This document shows, piece by piece, positions 1-64,000 of a stretch of 64,000 nt of DNA. Origin of the DNA: Henricia sp. BOLD:AAB3569 (Eukaryota > Echinodermata > Asteroidea > Spinulosida > Echinasteridae); assembly GCA_037783545.1 (NCBI GenBank), contig JBBELK010000636.1:496001-560000 (forward strand), in the 5' to 3' direction. A model generated the notes under the pieces. The model was not told the origin of the DNA. It did no database searches and worked only from the letters and a program-made list of their open reading frames with translations. The position numbers were made by a program, and so were the translations under genes. Numbering within the stretch: the stretch's first letter is position 1; each line of letters begins with the position of its first letter.

Positions 1-48
1 GCCAAGAGGTGTCTGGAGATCAACGATAACAACTTTGCTTCCCACAAG
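1..48 (+). CDS. RMDN1: RMDN-family gene, internal exon (first visible)
   Basis: Open from the first base of the window to a GT donor (gtaatg) right after codon 16. It reads AKRCLEINDNNFASHK, which matches the helix before the conserved FASHKWYA segment of RMDN1 (FAM82B), a TPR-like protein described on spindle microtubules and mitochondria. The exon ends in phase 0 and the next exon opens with the expected WYA. Its 5' part and all N-terminal exons lie before the window. The symbol marks the closest paralogue by motif; RMDN2 and RMDN3 share the fold, so paralogue identity is less sure than the family. Confidence 0.85.
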
Positions 49-1071
49 GTAATGACGTCTTTTTGTGCCTTCGAAAAATGCAAGCTTCCCACCCCTCCAC
101 CTCCGCCCCCAGTGCTTGCTTTCAAAGACTTTCTAACTGCAAAATAGATAGTGTAAGTCTGGCGGCAGGTCACACTTCGTGGCTATAAACAAATATCTGG
201 TATGAATGTCAACTTGAACGTTCAGTTCTGTTGAGAGTAGATAATAAAACCACCAAAAAAATAAAGTACACACAGCCAGGACAAAAAATTGCATAGACCG
301 TCTGAAGCAGAATCAAGTATATACTTTTAAAAACTGCCATAATGCATCCTATTCGCGCCAAACCACTGGCTTCAAAATAATTCTGTAACCGAACAGGATT
401 TTACGGAACTTGGCACTGACCGAACCGGACCGAACTAAACACATTTTACTCAGTTCGGCTGTTCGGTAGTGGTTCACTTCCTGAATGTCAAAAACACACT
501 CAAAATTACTTCTTACACTTGCAAAAATGCTTCGTACTTAACTATCGAACGTCATCACGATATGCACAGTCTATTGACAGGGGACGAAATTAACACTGGT
601 CCCGTGGTCCGAGACCAGTTAAAAATCAGAAGGACCACTAGCTACGGTACAATGTAGATCTGTCGATGGACCAGTGAAAACATTTCATGATGACTCATTG
701 AAACATTCCCTGATGCCTTTAATCCACAATAAACATTTCTTACTCAATGCAAAGAACTGCTGGTTTACCACAAACAATTCCTGATCGCTGTAGACATTTT
801 CAGATAATTACACTTCTTTCTCCGATCTCTCCAGACATGCCCCATTTGGCATGGTTGAATCAAAAAGCAATCCCATCCATCCTACACTCAATAACCTTAA
901 ACCAGTAAGTGTTGCCGTATCTTGGTGCCATCTACTACTGGTCCTTCTGACCAGCATGAAATTTAGGTTAATTTCAACCTTTGATTGAGCATTTACATAA
1001 TGTAGAGATATTTCAGGTTATTTTGAAACACCCCATACATGTAAATATTCTTATATTCCAATCTATTTTAG
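49..1071. other. RMDN intron, no gene seen
   Basis: AT-rich intronic sequence between the first two visible RMDN exons. It contains the phrase gaaccg/gaccg near 390-435 but no recognisable element, RNA gene or exon. The 62-codon open frame at 469-657 has no acceptor, family match or coding character and is treated as chance. Confidence 0.6.
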
Positions 1072-1161
1072 TGGTACGCCAGATGTTTAAGTGAGGTGAC
1101 CGATTATTTAGGCTTCAAAATGAAAGTTACCAATGCTTACGTCATCAGGGATCATGTTCAG
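1072..1161 (+). CDS. RMDN1: RMDN-family gene, exon WYARCLSEV...RDHVQ
   Basis: Thirty codons between a pyrimidine-rich acceptor (ctattttag) and a strong donor (gtgagc), phase 0 at both ends. The peptide starts WYARCLSEVTDYLGFKMKV and continues through NAYVIRDHVQ. It aligns by eye with the RMDN1 stretch WYAICLSDVGDYEGIKAKI and its NAYIIKEHFE, part of the TPR-like helical array. The open frame runs on past the donor to about 1365, but that extension is intron and does not resemble the family. The next family segment (KAIDLNP) is found 14 kb downstream, because the intron has been filled by a DIRS-type retroelement and LINE fragments. Confidence 0.9.
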
Positions 1162-1371
1162 GTGAGCATTTTGAAAGCCAGTACCTCTGGTGTCGCAAGT
1201 CCCCAAAGTGTAGCAAATCGCATTAGGGAAAGTGTTTTATTTGATGATGATTTGACACAGGTGTGTATACATGTAGGTTTTCATTCAACGATTGAAAAAT
1301 CTTTGATGATGCAAAGGCTGTTCTATCTTCTAAAGAAGCTTGATCATGGTCTCAATTTTTCTTAGTATTGG

Positions 1372-1394
1372 GGGGGGGGGGGGGGGGGGGGGGG
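1372..1394 (+). repeat. Poly-G run
   Basis: An uninterrupted G tract of more than 20 bases just after the open frame that runs on from the RMDN exon at 1072. Such tracts can form G-quadruplexes and are also prone to length errors in assemblies. Confidence 0.9.
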
Positions 1395-1439
1395 CAGTCA
1401 CTTTGTTTTTATTGCCATCATGTAACATGCACGAAAAGG

Positions 1440-2355
1440 CACTTTGTCATCCCGAGATCTCGGGGTACATGTATTTCCACTCTGTTAAGCACTGTAAAGA
1501 AATACGCCCAAATCTGTGAAAGTTACAGAGGTGGCTGTTACTCTTAGTGAATGCACACGAGTCATTTTGATATATGTAATTTAATAAATTTGGTCATGTT
1601 ACGCTGAAAAGAAAAAAATTCTTTACTTGCATACATGTATTTTCATGTATATTTTCATGTATGTTTACATGTATGCACATGTATATATACATGTATTTTT
1701 CTATATATATTTACATGTTTACATATTTTTCAAACCATTCGAAGCGATGTATTTGGGTCACGCGCTGGATCCAACCCACTGTATTTGGGTCGCGCCCTGC
1801 ATTCCGACGCGTTGCTAGTATTTGGGTCACTCGCTGATTGGTTCCCTAGGAAAGCCTAGACAAAAACAAAGAAAAAGTTAAACCTTCCGGGAGAGATTCC
1901 CAAGACTACTCTAGTCGCGCAAAGGGCTGGTCTGTTAGTGCTGAAAGAGGGCGCACTACTGGGAATGGCCAACGCGTACACAAACCAATATCGACTAGAG
2001 TAGTCTTGGGCCAAGACTAATTTTATATATACTCCGCAGTTTTTCAAATTAATAATGGGGATGCATGACGACAAACGTAAATTGAGCGGATTCCCCTGTA
2101 TGCTTTAAATAGCAGCCAATTGCCGACGCAGACGTCCACGGCTAGCACTACCGAGTATTACACTGCACCGTGTTTACAATCTGTGAGCGTGTAATATTTT
2201 ACTGCCCGCAATGTACTGCCAAGCGTCCTGATTGGCCCAGAGAGGCGACAAGATTTCTGTCGCTGCTTCCACAGCGAAATGGGGTAGATTTCAACAGGGC
2301 CTCAGGACTCACGAATAGGGGAGTGCGTTAAAGAGGCACTGTTGCAAGAGGATGG
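1440..2355 (+). repeat. Dispersed repeat family R1, copy 1
   Basis: This stretch recurs at 49130-49860 (shared phrases include gagtcattttgat, ccgacgc, gcgtcctgattgg, gcgacaagatttctgtcgct and gcactgttgcaagaggatg). A partial inverted copy is at about 53940-54165. The copies differ by substitutions and indels, so they are old. No long reading frame is kept, which suggests a non-autonomous element. A hairpin at 1899-2010 is present only in this copy, so it was inserted later. Confidence 0.7.
1899..2010. repeat. Short hairpin element inside R1
   Basis: Inverted arms CCCAAGACTACTCTAGTCG and its complement bound a roughly 110-bp segment. The R1 copy at 49 kb lacks it, which suggests a small TIR-type insertion. 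Confidence 0.6.
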
Positions 2356-2598
2356 CATTTTGTGGACCTACCGGTACATGTACCGGTACGTCACACCTTT
2401 CAATATGAAAACCTGCCCCCTGTCATGGCCACCTGTGGCGAAGGGTCTACATCAGTGTTCTCCAACATGTAAAATGAGCCTGGTGGCGCGCCATTCTTTC
2501 CGCGGCGCCCGCCATGCTTTAGAAGTCGCCGCCAAGCTTTAAACTTTTTGACTCTACAATGTTCATTACCCAGAATCATAATTTCTTCGAAATTGTAC

Positions 2599-2653
2599 AT
2601 TCTTTCCCATTCGTATATACTTACTTCTGCCTCGGTATTTACTAATAGGACAG
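2599..2653 (-). repeat. DIRS element 1, 3' inverted terminal repeat
   Basis: The reverse complement reads CTGTCCTATTAGTAAATACC, then GAGGCAGAAGTAAGTATA and on to GAAAGAAT. It matches the plus strand at 13356-13408 with a 2-base indel (TATA) and one substitution. The opposite orientation of the two copies is the terminal arrangement expected of DIRS elements. Confidence 0.8.
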
Positions 2654-2802
2654 ATTCCAGAGCAGTGCTAAGGAGGAGGGAGGCAGCAACTCTATATTGA
2701 CTGCAATATATACTCCTTACACCAGGAACAAGTAATAAACCGGAACCGTCCTCACCCATTTAATTTTAATGCTGAAGCAAAACTGATCTGCCAAATCGTC
2801 CT

Positions 2803-3563
2803 TCAGCTCTCTTCCACAAATCTAACCCGTAGTGCTGTGCAAAGGGAACATCTCCAATCTGCTGCCTTCATAATGTCACTTATAGAGACTCCATTAAACA
2901 TGGCCCAAGATGTAGCCATACCACGTGTAGAGTGAGCTTGAACTGTTTCTGGCGCAGAGATTCCTAATAGGGGCCATCCATAAAGTACGTACGCACGGAG
3001 GGGGGGTTGTTGACATTGCGTACACCATGCGTACGGGGGGGTGGTGGGTCCAAGCCAATGCGTATGTACGCAAACCGAAAATGTCTTTTTAGTAAATCGG
3101 GAAAGGATGGACAAGTTGACCATGGCTTCAGACCTTATGTACGAAATATATTAGACAGGCCACACATTTTTCTCACACATCTCACATTTTTCTCACTCCT
3201 CAAATTAGGTTTTTCCCATTAAATCCCCAGTTGAATGATGCTTGATGTGTCATTTTAAGGAAACAAAACAAAATGCAAAAGAAATCTATACATTTTGTCA
3301 TTTATTTCAGACTTGGGTGGCGACATGCGAATCGTACTACACGTAGTAGTACATAGCACTATACATGTAGTACTGAACCATTTTTACCAATGCTGGGGGA
3401 GGGGGGGTTGGAGCCACTGCGTACGCCATGCGTACAGGGGGGGAGGGAGGGTCTAAAAAGTCAGCATTTCATGCGTACGTACTTTATGGACGACCCCATA
3501 GCTGGTAATAGTCTCCTGGACTGTCTTCACTAACCAGCCTGAAATGGTACACTTTGACACCGG
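2803..3563 (-). pseudogene. DIRS element 1 tyrosine recombinase, C-terminal part (split)
   Basis: On the minus strand, 3563-3498 encodes SKCTISGWLVKTVQETITSY, the linker before the catalytic C-terminus. After the inserted TIR element, 2966-2803 resumes GISAPETVQAHSTRGMATSW and AMFNGVSISDIMKAADWR. HSTR carries the H-x-x-R catalytic pair of YRs. After DWR the frame runs CSLCTALRVRFVEES and stops, and I see no candidate nucleophilic Tyr in it. The two parts are out of frame by the residue of the insertion, so the protein is inactive as it stands. Confidence 0.8.
2970..3497. mobile_element. 528-bp TIR element (PIF/Harbinger-like MITE) inside the YR
   Basis: The ends read GGGGCCATCCATAAAGTACG and, inverted, GGGGTCGTCCATAAAGTACG, both continuing TACGCA. 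ATA occurs directly outside each end (2967-2969 and 3498-3500), the expected 3-bp target duplication. TIRs of the form GGG-CC-TCCATAAA-TACG are known from the PIF/Harbinger ISL2EU/IS4EU group. No transposase frame is present. Two internal G-rich blocks (around 3000-3060 and 3395-3460) form an inner inverted pair next to gcgtacgccatgcgtac strings. The insertion interrupts the YR coding sequence. Confidence 0.85.
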
Positions 3564-3589
3564 AGGGGACTCTGGTGTACACCAACGTT

Positions 3590-3985
3590 ATTAGTGCATT
3601 TCTGGTGTACTTTTAGTGTATCCCATTGGCTGCACTAGAAGTACACCAATACAAACTATACACCAAAGGACACTAAAAGAGCACCAAAACAGCACCAAAT
3701 TGTCTTAGTCAATTTGCAGCGTGCACCAATAGTGCACCAAATACACTTAGTCCATTTGCAGCGTGCACCAACAGTGCACCAAATACACTTAGTCTGTATT
3801 TCTCCTACACCAATAGTGCACCAAATACACTTAGTCCATTTGCAGTTGCACCAACAGTGCACCAAATACACTTAGTCTGTATTTCTCCTACACCAATAAG
3901 GCACCAAAATTACTTGTAAATAAATCAAGTAACTATATCCACCGCGCTCATATACTTGAGCTACACCAATAATATACCAGTTGTA
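3590..3985 (+). repeat. Left CACCAA-rich repeat block of the foldback element
   Basis: Imperfect units of about 60-65 bp built on gcaccaaatacacttagtc plus catttgcagcgtgcaccaa or tgtatttctcctacaccaa. Related to, but not the same as, the right block. Its translations are repetitive and not a gene. Confidence 0.75.
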
Positions 3986-4214
3986 CTTAAAAAATAAAAT
4001 TAACTGTAATGTTCCTACATGTACAATTGTACATTTACGTACAGGTGTGAACTCACCTCCCACCGTGCACCGCGGACGTCCCATTGTTCCTCTTTGTTTG
4101 GACATAGTTTTTTTTCCCTCTCTCGTTTGTTTTGTAAACGAGCGAATCGCGGACGTTCGCTTGGCAATCGCGGACGATATTGTTCCGTATGTTAAAACTG
4201 AGAAACGTCCACGG

Positions 4215-7200
4215 TTTTAATACATGTAGATGAACCCGCGCTTAATTACATGTACAGCCTCAATCCCCTTACACCAATAAAAATAGGAAAACCAAATTTA
4301 CTTCAAAAGTAATGGTTAAAAGCAGATAACACGACATTGATAAATTCAACTATTTCGGTACGCATGTCAAAATAGTTCTTGTATTTGTTTTTCACTTTTC
4401 ATGTTATAGGTCAAAAAAGGCATTTCTTGTACATTTTATGTACATGCATACAAGAAATGTACAGAGAAACGTCAATTTTAAAAGGAAAGACACATTCTCG
4501 CTGTCCATTCCCATCACAGTAGGTATAAGACGCTAAAAAGGGGGTGGTAAAAACAATTGATAGTCTCGCATTGTAGCTTACATAATTGTTTTCGCTAAGC
4601 TCTGCTCATATAGCACCACCAAAAATAATTTTTAAAAATAATTCTTTTTATGAAGAAAAAAATTATATAATAATTATAAATTATCTTAAATAAATCTCAA
4701 TTATTCTCATTTGTAAAGATCTTTCTTGATTCAATTATTTTCTCATTTAATTGTCAAAACCTTTTAAATGAATTTTAGATCTGCAACTATAGTACCCAGG
4801 TATTTTTTATTTTCAAATGACATTGAAAAATAAAAGAATGCCTTTCGAAAAACAAATCAACCATTTTACTTCCCTTTTAACCACACAAAAACCTAAATAA
4901 AAGTAATTCAAAATTCCTTGCAAATTATAAAATCTTGCTCTCTTGGAATGGTTAAATTTTGTATAGACTGGGAACCAGTCTATTATTTTTGTATAGACTG
5001 GGAACCAGTCTATTATTGTCATTCGTCTGGTGCCGGCCCTAATAACACCAACAAAGTTAGTATGTGCTAGGATATGTGCATACAGCCCGAAACCAGACTA
5101 CTTCCACTATGTGCCGGTTGGAAATAAGAGATTCGAAATTTGGTGAAATATATCGACTCAAATCATCTGCATCAGCCATTATTCTTAGTGTATGTAGGTA
5201 TTATTTGTAATAATTACACAAAATTGAAATGATGTACAGCTTATTTTGTGGATATTTCCTTATACAGCACAAGGATACTCGTTTGAAGTTATATTTTTCC
5301 CGTGTAGCAAAATGCACAGTAATAGTACACGATGCATGATAGTGGGTGCAGGTCAACTTGAACTTAATCGGACCAACTCGACCGTTGTACCAACTCGACT
5401 GTTGTGTATTCAAAACTACAGGAACATTTTAAGCAGTTTGCAAAAAGTAAGAGTATAAGTATTGTTTTCTTGTTATACATTGAACAAAGATTTGAATGAA
5501 ATTACCTCCTGGAATCAACAGATCATCAAATTTTAAGATAGGCCTACTACTAGCTTCCCACTTGCACAGTTGCACTTTTGTCGCAAATGTTGCATTTCTA
5601 AGATAAATAAATGATAAACTTACTGCATAAAGTAATGCAAAAAATTATGGCGCTAGCGAGTTGGGGAAAAGCGCGACAACAGGCAACAGGGGGCGCTGCG
5701 TGCGCAGGGGAATGTGAGTTTTGTGCACTATGCAATTTTTGAAGAAGAAAATGTGATTTTTCTACAAAAAAGCAACATTTGCAGAACATAACGGTGGTCC
5801 GGTGGCCAAATGCCAGTCAAAACTCTCGCGGGCCAGTCCAAACACTGTTCAAAAAGTCCGGGTTGGCCAGTCAAGATTCTTAGTACATGTAGCCTAAGGT
5901 ATTTTCCTTCAAATCTTCGTTCAATGAATACGAAAAAATCCCCTTAAAAGCGAAAGCGAATCATCCGGGAAAGTTATAGTGTCTAATATTTTTCTCTGAA
6001 TCTTTGGCTTCTTTCTGCGGTTAATATGTCGGGGCGCCTAATTAGCGACAGTGTTTAACAGTCAGTTTGGATGAAACTTGGCAGGATGATGGACAAATAG
6101 TAAAGACAAATATTGGCATGCTCCGAAAAAAATATTACACTGACCTTATGCAATATTAAAATATAAATGATGAGGGAGAAAAAAAGTCGGACATGTCAGA
6201 TGAAAATGTGTAGGCCTAGCTGGAAATTATCATTCAGGTAATAATGTAATGGTGGACACTTGTATAGCGCACATGTCTACCCTAGGGTACTCCTGGCGCT
6301 GTTGCCATTAACATCATCACTGCCAGGTATGTTATGTGTTCTATGTCATCAAAGTAAAATAACCCAGTGACAAACCGTGTACCGGTACATGTAATTAAGT
6401 CCTAAAAAACCTGATATTTTGGGGAGCATGTTAACCCAACCTTAACCCACCGATCAAAACGAAAACGATGCTGTGTCGTAAGTTGGTGAGCGTGAATTGC
6501 AATATTCACGTACATACCTACACTACTGCACAATTGTAGACTTCGTTCAAGTCAAGACATGCAAGATGGCAAACGGTCAAGCTGGTCCAATGATCAAGTT
6601 GGTTCGAGTAAAGTTGATTCGGGTTGAGTGGACTGTAAACCGATCTAGTAGAGCTCTACAGTAGTTGGTTCAATACAAAAAAGAGTTAAGAAGTTGATCA
6701 CATTTTTTTTCTGGAAAGAATATGAGAGGTTTATAATGGTTTCAAACCTTGTGTGGCAAACACATTAGACGGGTTGAAAATGTTTTAAGTGTATGTATGC
6801 CTAAAGTATACGCTCAATCGTTCGTGGGATCGAGTACCCCTTAATGGTGCAATGCGCATGCATATATATTAACAATGATATGCACTTGATCCCACGATAA
6901 GCAGTTGTGCATTATTTTAGGCAGTAGCCATGGTAGCACGGGAATGATTGTTCTTGCATGACAAAACAAAAATAATGTGGCGCACATACAATGAACGGTA
7001 AATTTTGGGTTGAATTCTGTGATTGTGTTGAACCATATTTTATTTTTGTTTATACCTTATTCCGCATTTAAAGTCCATAAATTTAATAATTATACACTTT
7101 TGAGTGCGAGATGTCCAATGTTAAGTGATACATTGCTCTACAGTTAAACCGTGGAATGAGGATTAAAGGCACATGCTCGTCAGCAATACGCGCATGCCAA

Positions 7201-7735
7201 AGGCATGGATCGGAGCTGCTTATTTTGTAGCACGGGCATTGCTGACGAGCTTGTGCCTTATGCCCTTTTTTTTACCACTGAACAGGATTACTTTCTTATA
7301 ATCGGTGGAGTACGGTACATACATGTAAACAATCTCAAGGTTGAAGTGAGTCTAAAAATGACACCCTAATCCTTTCCCCTTGTAGGTGATATTAACAAAT
7401 GTTAAATGTTTTCTTACGCTGCCCCCTGTACTGAAGGATGTAATTTGTACAAATTATGAATTATGTGTCTGTACACTGCAGTAATTTTTAAAAATATTTC
7501 TGTTAACACTCAACATTTTTATTCATGTAGTTTTACATTAAATATACAAATAAAGCGATTATAAAAAATGGCTTTGGTGCAGTTGACATAATTTTGACTA
7601 CACAACCATGATTATTCATCACCATTACACAATGTGCACGAATACATGTATTTGCACAATGTACATCATGTACAGTACATGTAGTACTCCTGCACTGTTG
7701 GGACTACATGCGTGGGTTTCTGTAGTCAAATGGGG
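4215..7735. other. Interior of the foldback element, no gene
   Basis: AT-rich noncoding sequence. Recognisable pieces are two adjacent copies of tagactgggaaccagtcta (about 4962-5012) and a hairpin at 7164-7260. All reading frames are short and unrelated to known proteins. Confidence 0.6.
7164..7260. repeat. Hairpin with AAGGCACA...GCTCGTCAGCAAT arms
   Basis: Left arm taaaggcacatgctcgtcag and right arm ctgacgagcttgtgcctta are complementary around a 50-base centre containing gcatgccaaaggcatg. It looks like a small MITE. Confidence 0.6.
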
Positions 7736-7929
7736 GACGTTTAACAATAGGAACAATAGGGTCCGCGATTGCCAAAAACGTCCGCGATTTGGAATCGTGT
7801 ACAAAACAAATTAGAGCATTCGCCAAAAAAACTAAGTCCAAACAAAAGAGGAACAATGGGACGTCCGCTGTGGGAGGTGGGTACAAGACTGCATGTACAC
7901 CAAAACCACACCAAAACTACATGCACCAA

Positions 7930-8350
7930 TAAGCACCACTGGTGCTCTTCCAGTGCTAATTTAAATAATTGGGACTACACCGGAACTGCACCAATTTTTC
8001 CTGCACCAAAAAAGCACCACTGTTGCTCTTCTAGTGCTAATTTAAATAATTGGGACTACACCAAAACTGCACCAATTTTTCCTGCACCACTGGTGCTATT
8101 CTAGTGCTAATTTAAATAATTGGGACTACACCAAAACTGCACCAATTTTTCCTGCACCACTGGTGCTATTCTAGTGCTAATTTAAATAATTGGGACTACA
8201 CCAAAACTGCACCAATTTTTCCTGCACCACTGGTGCTATTCTAGTGCTAATTTAAATAATTGGGACTACACCAAAACTGCACCAATTTTTCCTGCACCAA
8301 AAAGCACCACTGGTGCTGTTTTAGTGCTAATTTAAATAATTGGGACTACA
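7930..8350 (+). repeat. Right tandem block, about 60-70-bp units
   Basis: About six units reading ctagtgctaatttaaataat, tgggactacaccaaaactgc, accaatttttcctgcacca. Some units are nearly identical while the outer ones differ by small indels. The gcaccactggtgc core is itself palindromic. No spacers separate the units, so it is a minisatellite and not a CRISPR array. Confidence 0.85.
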
Positions 8351-8515
8351 CCAAAAGTGCACTAACCAGTACAAATTTCAGGTTGGATTTTCAATGGTAC
8401 ACCAAAAGTGCACCAATAATACAGGTCTAGTGTAGTTTTGGGGTACACCAATTTTTTTTAAATGCCTACACTAAAACTGCACTAACTTGACACCAAAACG
8501 GCACTACAGTTGACT

Positions 8516-9436
8516 CAGGGGGGCTACCCTGCTTCTGCCCGCCAAAGGAAACAAATAAGTGCTGTTCACTCTCAACTATCAAAGACGGCGTCCTCTTAAT
8601 ATAGATGGACAAGGCTCTTTTCACGCAAAGGTTAGTATCTGGCTCTTGCAACTCTGGCAAGAAAACATCCTGACCCAAATAGAGAGGAGTAGCCGTCTTG
8701 GGGAGAAACCCTGGTACATACCGCACTCTCACCCCTTCTGCCTCAAATCGTAGGTATGCATGGTCCTTACGACCCATAGCCTGAATTTCTGAACATCTCT
8801 TTGCATAGGCTAAGGCCACAAGGAACACTGTCTTTAATGTGCAGTGTCGTAACGACACTTCAGATTTGGCGCTTTTTGCAAACCTTGCAAAACCACATCC
8901 AAGTTCCATGCAGGAACTAAAACCCGAGAAGGAGGATTCTGGTTAAAGACTCCTTTCAGAAACCAACAAATGGTTTTGTCTTGGCTGATAGGTTTTCCCT
9001 GCAAACCATTATGGAACCTTGAGATAGCGGATCTGAAAATACCTAGCGTTCGGTAAGCTAATCCCTTATCTAGTAAATACTGCAGAAAGGAACAAACCTA
9101 AATTACAGAGGCTGAGCATGGATCTGAACCCCGTTCAAGACACCAATTTATAAACACTGTCCATTGCCTACCATACACCTCTTTTGTGGATGATCGAACA
9201 TCACCCTGGATTGTTTTGATAACTTCTTCAGAAAGGCCTGTCTGTCTGAGCTGCCTGCGCTCAATTTCCATGCCATGAGTCGGAACCCTTCTGGCTCTGG
9301 ATATACACGGCCCTGTCACTGCTGCAACAGGTTGGGTAGTGTTGGAAGTTGTATGGGAATGTCTATTAGAAGATTTAGTAGCCTCGGCAGCCATGAGCGC
9401 CGAGGCCAGTGGGGAGCTATGAGGATCATTGCACAC
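8516..9436 (-). pseudogene. DIRS element 1 tyrosine recombinase, N-terminal and first catalytic part
   Basis: The stretch at 9436-9098 ends with GLSEEVIKTIQGDVRSSTKE and then YGRQWTVFINWCLERGSDP, the N-terminal SAM-like core-binding domain. After a break, 8909-8516 gives FLVALAYAKRCSEIQAM; the Arg of AKRCSEI is the first catalytic Arg of the YR. The next conserved blocks (FLPKTATPLYLGQDVFLPEL and HLFVSFGGQKQGSP) follow. Coding then stops at the nested insertion. Frame changes between the blocks show it is a pseudogene. Confidence 0.82.
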
Positions 9437-9470
9437 TTGTAACGTTCTATGCGATCTAGTATCAAATGAA

Positions 9471-11125
9471 TCAGTGAAAATGGGGTAAAGGCATATATGC
9501 TATCAAGCCGTCCCAATTCAACGTCAGAGCGTCCACATGGTAATATGCCATGTGATCCGGTTCCCTGGAGCAGAACACTGGAAGCTGTTTGTTGTCTGCT
9601 GTTGCAAAGAGGTCTATCATCGGTTCGCCCATTTTCAAGAATACCTCTCTCACCACTGAACAAACTAGGCTCCACTCGGTGTCTACTAATGTCTGCCTGG
9701 ACAATTGGTCGGCCAGGTTGTTCCGAACACCCTGTATGTGCACTGCTGACAAGATGACTTGATTCTCCACACACCATTGCCAAAGTCTCCAAACTGCTAT
9801 ACACAGGCTGGGAGATTTCGTTCCCCCCTGCTTGTTTATGTTAAAGACACCACCGTGGTATTGTCGGACCTTATCAGAACATGTTTCCCCTTTAGACAGG
9901 ACGAAAATTTATGGCAGGCGTTCATTACCGACATCAGTTCCTTCTTGTTGATGTGCCAGGTGTGGACCTCTACCTCCGACCAAAGTCCCTGAACAAACTG
10001 ATTCTCTAGGTGGGCTCCCCAGCCGTAATCGCTGGAGTCTGTTGTCAGAGTCAACTCTTGGGTGCTTATTTCCAGAGGAACTCCCGTCTGCAAGTTTTTG
10101 TCTGACCTCCACCACTGAAGGTGACAAAGGAGGTGCTTGTTGATTGGAATCCATGTCTCTAGGTCTCGTGATGCTGGACGCCAAAAATGGACCCTGTATA
10201 ACTGGACTGGTCTCATGTGTAACCTAGAGAGCCAAACCACCTCTATACATGCTGCCATCAGACCAAGGAGTCGCAAAAACTCTCTCGCTGCTGCCCGAGT
10301 CTGAACTATGAACAGATTTAAAAATTGCAACAATTCCGTCTTCCTCCCCTGGGGAAGACAAACTAAATTGAGATTGGTCTTGAAGTAACCGTCTATAAAT
10401 ACAAGGTTTTGGCTGGGAATCAAACTGGACTTCTCCTTGTTGATCAGAAAACCACAACTTGTTAACAACAACAATTAAAATATTGACCCCTTCTTGAGCC
10501 AGAACTTTGCTCCGAGCTCGTACTAAAAGATCGTCTAAATAAGGAAACACATGGGCTCCTTCCATACGTGCTCTGGCAATCACTGGTGCCAGAACTTTGG
10601 TGAAAACCCGGGGTGCTGACGTGAGGCCGAAAGGGAGCACACGGGATTGGAATACATTGCCCCCTACTTCGAACTGTGGCATTGACTTACTGGGATGTGC
10701 ATGTATGCGTCCTTCAAGTCTAGTGAGCAAACCCAATCTTGGGGTCGCACTGCCTTTTTGATCGACCGAAGGGTTTCCATCTTGAACCTCTGCTTCTTTA
10801 TACATTGGTTTAGAGGTTTTAAGTTTAAAATTGGTCTTAAGCCTGAAGGTTTCTTTGCCACCAGAAAGAACTTTGGGTAAAACCCTTCGTTTTGTCTGTC
10901 GTGAGGTACAGATTCGATAGCGTTCTTGTTAACAAGGCGTCTACCTCGTCTAACAAAACGGAGGCTTTTACTGACGACGTCAGTTTTACTAGGGTGCTTT
11001 TGATGCCGTTGAACCACGGCATATTTTGGAATTCCAGTAGGTGACCAAGACTGACTATATCTTGAACCCACTGGTCGCTTGTGATTTGATGCCAAAAGTT
11101 TGCCCTTGATGATCCGTCCTCCCAC
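9471..11125 (-). pseudogene. DIRS element 1 reverse transcriptase and RNase H
   Basis: Minus-strand RT begins near 11.1 kb: FYPKFFLVAKKPSGLRPILN, WVCSLDLKDAYMHIPVSQ (motif A Asp), LPFGLTSAPRVFTKVL and VFPYLDDLLVRA (YLDD catalytic pair). A frameshift falls between 10664 and 10805 and another near 10474. RNase H follows with LTTDSSDYGWGAHL, INKKELMSVMN and LIRSDNTTVV, which carry the D-E-D acids. A further frame gives NLADQLSR and IDLFATADNKQLPVF, the connector typical of DIRS and related elements. The motifs are intact but no single frame spans them. Confidence 0.88.
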
Positions 11126-11149
11126 CGGGTCGTCTGAAGGAAATGGAAG

Positions 11150-11171
11150 CCCCCCCCCCCCCCCCCCCCCT
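11150..11171 (-). repeat. Poly-C run between gag-like and RT regions
   Basis: More than 15 consecutive C at the gag-RT boundary of DIRS element 1 on the + strand. It is a likely replication or assembly slippage site and may add to the frame loss. Confidence 0.85.
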
Positions 11172-11493
11172 CATCCTATTTGTGCTTAAAGGCTGAAAAG
11201 CTTCTGTCATAGCTCCTGTCATAGCGTCGGAAGGAACCCCTCTTTGAAAGCCTGATGTGGGGGAACGAAAATTCCCAACATCTAAGCGAGGTCTCTTGAA
11301 CTAACCTGTCTGGAAATTCTGGCCAGATCTGTCCTTATAATAAGAGGAGAAGGAAGATTTCCTGCGCAGATATCACTGGTAGATTTAGCAGTAACAGTAT
11401 GCCGATTGCCAGCGGCATGCAGGGGAACTCTACAAAGCCCATCCGTCCCGTCCAGCTAACTGTCTACCAATTTGAAATCTTCCAGCACTGCCT

Positions 11494-12840
11494 TCAAATT
11501 GCTACCGCACAGATTACCATCCCCGGTAATGGGAGCTTTTCGTAGTCTGGTTTTGGTATTGTCTGCCCAGCGTGTTTGCTGTAACTACTTGCCTGGAGGT
11601 CAAGCATGTCCAGCGTCGCTTCCTGAGCCATGCCTAACATACGAGAGGTAGACCCAATATCTATCCGCTCTTTTAGACTTTGGAAGGTCTGTTGATCTAG
11701 AGAGTCCTGTAGAATCTCTTCTAACTTAGAAACTTGTTTTGTTGCCGCTTCCAGCAGCCAAGATTGGGATACTGCGCATGCCATACCGATATTCGCCTCT
11801 TTTTCGATATTCATGAAGCGTCGATCAGCGACATTCAACATTTTATCGGCAAATTTGGGGGCCTCGGCTTTAAACCCAGGGGCCACTCGTCCAAGCTCAT
11901 GCACCATCAACGGGTCCAGTCTGGACGGCATCATATACTTCTTGTATAGTCCTCTTCTACAATCTTATACCGAGCCACAGCTGAAGCACGATACAGTGGG
12001 ATGCGTTCAGGGTTCCCCGCCCACAGATTGTCTATTAATTTCTTATGCCCAATAGCCAATGGGAGATGCACCTTATTACGCTTAGCCTCAAAACATGTTG
12101 AGGTAATCTCGGGTCTTCTCGGGGTCTTCTCATTCTTTAAAATGGGCATTCTTTATCGGTAGGAAATGAGCTACTTCTTTCACAACATCAAAGAATGCAT
12201 CTGTGGTAACATCCTTGCCATCAAACTCTAGCACGGTGCCCTCAAAATCACGGTCCGCTATACTAGAAGGATCTGGTTCCCAACCCACTTGGCTGATTGA
12301 ATTTTGGGGGGAAACATCTTCCTGGACCGACTTGCGTTTAAAATTGCCCATTGAAAACCGAGACGAGGATTCATCAAACAGCTCCTCCGGCTGAGGATGC
12401 AACAATAACGAATCACCACTGTCAGCAATACTGTCATGGTTGCCTTCACGTGACAACCTTGCAAGTCTAAAGCCACTAGAGCCCCCCACAGAGGCACCTG
12501 GCTGGTGGTGGACAGTAACGTGGCCCTCGGCCGGAGCAGCCGATTCAAAAGAAAACTCATTTACAGGGCGAGAGGTGTAAGAGGTACGGGCTGGGCTCAA
12601 TTCCTGAGTAAGCCCACTGACCGTATTTTGCATCATTTGCTGCATGCGCTTTTCAAAATTGTCAAAGCTCTGTTGAAACTCTGCCCTATCGACATAACGG
12701 TCAGCAGGCGAGACATTAGCAGGAGTCTGTTGTGGGTTGCGCAGGGCCTGTTTGGCAGCTTCATCCGCCAATTTCTGCCTGTTCTTCTCCTTTGCTTCCA
12801 CTACAAAGGAAGACCACAATTCTGCGAACATAATGCCCAT
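11494..12840 (-). pseudogene. DIRS element 1 gag-like ORF1 remnant
   Basis: The first part (12840-12130, 236 codons from ATG) is acidic and Ser/Gln-rich, with a coiled-coil-like stretch (FQQSFDNFEKRMQQMMQN). Next to its stop, the overlapping frame MPILKNEKTPRRPE continues the same protein, showing a single frameshift near 12140. A second shift near 11935 leads into PLMVHELGRVAPGFKAEAPK and on to about 11494. Position before RT and the lack of enzymatic motifs fit a DIRS ORF1 (gag-like) protein. Confidence 0.65.
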
Positions 12841-13355
12841 TAGTTGACATAATTCACAATTATGTCCATTAGCGGCACTTTAAACAGAGTGAATGCGGAT
12901 CATCCATTCCTAAAACTCGTCGACATGATCCACCAGAACATGATTTAGTCCCGTCATGCTGCGAGGGACATGTGGGATTACCGGCCATGCCGCCAATTTT
13001 CTCCATTGCCGCCATTTTGGAAACTCCCCACGAGAGATCCACAGGCAAGCTAGCTTACACTGTTTTGTTGTTAAATCTGCCACCTGCAGCAGCAGCAGAA
13101 TTTTAACACAACAATTAGTACTCCGGGCCTAAACCCCAATATAATTTGCTATACTCGCGCAATCCGACTAGGGTTCTGAAACCCTAGAAATCTTCGCGAA
13201 CTTTGTAGTTTTTCTACGATGGCACGAAAAAACACAACTGAATGGGATGATGCACAAAGAAACACTGGTGCGCATGCATGGAGTGGATGGTCAGGGGACC
13301 CAGATGTTGGCACGTTGTTTTTTCTTTGAGTACAATTGGATGGTGGTTTGGGGAA
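12841..13355 (-). other. DIRS element 1 5' leader region
   Basis: Noncoding sequence between the 5' inverted repeat and the gag-like ATG (minus sense). It has a short CAG run (gcagcagcagcag) near 13088 and an inverted pair ctagggttctgaaaccctag at about 13168-13188. No gene seen. Confidence 0.55.
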
Positions 13356-13408
13356 CTGTCCTATTAGTAAATACCGAGGCAGAAGTAAGTATACGAATGC
13401 GAAAGAAT
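13356..13408 (+). repeat. DIRS element 1, 5' inverted terminal repeat
   Basis: Partner of the inverted copy at 2599-2653; about 50 bases are nearly identical. Sequence beyond GAAAGAAT diverges at both sites, marking the outer boundary. LINE sequence begins immediately outside. Confidence 0.8.
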
Positions 13409-13409
13409 C

Positions 13410-14440
13410 ATGTCACTAATTCACAGCTCACCTTGCAAATCCTGCAAACTCGACCCCATCCCAACTAAGCTCATCAAGGACAATGCTTCTACAATGGCAC
13501 CGATTATCTCCAACATTGTTAACATGAGCCTGGAATGCGGAGAGGTTCCCAAAGCACTCAAAATGGCCCATAGTGTACACCCTTTGCTAAAGAATCGTAC
13601 CTTGGATGAAAACTCACTACAAAGTTACCGGCCAGTCTCCAACTTACTATCATCATTAGACATAGGCAATGGCCCGTAGTCTCCTCCTCAAATTGTACAC
13701 CGCTGGAATCACCGGTTCAGCTCTCACCACAGCCCGCCTTTCCAATGCTGCCACTTTCAGTTCAGTGATATCACACCCCGACCATTCTCGAATGTTATCC
13801 ACCCACCGCATCTTTGGTCGTCCCACTGAATGATGACATCCCGATGACATTACTACATGTATATTACCTGTCAAAGATGCTTGAACTTCTCCAAGACTAA
13901 GTAACATTACAATCTCCTGGACTATAGACAGTATGCATATCGCAAGAGCCATAGTGTAGAGACATTACTTTTAAACCTATGTCCAATGATATTTTGTGTG
14001 GCATGAATGATGGAAAGATTACAGCTCTTGTTTTATTGGACCTCTCCGCTGCATTTGATACAGTGGACCACTGTATTCTTGTCAACATTCTATCCTCACT
14101 TGGTGCCAAAGGCCAGGGACAGCCCTAAATTGGTTCACTTCATATTTACATAATCGCCAGCAGTCGGTGTGTATTGGTCAGGCCAAATCAAAACCTGTAC
14201 CTGTAGAATGTGGTGTTCCACAAGGTTCTGTTGGAGTACCACTTCTCTTTTCAGTTTATCTGAGTAGACTTGGTCATGTAATCAGTGGTCACAATGTCAA
14301 TTATCATTGCTTTGCTGATGATTTCCAACTATACAGTAACCTTCAGTCCAAATCAAGATGACGCAATTCGTAATTTAAGGATATTGAAAGAATGCATTGA
14401 AGATGTCAGTAAATTCTTTGCAACTAAATAACATAATAAA
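13410..14440 (+). pseudogene. CR1/L2-type LINE reverse transcriptase fragment
   Basis: The first part reads SCKLDPIPTKLIKDNASTM, VPKALKMAH, then SLQSYRPVSNL, the start of a non-LTR RT. After an inserted minus-strand piece it resumes with ALVLLDLSAAFDTVDH (motif A), ECGVPQGSVGVPLLFSVYL (motif B) and HCFADDFQLY (a variant of the YADD catalytic motif). These are hallmarks of the jockey/CR1/L2 group. Frame breaks, loss of the Leu-Gly in the SVLGPLLF motif and the insertion show decay. It starts right outside the DIRS 5' end. Confidence 0.85.
13656..13950 (-). pseudogene. Second LINE fragment (RT C-terminal tail) inserted in the first
   Basis: The minus strand encodes GRPKMRWVDNIREWSG followed by CDITELKVAALERR. 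The GRP-x-x-RW-x-DN(I/V) signature lies after the RT domain in many animal LINE ORF2 proteins. It interrupts the plus-strand LINE between its YRPVSN and DLSAAFD blocks. It is short and broken. Confidence 0.65.
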
Positions 14441-14444
14441 GGTG

Positions 14445-15412
14445 GCGATTTGTCCACGACGCATATATAAATAAAATTTACAGCGCACCTGGGGAAATAA
14501 AACGTGCACGTTTTGTCCTCATATGGGCAAGGATTTTGTCATCCAAATTTTCCCCAGGGGCGGGGAATTTATCACACGAAAAGTGACAACCCCCACCTCT
14601 TAGTCTTAGGTAGGACAGCCCGGGGGTGGGGGACTAGGAAGGGGTGGGAGAAACGAAGACCGTGCGTATAGCGAGTACATGTATGTACTCTACTGTCACT
14701 AGCACACACGGCCTACATTGTACGTGTACAAAGCCTAGCCGAGTAGCCGGTTCATGTCGGCTTAAACCTTCGAAAAGGTCTGCCAAATCTTTCTGCTAGC
14801 AACCACTAATGTATCCACACAGTCTACCGAAATACCAGACGATTAAACGAGACAGGCTTACCTTCAAATAACCGTCATTTCGGCTCAGAAACACCGCTAA
14901 TCTGACCGTGAACTTTCGCCATTTTGTGTGTGTTTTACTGTGTGGGTATACCGGGAGGTATGCCAGAGTGTATGCACACACAACGTTTTTACATGATCGA
15001 CAACGACGCGACACGTGAAAAAAATGATGCACTGGCGAAGTGCCATTCACCAATGGCAGCTTTTGCTGGACACCACGTGACATGGTTGGGCGATTTGTTT
15101 TAACCAACTTCGCTAATTTGCGTATGGTCAACTTTATAACCATAGTTGGTTAAAATACAGCCCTCTGATCTTATATTTTACACAACCCGCAGTTTACCCA
15201 ACCAGAAAGCAGAATATTTCTTAACCAACCCCTGGTTAAAGAAAAATTTACCCAACTCATAGAATTTAACCAACATTGGGAGGTTTTTAACCAACTGATT
15301 TTTAACCAGTGATATTTTAACCAGCGTTCTGAGAGTGTATAGTTCTATCATGTTGATCACTTCAAAAGGTTTGTTTTCTCATCAAATTTTTAAAACTTCA
15401 TTTTGCCAACAG
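14445..15412. other. RMDN intron, no gene seen
   Basis: Contains short inverted and direct runs of ttaaccaac near 15060-15310 (gttggttaaaa and its complement repeated several times), which look like a decayed low-complexity repeat. No exon, RNA gene or element is recognised. Confidence 0.5.
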
Positions 15413-15468
15413 AAAGCCATTGATCTGAATCCAAATGATGCAATGTGTCACCATTTAATGGGTCTTTG
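15413..15468 (+). CDS. RMDN1: RMDN-family gene, TPR exon KAIDLNPNDAMCHHLMGLW
   Basis: A 56-base exon between acceptor (ttttgccaacag) and donor (gtgagt). It reads KAIDLNPNDAMCHHLMGL plus the first two bases of a Trp codon completed by the next exon, so it ends in phase 2. The KAI(D/E)LNP(N/K)DA pattern is a canonical TPR helix and matches RMDN1 KAIELNPKDA followed by HLMGIW. Phase matches both neighbours exactly, which is strong evidence for a real exon despite the small size. Confidence 0.92.
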
Positions 15469-15943
15469 GTGAGTAAGCAATTTTAAAAGGGAGTTATGAT
15501 CCTAAAATAGCTTTTTTCATGGATTTTATCAAGGTGTTAAATTACTTTTTCAATTATAAGTCTATCGGGATAGCTTTAGTTGAAAGTTGACCTCTGTTGT
15601 ATCAATAAAGTACTATAGTGAAAATGTCACCCTTTGTGTGCTGCCAATTAGCTACATGTACAGGTTACTGGGTCTAACCGAAAATGCACATTCACATAAA
15701 AACTGCACATGCCCGAAAGCAAATGAGGCACACTGTATTAACAAAAGTTTACCATTTGCATGCGCGTACAACCTGCGTAAAATCTGTGATTAAAGAATCG
15801 AGCAACCCGACACGCAGCACTTCTAAAAAAATGCAACATGTATATTAACAAGACCTGCAGAAAAGTACACAGAGTATTGAAACATGGGGGCGTTCAAAAA
15901 AATGATCTGTTCACACTCCTTTAACCCCTTTTTTTATGAGCAG

Positions 15944-16031
15944 GTGTTACACATTTGCTAAATTGTCGTGGACTGAGATCAATATTGCAAAGCTTGTATT
16001 TGAGACTCCGCCCACCTCAACGGATGAAGAG
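15944..16031 (+). CDS. RMDN1: RMDN-family gene, exon CYTFAKLSW...PPTSTDEE
   Basis: Eighty-eight bases after a tttttttatgagcag acceptor and before a gtgagt donor. The first base completes the Trp codon of the previous exon, then CYTFAKLSWTEINIAKLVF and ETPPTSTDEE follow in frame. The family signature WCYTFAEMPW...IAKMLFATPPSSTYE of RMDN1 is clearly recognisable. Ends in phase 0. The intron to the previous exon is only about 475 bases and holds no obvious repeat. Confidence 0.93.
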
Positions 16032-16123
16032 GTGAGTCTATGAACCTAGCTCCGTGCCATGGTCTGGCAAGGTTGTTGACTTTCACTTGCTGTCTGACTA
16101 AGGGCAAGTTTGAGCTTTAGTTT

Positions 16124-17035
16124 TACAGGGTGTCCCCCCAAAATGTTTTTTATTTACGTAGTTTTCCCCGGATCCTGCAGTAGGGAATCTTCTTTACACA
16201 TGAAAAAGGTCTTTGTTGCATCAAAATCAGTCAAGCGAATCAAAAGTTATGTAATTTTTGTTGCAGCAAAGTCACACCCTACATGTAGTTCATGAACCGG
16301 GGGCGTGTTCAACAGCGCAATACATACATGTACATGTACGCCGATATTGGCCATACTGGCATACCGAAAACATAATTGAACACAACTGATGCACGGTATT
16401 CCCAATATATATTGCATCTCAAGCAATCCCAACTAAAACGTGGTACGCTTAAATTTCCATACCAAGATGGCAGACGGATAAATTGTGGCTACGACCTAAG
16501 GGTTTTAGGTCAATATTTTGCTTCAACATTCAGCGTGCGGAACAGAATTTCAAAGTGTTTATTCTTCAACTGTGGATAACCACTGCCAGCTGAGTCAGTA
16601 GTTTTGATTTTCAATGTAATTGCCAGAATCTTTGTGTTCAGCTTGCAGCCGTATCATGCTTTGCAAACCGCATTGTCTACAGTGTCCATGTTTGATCGTA
16701 CGTTTTGGGATGCAGTCATTCAATGAGCCGTTTCGGTTGCAACATACAGACGCTGCCATACATACATGTATTTCGGTATTGCTCTGTTGAGCATGCCCCA
16801 GATCTGATTATTTGACACCCATGATTATTTTGCCACCCATGCAGTTTAGGATTAGTCAATAGGCAGTCATCACTCCTAGTTAAGGGTTGACATAACGTTT
16901 CATACGCTTGACTGATTTTGATGCAAAAACAAATATTTTTCATGCAAGAAGATTCCCTATCGGGATCCGGGAAAACCTACATTGTACATTTTAAAGTTTA
17001 CAGGTTTGACCTGGACATATTTTTTACACCCTGTA
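16124..17035. mobile_element. 912-bp TIR element with TACAGGGTGT ends
   Basis: Ends begin TACAGGGTGT in inverted orientation. The match extends about 130 bp inward with gaps: ttttcccCggatcc, tagggaatcttctt and catcaaaatcagtcaagcg occur in both arms. There is no transposase frame. The same terminal decamer bounds the unrelated-looking element at 47008-47757, so two elements in this window share one end type. Confidence 0.75.
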
Positions 17036-17039
17036 GAGC

Positions 17040-17720
17040 GTGTTTCTACTGAACATGATTAACGTTTTTAAACGGCTAGTATCGCCCCCGCACCCCCATT
17101 TATTAAATTTTGATGTTTATCATGGAGGTGTACCGGTATGTGTCTACAACACCATCACAACTTGTTTTCTACCAAAATTCGACAGCCTTTTGTTTAAAAC
17201 GCAAAGCAGTTCCGACCCTCTTCACCCGAAAATCTGAATCGCTCCAGGTCACTTGGTTTGTTGATAAACAGGGTTTTGACATCATCTGGCTTTTTGCACG
17301 AGAACAATTCTTCAAAAAACACCATTGAACAGAGACGGTTTTCGGAGTTTTTGCATGTAAACGTATGGAACTGCCGACCGTGTTTGCTCGTGTTTTTTCA
17401 GAATCGCGTCACAGGGTCATGCGCATATCATTAATACCTAATAAGCGTTTCAAAAATCGCGAAAATTTCATTTTCGAAAACTGCACTTTTGCTTGCGATT
17501 TATCCACTTAAAACGGACAATTTGAAATAAACAGCGGTATAAGTCGGCTGGAGGGATATGGACTATCGAAAAAGGTGCAAATGCTGGATTTTTCGTCAAG
17601 GGGATAGGAATACTAGCTCTTTAAAATGCTTTGGTACTTTTATCTATTCGGTAAAAACCACATTAAATGATTATTTGCTGTTTCACAACAGCAAGTTAAA
17701 ACCTGTTAGGAGAAGTTTTT
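17040..17720 (+). repeat. Dispersed repeat family R5, copy 1
   Basis: An inverted, diverged copy lies at about 50930-51990. Shared strings include gtctacaacaccatcacaac, tgataaacagggttttgac, gcgatttatccactt and tatggactatcgaaaaa. Copies differ at many positions. No coding capacity is shared. Confidence 0.65.
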
Positions 17721-18595
17721 TTCTTTCCGTTAGCAATAGAAACACACATCTGCGATGATTGCAAGCATCCGCCGGTGTCTGACGCCAAGGACGCTTGTGA
17801 TTCGATCACAGGCTTTAATTCATACAATACAAAGCAATATAGTAGCCAGCAACGTCCCTTGTTTTGCTGCATTTGCATGAGGAGTTCAAAGGTTACATTT
17901 GTATCACTGGAACTGCGATATTCTTTAAACGGTGGAATTATAGGGTACATGTACCAGTGCTTTCCCGTAGCATACAAATATGACCATGACCTTAGCATAC
18001 AAATTTCCGCCCGTTATTTTAGGTAAAGTTTCATTTCAAAGAATCGTGGGCGTGCATACTGCTTAGAGAAAAATGACGGAGAAAAAGAAAGCGACAAATT
18101 TGACATAATGATTTTGGGCGTTTTTCATTCATGAGACCAATGAGTAGCCACATACAAAACTGTAACATGTTTTCGTGTGATTACCGCCATTTTGCATGAT
18201 TATTGCATGGCAACTGCAAAAGTACGCATGCGTAATAGGACTGCAATGCACAGTACCCTCGCGAAAATCACACACCGTACATTCACACAATCAATCCTGG
18301 TGATCATCGCATCGATGCGAAATTTTTGACGAGGTATTGATCCGTGCGACAGTACCGGTACACATAACACACGGGACCCATGTGATTTTGTGACAGTGAA
18401 GCACTTTCACACGACACCATATCCCTGCATTTATTTTGTGACATTGATTTCATCGCACAGGACCCTCGTTATGGCCTACATGTAAATACTAGTATTTTGT
18501 CTGCAGTAGAAACAGCCAAGATAACGATTAAAGGTGTTGCCAATCGTATTGCAAAAAAAAAAATACCGGTATTAATTGCTTATCTAACCGCAAAC

Positions 18596-18750
18596 TGATC
18601 CCGAGCTCGGGATCGAACCCTCCGCCAACGCGAGACAAATCTCAGGGTCTGATCCGAGGCCAATTTGTGGTCCCAAGAGCGTTTACACTCAGTTTGTGAT
18701 CCGGGGCTGATCTCGAGCTCGGTGTTCGACCCCGAGCTCGGGATCAAGTG
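18596..18750. repeat. Inverted-repeat element with GATCCCGAGCTCGGGATC ends
   Basis: The ends tgatcccgagctcgggatcg and its complement bound about 150 bp. Each arm is itself palindromic (CCCGAGCTCGGG). An inner block (gatctcgagctcggtgttcg) repeats the motif. Likely a MITE. Confidence 0.65.
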
Positions 18751-18880
18751 TAAACAGGGTCAAAGTGCCATTTTTTATTGAGCTACCGTCAGGGAATCAT
18801 CGGAATCATCTTGCTTCATCGAGGCGTGCTGTCTGAATGGTGACATTCCCTAACGGCTCCCCAGTAAACACATTGTCTAT

Positions 18881-18951
18881 AGTGGGGCTTGAACCCACAA
18901 CCTCCCAGTTGTGGGGCCCGGCCCACTTCATACGGTAGACCACATGCGCTC
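18881..18951 (-). tRNA. tRNA-like sequence (pseudogene or SINE head)
   Basis: The minus strand has a good B box (gggttcaagcc) in a T-arm-like stem GTGGG/CCCAC and a weak A-box-like region (gtggtctaccg) before it. The D arm is poor and no clean cloverleaf with an unambiguous anticodon is seen. It is probably a tRNA-derived repeat and not a working tRNA. Confidence 0.35.
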
Positions 18952-19979
18952 TTTTTACTTAAACACAGCCAGAAAGATACATTTTCTGTTTAAATTGCGG
19001 ACGAATGGATTTTAAAGGGAAAAAAAAGACCGGACTGTCTCTAGGGCAGCCAGTGTTTCCCCTCAGGCCTGGCTGACTTAAGCATCGAGGTGGTACACCA
19101 AACTTGGCGAGCGCACGGGCGATGAGTCCAAATTCACGCTAACCAGTTGGGCAGATTTCACTAACGATTTGCGATGGTTGCTTATGCCCAAATCCATTGC
19201 TAAACTTGAAATCCATCGCAACTTAGCGTGCAATGGAATTGAAGTTAACGATCGTTCTTATGATGATCGCACATTTTTATGTTAGTGACATGTGGTTGCC
19301 AAAATTCCGCTGATTCCCTTCGCTTCTAATGTGTACTTGATTGAAGAAGGGCGCCAGCGAATCGCCCAAAAAGCCTGTTCCTATTGCTCGCGACTATAGT
19401 TCTCTCTTGCACGCGTGGCACACTTATGGGAAGCTCGCAGCCACAGCCATAAAACATGACGTGTAACCAGACATGTCACAGCAGTACGGCGTGTCCGTGC
19501 ATTTGGGTCTTTCTATAAATTAGGGGTGAAAAGTGACATTTAGTGTCCTCCGTTACACGTACTGATATGTGTTATTTTTCGTACAAAAATCCTTAAAATG
19601 GCTTTTAAACCATTTTGTATGAATTGTACATGTACTTTATGTACTCACTCTTTAAAATGGAAAGTATTTAAAGAATGTGTCCTGAATTTACAAAAACAAG
19701 ATATGTAAAATGTAACGATCATCGAGGGACACCAACATTGGACCCCTAATTCATAGAAAGACCCATTTAGCTGTATAGTATCTGAAAGAGACAGAGGATG
19801 ATGTTAATTAAATCAGTCAGGCGCCTATGACAGCATAATGCATATATGGCACTTTGTGTTGGATGTAGATGATATTACTGCACCATGCACTGAATTAATA
19901 ACGTTACTAATGTTTTTGAAACTTTATTCGTGAAAATAAAATGTTGGGAAATCTGGATGCCAAGTTGGGCAATTAACTT

Positions 19980-20055
19980 GGCTCCACCAGGATTCAAACC
20001 ACGGACCTTCTGCTGAACGTGCAGACGTACGCCCTACCAATTGAGCTATGAAGCC
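19980..20055 (-). tRNA. tRNA-like sequence with full acceptor stem, likely SINE or pseudogene
   Basis: The minus strand folds with a 7-bp acceptor stem (GGCTTCA/TGGAGCC, including wobble pairs), a D arm gctcaattggtagggc, and an anticodon stem TCTGC/GCAGA with loop acgttca. It has a B box (ggtttgaatcc). There are extra bases between the D and anticodon arms, position 33 is C instead of T, and the T stem has mismatches. A functional tRNA is therefore unlikely; a tRNA-derived SINE or pseudogene fits better. Confidence 0.5.
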
Positions 20056-20462
20056 AACTGATGGACCCGAATCACGGTAGTGCAGTTGTTTCTCGCTGAT
20101 TGGAATTGGCTATCACATATGAGCTTAGCAAGCCCTACAATAAGATATAACCACCCCTCCCAGAGATTATTTAAGATACACCCCAAAGTAAGCTAGTAAC
20201 GCCATTATTTTTTTTTTTCTGATATTTGTACCGGGGCGGCAATTTCGTGTAAAAAGTACCGAGGCGGCTCGAAAAAGCATTCGAGGCAGGCCACCTCACA
20301 GGTAATTAGGGGAAACAATGAGTGCAGCACAGAAAGCGCTCACCCAATGCTTTTGTTATCACAGTTAAACTGTACATGAACTACCTTCTTATTATCAACG
20401 CTCAACTGACAACAGTCACTAAGTTGTATTGCATATTGCATAATTACTTTGTTTTCCTACAG

Positions 20463-20493
20463 GCTTACAGTCATTTCAAGAAAGGTGAAGAAA
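20463..20493 (+). CDS. RMDN1: RMDN-family gene, micro-exon AYSHFKKGEE
   Basis: A 31-base exon after a long pyrimidine tract (tttgttttcctacag) and before a consensus gtaagt donor. It encodes AYSHFKKGEE plus one base (A) that joins the next exon to give Ile. It corresponds to ALGYFHRAEQ of RMDN1, the start of the next TPR-like helix. An earlier GT (gtgaag) would shorten the exon and break phase with the next exon, so the later donor is preferred. Confidence 0.85.
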
Positions 20494-20754
20494 GTAAGTT
20501 TCCATGCTTTAACATTTTCTACAGAAGAACAGAAATTGACTATAGATAGCTGTGGTTCCGCTTGAACTCACGGAGTACCGGTACCATGGCCGAGCAGTTT
20601 GGCACATTGCACTCAATATCATTTTACTGTGTCCTCAAGACATGTCTGTTTGTAATGCTTTTTGCATCAACTGAAGCATATCCCATGTGTAACACAAATC
20701 TGTAAACTAACAAATTAGTGACCCTGCTGAACAGTTCCTTTAACATCGCCAGTT

Positions 20755-21190
20755 CTCAAAGGAGCGTGACCAGATCACATTTTTCCCATACTTCACAACT
20801 TTATGATAAGTATACCTTATACATGTACATACAGTGTACATGTAATTGGTGATACGCAATATCAGACTTGAAATAAGTATAAAATGGTACAACACGCCCC
20901 CTGTACCTGATGTCAAGAATTTTTCTTATGCTGCCACCTGATCGTGTCATATTTTTCTCATTCCCATTTTGAAATTGTGCGCCCTCAATCCATATATTTC
21001 CAGGGATATCATTAAAAATCCACCAAAGTTTTCTAAACTAATTTATCCATTCCATAAAGCAGTGCAGTGCAGTGCAGTGCAGTGCAGTGATTATTACCCC
21101 AACCTTTTTGCTTGCACATTCAAATTGGAGATTGCAAATTTCCTGTTTTCTTCTCTGAGAAGATATTTTATATGATTGTTAGGTTAGAAC
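20755..21190 (+). repeat. R4 family element (ggagcgtgaccagatcac), copy 1
   Basis: It shares ggagcgtgaccagatcac, tatttttctcatt and ttttatatgattgttaggtt with copies at 45563-45928 and 60072-61160. The complete copy at 45563 shows TIRs TTAAAGGAG-TGACCAGA, so R4 is a TIR element. This copy carries a short (CAGTG)n run near 21060 and abuts the next RMDN exon. Confidence 0.65.
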
Positions 21191-21324
21191 GAACCTTCAA
21201 AAGGTATTATGCACACTGGTTCAAAATCTGTAGAGGTAATGATTATTTCAGGTCACTTTTTAAATTGACATTCTGGTTGACCGATATTCTATGTTTATTT
21301 TAAAACACCTCACTTCCTTTGCAG

Positions 21325-21458
21325 TCAGTCCCGGTTTCTACAGCTGGAACCTGGTGAAGCTTGGCTTGACTTGCCAACGTATGGGAAACAAAGAGGAAGC
21401 TGAAGGCTATATGAACAAGGCTAAGGACTATGATTGTATTAACGCCGAAGACAATCGC
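21325..21458 (+). CDS. RMDN1: RMDN-family gene, exon SPGFYSWN...NAEDNR
   Basis: A 134-base exon flanked by acceptor (cacttcctttgcag) and donor (gtaagt). With the base carried over it reads ISPGFYSWNLVKLGLTCQRM, then GNKEEAEGYMNKAKDYDCI and NAEDNR. This matches RMDN1 VDPNFYSKNLLLLGKTYLKL and its LMKAKDYPAHTEEDK, the last TPR-like hairpin. Ends in phase 0. The following intron is the largest (about 17.9 kb) and holds a foldback element, two Penelope copies and a GC-rich DIRS-type element. Confidence 0.93.
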
Positions 21459-21782
21459 GTAAGTCTGAATAAAAACGACACGGATATGATGAAATAATAC
21501 GTTTGAGTATGGATCATTTCAAGGCAATCGCAACATAAGTTTTAGAAAATGAAGTTCAGTGTGGGCTGATGACAACCACTAATACTACTTCTCAAATAAG
21601 TAAAGTTTTCTGTAATGGTAATTTCTTGACCCAGCAACCTCGGCTGCATATGGTGTGAAACACTATACAAATGTGACTATGACAATATTTATCTTGCCTG
21701 TAAAGTTTCTCTATCTCCTCAAAAGCCATGTCACATCCTGTTCTGTCCGTGATGCTCTCTTTTGTCTAATAAAGTTCTGCTA
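21459..21782. other. RMDN intron start, nothing recognised
   Basis: Sequence between the RMDN donor and the foldback element. It ends ttctgctaatagtcc, where the foldback arm starts. No feature seen. Confidence 0.5.
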
Positions 21783-22619
21783 ATAGTCCATGGGCCAGAG
21801 GGGCCCACCGTGCATGCGCCCACCCCCTCGAATTGACGAAACAACATTTTTTCTGGTAGGTTTGCATCTGTACTTTATTTTAAGACATGTTAACGTGAGA
21901 TTAACTGGGACTCACTAGTTGATTTTGGATGTTACATGAACCCTTAAGCCCAATACTTTTTACTGCCTTTTTAGGGTTAAGGGAAATTCAACTATCCATT
22001 GCATGTTCCGTCGAAATTTTCGTACAGATACAAGTTACCCCTCAAAATGTAGGTCTTGGTGAGTTCTACACAGTGGTACATCAGTTATTTCTTTTAATTT
22101 AGTAAGTAGGTCAACAGAGGTGAAAAGGTCAATTTTAAAGGGAGTTGCGCAAAATTTGGTAATCCTCGCCATCAAACAAAAATTAATAAAGTTTTACTAC
22201 AACATTATATTATTCTGTCTCAAAGTATTTTATTCGCCATATAAATACAAGTTAATTTGATTATATTGGTAAAAAGGCTTACTGCCACAACGTGGGAAAT
22301 AGGCGGGTTAATATAGCATCAAAAATACCCCAACCTCAAACAAATTACAGGCATGAAAGGGGTGGAGACAATAACTTCTCTAATATAACTGCTGATGTCA
22401 GATGTAGCTAATTTTATTGTTCAGTAATGTGTATAACATGATAGTGTGGCAAGACTGGTTGCACCAGCCACTATATGAGCCGCTAAGGCAGGGTGCGCCA
22501 CTCTGCCAGAATTGCCTCCCTGACAATCTGCACTTCTTTGGCTGTTTTTGAGACGTGGGATTCAAAAGGTCGGGTCATCCCACGCAGGTTTAATCAGGAT
22601 AAAAAACCTATCAAACTTG

Positions 22620-23482
22620 GCCGTCCCGGTTCAGCCCGAAGCCATCCGGCCCAGCCTGAAGCCATCCTGACCCAGCCTGAAGCCATCCTGACCCAGCCTG
22701 AAGCCATCCTGACCCAGCCCGAAGCCATCCCAGCCCAGCTCTAAGCCATCCTAGCCCAGCTCACCAAGCACTCCCACTCCCAGCCCAGCCCGAAGACCCC
22801 AAAGCCCAATCTATAGCTACCCCAGCACAACCCAAAGCCACCCCTGTCACAGCCCAAAGCCCCCGGCCCAGCACACCCCAATGCCATCCCAGCCCAGCTC
22901 GAAGCCCCAAAGCCCAGCCCGAAGCCCCGAAGCCCAGCCATAACCCACCCCAGTCCAGCCCGAAGCCCTCCCCAATCCCCACCCGAAGACCTCCCCATCC
23001 CCACCCGAAGCCCTCCCCATCCCCACCCGAAGCCCTCCCCATCCCCACCCGAAGCCCTCCCCATCCCCACCCGAAGCCCTCCCCATCCCCACCCGAAGCC
23101 CTCCCCATCCCCACCCGAAGTCCTCCCATCCCCACCCGAAGCCCTGAAGCGCAGTCTAGCTGAAAGCCACCCTGGTCCAGCCTGAAGCCGTGGGATGACT
23201 TCGAGCTGGGCCGGGATGGCTTCAGGCTGAACTGGGATGGCTTCGGACAGAGCTGAGAAGGCTCTGGGCCAGGTTGGGAGGGTTCCGGGCTGCACTGGGC
23301 CGGGGTGGCTTTGGCTTTGGGCTGGGCCGGGATGGCTTTGGGCTGAAACAGGATGGCTTCGGGCTGGGCCGATGGCTTCGGGCTGGGCCGGGATGTCCTC
23401 GGGCTGGGCCGGGATGGCTTCGGGCTGAAACAGGATGGCTTCATGCAGGTTGGGCCGGGGTGGCTTTGGGCTGGGCCGGGAT
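22620..23482. repeat. GC-rich minisatellite that inverts in the middle
   Basis: From 22620 to about 23150 the units read cagcctgaagccatcctgac and, at about 22975-23145, ccatccccacccgaagccct (about 20 bp). From about 23190 to 23482 the complementary unit (gggctgggccgggatggctt) runs on the same strand, so the array is an inverted pair of arrays. Long open frames here (up to 264 codons) only translate the repeat. Confidence 0.9.
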
Positions 23483-23484
23483 GC

Positions 23485-25045
23485 ACATTTTTTTTTTACA
23501 CCACTGCGAGGGGAATTTGGCAGAAAACGCACCATTTCACTGCTGGTGAAAAGACTATACCCGACTAAAGTTCCCCGTACGTATTATACATGTGCTATAC
23601 AATGCGCTGTATATGTGCATGTAGATTGTGTACGTACGTACGTACGTGTACTGTACATGCAAGATAAATTTCATGATTGATTAGAAAGGGGAAAAAAAGA
23701 ACTGCATACATATTAAAATATCAGCCAAAGGATCAGTCCATATTTTTTTATGTTGAATGAATGGTGAAATATTTTTGTAAAAAAAAAACACCATCGATCG
23801 ACAACATGTCCCAAAAGTATGTATAAGCCCATAGGCCTAAGGCATATGTCTGTTCTAAACCATCATACGCGCTATTATCAACTCCTGTCATAACTTCTAA
23901 CCAATCAAACGTTTTGATCGTCCTTTCGAAATGACGTTGCGATCGTTCTTTCGAGACGACGTTTCGATCGTCCTTTCGAGACGACGTTGCGATCGTTCTT
24001 TCGAAATGACGTTGCGATCGTTCTTTCGAGACGACGTTTCGATCGTCCTTTCGAGACGACGTTTCGATCGTCCTTTTGAGACGACGTTGCGATCGTTCTT
24101 TCGAAACGACGTTGCGATCGTTCTTTCGAAATGACGTTGCGATCGTTCTTTCGAGACGACGTTTCGATCGTCCTTTCGAGACGACGTTTCGATCGTCCTT
24201 TTGAGACGACGTTGCGATCGTTCTTTCGAAACGACGTTGCGATCGTTCTTTCGAGACGACGTTTCGATCGTCCTTTCGAGACGACGTTTCGATCGTCCTT
24301 TCGAGACGACGTTGCGATCTTTCCTTCGAGACGACGTTTCGATTGTCCTTTACGAGACGACGTTTCGATCGTCCTTTACGAGACGAGGTTTCGATCGTCC
24401 TTTCGAGACGACATTTCGGTCGTTCTTTCGAAACAACGTTTCGGTCGTTCTTTCGAAATGTGCGTTTCGATCATTCTTTAAAAACGTTTCGATCGTTCTT
24501 TCGAAACGACGTTTAGGTCGTTCTTTTAAAACACTTTTAGATTTATTTTTTTTAAACACTATAATTTGCCCCTTGAAGCACTTTTTGTTACCTATAAAGT
24601 CACTTTTCAAACATTCCCTCCAAACACTTTTTCAATCACTTCTTCTAAATACTCCGAAAATTCTGATGTTGAGAATTGTAAAATTCTTTAGAATTACCCA
24701 GTAAAAGCATCAGTCATGTCAGTAGGTGCATATTTGATATGGAAAAACCCCGTTGAGGGTGGGGAAATATAGAAGACTTTCACAGGGAACACATATTTTT
24801 CAGCCTATGTGTAGTATCATTAAACTATGTTTTGCATACAAGATCTCGAAGCCAAGATCGGCTACCCCTCATTTTTTTCTGTGGTGAAAAGTCACCGGTA
24901 TCATCGTCGACAGACACGCGGTTTGCTTTGCAGTCATTGGCTTATGGGGCTTATTACGCATGCGCGACTTTTTTCGTAGTCTTTGTACGTGCGCTGTAAC
25001 ATAGGATTACCCCTCGCAGTGGTGTAAAAAAAAAATGCGCGGCCG
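23485..25045. mobile_element. About 1.55-kb TIR element inserted in the minisatellite
   Basis: Ends are ttttttttttacaccactgc followed by gagggg on the left and the complement on the right (about 25013-25036). Minisatellite units (gccgggatgc on the left, ggccgggatagcttcgggct on the right) flank both sides in the same orientation, so the element split the array. Its core is the 25-bp cgatcg minisatellite. No coding capacity. Confidence 0.7.
23920..24540 (+). repeat. 25-bp minisatellite with CGATCG core
   Basis: About 25 tandem units alternate between tttcgatcgtcctttcgaga-cgacg and ttgcgatcgttctttcgaga-cgacg. Variants degenerate toward the right end. Each unit carries the palindromes CGATCG and (T)TTCGA(A). 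Translation yields a repetitive RSF-RDDV peptide and is not taken as a gene. Confidence 0.92.
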
Positions 25046-25127
25046 GGATAGCTTCGGGCTCTTAAAAAGAGTTTTTGCGGGTTTTTCACCCTTCCGTAAT
25101 CGGCGTAAATTTCAGTGTCACGTATAG

Positions 25128-25733
25128 TGATGTCCCCTAACTTGGCGCACTTCGACAACTCACTGGAAATCCGCTCACCTTATAGCAAAACCCCCTAGCA
25201 GAATTAGTTGAAACTTACACACCTTGTAGTATAATTCATAGGCTCCAAGAAAAAGTAATACTTTAATATTTTGACTCATCAACAAGTACAAAATAACACA
25301 AACAATCAGGACAAAACAATGAACACTTTTTTCCCGAAATCGCCCGGACTGTCCCCTAATGTGGAGCGCGTCGCTGATTGGCTGAAACGGTTTGATGCCT
25401 TACTACGATGGCCCACAAAGACCACTTGCACGCACATACTGTGACACTGTACACAACGCCAGTATGCCTGGCTTTATTCACGTGAAATGCCTATTACAGG
25501 CTTCCGTGTATGGTGTCATGACAACCTGAAGCGAACGGCGATGCCTTCACATTCCGGTGAATTTCTAGTAACTGAATGATTCTTCTCCGTATTTTAGTTT
25601 TGGAATTTGTGAAGGTACTTGAGAACTTTATTTCCATTTAATGCCAAGTGCAACAGATTGTTTATTGCGCCAAGAGAGAACGGAAAGTAAAGCCCGCCAC
25701 GTTAGGGGCCGCGCCACGTTGGGGGACATCAAC
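25128..25733. mobile_element. About 600-bp TIR element (GATGTCCCC-AAC-TGGCGC)
   Basis: The left end gatgtcccctaacttggcgc and the right end gcgccacgttgggggacatc are inverse complements with two mismatches. The inner phrases actgtcccctaatgtgg and cgccacgttaggggc repeat the end motif. No reading frame. Confidence 0.65.
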
Positions 25734-25859
25734 AATACATGTATAATATTTCTTGTGATGTTGTTCTTCTGTAAGATTAGTTTTGTCAAATTGTGCGAGT
25801 GTTGATGTTTTGTGAATTTGTTTATGTTGTATATAGTTGTATCTTATTCCAGTTTGTTT

Positions 25860-25986
25860 GTGATTGTGAAGTTGTTTAATTTAATTTGTTTTATGCGTGT
25901 TTGCAGGGCGCTAATGGAAACCAGTTTTTTTAAACTGTTTGGGCCCACCCTGGGTAAATAAATGGAATAAATAAATAAATAAATGT
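25860..25986 (+). mobile_element. 3' tail of an L2/CR1-type LINE
   Basis: The sequence cgctaatggaaaccagtttt, tttgggcccaccctgggtaa and a terminal (AAAT)n run form the hairpin-plus-microsatellite 3' end seen in L2/CR1-like LINEs. Only the untranslated end remains. It lies inside the foldback element just before its right arm. Confidence 0.6.
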
Positions 25987-26243
25987 ACCAATGTGTATAG
26001 CACTCACCAAGACCTACATTTTGAGGGGTAACTTGTATCTCTATGAAAATGTGACAGAATAATGGATATTTGAATTTCCCCCAACCCTAAAGTGGCCGTA
26101 AAAAGTCTTGGGCTTCAGGGTTCATGTTACATCCAAAATCAACTAGTGAGTCCCAGTTAATCTCATGTTAACGTGTCTTAAAATGAAGTACAGATGCAAA
26201 CCTACTAGAAAAATGTTGTTTCGTCAATTCTAGGGGGCGGTGG

Positions 26244-26270
26244 GGTGTGTGTGTGTGTGTGTGTGTGCGT
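26244..26270 (+). repeat. (TG)n microsatellite in the right foldback arm
   Basis: A run of about 12 TG dinucleotides, absent from the left arm at the same place, where only cgtgcatgcgccc is found. It expanded after the arms formed. Confidence 0.85.
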
Positions 26271-26369
26271 GCACGGTGGGCCCCTCTGGCCCATGGACTA
26301 TAAATGAAGTACTGCAATATCGAAAAATATAATTAAGTAACGACAAAGACATGTATACTAAAGCACTTT

Positions 26370-27925
26370 TTGACTTGCACTCATCAGAGCAAAATGCAAG
26401 AATGGCGTGGTGATGCTATCGACGATAGTATAATAGGCTAAAGGCGGGAATGACGTGTTCAGAATGCTGAGCGTTAATTGGTCAGCTCGATAATGGCAGG
26501 GAGCACGCCACTGCGCACGCGCAGTTAGATTACATGGAGCATATGTACAAATTCTCCCCGACGATACAACACAGGTTTTGTGAAGTGAATGAATGTAGCC
26601 TCGAGCATGTGCAGATGCATGATACTGCGTGCTCTGGCCAGTACAGTGAACTGCTGTTTGCTGTATTGTTTCGAGCACTCCGTGTGATCAAGCAAGTCCT
26701 ATAGCAGATGTGCATTCGGGCTGTGTGGCAGCTTTGCGAGCGTTCTTGCAGACACGCGACGGCTGTTTGCGGAAAGCAGGCAGGTTGCTGCGGATGGAGG
26801 ATGGAACGTTCTGTTTAATGCGATCCGCTAGTCTTTGGGACGAACGACCTACGTACCAAGCTTCACATCGGCACCGGAATTCATAGATAACATTAAGTTG
26901 TGTGGTAGGTAGTACGTCTTTACGGACTTCAGGAAGTAACTTACGCGCAGTGAATATTAAACGGTGTAATAGGCGCGCGTCACGGCTTTCGTCAGTTTGT
27001 GAAACTTTCATCTCCACGGTACTTTAACATAAATTTGTTCGGTCCGTGAGGTCGCGGTTTAGAGCAGTTTGCGAGTGAGAGGGATACATGTTTGCTTATT
27101 ACTGATTCGGGATAGCCGTTTTCGCGCAGGATTGACTTGATGGTTTAATTATTTCGTCGTGTAGCTTACACGGCCGGGGGAACAGATGTTTGCTGCTCTT
27201 GACATCAGTACATTGATCAAGCCTATTTTGTACCGTGTAGCACTAAATGAGTCCCATCGGGTGTACTGTCCTGTAAACGTAGGTTTCCGGTATACAGAAG
27301 TGGTAAAGCCGGTGGGCGTTTTCTCAACCAGAACGTCTAGGAATAGAAGAGAGCCAGATTGCTCCATCTCGTGGGTGAACTTGAATGCGGGATGGAGACC
27401 GTTTAGCCTATTGAGGAAGGCTTTGCATGTTGCAACTGAATCGAACACAGCAAATGTGTCGTCAACATAACAGTATACACGAGTGGCGTGCATTTCACAG
27501 GTATAGATCAGCAAAAGCCCGCTTATCATGGTAGCCAACGAAAATGTTTGCCAAAATCGGACCCAGTGGTGACCCCATAGCCACGCCATCTGTCTGTGTG
27601 TACGTGTCATTGAAACTGAATTCAACTCCCTTTAATTCGTGGCTCTATTCATGAGCTTGACAAAGGCGGATTCAGACAAAGAGGGTGGTTGAGTGCTGTG
27701 GTATAACTCTTGCGTGCAGATCCGAACTGTTTCGTCAAGCAGAACGTTTGTGAAAAGACTGGTAATGTCAAAAAAGCACATCGATACCTGTTAAAGTTGG
27801 CAATTGAGAGTACACGCGCGTATTCCTTCGGTGAACGTAAACGAATCCTTGATGACATGCAGTGTTGTCCAGAAGCGCTGGCTGCCGGTAATTTCACCGA
27901 CTACTCTGTCATTTGCCGCCGGCTA
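26370..27925 (-). pseudogene. Penelope-like element, copy A (RT plus GIY-YIG endonuclease)
   Basis: Minus-strand blocks in order: FFDITSLFTNVLLDET, TQTDGVAMGSPLGPILAN, CYVDDTFAVF (the catalytic YVDD), HPAFKFTHEMEQSGSLLFLD, YRKPTFTGQYTRWDSFS. After a gap comes VIYEFRCRCEAWYVGRSSQR with LADRIKQNVPSSI, the GIY-YIG endonuclease. RT followed by GIY-YIG defines Penelope-like retroelements. Several frame changes inactivate it, and the 5' part is missing or unrecognisable. It is antisense in the last RMDN intron. A second copy lies at 37665-38815 in the other orientation. Confidence 0.9.
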
Positions 27926-28144
27926 CTTTTTTAATTTACCAAAAAAAATCATGTTGTTTATTCTCTCTAGTACATGTACTAGAATTACTTTCATATCTCT
28001 TGTGTACATAACCGACAACTCATATATTTTTTGCCAGTTACTAAAAAATCACCCAACCACGGGAAGAAAATACATTTAACTTTGGACTGAAAACGATAGG
28101 CAGCGCATCTAGCGCGAACACGAGCACAGGCTCCGGGTGGGTGC

Positions 28145-28259
28145 TTATAAACCCCAGTATTGTTCGATTTCCTGAGCGAATTCTTTGTTCTCAACTAATT
28201 CCCGCTGAATGGCATTAAGCAACTTGTATTTATAGTTACAGTCACGGAATTTCTGCCAA
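28145..28259 (-). CDS. Candidate terminal exon on the minus strand, unrecognised
   Basis: On the minus strand a ccactcag acceptor precedes one carried-over base and 37 codons ending TAA. The peptide begins WQKFRDCNYKYKLLNAIQRE and ends LVENKEFAQEIEQYWGL. It is charged, helix-like and coherent. It lies just upstream (in the minus sense) of the Penelope-like RT remnant, so it may be that element's N-terminal region, or a host exon nested in the RMDN intron. No homologue is recognised by eye. Confidence 0.3.
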
Positions 28260-28623
28260 CTGAGTGGGTTAGTCCCCTTTTAATTGTCAATCGAATGACA
28301 AATGCACGTTGGCACGGCCAGGTTGGAGCGGGAACCAGTCTATTGTAATCCTAACCCGTGTCCAGATTAACGCGACGATACTGCGTTTTGCAATGGAAAC
28401 AATAGGTTGAGGTTGGAAAAAACCGCGCAAGAAAGCGGCCAAATTCATCGATTTTTCTGACCTTTATTTCTAATTTACGTGCAAATGGTTCAAATGTGAA
28501 CAAGAGGAATATTAATCAGCATGTCCCAAACTACTTATATCCGAAAAAAAAAGTTGCCCCTAAAAAGTTAAGACGAAACTGCAAGATACGGACCTTTTGC
28601 CTATGGCCTACACCCTTACAGAA

Positions 28624-28993
28624 ATGTAAGCTTGCCGCAAGCTTGCCTTAAGCTTGTTATTAAGATTGCAGTCTTGTGTGCAAGCTTGTGTGCATGCTTG
28701 CTGCAAGCTTGCATGCATATCTGCAAGCTTGCACGTAGCTTGCAGCAAGCTTGCAGCAAGCTTGCAGCAAACTTACAGGCCATGTGCAAGCTTGCAGCAA
28801 GCTTACAGCAAACTTGCAGGCCACCTGCAAGCTTGCAGCAAGCTTACAGCAAACTTGCAGGCCATGTGCAATTAAGCTTGCAGCAAGCTTGCACGCGAGT
28901 CTGCATGCTTGCAGCAAGCTAGTATGTGTGCCTGCGAGCTTGCAGCAAGCTACATGTACACGTACATGTGCGTACAAGCTTGCAGCTAGCTTG
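28624..28993. repeat. Minisatellite of AAGCTTGCAGC type, array 1
   Basis: Units of 10-12 bp built on caagcttgcagcaagcttgc, with some longer units containing cttacagcaaacttgcaggcc. The core GCAAGCTTGC is palindromic, so both strands look alike. A second array of the same type lies at 37324-37652. Open frames on both strands (up to 139 codons) are repeat translations. Confidence 0.92.
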
Positions 28994-29548
28994 CATACAC
29001 ATGTGCCTGATGAGAAAAAAATTCCTACATATAAAAATTTCCTACCCGGTACGTATAATAATCCGTTTTTTATTTGCATTTTCTCAATTCAATAGCATTT
29101 GTTTACAAATTTTTTTGTAAACCTTTTCTTCATATAAATTAATTTCTAGATCTGCAACAAATAATTGCCTTAATTAGAAAGAAAAATATAAATCCTTAAG
29201 TTCTGTAGTCCATACAGTAATTGTCCAAACTTGTTTGGAAAACAAACAAGCTTCCAGCTTATAGCAACATAAATAAGACTAGTTGATAATAAAATTATTG
29301 AACCTTTTTACTTTTATTTATTTAGACAAAAAAATAAAAAAATGAATGCAATGCCAGGTTCCATTTATTTGCCTAATCTCCTACACTTTTAACAATGAAG
29401 ATTGAGAACCAGTCTAGGGATATACACTATCTCTGGTTCCCTGACTCCAACATTAAACAAGTGAGCATACAGTAGCAGCAGGAACCAGACTTTTGTAACT
29501 GCATGCTGGTTTGAAAGTGTTGCAAGGGCTGGAAATCCAAATGTGGTG
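28994..29548. other. RMDN intron, no gene seen
   Basis: AT-rich sequence between the minisatellite and the second DIRS element. It contains ggaaccag phrases (about 29408-29488) shared with 4.9 kb and 28.3 kb. Nothing else is recognised. Confidence 0.5.
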
Positions 29549-29729
29549 GATTATTACACTGAACTGCTTACCTTGTTCCATAGTTGACTGAACAATTGCA
29601 TTCCTTTCGCGAGAATGGAATCACCCAAATAAACACAAAAAACACCCCCTCTAGCCCATGTGGTCTAGCCCTATGACCCCAGGTCATGCCATGTGGCCCA
29701 ACAATCGTCCTCACTTTTCGTTTGGCTTC
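29549..29729 (+). repeat. DIRS element 2 left terminal repeat
   Basis: Begins gattattacactgaactgct. The inner part (from ccatagttgactgaacaatt through ccacatgg-type blocks to caatcgtcctcactt) is the near-perfect complement of 36440-36592. The first 30 bases instead pair with 36293-36322 of the internal region. Confidence 0.88.
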
Positions 29730-30178
29730 ACCCTGGACCAGACGTACTTCTGTAGTGCTCCGGTGTTCAGCCAATTTCGAGATCGGTTTCTGTCTAAGTT
29801 TCCGTACAGTCTCCTGACAGACACTCCGTTGGGACGCTTCCAAGGACCTGTTATCTCCTGGATCGAAGCGACTCTAAAGCGGATTTCCACTTCCATATCC
29901 TTTAATAAGATCGTGCGGTTCCTGTTCTAAACTCGCACGAGGGATCGGCCGTCCCGACACCATTTGTTTTGGCGTGGGCTTCGGCCTCTTAATTGTATTC
30001 AGGTGTAATTAATACAGTGTATTTTTTTTTTTGTGATATGTTCGTTCCGCCTTGCTTCCTTAACCTTATTCGCTCTAGATCTCAGTAGATTACTCGAGCG
30101 GGTAGTGTCGGCCAGTCCCGACACTCGGTTAATTTTTGCAGCTTGCGGCGTGCATATCCACCTGGTACAGCCCCTGCT

Positions 30179-31193
30179 ATGGCGCGTAAATGCAATTCCA
30201 TGAACTGCTCGCGCCCTATTCCCCGCTGGGACCCTCACCCTTCATGCTCTATTCAGACCATGCAGCCGCAGAGCCCAGTGTTCCTTGTTCTGCTCGGGGC
30301 TTACCGATGCGCAGTTTACTGCTATTGAGCGAGGCTACACTATAGTTCCGCGCAAGCCGCGTAGCATCTCAGCTAGCGCGTTGGGTGAGGGAAGGGGAAA
30401 TCTGGGGGTTTCTGATGGGAATGGTGCCCAAGAGGGCTCCGGTACCGTCGTTAACCCCGACAGGGCTCCGGTCCTCGTGCCTACGGTGTCTTCGGGTACC
30501 GCTACGGGCACGAAAGGCGAGTCATTAGCTGGATTGGCTAGGCCGATCCGTGCGGAGGGCTCGCGGTGCACGACCAGCGTGGAGGACGGGCATGGCCCAG
30601 CCTCCTTCGCTAACGCTGCACCCCCGGCCGATCAGCAAAGCGAGCCCAAGGGTGGACCGCTGTCGCTGGTCGAGAGAGCTCAGCTCGGTGTTTCCCAGGG
30701 GGTCTCACTGACGCAGAGTTCTCTGGGCCGGCAAGTCGTGACCGCTCCGGGTTCCGGGCCAGGCTCGGATCCCCCCCGCGGTTACGCCCCGGCGTGCGGC
30801 CCGCCTACTAGTTCCATGTCGGAGCTAGCGTGGCGGGCGGGGTCCGTCTTCCGAGATGAACCCCAGGGCACCCCCGGCCGATCAGCAAAGCGAGCCCAAG
30901 GGTGGACCGCTGTCGCTGGTCGAGAGAGAGTTCAGCTCGGTGTTTCCCAGGCAGGGGTCTCACTGACGCAGAGTTCTCTGGGCCGGCAAGTCGTGACCGC
31001 TCCGGGTTCCGGGCCAGGCTCGGATCCCCCCCGCGGTTACGCCCCGGCGTGCGGCCCGCCTACTAGTTCCATGTCGGAGCTAGCGTGGCGGGCGGGGTCC
31101 GTCTTCCGAGATGAACCCCAGGGAAGCTTGCCTTTCCACAGCGCGCCGGGTAACTGGCCTCCCTACGCACAACCCTGTGCGGGAGCCGGCTAG
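30179..31193 (+). pseudogene. DIRS element 2 gag-like ORF1 start
   Basis: ATG opens MARKCNSMNCSRPIPRWDPH, then PSC; Cys-rich starts with WDPH-x-x-C are seen in ORF1 of some DIRS-like elements. A frameshift near 30260 moves into the frame CSGLTDAQFTAIERGY and then a low-complexity Gly/Ser/Pro-rich protein. A 250-bp direct duplication (units starting 30618 and 30868) is embedded here. The rest of ORF1 is scrambled by indels in the module repeats. Confidence 0.5.
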
Positions 31194-33010
31194 GGCGCGG
31201 TGCAGACTTCCCCGGTGTACGCACCGGCGGTAAAAGTCCCGGTGGTTCCTTACACAGCCGAGTCTTCGGTTGCGGGACCACCCTCGCACCGCGCATGGGA
31301 GGCGGAGAGGCCAATGTTTATTAACCACTCCACTCCCCAAAGCCGGGCCGCATGGAACAGGGACGGAGCTCCCTGGTCCACGGTGCGACTGTCCTCGATG
31401 ATGGCCCAGTCGGCCACCACACCGACAGTCGTCACCGCGGCTGCCAACTCAGCCAGGGGCAGCACTACGTGCGGCCCCGCTGAGACACGGCTAACTTGTT
31501 CCGTGTTGGCGCCACGGACTTCCTCCCTTGTTGGGAGGAACTCGGGAGCGCCAGGGGTTGTTTACTCCGGGGCTCAGACCGGTCTGTTCGACCGCTCCCA
31601 ACCCCCTAGACAAACCCTGGGGTGGACCCCGCAGGCGCATCAGTCGGACGTCCGACTTATGCGTCACAGGCAGGTTACCCCCGAGATCGGATGGACTGCC
31701 CGTCGGGCCCTCCTCCGTATACTCGGCTAACCCTGTGCCGTATTACCCGGTGGGTGCTCACCAAGACACGTCCTCGGCCCGGTCCTCGTTGGGTTTCTTA
31801 CCCAGCTGGCCTTCCGCCGATGCACACCAGCCCGGGCAGTTGTTTCCTGCCCATCGGCTCGTGTCAGACGTGCACCGGGGTACGGCATCAGCCAGCTACA
31901 CCTCCCGCGTGCGGCCCGCCTACTAGCTTGCCACGTGGAGCTAGCGCGGCGGGCAGGGTCCGTCTTCCGAGACGAACCCCAGGGAAGCTTGCCTTTCCAC
32001 AGCACGCCGGGAAGCTGGGTCGCGGTGCAGACTTCCTCGGTGGACTCACCGACGATAAGTCCCGGGTTCCCCTTGCAGCCGAGTTTCGGCTGTAGGACCC
32101 CCACGCACCGCGCAAACGGTTGGCTCGCGAACCGCTTAGGGTTTCGGGCTAGGCTCGGATCCTTACTGCGGTTACGCGCTGCCGACGTGCGGCCCGCCTG
32201 CTAGCTCCATGGCGGAGCTGGCGTGGCGGGCGGGGCCAGCCCCTCGGGGCAATTCCCAGGAAAGCTTGCCTTTCCTCAGCACGTCGGGGATGTTGTGTCC
32301 TTGGTACCGTTGTGTGCTGCTGTGGACACAGCAGAGCGTGACCGCTCTGAGCTCCGGGCTAGGCTCGGATCTCCTTTGCGGTTACGTGCCTCCGGTGTGC
32401 AGCCCGCCTGATAGCTCCATGTCGGAGCTGACGTGGCGGGCAGGGTTAGCCCTCGCGGGCAAGAGTCCTTACGAGCAATTCCCAGGAAAGCTTGTCTTTC
32501 CTCAGCACACCGGGGAAGGTCAGAGTTGTCCGCTCCGGTCCGACGTGCAGCACGCCTGCTAGCCCCATGTCGGAGCTGGCGTGGCGGGCAGGGCCTGCCC
32601 CTCGTGGACTACCCCAGGGAAAGCTTGCTTTCCCTCAGCACGCCCGGAAAGTTAGTGCGGCCCGCCTACTAGCTCCACGTCGGAGCTGACATGGCGGGCG
32701 GGGCCAGTCCTCCGGGACAACCCCCAAGTAGGCTTACCTTCCTACAGCACGCGGGACAACTCTGGAGAGCGTACCGCTCCTCTGACGTGCGGCCGCCTGC
32801 TAGCTCCACGTTGGAGCTGGCGTGGCAGGCGGGGACAGCCCCTCGTGGGCTATTCCCAGGAAAGTATTCCCTTTCTCTGCACGCCGGGGAAAGTTGTGTC
32901 CCCGGTGCTTGTCGGCGCCTCTACGGACACTGCGGTTACGCGCCGCCGACGTGCGTCCATCCTGCTAGCTCCTGCGGGGAGCGCGGAGCTGGCGTGGTGG
33001 GCGGGGCCAG
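30780..33010 (+). repeat. Nine-copy GC-rich module repeat in DIRS element 2
   Basis: Each copy centres on gtgcggcccgcctactagct, ccatgtcggagctggcgtgg, cgggcggggccagcccctcg and aagcttgcctttcctcagca. Centres are at about 30819, 31074, 31936, 32210, 32421, 32570, 32680, 32810 and 32985, so spacing varies from about 110 to 860 bp. One frame of a copy reads SELAWRAG...ESLPF, but the reading frame is not kept from copy to copy. It is therefore either a decayed repeated protein module or a DNA-level repeat. Confidence 0.85.
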
Positions 33011-33499
33011 TGGCTCAGCAGCCAGGGCGGCGGGTTTTTCAGGCTCCCTTGTTTGCTGGTACGTGGCACCCCATCAAGGGACACCCATCAAGGGAACCTG
33101 TTTCCCAGATTACGGGGCCTGTTGTCCCTTAGTCAATCTGGCCCAACCGCCCGTACGGCTCAGGAAATGGAGAGCATTCCAGCCGCGGTGCTAGGCTGTT
33201 TTGGGGCATCCCTTATGCCCACGGAATGCCGCCTCCTTTCCTACGAAGACCTCCTCAGGAGGACTTTGTCTCTTCCTACGGAAGCCTCCCATGGATGTCG
33301 ATATCGCTAAGCGACCACCAAGAGGTGGCCGCCCACGATCACAGACAATCCTTGAGTATCGTGGCCTCGTCAGATGTTCGGACGGGCCCTCACTCCTGGC
33401 GGCCTCCCCGGGCCTGCCAGTCGGGGGCATTCGAGACCTTTCTCAGGCGCATTCCAGGACAGACGGAATAACGCCAGCGTGCCCCTCCATTCAGTTCCT

Positions 33500-35280
33500 A
33501 GTTCTGACCTCGTAACTGGGGTCAACCCCTGACACGAACCGTTCTCTTCGAGGACTTGTTTGCGTCTCGGTTCTTGGACTGGCGGATGAGGCCGAAAGCG
33601 AGATTAGGCCAGGATTGTCAGTTGCTTATTAGCGACCCGCCCAGTGGACTAGGACACTAGAGCGTGCACCACTGTTCGGTGGGTGCTTCAAGTCCGTCCT
33701 AGCGGCGTAGGTAGAGCGGTGCTGCCTCCACCCCAATTCGATCAGACCGTATCCTATAGCTAAGACACTGCTATATGGACAGGACCGTCCGACTTCCGCC
33801 TTCCAAGGTCAAGAGACCGCGGAAGGCGAAGCAGGGCTGTGACGGTTGGTCCTCGGACCGCCGTTTTTACACTCCTTTGGGACGGTCGCCGAGGTCTCCG
33901 CGCCCGGGAGGGGCCCCCATTCTCCCGGGCCCATGGGTCATGGTGGTCAGCAACCGGGGGTATCGCCGTGTGTTTGGCGACTTCTTCCCCCTCAGTGACT
34001 TTGTCCCTAAAGTCATCACCGCTCCCTCCAGAGGGGAACAGAAGAGCGACCCACTCCGAATGTCTACCACTGAATACGTTCCCCGGGACGGGGGTTCAGA
34101 AGGGGGACATTGACCAGCGCTCTTCGGTGCCCGCTCTAGGGCACGTAGGCATCCTTGACCCCAGGGATGCCTACTAGCACGTCCCTATTTATGGCCTGCG
34201 ACCAGCGGTGACCCAGGCTTGGCACCTGGGTCAGTCGTTCGTCTGACGTGCCTCCCCTTTGGCCTTTCCGTATCATCCGGTTTTCACGGTGATCACCAGG
34301 GTGAACGGAGCATACTTCAGGTGGCGGGAGTCAGTTAAGGTTGGGATCTCTGGTCTATCTCAAAAATTCCTCATGGCTCCCTGCCAGGCCCTGGTGTGCC
34401 TGGGTGCCCGACCACATCTGAGTTAGTCGGGGTACCCATCGGCGGAATGGAAATGGATCCCTTAGGGCCCTCGCTCACCGCTTTTGGCGGAGCTAGACGG
34501 CCCTGTCCGCCCCTGGCTCTGCCTGCTGGATCTTATGGCAAGTACATACATACGTTCTCGCCATATGTCCGCTTTTGCAGGGATGTCTCCGGTTGAAGCG
34601 TTACAGCAGGCTCCCAGACTCCCAATCAGTCCCAACGACGGTCCTGATAGGGACGAGCTCGCCTCGTGGAACCCCCATCCAACCTGACGCGGGTCTGTCT
34701 CCCCCGCACGCATCCATTCGATCGGACGCGTCTGGTCAGGCTGCCTGTTAGGCGCACGAGTATCCGGGACCTGCTCCCAGGATTAAGCTTGCTCATACTC
34801 CAACCTCCTCGAACTACGGGCGGTCGGGCAGCCCCCGCTCCTTTAGTTCGAAGCGACGGTGGCTGGAGGCAACATCCTTGTTCGATCGGACATAACAGAG
34901 ACAGGATCTCCTCTCTGTCCGCAGTCCATATACCGGGTACGGTTTATCTGTCCGCCGCGGCCTCTCTTGAGGCAGGGCGTCTTGCGCAGAATGGATCCCG
35001 AACCTGGATATAACCCAGGAGATCTCCACGGACTTCCACGGATCGATCTCCTTGCCTCCGCGATCAGTCGCCAGCCCCCAGGGCATTGCTCCAGGGTATT
35101 GCTCCAGGGTCCCCGACCCAGGAGAATATGCAGTCAACACTCTCTCGGACCGAAGGACGACTCCCTCTTTTGGGAGTCCCCCCATGGGGACGTTCCGCCC
35201 ATGGTCCCGACTCCCTCTTTTGGGAGTCCCCCCCATGGTCCCGTTCCGCTCTTTTCTCTGAAGCGCTTATGAGGACTGCT
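33500..35280 (+). pseudogene. DIRS element 2 degraded RT and RNase H region
   Basis: Motif remnants appear in the expected order across all three frames. ILPGPWVMVVSNRGYRRVF lies just before the RT domain. VGILDPRDAY and HVPIYG correspond to motif A (LDLKDAYLHVPI). LDLMASTYIRSRHMSAF resembles the connector, followed by NILVRSD and AVHIPG (RNase H) and IDLLASAISRQ (the DLFAT connector). No single frame carries them, so at least five frameshifts are present. A 50-bp direct repeat (ctccctcttttgggagtccc with ccatgg) occurs at 35160-35240. Confidence 0.55.
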
Positions 35281-36267
35281 TCCTAGGCTGCTGGAGAGAG
35301 TAGATCCTGACTGTACGGCCACTTCCCGGCGACGTTGCCATGAGAAGGGCCTCCCTGGGGGGCCTTCGTCACCATCGCCACCGGGGAAAGTGTCTACCCC
35401 GCCGATTACTCTGACGCTTGGGTCCCTTCTATCGGTGGTGTGACGGAAGAGGTTGCTCCCCCACTAGAACGCTGTAGCTCTAGTTGCGGGATCCCTCTCT
35501 GAACGCCTTGTGTCGGGCCTTATCTACATGGCTCTTTCGGCTCTTAATTCTGGCGGTTCATTGAGGGCTCTGAGGTAGGCTCGAACATCTACGGTGATGA
35601 TTCTCGCTTCGGCCTCTTGGAAGGAATGCCTGTTTGAGGCCGCCAAGCCTGTTCTCTCGTTCCGGGAAACGTCCTCATGAGGGCCACATCCTGTTGGTGT
35701 TGCCTAGACTTTCCGAGTGCTAGGCCTCCCTGTTCTCCGTTCAAGACGCTGTTGTCTGGAACAGGTCTGCATCCTTCCCGCACTCGGCTATCCTCCCTGG
35801 AAATTAACTATTCCTCTGGATCGGGGGATCGCCTTGGTGCCCGGTCAGAGTCCCGGTCAGTCCGCTGCTCTCCGGGACCCGACCGACCTTCTGTTTGGTT
35901 CACGCATTCCCCCACCGTCTGGCGCCTAGTGGTTGCCGACCAGGTGGATATGCACCGGGTTCTCTGGCGGTGCTGTGGAAGGCTCTAACTCCTTCTCTTC
36001 GGGCTTCTCGGGCATTATGCCTGCCCGGAAGGAGTTTTCCATTTCCATGCTGCCAAACAGAGTCCAGTCAGTCAGAATCATAGTTGCCCTAGAGTCCTCC
36101 GGGAGGTACTCCCCCTCTGGGCGGAGTCTCCCCTTAGTTCGTTCTCTACAGGGGTTTTTGAGTCTGACCTGTCTGCGCATTGCCATGTCCTAGCCCTGAC
36201 GTGCCCGGAGCCCTTGATTGTTGACATCTTGCTCCGACCTCCAACTAAGTGTGCTAGTCTGGAAGTT
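35281..36267 (+). other. DIRS element 2 3' region, recombinase expected but not readable
   Basis: In a DIRS element the tyrosine recombinase should lie here. The base composition stays GC-rich and coding-like, but I could not read a convincing HxxR block in any frame. Short open frames are at chance level. Treat as a decayed YR by position only. Confidence 0.35.
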
Positions 36268-36390
36268 GAATGCAATTGTTCAGTCAACTATGGAACAAGG
36301 TAAGCAGTTCAGTGTAATAATCTGTTACGAAACATATTGTGTTTCTTAGATTATTTATACTGAAGCCTGCTTACCTGTCCATAGTTGACT
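36268..36390 (+). repeat. DIRS element 2 internal complementary region
   Basis: The first 55 bases (36268-36322) are the complement of the left end (29549-29603). The next 68 bases (36323-36390) are the complement of the right end (36577-36644). The junction between 36322 and 36323 therefore marks both element ends. I compared the bases directly and saw no mismatch worth noting. Confidence 0.9.
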
Positions 36391-36439
36391 CCCACGCCGT
36401 ACCCGCCCCACAGCAAGATGTGTACGTCTTTGTTGTCGG

Positions 36440-36644
36440 GCCAAACGTAAAGTGAGGACGATTGTTGGGCCACATGGCATGACCTGGGGTCATAGGGCTA
36501 GACCACATGGGCTAGAGGGGGTGTTTTTTGTGTTTATTTGGGTGATTCCATTCTCGCGAAAGGAATGCAATTGTTCAGTCAACTATGGACAGGTAAGCAG
36601 GCTTCAGTATAAATAATCTAAGAAACACAATATGTTTCGTAACA
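36440..36644 (-). repeat. DIRS element 2 right terminal repeat
   Basis: The inner part complements the left repeat almost perfectly over about 150 bases. The outer part (caggcttcagtataaataat through tttcgtaaca) is unique to this end and complements the internal region. Confidence 0.88.
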
Positions 36645-37323
36645 ATATTTCTCATCTGAAATCAGCTTTATCAGGCCTCTTTTTACTTTACTAAGGTAAT
36701 ACTTGCACAAATTAACAAAACTGAAATAATGATATTTATGGATATTTGGCCACAGATCAGAGCAGGATCCATTTGTTTATTGTGTAGACCATGGAGCTAC
36801 ATGTATAAGCCTACATGTATATGTGTATAGACAAACCATTGTATTGTTCATTATCATGTTCACACATGATGAACAACATTGTTCATTGTAGGACACTAGC
36901 AAGAATAGATTTATTTAGTCTTAGATAATTATTTTACCTACAAATATCACTAGGTATCAGTGTCAGGAAGTGTAAATTTTACATAAAAATTAAGCAGTTA
37001 GTTTAGCTTAAATTTAGCAGAAAAAAAGATGCTGTGATACCAGGATATAGCCATGCACTCTCAATCGGTCATGTCCTTGGTTTTTGCATGTGTACTGATC
37101 TTCTCATAACACCTCTGATTTATGCCTAAATTCATTTTGTTTTAATTTTTAGCAATTAATGCATTCCTTTCAGCTGCTCAGCTGCTCATCTGCTCATAGA
37201 GCAAGGAACATGCAGTTTTATCTTGTTAGGTTTACTCAACAAAACTCAAAAGCTTCAAATTTTTCTAAGTTGTCCCTGCGGTACATATATTAGCTTGCAA
37301 AATTTCATAAATTCCAATCCCGG
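36645..37323. other. RMDN intron, no gene seen
   Basis: AT-rich sequence immediately outside the DIRS element, with TACATGTA and a gttcat/atgaac inverted cluster near 36845-36890. No feature recognised. Confidence 0.5.
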
Positions 37324-37655
37324 CAAGCTTGGGGCAAGCTTGCTGGCGAGCGGTAGGTAAGCATGTAGGCGAGCTTGCGGCAGGCTTGCGGCGAGCTTGC
37401 CGTCGAGCTTGCCGTCGAGCTTGCAGCAAGCTTGCGGCAAGCTATACTGCAAGCTTGCTGCGAGCTTGCAGCAAGCTTGCGGCAAGCTTGCATGCTGCGA
37501 GCTTGCGGCGAGCTTATGGCAAGCTTGCTGCGAGCTTGCAGCAAGCTTGCTTGTGAGCAGGTAGGCAAGCTTGTCTACAAGCTTGTCTGCAAGCTTGCCG
37601 CAAGCTTGCAGCAAGCTTGTCTGCAAGCTTGCCGCAAGCTTGCAGCAAGCTTGGA
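37324..37655. repeat. Minisatellite of AAGCTTGC type, array 2
   Basis: Units such as cgagcttgcggcaagcttgc and cagcaagcttgtctgcaagc. It has the same palindromic core as the array at 28.6 kb but a higher content of gcg and ctg variants. It runs directly into Penelope copy B. Confidence 0.92.
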
Positions 37656-37664
37656 AGATTTCTG

Positions 37665-38815
37665 TAAGGGCATGTACCGGAAACCTACGTTCACAGGACA
37701 GTACCGATGGGACTCATTTAGTGCTATAGGCTTGATCAATGTACTGGTGTCAAAGAGCAGCAAACATCTGTTCCCCGTGTAAGCTACATGAGGAAATACA
37801 CCATATCAAGTCAATCCTGCGCGAAAACAGCTATCCCGAATCAGTAATAAGCAAACATGTATCCCTCTTGCTCGCAAAGCAAGAAGAAGAAGAAGACGGA
37901 CCGAACAAATGTCCCGTGTATGTTAAAGTACCGTGGAGATAAAAAGTTTCGAACAACAAGTGACGAAAGCCGTGACGCACGCCTATTACACCGTTCAGCC
38001 ACATGTAATATTCACTTCTGGCAGTCTGTAATAACATACTACCTACCACACAACTTAACAATGTTATCTACATGTATGAATTTCGGTGCCGATGTGAAGC
38101 TAGGTACATAGGTCGTACGTATAAAGACTAGCGGATCGCATTAAACAGCAAGTTCCATCCTCCATCCGCAGCAACCATGCCTGCTTCCCGCAAACAGCCG
38201 TCGCGTGTCTGAAGAACGCTCGCAAAGCTGCCACACAGCCCGAATACACATCTGCTATTGAGCTCGTGCCAATGACGTCATTTTGGGAGTCAAATAATGC
38301 CGCGTCGTTGTGGAAGCAATGTGCGTGCGCGTTGTGTGTGTCCATAGCGTGCGTAACGCGCAATGCTAATAAGGCTCCCGTGAAATAAATCGCGTTACGC
38401 CCACCAGAGACACACACAGCGCGCACGCACATCGCTTCCACAATGACTCAGCATTATTTGACTCCCAAAATGGCGTATTTGCACGCGTTCGAAGGGGGTC
38501 AATAGGACAACACTTAATACTTGATCACCCCGATCGAGTGCTCAAAACATTACAGCAAACAGCAGTTCACTGTACTGGCAAGTGCACGCAGTATCATGCA
38601 GCTTCACATGCTCGAGGATACATTCATTCACTTCACAAAACCTGTGCTGTCGTCGGAAAGAATTTGTACACACGCTTTATGTAATCTAACTGCGCGTGCG
38701 CATGCAGTAGCATGCTCCCTGCTGTTATTGAGCTGACCAATTAACGTTCAGCATTCTGAACACGTCATTCCCGCCATTAGCCTTGTACTATTGTCGATAG
38801 CGTCACCACGTCAGA
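37665..38815 (+). pseudogene. Penelope-like element, copy B (5'-truncated)
   Basis: Starts abruptly inside the RT at YRKPTFTGQYRWDSFS, next to the minisatellite. It continues with HHIKSILRENSYPESVI, DESRDARLLHR and remnants of the endonuclease region, then the 3' flank shared with copy A (ctcaaaacattacagcaaac, cacttcacaaaacctgtgct, ctcgaggatacattcattc). The flank is interrupted by the 38.28-38.48 kb TIR element. Orientation is opposite to copy A. Many stops and shifts; inactive. Confidence 0.85.
38275..38476. mobile_element. 200-bp TIR element inside Penelope copy B
   Basis: Left arm cattttgggagtcaaataat and ttgtggaagcaatgtgcgtg; right arm is the complement (cacgcacatcgcttccacaa and attatttgactcccaaaatg). 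The homologous stretch of Penelope copy A (around 26.70 kb) lacks it, so it inserted after the copies separated. Confidence 0.75.
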
Positions 38816-39349
38816 CTGCTTAGTAGGACGACTATGAAAAACAGAAGATAACTTGCAAAAATGTAAAATGGTCTGTAAAAACATAATGAACGATTTCGGT
38901 TTCATGAACTGACCCGTGCATTTGCACACATACTCCGTACACGTACGTGCAGTACAAATTATTTGGTTTAACAAACACACAAGTACTTGTTGAAAACCAT
39001 TTGGAAAAAGTGCTAAAGAGACCCAACACAAATTTGCTCCGTCCATAATATACTTGTGGGATATAGTAAATTCAACCAAAACCTGTAGCTTTTAAACTTC
39101 TGAAATTGCAACAAGTTTCAGTTTGCGAAAACAAAAATATCCTGATTACATTCATGAAAATGCAAATTGCGTGCTACCAGCATTTTCCATGTGATACGTG
39201 TACTAGAGTGCACGTAACACTAATTAAGTTCATGATTTCAATAACAAAATGGGGTTTTTTTGTTTGTTTTTTTTTGGGTAGGGTGGCTACATGTAGGCCT
39301 ACATGTATGTCATTTGTTTAAAAATTATATTTTTCTTATTTGCTTACAG
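38816..39349. other. RMDN intron end, no gene seen
   Basis: Unique AT-rich sequence up to the last RMDN exon. No element or RNA recognised. Confidence 0.5.
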
Positions 39350-39382
39350 GCAGTGACGACAGCACTGCAACTTCTAAAATAA
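39350..39382 (+). CDS. RMDN1: RMDN-family gene, terminal exon AVTTALQLLK-stop
   Basis: After a clean acceptor (ttttcttatttgcttacag) the frame gives AVTTALQLLK and TAA, in phase with the preceding exon. RMDN1 ends with a similar amphipathic tail (IQTEAAQLLTSF...), so this is the expected C-terminus, a few residues shorter. An AATAAA string overlaps the stop codon and could serve as a poly(A) signal, though the position would give almost no 3'UTR. All visible exons together give 159 codons plus a stop. Confidence 0.85.
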   Translation, partial: AVTTALQLLK

Positions 39383-39890
39383 ACCTCAAAACAACTTGGG
39401 ACTAAAAATTAGAATGTTATTGAATGCGTTTTTTTTATTTCATTGTGGTAGGCACTCATTTGAGTTTTGAAATTCAAACCATGCTTAGAAATGCAAATCA
39501 TACAATGGCCAAAAGATCGAGGAAGTTGATAGATTACGTAGCTTATTTTATCGGTCGGTAATGTGTGTGGACACCTCCTGTGGCAAGGCTGACTGCCCCA
39601 ACCTCCGAACCTTAGAGCCGCTAAGGCAGGGTACGTGTACCACTCTGTCTCAAATGCTCTATTAGAACCTGCACTTATATGGCTGTTTTTGAGACACACG
39701 GCTTCAGAGATCGCCTCATCTAACACATACAGGTACGTTTATCCAAGTTTTAAAAAAAGGGGGCGGGGGGGGGGGGGTGGTATATATTCGTACAAATGCC
39801 TTTTGCCTCAAAGTTACTTCAAGTGGTTCAGAGGTAACTTAATTCTAATAACTCACTGTAAAAATGGTGCGGATGAGAGAAAAATCGTAA
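39383..39890. other. 3' flank of RMDN with SINE-like piece
   Basis: After the RMDN stop. The stretch at 39590-39720 resembles 22450-22560 (shared gagccgctaaggcagggt, ccactctg, tggctgtttttgagac), so a dispersed repeat is present in both places. A poly-G run (ggcgggggggggg) lies near 39762. Confidence 0.5.
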
Positions 39891-39966
39891 GGGCCTATCG
39901 GGATTCGAACCCGACACCTCTGACTCACTAGGCAGACGCTCTAGTACAGCTGGTATTCTCCCTCTG
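39891..39966 (-). tRNA. tRNA-like sequence (Thr AGT-like loop), likely SINE or pseudogene
   Basis: The minus strand has a perfect T arm (tcgggttcgaatcccga) and an anticodon-arm-like segment gtctgcctagtgagtcaga whose loop CTAGTGA would give anticodon AGT. The 5' acceptor strand does not pair with the 3' strand TAGGCCC. The 5' half is too degraded for a functional tRNA. Confidence 0.45.
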
Positions 39967-40030
39967 GTTTTCCCTATGGACCCAATTTTTCTCGGTGTCG
40001 CATGGTAGCGCAACTGGGCAAAGTATTACA

Positions 40031-40148
40031 AACATCTGGTATGGTGCCTGATCACCATTGAAATGAAACAATCAAACATGGGATTTTTTCTCTCATCCCA
40101 AGTTTGGTTGTTTCATTTCAATGGTGATCAGGCACCATACCAGATGTT
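40031..40148. repeat. Near-perfect hairpin with roughly 50-bp arms
   Basis: Left arm aacatctggtatggtgcctg, atcaccattgaaatgaaaca; the right arm is its complement. The centre is gggattttttctctcatccc. It looks like a short foldback insertion. Transcripts would form a long perfect stem, but no evidence of a microRNA gene is available. Confidence 0.85.
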
Positions 40149-41078
40149 GTGTAAAAATGACATATGCAACAAACACCAAAACTAAATGTCTGTCATTATA
40201 TCATAATTCTATATGTTGCATGGGGATTTTGAAAAAGTTTTACACAGGTATGATACAGCATGATGTCACCTTTTTGGGCCACATTATCTCCTTAGAATAA
40301 CTTCATTATTTTTTTGAATTTTGACGGGACATAAAAGCATGCGTACAAAATGATTTCAGTCACTAAATATTCCCCTTTTATCAATTATTAGAAACCCAAA
40401 TAATTACGTACCTGCCAACTAGTCCGATTTTATCGTATTTGTTCCGATTTTTAAGTGTTAAAAGTGTTGAAAATCGGAACAATCGGAACGGTCGACTTGA
40501 CCTGACTCCCCACGCGCGCCGCATGTGTTGTGTACATAAAAACCCGGTGCAGTACTAGGTCAACTTGACCGTTGTACCAACTCGACCGTTGCAAGTTTCA
40601 CTACAGTCCGATTTTTTTACTCGGCAATGTTGGCAGGTATGAAATTATTAGAAACCCAAATGTTGTGGTGACCAACTTCTGTGGCTGTGTATTTTGTTGA
40701 ATACATATCACTGTAACAGTATTTTGGAAGATGACAGTCCATTACACATTTTTTGAAGAGTGATGATTATGTTTTTCTAAAACAAGTGTTCAAGAGTTTA
40801 TATGGACAGAAAGTAGAAAATCTCAGTTGTTTTTCTGAACATGGAGGCTGTTTAACATTTTCTTCCATCCATGACTAGTCGTAAATTTTTACAGTATAGC
40901 CTAATTTAAAATGTGAAAACCACAAAGTTTAAGAGACCGTTTAACACCAATCTGCCACTGTGACAGACTTATATTCTGTTATAAAACGACAAAATTGGAA
41001 TGCGATTTGGCTTGCGTCGGGGAGAATGATGTATACATATTAATTAGGGTTTTCTTTTACCATAACTTGAATAGCACT

Positions 41079-41343
41079 GTATACACCGTATCGAATAGCC
41101 GCCATTTCGTGGGGCAGTTTCTTTGTTCCTTGGGGACATGCATGGTTGCACATATTGTGCTTCCATTATTGAACGATTTAAGTAACGAAAGGTGCCGCAC
41201 GAAATGGCGGCTATTCAATACGGTCTATACTCGCTGCTTCTCCGAGACACTATGAGAAAAACGTCATAGCGTGCTCGGGTTCGAGTCCCACCCGAGCACG
41301 CTACGAAGTTTTTCTCATAGTGTCTTTGGGAAGCACTGAGTAT
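41079..41343. repeat. Two adjacent inverted-repeat elements
   Basis: The first (41079-41230) has arms accgtatcgaatagccgcca and tggcggctattcaatacggt. The second (41229-41343) is a hairpin with arms of about 52 bp (gacactatgagaaaaacgtc, atagcgtgctcgggt) around the loop tcgagtccc. The loop and arm tip form a tRNA B-box-like ggttcgagtcc. A related end (cctatcgaatagttgccatc) occurs at 42008. Confidence 0.75.
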
Positions 41344-42059
41344 GAAGTGCTAATCAAATTACATCGAGTAGGGCAAAACAAACTCTAATTAACCAAATTC
41401 GAATTGTACACCAATTTACTTCTTGTGGAAGTTGGTCTATAAGCTATTTCACACCACCCAAAATCTATGTGATGGACACAAGTTTGATTTGTATAATATT
41501 GCCATATCTTTTTCACATTGCTAATAATAGTTCAAGTATTGGCAGATTGGAAATTATGTGTCTTGGGAATTAACGCACGTGTATACTGTATAATGCACAT
41601 AAAAGGCACATAGATAATTGTTTGGGAAATGTCACTAGAATTGTGGAAAACTGCTGCAGTTTTAACCCTTATTTTTCCCCATGACTTGAATACATGTGGA
41701 ACAAAAATGAACAGCCAATGATTAAAATAGTTTCAAAGATTTATGGAATGTGGTTTTCCTGTGTTTCCCTAATGTTACATCACAATTTTGCTCATGGATA
41801 TTCATATTCGTATTAGCATAAAACCAAAACCTTAAATTTAACCCCCAAAAAAAATTTCAAATAGGGTTTTATGACAGTAACTGAATGTAATGCTTGTGTA
41901 TAGATTTCATTGAAGAAAAAAAATACCATTTCACTGCCCTTTAATGTCTCTGCCAGTTTATTATATATACACGCACAACAAATGTAAATATTGGTAGTTT
42001 ATAGACCCTATCGAATAGTTGCCATCTTGCCAGGGTAACGTTTGAAATTTAAATCTGTC

Positions 42060-42660
42060 AACAATGTAAGCACAAAATGTAGGTACACACCAGCCTACTG
42101 TTTACGTAATTTAGTGATACAGCGTCCTTGACAATAATTTTGTGATGGTCCTTGTGAAAAAATATCGTAAAAATGTCCCGTAATTAACCACAAAAGCTTA
42201 AAATTAATAATAACGGTCAATAGTCGAGTTATACGCTTTACCAACCGTTCACTATCGCGCGAGACTCGTTCACGACTTTTTGGAAACGATTCGCTCTTCA
42301 CTAAGCTTGGCAGCTTTTTGCTTTGGATATCTCTCATTTTCTGCTGAAGATTTCTCTCGACGACCGAATGGGTTTTTCCGTTTTCTGTAGAGGAGCTGAC
42401 ATAGTTCATGGTTTGTCTTCACGAACGTACAATTATAGTTCAACGGCAATGTACCGGTTTTGGGCAGGCAAGTTTGTGTGCCGTGGGGCTAAATGTCACA
42501 CTGTCCGGTAGACTGTCCACCGTGGAACTCGCTTCGGTTCCTCGGACTTATGTGTCAAAATTTTATGTTCGATTTTTCAAGGGTCTGACTATTTGCAGAC
42601 GGCAGTCCGTTTTGTCGCTAGCAGACGACGGTAGTGGTTCGAAAAATACAACTTGACCAA
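42060..42660 (+). repeat. Dispersed repeat family R2, copy 1
   Basis: Shares the order cctactgtttac, tgatttagtgat, ttatacgctttacca, acgattcgctcttc, gaccgaat and cttcacgaacgtaca with 51995-52560. The copies are diverged. The second copy carries an extra 101-bp hairpin insertion. No coding capacity. Confidence 0.7.
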
Positions 42661-45109
42661 GAATTCATATGAAATATTTAGTTCAAGATGAGGCCTTTTT
42701 GTGTTAGACATTTGAGGGCCTTTCTGGCGAAAATGACTTGCATATGTTGATGGACTAAACTGCAATTTTAAGTTATCTTGTGAATTTGCAAAACTCACAA
42801 AATATTTTTTCCATCAAAATGTTCAGAGCAATTTCTCCAAAACCGTCATTTTCCCTGATATAACAATATGTCGAATAAAGCAAAAGTCTTGAACCAAATA
42901 GTCATTACTAACTTATTCGGGCAATAACAATATTTTGACTATAATCTGAATTTTAAAACACGCATCGCAATGTAGGCCTAAGTCAACACAAGCGAATACG
43001 GCGGCGTGTGGTTTGTATTAGTATTGATTATTGACGCTGAAACTCTGAAGAGTGGTCGATACCACACGTACGTACGTGTACGCCTAGCATGGCCACTAGT
43101 TTACGTTAATTTCGCGCCAAATGTCTAAATTTTTTTAACACATATAAAACGATATTCGCCTTTATTGCCACGTTCAAATCAAATTTAGACACTCAAATAG
43201 TTCATCAACTGTACCAGCAAACATGTCTCGATGTTGGGAAAATGATACTTTGCGAGCAATAAGAAACATTTTAAAGTATGTTTTCCAAAAAACATGGTCT
43301 AAATCACAGTAAGCCTTTTTGTATCCGTAATTAATTCCGTGTCGGGCTGCCTTTTGAAAGACTTGTTTGCCTTGGAATTATTTAAAGTAGGTCTTCAAAG
43401 GTCATTCTGCAAATTTTTCACTTTCAAAAGGGGGTGTGGTTCAGAAAGTCACATACAAAACCGTTGTTGCTACGTGGTACACGCCATTGCCTATAGCAAT
43501 CAGCAGTCTTGTTAATTTATGACATTCTATCCTACGGTATTGATCCTTTACTTTACACTATACCGCGGGCACCACATAGCAACAAAAAGTACATGTAGTC
43601 TGTTTAAATGGATACTAAGTGTGCATATGAAAGGAAGTACGTAAGCACACCAGACGCTATCAATGCAAATAACGTAAAAGGCTAATTAGCCTACACTGTG
43701 GAATTATTCCGCCTGGTATCTTTTCAGAAGAAAAATAATTGAAGGTGGATTTAAAAAATCTTCGTGCATGTTTTCATATGCAGTTCATTTAAGACTGCCT
43801 TCTTGTGATCAAATGTTGGTGCATGTAATTTAAAAATCCAATTTTTCGTTTAAGCCATGTATCGGAATTCACATTACCAAAAATGCATAGCTTTTCGGGT
43901 TTTTTAAAAATCCACCACGTCCATTGAGCTAAAATGTTCGCAGAATATACTGAATTTTTGTTTTACAGAATTGTGGTGTTATTTTAGGAAATGGTGTAAG
44001 TAAATAATTTTCGCAAATGATACATTGGGCCTTAAATTTTACTTTGACTTATTTGTGTATACAATGTAAAAAAAAAAAGAAGTATTTTAAAGTTTTCGAT
44101 GTTGAATAAAGATATTTTCTCAGACACATGTCAAATAAAATCAACGTATAGCACAGTTCTTTCAACGTGGTATACAGTGTAATGTATACGCTTGCGTGAA
44201 GATTGTTAATCAGTGGCTTTTTAATATTTATATTTATATTGTTTTTATTACAATGACAGTTATTCACATCAAATTGTCCAAATTGTCCACATTGGCTTGG
44301 ATATGTAGTCGATTTTAAACTCAAAATCGCCACGTTTTACGAGTTTGAAGCGGCCCAGAGCTCCACTCCCCTGCGGAATCCATTTATTTGTACACGATCG
44401 AACTTGGTGCTTTTGTGCAATGTTCTAGAATTCCGACCCATCATGCACTGCGGGCAGGGAATTGTGGGTGAACCGTAAAGGCACGTATGCTTCCGATCCA
44501 TTATCGAAATTAGAGTCACTTGATTCCTTGCCAGAAAAGATTGCTTTCCTTGCCGTGTGTTGAACAGCCAATGTAAGTTCTTGGTTTTAGACATATACTC
44601 GGCGTGTTTTTTTTTTGTTCTTTGAATGTGTTGCATTCCTTACTATAACCAAACAACTCATTTCGGTAATGGATCGGTAGGCCTATCCTCATCGCACTTC
44701 ATTCGTTTAAGTGGGAGATTTTGTGTTCCTCATTTGTCAAAGTAACGAGCACTGAAAAAGTCCGCTTTGTGTTTTGATGTCGGTGTGTTTTAGTTGGTAA
44801 CGACAATTGTCATTGAACCATAAAGGATATGTCAAACCTTCGTTAAGTTTCCCATTTTTCATCTGCACATACCAACGCTTTGCTCAGAAGAACTTAAGGA
44901 GCGTAATTGCAGCGCAGGCTGAAAGTGAATTTTTGACGTTTACATTTGGACGTATATATTCACTTTTAGCGGATTAGCTATTTACTCCCGACCGCCATAT
45001 TGTTTTTTGCTACATGTTAATTCTCGTCAAAAAGCACGTGTCTGAGCTGAAATCTCACCTTACAGTCCAAATCAAACAATTTGATAAAATACCATGGAGG
45101 TCCTTGGAA
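42661..45109. other. Intergenic, no gene seen
   Basis: AT-rich sequence between RMDN and downstream repeats. It contains a cacacgtacgtacgtgtacg run near 43065. Open frames on either strand are short and show no family motif. Confidence 0.5.
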
Positions 45110-45300
45110 TCTCCAAACTTAGTCCAACCAAGCCGACTTATTAGATTAAGGAAGTCGAATTGGCAACATTAACTATATCGCCAAGTCGACTTATTAAATC
45201 TAGAAAGTCGACTTGGCAACAAATTATCTCGCCAAGTCGGCTTAATTCAGGTTAAAAGTCGACTTGACGTGATAAATTATCTCGTTATCTAAACGAGTAG
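45110..45300 (+). repeat. Short tandem array with AAGTCGACTT palindromes
   Basis: About three units of roughly 60 bp, each with ccaagtcgacttattaaat followed by gaaagtcgacttggcaaca and an attatctcg spacer. Each unit therefore contains an inverted pair. No coding frame. Confidence 0.75.
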
Positions 45301-45562
45301 GATGGCACTTACAGAGCGCCGTAAAACACCTAAAAGAAAACCTTGGTCTTCAACATCCGGTGGATGAAAGATTAATGAAAGTAGGCACGTTGAAGCAAGA
45401 AATGAAATTCTTTTTATCACATTATATTGTTTATGAACGGTCATTTAAATGAAACGGAATTTTCACTTCTTTATAAACTAAAAACTAAGCTTGCACCACA
45501 ATGCTCTAAATCCATCATCCAGTGGAACAGAAAACACTTTATTCTATGCATTTGTCATTACA

Positions 45563-45928
45563 TTAAAGGAGTGTGACCAGATCACCTTTTTTTTACCCAT
45601 AACTCCCCGGGACTTTCCTTATGGGTCATGAGATTTTTATATCATAACATCCGTTATATTTTTCTGATTACGAAACTGAAACTCCCGCGCTTCTAGGCCG
45701 CATATTTCCGAGGATATCGTCGAAAATCCACCGATTATTTGTAAACTAATTTTCCAGTATCAACGTTTATCCACTGAAAGCCGACGATAGTTTTGTTCAA
45801 TTTTTTACTGGAAATCGCGAATGTTTTCGGGTTTTTGGGACATGGGAGGTGTGTATGGGAGTTACTTGATAATATTGGTAAGTTACATCGAAAACTATTT
45901 TCCAGAAACTCTGGTCATGCTCCTTTAA
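45563..45928 (+). mobile_element. R4 family TIR element, complete copy
   Basis: Ends TTAAAGGAGTGTGACCAGA and TCTGGTCATGCTCCTTTAA are inverse complements with one mismatch. Length about 366 bp, with no coding capacity. It relates the partial copies at 20.8 kb and 60.1 kb. Confidence 0.75.
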
Positions 45929-46623
45929 AAGCACTGATTATTTTTTTCAAAAAGGTGAGTTTTGCCATCTCAGGTGAGAAGTACATACATGTACTTAGGC
46001 CCGTTTCAAACGTTGCGCTTGTGCCGTGTTGAATAAAATTCCTCAATTAAACGAATGAAGTAAAGTTCGATGGGGTAACCAAAGGGTGGCTACCAACTGT
46101 CAATGTATCATCCGTTGACCAAACTAAGCTATACTGTGCACCCGTACGGACTGACAAAAAGGTCAGAAATTCTAAGGCATGTGCTATAGAGGCTCGAATA
46201 GGATTGACAGACCGTTCACGGCAGAAACGTATACCATTTCATAATAGCTGAGCAGTACTGCTTTCGGGCGCTCGGTTTCCAGGCTTGGATGATGATATTA
46301 ATAGTTATCTTTGAGAGTCCTCTTGCGCTGAAGGATTTCCTGATAATAATAGCCCAGCACACAGCTAGCGCTAAACGGTGCTGTAGAGGATGTCGCTCGT
46401 CTGGTGCCTGGGGTAGACGCAACAGATTGCTCACCGCAGGAAGGACGACTGGTGTTCGGATGAGAACCCGTATAGTAGCCTGGTAAACCAGATCTGCGTT
46501 GTCCAACGCGAAAAAAACCCAAAATAACTGTTGCTCGTTCTCTTTCTACTTTCTGTAGTACCCTGTAAGGGTAAAAGCAAAAGGGGGAAAGAGCAAAAGG
46601 GGGGAAGCAATAAGCAATTTCAT

Positions 46624-48141
46624 TTTCCCACAAAGCCAAGAATGCATCGCAAGCTGATGCCTCGGGGTCGGGGTGCCATGACACAAACGGCTTGAATTGA
46701 TAATTAATTATTGAGGCAAACATGTAAATCGTTGGTCTAACTCTTAGTTTCGAAATTATCTGTCGGAAAACACGGGCGTTTAGTTGCCATTCCAAATTGT
46801 TTTAAATGACCGAGACAGACGGTCAGCAGAAACGTTTAGTTTGCCTGGAACATGGCGGGCAATCGGCCAAATGTCATGTTGCAAGCACCAAAACCACAGT
46901 TTCCTTGACATATAATTAATATATGGTTTATGTACGACACTGCCGTCGTGTTACCAAGTTCAATAGAAACAAACTTTCCCCTTAAATGTGGAAGGAAGGA
47001 TTTCATATACAGGGTGTTTTTTTAAAAAGGAAACCGAGATTAATTTGTTAATTTCATGGAGATGGCTAAATATTTTGGAAATTGGCAACCACCATCTATT
47101 AGCTAACGATGTCCTCTTTCTTATGACACCACGAAATCCAATTTACGGTCACACATGACTGAGCACGGAGCAGTGTAATCAACCATGTCAGAACTGGTCT
47201 TGCACCAAAAATATGTTTTCATAATGGGCCTCCAAATTATGCAATCCTCAGCCTGTTATTTCATTGCACACTCCTTAAAAGTTGGAAAGGTTGTTCATTT
47301 TCTCAGATGGTATTTTCGGATGTTTTTCCAAATTGTCGACTTGGTGGGAACGGCACGGTAAGGAAAACGCTGACCAAAGGCATCTGCTACTTGCTGGAGG
47401 CTTCCAGTCCTCAACCACTCTGTTATACCACAAACACACGCTGCTCAGTTGTAAGCTGCATTTTGCTGGTCTGAGAAAATGAACAACCTTTCCAACTTTT
47501 AAGGAGTGTGCAATGAAATAACAGGCTGAGGATTGTTCATTATGAAAACATCTTTTTGGTGCAAGACCAGTTCTGACATGGTTGATTACACTGCTCCGTG
47601 CTCAGTCATGTGTGACCGTAAATTGGATTTCGTGGTGTCATAAGAAAGAGGACATCATTAGCTAATAGATGGTGGTTGCCAATTTTCAAAATATTTAGCC
47701 ATCTCCACGAAATTAACAAATTAATCTCGGTTTCCTTTTTTTTTAAAACACCCTGTATATGAAATCCTTCCTTCCACATTTAAGGGGAAAGTTTGTTTCT
47801 ATTGAACTTGGTAACACGACGGCAGTGTCGTACATAAACCATATATTAATTATATGTCAAGGAAACTGTGGTTTTGGTGCTTGCAACATGACATTTGGCC
47901 GATTGCCCGCCATGTTCCAGGCAAACTAAACGTTTCTGCTGACCGTCTGTCTCGGTCATTTAAAACAATTTGGAATGGCAACTAAACGCCCGTGTTTTCC
48001 GACAGATAATTTCGAAACTAAGAGTTAGACCAACGATTTACATGTTTGCCTCAATAATTAATTATCAATTCAAGCCGTTTGTGTCATGGCACCCCGACCC
48101 CGAGGCATCAGCTTGCGATGCATTCTTGGCTTTGTGGGAAA
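46624..48141. repeat. 1.5-kb palindrome in the third retroelement
   Basis: The left arm (46624-47306) and right arm (47471-48141) are inverted copies of about 675 bp with small indels; a 164-bp spacer separates them. The outer part of each arm is retroelement coding sequence (HVPGKLNVSADRLS through DAFLALWE), readable on the minus strand in the left arm and on the plus strand in the right arm. The inner part is a TACAGGGTGT-ended element. Small differences between arms argue against a simple read-chimera artefact. Confidence 0.88.
47008..47757. mobile_element. 750-bp TACAGGGTGT-ended element at the palindrome core
   Basis: Both ends read TACAGGGTGTTTTTTTAAAA in inverted orientation, and TA is repeated outside each end (catatacaggg...ccctgtatatg). 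Inner arms include aaccgagattaatttgttaa, ttcttatgacaccacgaaat and tggaaaggttgttcattttc. The terminal decamer matches the element at 16124-17035. Confidence 0.7.
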
Positions 48142-48564
48142 TGTATAGCATGAAAAACAACTGAAAGTTCCCAAAACTTTATGTGCATCTCCGATTCATC
48201 GGATGTCCATCCTCCATTTGTTTGCAGATTAGTGAAAGGACATAAGGCTCCCCAACCACTGAGTGAAGCACCAGTCTGAATCTGTGTATTGCATACCTTT
48301 GTGTTTATACTTCGAAATGCGAGGCTTAGGTTCTGAATCCACCACCGTAAGTCGGCTAATGCCTCTTGGGGTAAAGTAATTTCCCCCAATATTTGCTCTG
48401 AGTGCCTCGTCTTTTGCCATATCTATGCTTCTGTAATAAAGAGGGCCAAGAGGTACAGCGGGGAAACTGGATATTAATTTCCCAATGACCCGAGAAACAA
48501 GGTAAATGCTGGGTCGTTGTTGATACATGATTGGTAAACTTTTACAAATAGTAAAACCCTTATA

Positions 48565-48905
48565 GAAGGGTTGTCACGATTGGTTGAGCCAGGGTGGAGC
48601 TACCACGTTAGAGCCAATCGGGTGCATTCTTTTGTAAAGTACAAACTGGTGCTGTGCATTATTTTAAATTTTCTCATTTTATTTCATTTTACTACAGTAT
48701 AGAATAAAAATGATATTTGTCAAAAATTGCATTTTTCCTTGATGAAGAACGTGTGGGAAGATCACATGTCAATCGCTTCACAGAAACGAGAATAAAATCG
48801 ATGAACATTGTCATGTCCCCAGGGCCCCATAGGTTTGTTGAAAAATGCCAGCCTCATTTGTCATCCAATCCCATGATGCCTTGAGAACGTCGATAAGGTT
48901 TATTA
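48565..48905 (+). repeat. Dispersed repeat family R3, copy 1
   Basis: Direct copy of 58345-58680, nearly identical over long runs (gaagatcacatgtcaatcgc, aacattgtcatgtcccca, agaacgtcgataaggttta). It ends at gagaacgtcgataagg, which is the terminal inverted repeat of the family at 58082-58676. Confidence 0.85.
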
Positions 48906-49129
48906 TTTTCTACTGGGAAACCACTTTCAATCACTAAAAACACTTGCTATGGAAATCTTAAAAAGCATGTCACACATTTGGACCGTCCCCTAATTTTGGG
49001 AATTACCCTTATGAGATTGGATGACAAAATTGCCCGGCCAAATGTGCATAAACCTACACCAACTCGGCAACCTTTTTACTAATTTTCACGAAAACCAAAA
49101 AAAATTCAAAAATCTACCTCCTACCATGG

Positions 49130-49860
49130 AGGTAGGAAAAGACCTCCACGCTCCCACCACTTTATCTTTGAGTTTGACACATATCAAACCATCCTGAGAT
49201 CTCAGGGAATTTCTACTCTGCAAAGCGACGTGACAATACCCTGAGGAAATACACGCAAATCTGTGGAGCGAGCCGGCTGTTGTCTCGAGCCAACTCACGC
49301 CCGAGTCATTTTGATGTAATTTAATCAATTCAGTCATGTTATGCCGAAAAGAAACAATTTCTATACTTTCCAGAAATTGTATTGGGTTCCGTTCCTTATG
49401 ACTGTCCCATTCCTACCAAACTTTCAAACGACGAACCTTATTTACTCCGCATTTTTTCAAATTAATAACAGGGATGCATGCTGACGAATGTAATGGAACG
49501 GATTCCCCAATATGCTTTAAATAGCAGCCAATCGCCGACGCGGACAACGGCCAGCATTACCGAGTACATGAATCACATGCATGCACGGTGTTTACAATCT
49601 GCGCTCGTTACATTTGAATGCCTGCAATCGTGCTGCACAATGCACTGCAAGCGTCCTGATTGGTCCAGCAGAGGCGACAAGATTTCTGTCGCTAGTCCCA
49701 CCGCCAAATGGGGCCCTTTTCAACAGGGCCACTGTACGCTAGGAGTTAGGGAGTGCGTTAAAGGGGCACTGTTGCAAGAGGATGATATCAAACATACTGA
49801 CAAATATGTCTCGAAACAGAAATGTTGCAAATGCGAGAAATCATCGGGGATTCCCTTCGT
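49130..49860 (+). repeat. Dispersed repeat family R1, copy 2
   Basis: Homologous to 1440-2355 without the hairpin. The start (ccaccactttatctttgag) and the end (cgagaaatcatcggggatt) recur inverted at 53985-54090, so this copy and the 54-kb piece face each other across about 4 kb. Confidence 0.7.
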
Positions 49861-50929
49861 CAAAGGGTAGTATTCCAAAAAAATTAATATAATATTTGAT
49901 TGACGTATGTACCGTGTCCGTGTAATGATTTGATGATAAAAATAATATCAGGAGGGAGAAAACATCAAGATTTCTCAGAACTTGTTTGTCTTAAAATGTC
50001 CACATATATCCTCGGGCTACCATATTTCGCGCACATAAGCCTTGATCACAATAAAGCAACCAAACAGAACCTTTTGGCTCCTATGTCAGATTCCTTATGT
50101 CCAACCCTACCTGGGAGTAAAATTTCAAGAAAGAGCAACGTCGCCGTACGACGCTAGCTATGTTTTTGCAAAAAAACATGCAAAAGTAGACTTGCTAAAG
50201 TTACGTGACGTAAATTCGCTCCTTAGTCACATGTCACACTACGGTGTCCCCATTGTGCCCAGTATCTGAAAATTGTGCTTTCAGAAGAAGTGCTTTTTAA
50301 AAATATGATCCAGTACATTATATAAGGACATCAATGAAAGATTATATTTGAGTTTTCGAGATGATTGAGTCATACAATTAAACTGCACACATTTTTTTCC
50401 AGACGCCTACATGTATTACCAAAACCGGCAGTGAAGTTGACTGAAGGAGGACGGGGCCCAGACGGAGTAAAACATATGGGTGGCTGTATTGCTGTTGATT
50501 TGATTGTTTTAATAGGAAAACTTTGTGTTTGTTTTGTCATGCTTTGCTTGCCTCTCAATTGTTTATTCTCTTGGCCTACCTGAAATTTCTTGAACGTAAA
50601 AAGTTAAATTTATTTAAAAGTAAAACGCGAAAAGATATCAACTCAGGTCAGACTTCCCTTTGATTTAATAAAATGCTCATCAAAAACAGTATCCGATCGA
50701 TTTCTTAAGTATTCCAGATGAAGCTTCCAAACGGTAGAATAAACTAGTTGAAATTGCAATTGTGAATACATATCCTGTCTTGCCCTTTTTGAAGTGATCA
50801 TGACTTTTGGTCACCACGCTCTACCAATTAATTATAAATGCAAATGAACCCATGGGCCCTGCAATAAAAGCTTAACTTTTTTTATTTAAAAAAATAAACA
50901 AAATACAAAATGTGTAGAGGTATTTAAAT
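49861..50929. other. Intergenic, no gene seen
   Basis: AT-rich sequence without recognised features. Short frames at 49900-50270 and 50365-50583 lack splice or family support. Confidence 0.5.
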
Positions 50930-51990
50930 TTCTTTTCGTGAAGAAACCTTTTTGTAAAATTACTAATTATTAATGAAAGTAGCATTACATTGTGTAATCC
51001 ACATTGACTCAAATTTCTTAAAGAGGAAGAATCCCCCTTGACGAAAATCCAGCATTTAGGCTTTTTTCGATAGTCCAAACATCCCTCTTGCCGACGTGGA
51101 TTTTTATTTTTTTTTAATTGTCGGTTTCAAGTGGATAAATTACAAGCAAAAGTGCGCTTTTCGAAAATGAGATTTTCGCGATTTATGAAACGCTCATTAG
51201 GTATTCATGATATGCGCGTGACCCCGTGACGCAATCCTGAGAAAGAGAAGTCAACACGATTGCTAGCGCCGTACGTTTACACGCAAACAAACCTTGGAAA
51301 ACAGTCTCTGATGGTGTTTTTTGAAGAATTTTGTTGGTCCAAAAAGCCAGAGATATGCCCAGTAGCTGCGTAGTTGTATGTTTTACCAGACATATGAAAA
51401 AAAAGAGCAGAAAGATTTTCTTTTCTATTACCAAGAGAGAGAAAAATGAGTCGCTCATTCTAACTTGTACCGGCCGATGTTCAAACACGTGGGAGCTTCC
51501 CCCGCGGTGAACCGTCCTATGCTGTACACAGACCGCTGTGAATGCCGTTTGTTCCGTGACAAAACCTCCCGTCGCAATGCACCAGTATTTACTTCAAAAG
51601 AGCTTCATTGTGAGCCACAATTTCACCGTTTTTTCACAAAACAGGTAATAGTAGATTGTTGTCATATTACATGAAGTGTTTTTCACGTTTGTATTTTGAA
51701 TTACAAAGACAAAACAGGCATGATAAACATTCACTTCGTGTATCTTCCATTCAATACTGCACATGCCGTTTTGTATGTTTCTCAGAATGACGTCAAAACC
51801 CTGTTGATAAACAAACCAAGTGACCTCGAGCGTTTCAGAATTTCGGATGAAGAGGGTCGGAACTGCTTTACGTTTTAAGCAAAGCCTGTCGATTTTTTGT
51901 GAAAAACAAGTTGTGATGGTGTTGTAGACGCATACACCTCCATGATAAACAGAAAAACTTAAAAAATGTGGACGGGGGTATTCTTGCTGT
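50930..51990 (-). repeat. Dispersed repeat family R5, copy 2
   Basis: Inverted relative to 17040-17720 and longer. Internal order is kept (tagtccat...ccttgacgaaaatcc, then ggataaatt...gcgcttttcg, then aaccctgttgataaacaaac and ggtgttgtagacgcatacac). Confidence 0.65.
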
Positions 51991-51994
51991 TTAA

Positions 51995-52560
51995 AGGTAC
52001 ACACCGGCCTACTGTTTACATGATTTAGTGATGTAGCAGCATTGACAATACTTTTTTGATGGTCGTTGTGAAAAAAGTGCAAAATTAACAAAAACGGTAA
52101 AAAGACGGGTTATACGCTTTACCAGCCGTTGCAACTATACGCGCGAGCCTCACGACTTTGGGCGTGTTTGTTTCGGACGAATCCGCCGATTCAACTATGC
52201 ATAGCGCTGAATCATCTGCGCAGATCGGGATCGGCAGATTCGTCCGAAACAAACACGCCCTTTGTCACAAACGATTCGCTCTTCTCCTGCTCAGGATATC
52301 TCCAATTTTCTGCTCACAATTCCACTGGACAGCCCGGACGACCGAATAGGAATTTCCGTTTTCTTTTGAGGAGTTGGCATCATGTTTTTTCTTCACGAAC
52401 GTACACCGAAGCAACACATGTATGTGTGTGTGTGCACTCAGGCTATTTGCCGTGCTGCGCGGGGCAAATATCACCTTCCTAGTAGCCTGCCGTAGCACGC
52501 GCTCGCTCCCGTTCTCCGGACTCTCGAAACAAACATTTATGTTCGAATTTTCATACTTAT
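51995..52560 (+). repeat. Dispersed repeat family R2, copy 2
   Basis: Homologous to 42060-42660, starting with cacaccggcctactgtttac. It is split by the 101-bp hairpin at 52160-52260, which the other copy lacks. Confidence 0.7.
52160..52260. mobile_element. 101-bp hairpin MITE with TTT target duplication
   Basis: Ends GGGCGTGTTTGTTTCGGACG and its perfect complement; TTT flanks each side (52157-52159 and 52261-52263). The homologous R2 copy at 42.25 kb has an empty site (cacgactttttggaaacg). This makes the insertion and its 3-bp duplication clear. Confidence 0.85.
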
Positions 52561-52703
52561 GTTTAACTTTGTTTCATACCTGTATAAATAGTATCTTTTT
52601 TGTCAATTACTTATAAATATTGGGGGGAAATCAGAGTTGAATTTGGTGCAGTTCTGCACTAACAAACTTTTATACGGCTGGAAATACAACTAACTCACAA
52701 GAC

Positions 52704-52748
52704 CACGTGACTTTTCGGAACCAGAATTTGGTTCCGAAAAGTCACGTG
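52704..52748. repeat. Perfect short palindrome with CACGTG
   Basis: Arms cacgtgacttttcggaacca and its complement around gaatt. CACGTGAC is an E-box/CLEAR-like site present once per arm; a regulatory role is only possible. Confidence 0.7.
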
Positions 52749-55192
52749 ACCTTGAATTTTTCAAAAGTGCTCAAAAACGGCCAAATTTGACGGCGTCTTT
52801 TCAGGATATATCTAATTTACTCTCGAAGGCGCTTTAGAATAATGTATGGGTCTATTTCGAGCCCAAAATAGCCCAACAAAGCCGGTGTGTTCCTTTAAGC
52901 AGTAAATTTCGAATTGAAAAGCTATTGATTGCTTTCCGGTGACGTCACCCCTTCCATCCACCATTTTGGTGGGCATTTTTCATGACCCACGTGGCTCGAG
53001 TAATAACCGGCAAAAAGAGCAAGAAAAGCGCATTGGTTGCACTTACCTCTGTTGCTTGAACTATAGCTTTTTAATATGTTGTTGCGCCATGGATGTTGTA
53101 TCGAGAAAGATAAAAACGCATTTCTTCAGGCTAAAAATCGCGATCAAGTAGAAGCATTTTCGTGTTTACATGCAAGCTGACTGCATGCTCAATATTTTGA
53201 ACGTATCGCAACGCGCGTGTGTGGCATCTTCGAATGAAAATACGCTGGTGAGTATTTTTTACGCGTTTTCATGTGCGTCTATTGGCGCGCGCGTGTACGC
53301 GCGTGACTGTTGACCACCACACATTCCCGGATGTTCTACGTCATCGAAAGCAATCAATAAGACGCATGTCTTTCCTTGAGCCCCGTACCGTTCAAAGCGC
53401 CCTCTTTTGGAAAGTGAAACCTAATCAATATTGTTTTTTTAGCGCCTGGAGACTGTGTAGACGATCGGTGGTGAAAGTTTTCGTGAATTTTAAAGATTTC
53501 TCAGAACGATTTTGATTGTAGTATTTTGTACCTTGTCTATAAGGTAGAATTTTGTACCCTAAATTAAGAGTGAGTCAATAAAACTTATCGACGTTCTCAA
53601 TGCATTATGATTATGGGATTGGATAACAAAATTGTGTATGCGGACTCGCAGTGCATGCAGCACACTCAATTAGCCTTTTTTAGAAGTATGGCGAAACAAA
53701 AAGAGAGGGCGCAATTTCATTTGGGTATTAATTTTGTTATCAATTGTATTTCTTTCCAAAAACTTGATTTACATGTTGTAATTATAATACATAGACAGAA
53801 TTATAAATAAAATTAATAAGTGTAAAGTGAAAAACTGAGTTATTTTGCATTTTAGTCGATTTTATACCCACTGCAAAGTGCGCCCTACAATTGTGTCCGC
53901 CATACTTCAAAAAGGCTAATCCAACCAGCGCCGTGCCGATACGGCGCGTGTTGCATAGCGCATACCGAGCTGCGAGCGCGGTACTCGGACTTAATCCCCG
54001 ATGATTTCTCGCATTTGCAATATTTCTGTTTCGGGACATGTTTGTCAGTATGTTTGATATGTGTCAAAGATAAAGTGGTGGTAGGTTGATTCTTTAACTC
54101 TTTTTGGTTTTCAGGAAAAAGAGTAAAAAAGTTGCCGAGTTGGCATCCGCCTTATAGGCTTATGTGCAGGGATATGATACATGACACATTTCAGTATTTG
54201 AAAAAAGGGTTCCGAGTTGTTGCATTTTAAAACATTTCTTGGGGTAAGACTTAATTGAAAATGGCTTAATGTTAAAGTTTATAACCTAAGAAACCTAGAC
54301 ATACCACATGTGGAAGCATTTATGTAAGAAATTTTTTTTTTATGAATAAAGCAGATGAAAATTAACCCCCTAAATGAGAATGCCAGTGTTACATCTGCGG
54401 CACTGCTTTTTTTTAAAGTGGTGTTTAACTACAGAGTAAGAATTTTTTTTAAAAAAAATCAGTTTCAAATCATTCAAACTAACTAATTAAAGCCATTTAT
54501 AGCAACAAAAACAGTAAACAGTTTGTTGCTTATTTTTCTGACGAAATCAAATTTTTGGTTTCTGTACATAACTCTTCGTGTCCGCCTTTGTTGAGGTGCA
54601 GCCCCGCACCCATTTAGACACATGCAAACATCTACGGTACTATCAAACTCCAACGTGTACACTGTGTACGTACGTGCAAATACTTCACAAAATATCAACA
54701 TTATAGAGGGTCTCGAATCAGCAGCGAGCGGTAATGACTGGTTTCCTGTCGCTTTGGTTTTTCGTGTCCATGCGTTATGTACAAACAACGGTACTCTGTG
54801 CAGACATGTGGAAGTTTGAATATTCAACGGTGCATATTTTTAGCAAGCTGGGGAGTTGTTTTTTTCATGTGGCGTGACCAAAGTTGGTCGTGGCTGGTTA
54901 CGTTCTGTGAAGCGGTGCGATGTTGCTTCGTGTCCGGTAACTGGACACGAGTTATGTACATTAGTGGAAAAAAACGTGGGTAAGTATTTGCGCCATCGGC
55001 GCCCACATTTCTTGAAAATCCCTATCTCCAGAATGCTAAAACGTATGTCACAAATGGTAAATGTAATGTTTGTTTTACGATGCAAAATCTAGGGCTTGAA
55101 AACAACAACGAGAGCCTAAAGTGTTTCGTATTTTGGGGAAAGTCCAACCTGTTTCTCGCCGATTTTTGTAAATATGGCGGCCTGAATTTGGG

Positions 55193-56071
55193 TAGCCCCG
55201 CGAGCAGTGCTTCGGTTTTCAAAACCTTAGCCCTGTCTTCTGCTATACACAAAATCTGTGGCAAACTCACGCAAATGAAATTTGGCCCACGGCTCTGATA
55301 TTTGCTCAATAGGTGCACTCACCCCAGTTTATCAATATTCCGAAGAGTACGCATCGATCCGATGTCTAGTTTCGGTGAAATCGTGGGGACAGTTTGAGAC
55401 ATTACTTACAATGAAATTCACACTCTTTGACCAAAAATCAAATATGCGCATGCGCGAGGGCGGAGAGGTCAACATAATAGCGCCATCTCGCGACGGCGTC
55501 GTCACGTACCAGCTGCACAACGGCTGTTTCATGAGAGAGCACATCGACTCTATCGCGCGGTACGTTCTATAGATCTACACGTACAGCGCGCGCTGCACGC
55601 GATGCCATGCCGCCAAGCCAGACGTTTGATCATTTTCAGGTAGATATCGAAGTTGTTCGACATCATATTGCAAAGATAACTTTGATTTGCGACGTCTCTT
55701 GTACGCCACCATAGAGTCGATGTGCTCTCTCATGAAACAGCCGTTGTGCAGCTGGTACGTGACGACGCCGTCGCGAGATGGCGCTATTATGTTGACCTCT
55801 CCGCCCTCGCGCATGCGCATATTTGATTTTTGGTCAAAGAGTGTGAATTTCATTGTAAGTAATGTCTCAAACTGTCCCCACGATTTCACCGAAACTAGAC
55901 ATCGGATCGATGCGTACTCTTCGGAATATTGATAAACTGGGGTGAGTGCACCTATTGAGCAAATATCAGAGCCGTGGGCCAAATTTCATTTGCGTGAGTT
56001 TGCCACAGATTTTGTGTATAGCAGAAGACAGGGCTAAGGTTTTGAAAACCGAAGCACTGCTCGCGGGGCTA
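55193..56071. repeat. Near-perfect palindrome, 361-bp arms
   Basis: Arms 55193-55553 and 55711-56071 have equal length and the same reading frame in opposite orientation. Translated segments starting MAHGSDICSIGALTPVYQYS and ending MREHIDS are identical over 90 residues. The spacer is 157 bp. Such identity means a very recent event, gene conversion, or an assembly foldback artefact. The frame is not recognised as any protein family; it is listed as a repeat and not a gene. Confidence 0.9.
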
Positions 56072-56521
56072 GAATTTGGGGTCCGCGTTATGTTCTAACA
56101 ACAATTCCAATCGCTTTGTTTCTTGAGGATAAGAATTGTTCAATTTTCGTAATGGGAGTCATCTAACTTGATTCAATTAGAAACGGTGCATTTTGACAGG
56201 AAAAAAATATTTTTGATGGGGTTTGGTATTGATTTATGACGTACATAATTCGGACACCAAGATCTAAGGTCAATGCAAAATGGCTACCTGTTATGTACAG
56301 TGTCTGGCCTACAGTATTATGCACCTATCAATTGTTCCAACAATTTTGCCTATGATTTGTTCTAAGATTGTTTTTAACTTATACAGTAAACTCACGTTAT
56401 AGTGCTCTTCACAGGACCAATAATGCGAGTGTTATTTAGAAAGTCCAAAAAAAGGAGCTTTATATCAGGGAATTATAACGAGAGTTTACTGTATAATGAA
56501 CTTATTGAATCTTTCTTTTAG

Positions 56522-56626
56522 ATTGATGATGTTGATTCCATCCGCAAAGAGTCTGAAGTTCGCTTCCTAAAGGCATCTAGGGGTGTTTACACATGGCCAG
56601 TAGTGGAGGACCAGGCAAATTTTTGA
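56522..56626 (+). CDS. Candidate terminal exon of an unrecognised gene
   Basis: An acceptor (gaatctttcttttag) is followed by 34 sense codons and TGA: IDDVDSIRKESEVRFLKASR, then GVYTWPVVEDQANF. The composition is charged and protein-like, unlike the repeat translations around it. I do not recognise the family. It could be the last exon of an unseen + strand gene, an alternative RMDN last exon (it would join the RMDN donor at 21458 in phase 0), or a captured fragment inside the TIR-bounded segment 53578-58038. No partner exon was found nearby. Confidence 0.3.
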   Translation: MDDVDSIRKESEVRFLKASRGVYTWPVVEDQANF

Positions 56627-57020
56627 TAACAATCTACTAGACTTCAGGGCTAGTAACTCTAAAGTTTGACTAGACCAAAGATATTTTTACTGGACCACAG
56701 ACGGGAAAACATACGGTTGCTGTTTAAATTTGGGGGAAATGACAAAGCACTGGACCCGCTGGTCTAATGCAGCACACAAAGCACTAGGCCAATGTTTAAA
56801 GGGTCTATGACATGCTAAACAACTTTTTGCCTAATCTTTGCTTAATATGATGGATTACTTGTTCAGCAAGACATGCTTTTGTGTGTTTGGATGTAAAATC
56901 AATAAAAGGTAGCCTTTTTCAACTTTGAAGATTTCATTGCAATAAACCACAGACAGAAGGCGCTGTTTGAAGTGCATCACATAAGGAAGACAGAAGGGAA
57001 GAGTTAAGAAAAAACATACT

Positions 57021-57780
57021 AACAATTTGGTGTCTGCGTTATGTACAATTATTTGTCATGGATAACCTTGGCCATTGTAAGAGCTTTGGATTCCATGACT
57101 TTTCTATCATGTATTTCTATGGTTATGGGTCAGTGCAATATTTTAAAACACTATTTAGTTGTCAAATCGGATCTCAATAGTTACTTCATGAAGATCAATA
57201 CCACATCTTGTGTACATAACGGTGTCCACCTGAACACAACTCTCTCCGTTTTGGTTAAAATGTATTTCTATTATTTTGTGTACATGTATGTCCTGTTGAA
57301 TAGTATCAGACATACTTTAAATAACAACTTCAATGTTCTGGAAAATTATCTGCCCAGTGTGAGAAATGTCCTCTCAAAGGATCGGAAACCAAGTTATATT
57401 AACAATTTGGTGTCTGCGTTATGTACAATTATTTGTCATGGATAACCTTGGCCATTGTAAGAGCTTTGGATTCCATGACTTTTCTATCACGTCTTTCTAT
57501 GGTTATGGGTCAGTGCAATATTTTAAGACTCGCGGTTTAGTTGTCAACTCGGATCTCAATAGTTACTTCATGAAGATCAATACCACATCTTGTGTACATA
57601 ACGGTGTCCACCTGAATACAACTCTCTCTGTTTTGGTTAAAATGTATTTCTATTATTTTGTGTATGTCATGTTGCATAGTATCAGACATACTTTAAATAA
57701 CAACTTCAATGTTCTGGAAAATTCTCTGTCCAGTGTGAGAAATGTGCCCTCAAAGGACACCAAGTTATGTACAGAAGATT
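57021..57780 (+). repeat. About 380-bp tandem duplication
   Basis: Two copies start with aacaatttggtgtctgcgtt (57021 and 57401) and stay nearly identical to ctcaaaggat/gacaccaagttat. Differences are a few substitutions and a 6-9 base gap near gtacatgtatgtcctg. Open frames of 134 and 144 codons across it use different frames and are not considered genes. Confidence 0.9.
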
Positions 57781-58081
57781 TCTCTCTCTTCTCACTTTAA
57801 GGGCCGCTGTATCTGTAGTTTTGAGTTGTCTTGCTCCAGCAGCTACTTTTTATGTTTCTATGGACTATTTCAAATATCTTCACAGGGTAAACGATGGTGA
57901 CATGTGTTATTCATTTTGGGGTCTGTTTTGTAACAAGAATGTGTCGTGTATCATATCCCTACACTTATGCACATTTGGCCGGGCAATTTTGTCATCCAAT
58001 CCCATAATGCATTGATTGAGAACGTCGATAAGGTTTATTACTTACTGAGAAAGCCTTAATTTTTCACATTTGCATGCAAAT

Positions 58082-58676
58082 ACACCTTATCGATGTTCTC
58101 AATGCATTATGGGATTGGATGACAGATGAAGCAGGGAATTTTCACACAAACCTGGCTATGAGGACATGACATCGTTTATCGATTTCATTCTCATTTCTGT
58201 GAAGCGATTAACATGTGATCTTCTCACACGCTTTTGATCAAGGAAAGATGCAATTTTTGACAAATATAATTTTTATTTTAATTGAGCTTAGGTGAAATAA
58301 ACCAAGAAAACTCTACTTTTTGAACGGCGCCAGTTTGTACCATTATAGAAGGGCTGTCACGATTGGTTGAGCTACTACGTTAGAGCCAATCAAGTGCGTT
58401 CTTTTGTAAAGTACAAACTGGTACTATGCATTTTTTTAAATTTTCTCATTTTATTTCATTTTACTACAGTTAAAATAAAAATGATATTTGTCAAAAATTG
58501 CATTTTTCCTTGATGAAGAACGTGTGGGAAGATCACATGTCAATCGCTTCACAGAAACAAGAATAAAATCGATGAACATTGTCATGTCCCCAGAGCCCCA
58601 TAGGTTTGTGTGAAAATTGCCAGCTTCACTTGTCATCTAATCCAATGATGCTTGTTTGAGAACGTCGATAAGGTTT
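58082..58676. mobile_element. R3 family element with roughly 200-bp inverted arms
   Basis: Left arm (58082-58285) reads accttatcgatgttctcaat, gggattggatgaca, tcgatttcattctcatttct and gtgatcttctcacacg. The right arm (58470-58676) is the complement. The copy at 48.6 kb contains only the right part. It is non-coding. Confidence 0.8.
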
Positions 58677-58948
58677 ATTGAAAGATGATGTGACGTCGGT
58701 GCGTGATTTTGTTGAGAAGATATGCCGAGCCCGAGGAAAGCGTCAGCCCGCGAAATTACGTGCGCGTGAATTTAGGTGCCTGCAGGACGCATGCCAACTC
58801 AAAGATAACGTTCGGACATGTATTTAGGTATTCCGGAAACTTTTGGAAACTTTCTATATGGCGTACCGTACTGGTGGCTGTCGGACCTATGATCTCAGAT
58901 TAGTCAGAATCTTTTGGCCTGGGAACCAGACTACATGTATAGAAAAAT

Positions 58949-59308
58949 GACCGGTGTGAAGTTGGTTACTTATTCGACGTTCGACGTTCAATATTCAATA
59001 AGGAGGTGGTACTTAATATTCAACATTCAATAAGGAGCTGTTACTTATTCGACATTCAATAAGGAGCTGTTACTTATGCACCTATCAATTGGTCCCCCTC
59101 CCCCCGCGTTGCCCCATTCCTAGGCTAGGTGGGGGTTTGGTCATGTTTTTCATGCCCCAGGGTGGGGCATTTGACCCTTTGAAATAAAATGTTCTGTGCA
59201 TTTGTATGTTGAATAAGTAACCGCTCCTTATTGAATGTTGAATAAGTAACAGCTCCTTATTGAATATTGAATGTCGAACGTCGAATAAGTAACCAACTTC
59301 ACACCGGT
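58949..59308. mobile_element. 360-bp TIR element with ACCGGTGTGAAGTTGG ends
   Basis: Ends accggtgtgaagttggttac and its complement. Each arm has two or three short repeats (cattcaataaggagctgtta and relatives). The centre holds a C-rich then G-rich pair (ccctcccccc...ggtggggca). It interrupts an R3-family fragment whose inverted tail (gcacagcaccagtttatac) follows. Confidence 0.8.
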
Positions 59309-59463
59309 AATAAAATGAGAAATTTCAAAATAATGCACAGCACCAGTTTATACTGGGGCTGGCCATCAGTGTAGCAATTGGTTGGCATGGATTTGCCCCA
59401 CTGCATTGTTGGGAAAAAGAGAGGCAAACACGAGATTGTTGTGGTGCTCCGGCAGGATCTAGA

Positions 59464-59543
59464 TGCCCAGATACATGTAGCTCAGTTGGTAGAGCAATTG
59501 GTCATGTTAGCCAAGGACCTGGGTTCGAATCCCAGTCGGGGCA
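59464..59543 (+). tRNA. tRNA-like sequence in a small TIR unit (SINE or pseudogene)
   Basis: A strong A box (tagctcagttggtagagc) and B box (ggttcgaatcc) sit in a near-cloverleaf. Acceptor TGCCCAG/CGGGGCA has one mismatch, and the anticodon stem is TTGGT/GCCAA. Four extra bases (catg) lie between acceptor and D arm, and the base at position 33 is A, so it is not a normal tRNA. Inverted strings AAACACGAG and CTCGTGTTT lie outside it at 59426 and 59554. Confidence 0.55.
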
Positions 59544-59715
59544 CTGCAATATTCTCGTGTTTCTACATGTAAATTCATCTTTCAATTATCAATAATAACT
59601 CACTAACTTAATAATTTATTGTTATTTTTTCAAATAAATTAGATTATCTCTATTTCCTCCTATATGTAGTAGTACTTACATTGTACCTTGCCCAACCATC
59701 CTGACCCCTCAACCC

Positions 59716-59933
59716 ATGAACCTGTTGTGGTACAATCTCCTGCGCCTTCTGGTGGCCATTGCCTTGCTTTTCACCTTCTGCGAGTTTCTTATCTATTACA
59801 TCGTCGCCGTCCCGTACTCATGGCCGACGCTTCCCCAAGGTGACGAAGAGACGACGCCCCTTCATGCCCTATTCTTGTCCGACACACACCTGCTAGGAAA
59901 CAGGATGGGACACTGGTTTGACAAACTTCGCAG
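59716..59933 (+). CDS. MPPE1: MPPE1/PGAP5-like metallophosphoesterase, first coding exon
   Basis: Starts with ATG and runs 72 codons plus two bases to a GT donor (gtaggc). Residues about 8-32 form one hydrophobic signal-anchor helix ending CEFLIYYIVAV, matching human MPPE1 with its CEFLIYY. Residues 52-61 (LFLSDTHLLG) are the D-x-H metal-binding motif that opens the calcineurin-like phosphoesterase domain, and GHWFDKLRR follows as in MPPE1 GHWLDKLRR. The family acts in the early secretory pathway, removing a side-chain ethanolamine phosphate from GPI anchors so that cargo can leave the ER. Only the first coding exon is in the window; I found no second exon before 64000, so the first intron exceeds 4 kb. 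It lies about 20 kb downstream of RMDN on the same strand. Confidence 0.88.
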
Positions 59934-60273
59934 GTAGGCTAGCTAAAAAACAGATTACATGATTGGAAAAACTGTTTCAAAATGCATGTTTTATACAATT
60001 GATGAGCTCTTGCGGACCGCACATATTTCCTGTGTTGGTTTGGGAGTCAAATGAAACCACGTCACAATGCATTAAAGGAGCGTGTCCAGATCACAATTTT
60101 GAGCCTCCCATTTTTCCCATGGATGTCGAGATTTTGATACCCTATCATTTGTCATATTTTTCTCATTACCATTCTGAAATTTTGTGCTCTCAATCCGTAA
60201 ATTTTCAAGGATATACCACAGATGTTTTATAAACTATATTATCCGGTTCCATAAAACAGTGCAGTGATGACAC

Positions 60274-61033
60274 TAGTCAGTGAGCTTTCCTTTCATACAG
60301 TGGATTGTTGTCATTTTGCCTCGAAATTAGAATCACACCCAAATATTTCCTCCTAGTTGTGTCCTACAGTGGTTTGAGATGTCCATGATTGGAAAATGAT
60401 TGGAAAGAAATACTTACAACACCGTTTTTGAAGCCAAAAGTTTCTGTCGTGACCGTGTTTAATGCTATTTATTGTGCATGTTTGGGGTGGTGATGGGTTG
60501 TTTTTCTTCTGTAATTTTTCTGTCACATTACTTTGCCGCAGCCGCATTAATAACATGTGCCATGGTTGACATTAAGTGTTAAGTAATGAAACAGCCGTCG
60601 GAAAGAGCAGCCAAGTCATTCCCTCAGTGCGTACAGTGCTAGCGGCACGGAAAGGACTGCGTACGTGTAAATGTATTTGTGCCCGATTAACGATAAGGTT
60701 TGATACAGTCTGTCTGCAATTGGGCATTGGGCAGGCCCAACTAGTGTACATTCTCGCGAGATTTCACGTCAAGATTTATGAACACGATTTATGACAGAAA
60801 CTGCTGTTGAGTTTGAATGTGAGAGCAACTTTTGGCTTCAAAAACGGTGTTGTAAGTATTTCTTTCCAATCATTTTCCAATCATGGACATCTCAAACCAC
60901 TGTAGGACACAACTAGGAGGAAATATTTGGGTGTGATTCTAATTTCGAGGCAAAATGACAACAATCCACTGTATGAAAGGGGTACCTTCTGTCCCTACGG
61001 GAAATCCCGTAGGGACAGAATCATTCTGTCTAT
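60274..61033. mobile_element. 760-bp insertion with 8-bp target duplication (hAT-like)
   Basis: GATGACAC occurs directly at both borders (60266-60273 and 61034-61041), as hAT transposons produce. The ends are only loosely inverted (tagtcagtga against atagacagaat). Inside are long inverted arms (about 60293-60440 and 60830-60980) that share cagtggattgttgtcatttt, aaatatttcctcctagttgt and acttacaacaccgtttttga. No transposase frame. Confidence 0.75.
60987..61020. repeat. Perfect 34-base palindrome
   Basis: TTCTGTCCCTACGGG and its complement around aaat, near the right end of the hAT-like insertion. It could form a tight hairpin. Confidence 0.8.
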
Positions 61034-61160
61034 GATGACACCAACTTTTTTGCTTCCATAATGCACATACCAAATTGGAGATTGCAAGTTTTCTTCCTAT
61101 GGACCGATAGTATTTTGGGAAGGCATTTTATATGATTGTTAGGTTAGAATGAAATCCATT

Positions 61161-63058
61161 TTTTGGAAAATTCTGAACAAGCTTCTTCAAGTACATGTTG
61201 TGCCTTTTCAAATGCAGACGCACAGCAAAACACCAATGAGACTGCTTAAATTTTGACTTCCAAAATGACAGTCTGCACATGTGTGCGTTAGTCTGCACAA
61301 GCCCAATAGCAGGCAAGTTGTGCTCAGTTTAACCTCCACACATGGTCAGGGCATGCTTAAAGGCCCTGTAGATGATCTGTTTTTGAGCGATTCTGCGAAT
61401 AAAACCATTATAAATCAAAAGAAGGACATCAACAAAGTCATCCGAAGAAATTTCAGCTTTGTCAAATGTACCACGTTTAAAAAAACAATGAAAATCCATA
61501 TGCATTTTCCTGGTCTTGGCGGGGTGTTTCAAATATTCGTTCTCAGTTGATCGGGTACTATGTGGCTTGCGTCATGCACTCTGTGGCGCACATACTGCGT
61601 GTGCGCGCGATCTAAAAAAGCATCGCGTTGGAACACGCACACGGAGTACACAGCGCCCATGCATTTTGGACCGCGTAGATGCGAACCAAAAATAAGTAAA
61701 TCGTTTGCAAACGATCTAAATAATTTCATCTTTACGGATTATTTTCTGGTAAAATTATATCATTTTGAGCGGAAACCTTTCATTGGGTAGTTGCTATTAA
61801 TTCAATCTTTACTTTCAGAACTTTTCCCCTGTAAACTCGTCGATTACTTTTTGGGGTCATTGCAAATGATCCACTGGGCCTTTAAAAGTACATTTATGAC
61901 TGTGCTTGGCACATTTTCAATGATGTCTTTAAAATAACAGCCATGTGCTCTGCTAACTGATACGATTTAAACCGGATAGGGGCCTGGACGCTGATAATGG
62001 CCCAAGCCGAAGGCGCGGGCCATTATCAGCTTTCTTGAGTGGCACTGACAGATTTTGCGGTGTAAAGCCCTATAGTCACATGAGGCAATTTTTACAAGCA
62101 ACTTGGAGGCTACAGGAATGCTTGAGTAGCACAAAGATATTTTTTGTGACAATGTATAATTTACATTACAAAGAAAATAATGTGAAAATTGTAAGAACTC
62201 TGGATGCCGCAATAGGGCGACATTTCGGGAAGCCTCTCCCCGGGGACCACCGAAATTTCGGCAAGAACTACTTAAAATGACACCTTATTTTTTTACCCAA
62301 AGCTTCCAAAAATGGTCACAGACCTAATCGAATTGGTTCTAGACCTAATAAAAATGGTTCTCGATTTTTGACCTAAAAAAATATTAGGGCGACACCAAAA
62401 TGTCGCTCTAATAGAGCGTGTCGCCCTAATGTAGCTTTTTTACACACAAATTGTTGCCCTATCCTAGCATCCAGAGTTTTTGTAATGCGAATGCATTTGC
62501 TTCTTGGAGATTGCTTAGAATTTATTGCCTGTAAATTGCCTCGTGTGACATTGGCTTAAGACACAATCTGACACTTGTTTTGCCTTTGCACTTAAAATTA
62601 TGATGAAATCCTGCTGGACCATTTCACATCATACGCGCACTTTCATAGACGGGAATTCCCCAAAATGAGAAATATTTTGCACACATGCATTGACATAAAA
62701 GCTCTATATGGGAGAGTACACTGCGCTGTACATGTGCACATAGAAGGAAGCCAGGAAAACTCAATGGGCTGAAGGAGAGGTAAGAGAAATTGTGAACGTA
62801 TCGCATCAATAAAGCCATTTACGGCCAACTATTGTGCAGAGCCATAGCTTATTTTTACGTTCCGAGAAAACATTGAACAATTGTGTAATGTACATACTTT
62901 AGAAATTGGGTGAAGCTGCCATTCTATTTAGGCTGGTTCACACGAATCCAGTAACCAAGGATGCACTCCGCCATAACTGAGGTGTACCAGGCACATGAAC
63001 TGTCTGTTTCGTGCAACTGTTGGTGAAAACAAAATGCATATATTTATTCAGTGATGAT
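61161..63058. other. MPPE1 first-intron sequence, no gene seen
   Basis: No second MPPE1 exon is found here. Small features are a perfect 14-bp-arm hairpin at 61990-62030 (gctgataatggccc) and repeated tagggcgacac/gtcgccct strings at 62210-62440. Open frames are short. Confidence 0.5.
61990..62030. repeat. Hairpin GCTGATAATGGCCC
   Basis: Perfect 14-bp arms around aagccgaaggcgc. Function unknown; possibly an end remnant of a larger element. Confidence 0.7.
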
Positions 63059-63428
63059 TATTGCTGGGCGACTAGTGGATTTTGCTACTCGCGAGTAGTT
63101 GCAGCAATTACTCACGACTAGTCGATTAATCGCGAGTAGTTCGCAACATATTAAAAAAGACAAAAAAAACCGTAATTGTACGTGTAGGCCTATGTGTTGA
63201 AATTGTCAGCATAGGCCTACACAATAAAATTCAGTTGCCCACAGGCCGTCTTTTAAGAAAAGGGACTGTCACAGTGTAACAGTATAGCGTAATCATGATT
63301 AATCGTGAGTATGTAACGGTACTCGCTGCGCCATGATTAATCGAGTAGTTTAAAAATGCTAATCGCGAGTCTGAGTACCGTTTACTACTCGCGATTAATC
63401 AATTAATCGAGCTATTCGCCCAGCCCTA
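63059..63428. mobile_element. 370-bp hAT-type MITE
   Basis: GTGATGAT repeats directly at both sides (63051-63058 and 63429-63436), an 8-bp target duplication. Ends tattgctgggcgactag and, inverted, tagggctgggcgaatag match at 14 of 17 positions; TGGGCGA-type termini are common among animal hAT MITEs. The interior is rich in actcgcgagtag and gattaatcg inverted strings. No coding capacity. Confidence 0.88.
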
Positions 63429-64000
63429 GTGATGATACAATTCTACAGTGTTCAATTTGTACAAAAGATACAGTGTAATGTATACACTAGAAATACATCA
63501 GTTACAGTACAGCATGCTGCACAAACAACGGAGCCACAATACATTGTACCACTATAGACCTTTTATCACGGTGCGTCCATCTTTGTCTTGTTCCCCACTG
63601 CATAGTACGTGTCGGGCATGATCAGTGCGTGTGCGTGTCTGCGCGATAGCGCGTGCAGTCTTCCGTTGTTGTTTTGAGAGAATCACTGTCCGCGCTGCGC
63701 GTTTTCTTGATCGCACTGCGCGCATGTCATTGTGATGCACACAATGAACATTTTCAACACGGGACCAGGCCTCAAATTTCGCAGTTTTTAGGGCAAGGCC
63801 ACTTTGGCCTTGCATGAAGGCAAATTAGAAAGGGCACCGAGGCCACAAGGCGGGGCACTAAGGCCAACTTTAGTTTTGAAAAAGGGCAACAAGGCCACAA
63901 GGAAAAAAACAATGAAAACAAATGTTTGTTTGGAGTCGAGTAGGTCTGGTGGCAAAGTTTATACACAAAGGAATTGGGGCCGAGTTGGTCTGGGGCCGAG
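63429..64000. other. MPPE1 first-intron sequence to the window end
   Basis: Contains aaggccac/ggccttg strings repeated near 63780-63900 and ends with ggggccgagttggtctgggg. No exon or RNA gene is recognised. Confidence 0.5.

Follow-up and report, generated by a model that had tools for sequence, protein, structure and literature searches.

A DIRS1-like retrotransposon with exact termini and decayed genes in Henricia sp., probably mobilised in trans by coding relatives

Results

Architecture and termini of the element

The window, i.e. the whole stretch of 64,000 nucleotides of Henricia sp. DNA analysed here, contains at positions 29549-36644 a DIRS-type element of 7,096 bp. On the plus strand it begins with the outer ("divergent") part of the left inverted terminal repeat (29549..29576), which is exactly complementary to the internal complementary region (ICR) and starts with the junction trinucleotide GAT, followed by the conserved part of 150 nt (29577..29726). 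The 5' leader (29549..31782, plus strand) is ~96% identical to a coding relative, C485, over 29549-30248 and 31055-31782. A GC-rich region of degenerate repeats with a unit of ~107 nt (30618..33010, repeat families D1-D8), in which a conserved frame was not found, lies upstream of the gene relics. The right inverted terminal repeat (36440..36618, minus strand) is conserved in 36440-36589 and divergent in 36590-36618, and is followed on the plus strand by a right extension of 26 nt (36619..36644), where an inverted repeat GAAACA-CAATA-TGTTTC can be read by eye. The conserved repeat parts (29577-29726 and 36440-36589) exhibit 1 difference in 150, and the outer 28 nt of the left repeat can also be aligned, with indels, to the right repeat. 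The right end is longer by the 26 bases of the extension, which are complementary to the ICR only.

Alignment of the ICR with the ends reveals no mismatches: its left half (36268..36322, minus strand) is the exact reverse complement of the left end 29549-29603 (55/55), and its right half (36323..36390, minus strand) of the right end 36577-36644 (68/68), both matches being far longer than chance would produce. The 123-nt ICR is therefore the exact reverse complement of the joined ends [36577-36644][29549-29603], as anticipated in the preliminary description, which had regarded it as the head-to-head structure of a circular junction. The ends, which that description had taken to be fixed to the base, are confirmed independently: in end-keeping copies homology breaks off at identical positions, beyond which the flanks are different. 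In such copies neither numerous mismatches nor boundaries elsewhere were found; truncated or rearranged copies also exist in the genome. A few copies have base changes in their ends, e.g. L012, L045 and L051. The single mismatch between the repeats is common to the eight closest full-length copies (in C469 it lies one position further on, owing to an inserted base), so that the focal repeat displays no change acquired after insertion.

Divergent and conserved inverted repeats, a right extension, a two-part ICR and absence of a target-site duplication are likewise features of the DIRS1-like elements described in PMC3266345. The dimensions of the focal element (divergent part 28, conserved part 150, right extension 26, ICR 55-68) resemble those tabulated there for AcDIRS1 (26/140/26, ICR 40-58), TnDIRS1a (21/146/27, ICR 36-57) and SkoDIRS2 (15/142/27, ICR 63-65). 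Unlike the elements of that table, which span 3,974-6,283 bp, the focal element carries only decayed genes and possesses a GC-rich repeat region. PAT and Ngaro (PMC3266345, PMC9210276) are also tyrosine-recombinase retrotransposons, but with split direct repeats; since the terminal repeats of the focal element are inverted, we rejected the assignment to this group.

Decayed genes

The body of the element is a wrecked gag-RT-RNase H-YR array on the plus strand, colinear with the genes of C485. In frameshift-tolerant alignments six of seven pieces match the gag-RT-RH-YR of C485 (z from 11 to 43, 0/60 shuffles each); only the N-terminal piece of gag was not detected in the focal body (z=1.4, 7/60 shuffles as good). 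The relics comprise the C-terminal part of gag (33256..33837; z=28, 49% identity, 4 stops, 9 frameshifts), the reverse transcriptase (33767..34406; z=38, 56%, 4 stops, 11 frameshifts), the RT C-terminal part to RNase H, whose query overlaps the preceding RT query (34270..34825; z=43, 57%, 2 stops, 8 frameshifts), the end of RNase H with a linker (34847..35468; z=41, 56%, 2 stops, 9 frameshifts), and the tyrosine recombinase, in an N-terminal and middle piece (35319..35768; z=26, 52%, no stops, 8 frameshifts) and a C-terminal piece (35776..36118; z=11, 50%, 1 stop, 7 frameshifts). The gene order gag, RT, RNase H, tyrosine recombinase is that of DIRS1-like elements, albeit preserved only as decayed relics. 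The linker relic lies where DIRS1 carries its methyltransferase-like domain; a Pfam scan of the coding relative's frame, which was not aimed at this domain, named none.

A different DIRS element lies at 2.4-13.4 kb of the window. Its proteins, taken from 2.4-12.9 kb, gave no tblastn match to the focal body, and the frameshift-tolerant comparison yielded one significant piece, 34847..35468 (z=5.0). No Pfam family passed when ten frames of the focal element were scanned, nor in three frames spanning 33.0-36.4 kb in which X replaced the stops; one match was at chance level (E=0.25).

The preliminary description had noted that the ORFs look destroyed, which the 0-4 stops and 7-11 frameshifts per piece bear out, and had offered sequencing errors in GC-rich sequence as one explanation. 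In that case the element would be autonomous and its frames would only look broken, through errors of sequencing or assembly where the G+C content is high. The G+C content over the body is indeed 53-61% in 4-kb blocks, versus 37-46% elsewhere in the window. However, in the four pieces compared the lesion counts are equal within one frameshift per piece across the eight copies, each on its own contig and with its own flanks; damage alike in all of them excludes sequencing error as its source. The amino-acid identity of 49-57% to the coding relative, accompanied by the above lesions, the long open frames of coding relatives in the same assembly, and the lack of codon phase among ten relatives (1,253 variable positions, 423/434/396; the windowed maximum was equalled in 451/500 permutations) point in the same direction, and we reject this explanation.

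The variation among the ten relatives also bears on the GC-rich region, which might encode an unrecognised protein of its own that matters for mobility. Frames of 508 aa occur in L004 and L006, and the focal copy has frames of 329 and 178 aa, but stops are scarce in GC-rich DNA by composition, and neither the absence of codon-phase bias nor the indels, mostly of 1-2 nt and hence not multiples of three, agree with a conserved protein. We regard it as quite improbable.

Copies and coding relatives in the same genome

The search of the 741-Mb genome recovered nine full-length matches, of which the eight closest share the ends of the focal element, differ pairwise by 0.07-0.26%, and reside on eight contigs, every copy having left and right flanks of its own. 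Their divergence is star-like, with 2-9 substitutions private to each copy and 3 sites that are shared. The recent activity surmised earlier from the near-identical terminal repeats is corroborated by copies with different flanks. Several subfamilies retain the ends and the ICR although their bodies are drifting with no codon phase. Retrieval of many loci via the right end biases the profile of identity along the element at this end.

It could be argued that the element is dead and that its copies were spread by segmental duplication or gene conversion rather than by transposition. The mosaic identity (~96% to coding relatives in the leader, 95-96% to a gene-dead subfamily in a stretch of the body) would be compatible with such a process, as would the flanks common to C2055 and C1051, to two C904 copies, and to C430 and C134, which may be duplicates or haplotypes. 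On the other hand, the flanks of all eight closest copies differ at base resolution, homology running past both ends was not seen in these eight, and paralogous empty sites without duplication exist (see below). We consider this scenario very improbable.

Long open frames were found in two relatives of 7,032 bp each, C40:2837720-2844751 and C636:769212-776243, which have the same termini as the focal element and matches to the genes. The latter relative lies on the window's own contig. In both, the gag match falls in a frame of 990 aa, that of RT in 721 aa and that of YR in 982 aa, with no stops inside, as judged from the positions and matches of these two relatives rather than from their sequence. 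In C485, C195, C79 and C175 the matches are interrupted or shorter. All six loci are linked to the same 27-mer of the left end and/or the 23-mer of the right end or the ICR, although the left end of C485 deviates close to its start from that of the focal element. The leader is ~96% identical in C485 and C195 (in the latter 96.5% for element positions 1-1320 and 95.5% for 1320-2349). Unlike the focal element with its relics, all six loci carry matches to gag, RT and YR.

The genome also contains other DIRS RT families that have long open frames, and one of them, rather than the element's own coding relatives, might have mobilised it. Yet among the matches listed, RT loci near the same terminal 23-mer/27-mer are those of the six coding relatives (92-100% to C485) and further C475 (85%), C117 (74%) and C267 (67%), whereas the terminal repeats of the DIRS at 2.4-13.4 kb are apparently different. 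On these listed matches, mobilisation by another family is unlikely. Viral contigs contained neither a relative of the RT piece of the DIRS at 2.4-12.9 kb nor an exact 26-mer of the focal inverted repeat.

Covariation of the ICR and the right end

A C/G variant in the spacer of the right-extension inverted repeat agrees between ICR and right end in 40/40 pairs (21 C/C, 19 G/G), with the reservation that kinship of the copies inflates the p-value. C469 is G/G and the other seven near-identical copies are C/C; over the last 520 bases, C469 departs from the focal copy by no other substitutions than those at the two paired positions, and the pair may stem from exchange of a block holding both places. 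Repeat retrievals of the same insertions included, the right half of the ICR shows 1-7 base differences from its own right end in 11/48 rows, and the left half differs from its own left end in 2/18; in one further compared row a junction base is changed, and two rows lack the ICR.

Integration junctions

GAT stands at the start of 20/21 distinct left ends, but follows the right end in 0/33 distinct right flanks, where NTT is found in 21/33. In the focal copy the three base pairs after the right end (36645..36647, ATA) are target DNA; by the published convention (PMC3266345) such a right-hand trinucleotide is counted as the element's end. In DIRS1-like elements the 3 bp of the circular junction, usually NTT, recur at the ends; according to that source, 23/28 elements begin and end with NTT, unlike the focal element with its GAT at the junction and target DNA, mostly NTT, on the right.

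The longest flank repeat is 0-1 nt in 17/18 copies with both flanks, i.e. there is no target-site duplication, as expected of DIRS1-like elements. The one remaining copy sits in an ATA microsatellite. Joined flanks match unoccupied paralogues, e.g. 61634-61356 (96.4%) and 52401-52686 (90.5%) of the window; the empty-site matches of the C218, C279 and C194 flanks have small gaps near the joint and were not counted as support.

The left-side bases -2 and -1 vary between copies, which places the visible join at -1|+1. For the same reason a 7-bp palindromic overlap, CAGATTA flanked by GTAA and TTAC, was not retained as the site of crossover. Target positions +4 to +10 match TATTACA at 3.12/7 positions, compared with 2.04 at other offsets (maximum 2.67), and this score ranks 2 of 140 letter permutations; positions +1, +2, +5 and +12 to +14 disagree, and the resemblance between target and junction is no more than suggestive.

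Discussion

We propose, with a probability of about 0.88, that the focal element is a non-autonomous DIRS1-like retrotransposon whose genes decayed before the present copies arose and whose copying and integration are still carried out by proteins from coding relatives sharing its termini. At the level of sequence this is supported by the exact ends, the ICR that spells them joined, recent multi-copy dispersal in spite of absent functional genes, decayed colinear genes, gene-bearing relatives with the same termini in the same genome, insertion without duplication, and covariation. The first alternative of the preliminary description, mobilisation in trans, is favoured by eight copies no more than 0.26% apart that share their damage, and by the coding relatives that have its ends. 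The ends and the internal blueprint have most likely been kept exact because related elements with intact genes copy and insert the focal one. The element would be transcribed and reverse-transcribed in trans, the cDNA ends would be completed on the ICR to give a circle with the junction ...CGTAACA|GATTATTAC..., and a tyrosine recombinase, also supplied in trans, would insert this circle immediately before targets resembling NTT(T).

The recovered junctions, in which the left trinucleotide is that of the circle and the right one that of the target, tentatively suggest that DIRS integration is strand-polar, with only one strand exchanged. This would fit a single-stranded circle, its complement being synthesised by repair, better than symmetrical double-stranded crossing-over; we regard this reading as possible but doubtful. 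Integron cassettes, which are inserted as single-stranded circles, provide an analogy. The route cited in print for DIRS, as given in PMC5941688, is symmetrical crossing-over by a double-stranded circle. The polarity may be a general property of DIRS elements: in the 28-element table of PMC3266345 only one end matches the 3-nt junction in 8 elements, and in 7/8 it is the start, a count that leaves out two elements with 2-nt junctions.

Non-autonomous retroelements that keep their cis signals and borrow proteins include LARD and TRIM. TRE5-A.2 of Dictyostelium, as described in PMC5633606, does likewise. In contrast to all of these, the focal DIRS type must keep the ICR besides the termini. Among X. 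tropicalis Repbase DIRS-like families, 36/75 have degenerate terminal repeats and/or ORF domains (PMC9210276), and the available text of that source gives no account of a gene-dead, exact-ended, recently spread family. Phrase searches of the open-access literature returned neither nonautonomous/non-autonomous DIRS as a term, nor TOC1 together with non-autonomous DIRS, nor defective or trans-complemented DIRS-1, which is not proof of absence.

The architecture itself has already been published (PMC3266345); what is new is the lively gene-dead lineage beside its coding relatives, and the polarity of the junctions. A DIRS lineage persisting without genes singles out the cis-signals by which DIRS elements transpose. 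That ICR and right end covary is comparative evidence for new ends copied from the ICR, and junction polarity makes the mode of integration of DIRS circles testable at the sequence level in any assembled genome.

Structure and copies of the focal element

The DIRS-type element at window positions 29549-36644 (7,096 bp; element position E is window position minus 29548) most probably, with a probability that we put near 0.88, belongs to a non-autonomous DIRS1-like family that is genuine, was active recently and is mobilised in trans. As the preliminary description had claimed, its internal complementary region (ICR, 36268-36390, 123 nt) is the exact reverse complement of the joined ends, [36577-36644][29549-29603], and alignment with both ends gives 68 + 55 bases with 0 mismatches. 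The claim of nearly identical terminal repeats holds as well, with 1 difference in 150 between the conserved parts of the inverted terminal repeats (ITRs) and 96.1% identity by blastn between 29549-29726 and 36618-36440. In a gapped comparison, the left repeat reaches its first base via a 28-nt "divergent" part that aligns to the right repeat with indels, and the sole part without a counterpart in the left repeat is the final 26 nt of the right side (36619-36644). Besides the one conserved-part mismatch, the repeats differ solely in the stretches of which the ICR holds a separate copy for each side; that mismatch is common to the eight closest full-length copies and is therefore a family feature, not a mutation of the focal copy. 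The part of PMC3266345 on DIRS1-like elements describes the same layout (conserved and divergent ITR, right extension, left and right ICR), with a 3-bp circular junction and no target-site duplication, and the focal sizes (28/150/26, ICR 55-68) are similar to those of the Anolis, Tetraodon and Saccoglossus elements there. The structure is an already published architecture and not a new one.

In the assembly searched (740.7 Mb, 2,104 contigs; copy counts are lower bounds), at least nine of the matches listed span the whole element. We compared the eight closest, among them the copy in the window: seven are 99.6-100% identical across all 7,096 positions, and the eighth, on contig C469, has a small internal loss. 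The ninth match, C132 (98.9% identity), as well as C279, C194 and C268, in which both ends are present, show internal losses or gains; the remaining copies are truncated, rearranged or in subfamilies about 77-97% identical. The eight closest copies differ pairwise by 5-18 substitutions per 7,019-7,095 compared bases, nearly all of them private: each copy has 2-9 of its own, and 3 sites are shared. This upholds the earlier suggestion of recent activity; judged from these sequences, they are a recent star-like burst.

Proposed templating of the right end

When one spacer position in the right extension may be either C or G, the resulting pattern matches the genome exactly at 95 sites, and its reversed control at 0. 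Of the 95, 80 make up 40 pairs of ICR and right end, spaced 297-309 bases apart, and 15 lack an exact partner. The variant agrees in every pair (21 C/C, 19 G/G, 0 discordant; Fisher 8e-12, a value inflated by kinship). The C469 copy is focal-type elsewhere in its sequence, yet it is G/G while its seven sister copies are C/C, and within its last 520 bases the paired C/G positions are the only substitutions relative to the focal copy, accompanied by two indels. One mutation copied into both the ICR and the right end explains this state, with which the exchange of a block spanning both is also compatible. A second variant, in C585, is likewise present in both places. Against templating from the ICR speaks the imperfect agreement among 51 rows, in which some insertions appear more than once: the right half is exact in 37/48 compared rows and has 1-7 differences in 11/48, and the left half is exact in 16/18 but not in all. 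Two of the 51 rows have no ICR and one has a changed junction base. Loci L030 (C430) and L038 (C134) share one right flank and have exact right ends, and the preceding 150-1000 nt contain no ICR; according to the model such a copy could not make its own circle, and therefore either the ICR disappeared once the copy had inserted or the ends were made on another template.

Junctions and insertion sites

The circle junction according to the ICR is ...CGTAACA|GAT|TATTAC... Of 21 distinct left ends, 20 begin with GAT and one, in C485, with GAA; beside the 33 distinct right ends we found ATT (10), TTT (7), ATA (5), GTT (4) and others (7), and GAT in none. If a staggered exchange of two strands were resolved by replication, junctions of the opposite arrangement (target trinucleotide left, GAT right) should be produced too, but no such junction occurs among the fetched loci. 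Since the search for ends tolerated as many as 4 substitutions in 30 bases, this class would have turned up there. By our own count, 7 of the 8 informative elements in the table of PMC3266345 show the same polarity; PMC5941688 cites a double-stranded circle and states that the mechanisms are still to be demonstrated. One-strand exchange, biased repair and a flush exchange point are each compatible with the polarity, and our confidence in the single-strand reading is low.

The flanks are unlike one another across the eight closest copies. Of the 18 copies for which both flanks were available, 9 show no direct repeat between the flank ends and 8 have one no longer than 1 nt; the remaining copy has a 9-nt repeat, which sits within an ATA microsatellite. 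The joined flanks of C99, C1051 and C645 match unoccupied paralogues in the window (61634-61356, 96.4%; 52401-52686, 90.5%; 41229-41081, 90.6%) without gain or loss at the joint; three further matches have small gaps close to it. The 33 distinct right flanks have A/T at +1 (29), T at +2 (30), T at +3 (22) and T at +4 (26), and A is preferred at -1 on the left (13/20); the likeness of this target to the circle junction is suggestive only. Repeats at 7734-7789, 41081-41229 and 42010-42080 resemble unoccupied paralogues of other copies' insertion sites, and the C645 and C279 copies occupy a like place in one repeat, a hint of target preference.

The focal element is flanked by two pieces in inverted orientation, 82-87% identical, at 26403-27292 (minus) and 37675-38813 (plus), with CAAGCTTGC-type arrays between them and the element at 28613-28999 and 37320-37670; its insertion site may have been the loop of a large inverted repeat. 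By eye, the frames of these pieces resemble Penelope-type reverse transcriptase (RT) and GIY-YIG in their motifs; Pfam assigned them no family. The window also contains long hairpin structures at 55193-56071 and 60289-60980, whose arms match at 100% over 361 nt and at 99% over 160 nt, and a tandem array of 25-nt units at 23809-24543, with several frames open.

Decayed genes and other DIRS families

Pfam found no family in the focal frames. In frameshift-tolerant comparison with proteins of a different DIRS (2.4-12.9 kb) and of a fragment (46-47 kb), one of eight pieces was significant, the stretch from RNase H to the linker (z=5.0 against shuffled sequences, 0/100 shuffles); this piece reaches z 8.8-18.3 in four relatives. 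The coding relative C485 (L055 and L048) has RVT_1 (E=1.9e-17), Phage_int_SAM_1 (E=1.1e-4) and a weak RNase H match under its cut-off (E=0.0027), while its gag and C-terminal tyrosine recombinase (YR) frame have no Pfam family. Six of its seven pieces are significant in the focal body, in order on the plus strand and each with 0/60 shuffles: the C-terminal part of gag (z=28), RT (z=38), RT-RNase H (z=43), RNase H-linker (z=41), YR (z=26) and the C-terminal part of YR (z=11); the N-terminal gag piece is not (z=1.4). The relics are 49-57% identical to C485 with 0-4 stops and 7-11 frameshifts each, counts that are not additive as neighbouring queries overlap, so that the ORFs are indeed ruined, as first described. 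Lesion counts in four pieces are equal within one across all eight copies, and substitutions across ten relatives are even over the phases (423/434/396 distinct positions), with no 300-nt window showing codon-phase excess above chance and with indels mostly of 1-2 nt. The genes were therefore dead before the burst, and the tested relatives likewise drift like non-coding DNA.

The different DIRS, at 2403-12879 on the minus strand, has a Pfam match to RNase H (E 8.6e-9) and another, slightly below the cut-off, to RT (E 1.2e-6), partly open frames, a poly-C run at about 11149-11170 and a terminal-like repeat (2616-2658/13351-13393, 95% complementary). The sequence at 46301-48141 is an inverted duplication (97%, arms 46624-47307/47470-48141) of a DIRS RNase H-linker fragment. 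Elsewhere in the genome, 63 of 91 DIRS-like RT matches (51-71% identity, frames <400 aa) have another within 12 kb, e.g. C121:1256706-1262435, C757:676069-682163 and C412:1792794-1798490. Among the 140 matches taken, 30 of 35 close neighbours diverged (minus then plus), mostly about 5 kb apart, 4 converged and 1 pointed the same way. Several pairs have a gag match on one side and none on the other, and no YR lies near them among the matches listed; they are possibly head-to-head composite elements. In some 25 gag matches, mostly at loci of this paired type, query residues ~5-146 hold exactly one TAG, and many resume at residue 151 in a separate row, in a different frame where checked (C121). 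A second non-autonomous DIRS family, an intron and recoding are alternative explanations of this shared stop and frame change.

Coding relatives and possible origin of the family

Searches with RT, gag and YR converge on the same loci. Two elements, C40:2837720-2844751 and C636:769212-776243, of which the second lies about 237 kb from the window on the same contig, each extend over 7,032 bp from the left 27-mer to the right 23-mer, with the gag match in an open frame of 990 aa, RT in 721 aa and YR in 982 aa, and no stops inside these matches; in the other linked members (C485, C195, C79, C175, C475, C117) the frames are shorter or interrupted. We regard elements of the C40/C636 type as the likely helpers, with moderate confidence as to which relative supplies the proteins; our confidence in the anatomy and history of the focal family is high. 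The leaders of C195 and C485 are ~96% identical to the focal leader, whereas the focal body is merely ~62-77% identical to C485 in aligned stretches. Conversely, ~E 3471-5345 is 95-96% identical to four gene-dead copies (C1126, C429, C826, C175), whose leaders are 78-80% identical to the focal one. This mosaic of a coding-type leader and a gene-dead-type body suggests exchange between the coding and gene-dead lineages, e.g. by template switching, and such a leader may be what drove the burst of focal copies.
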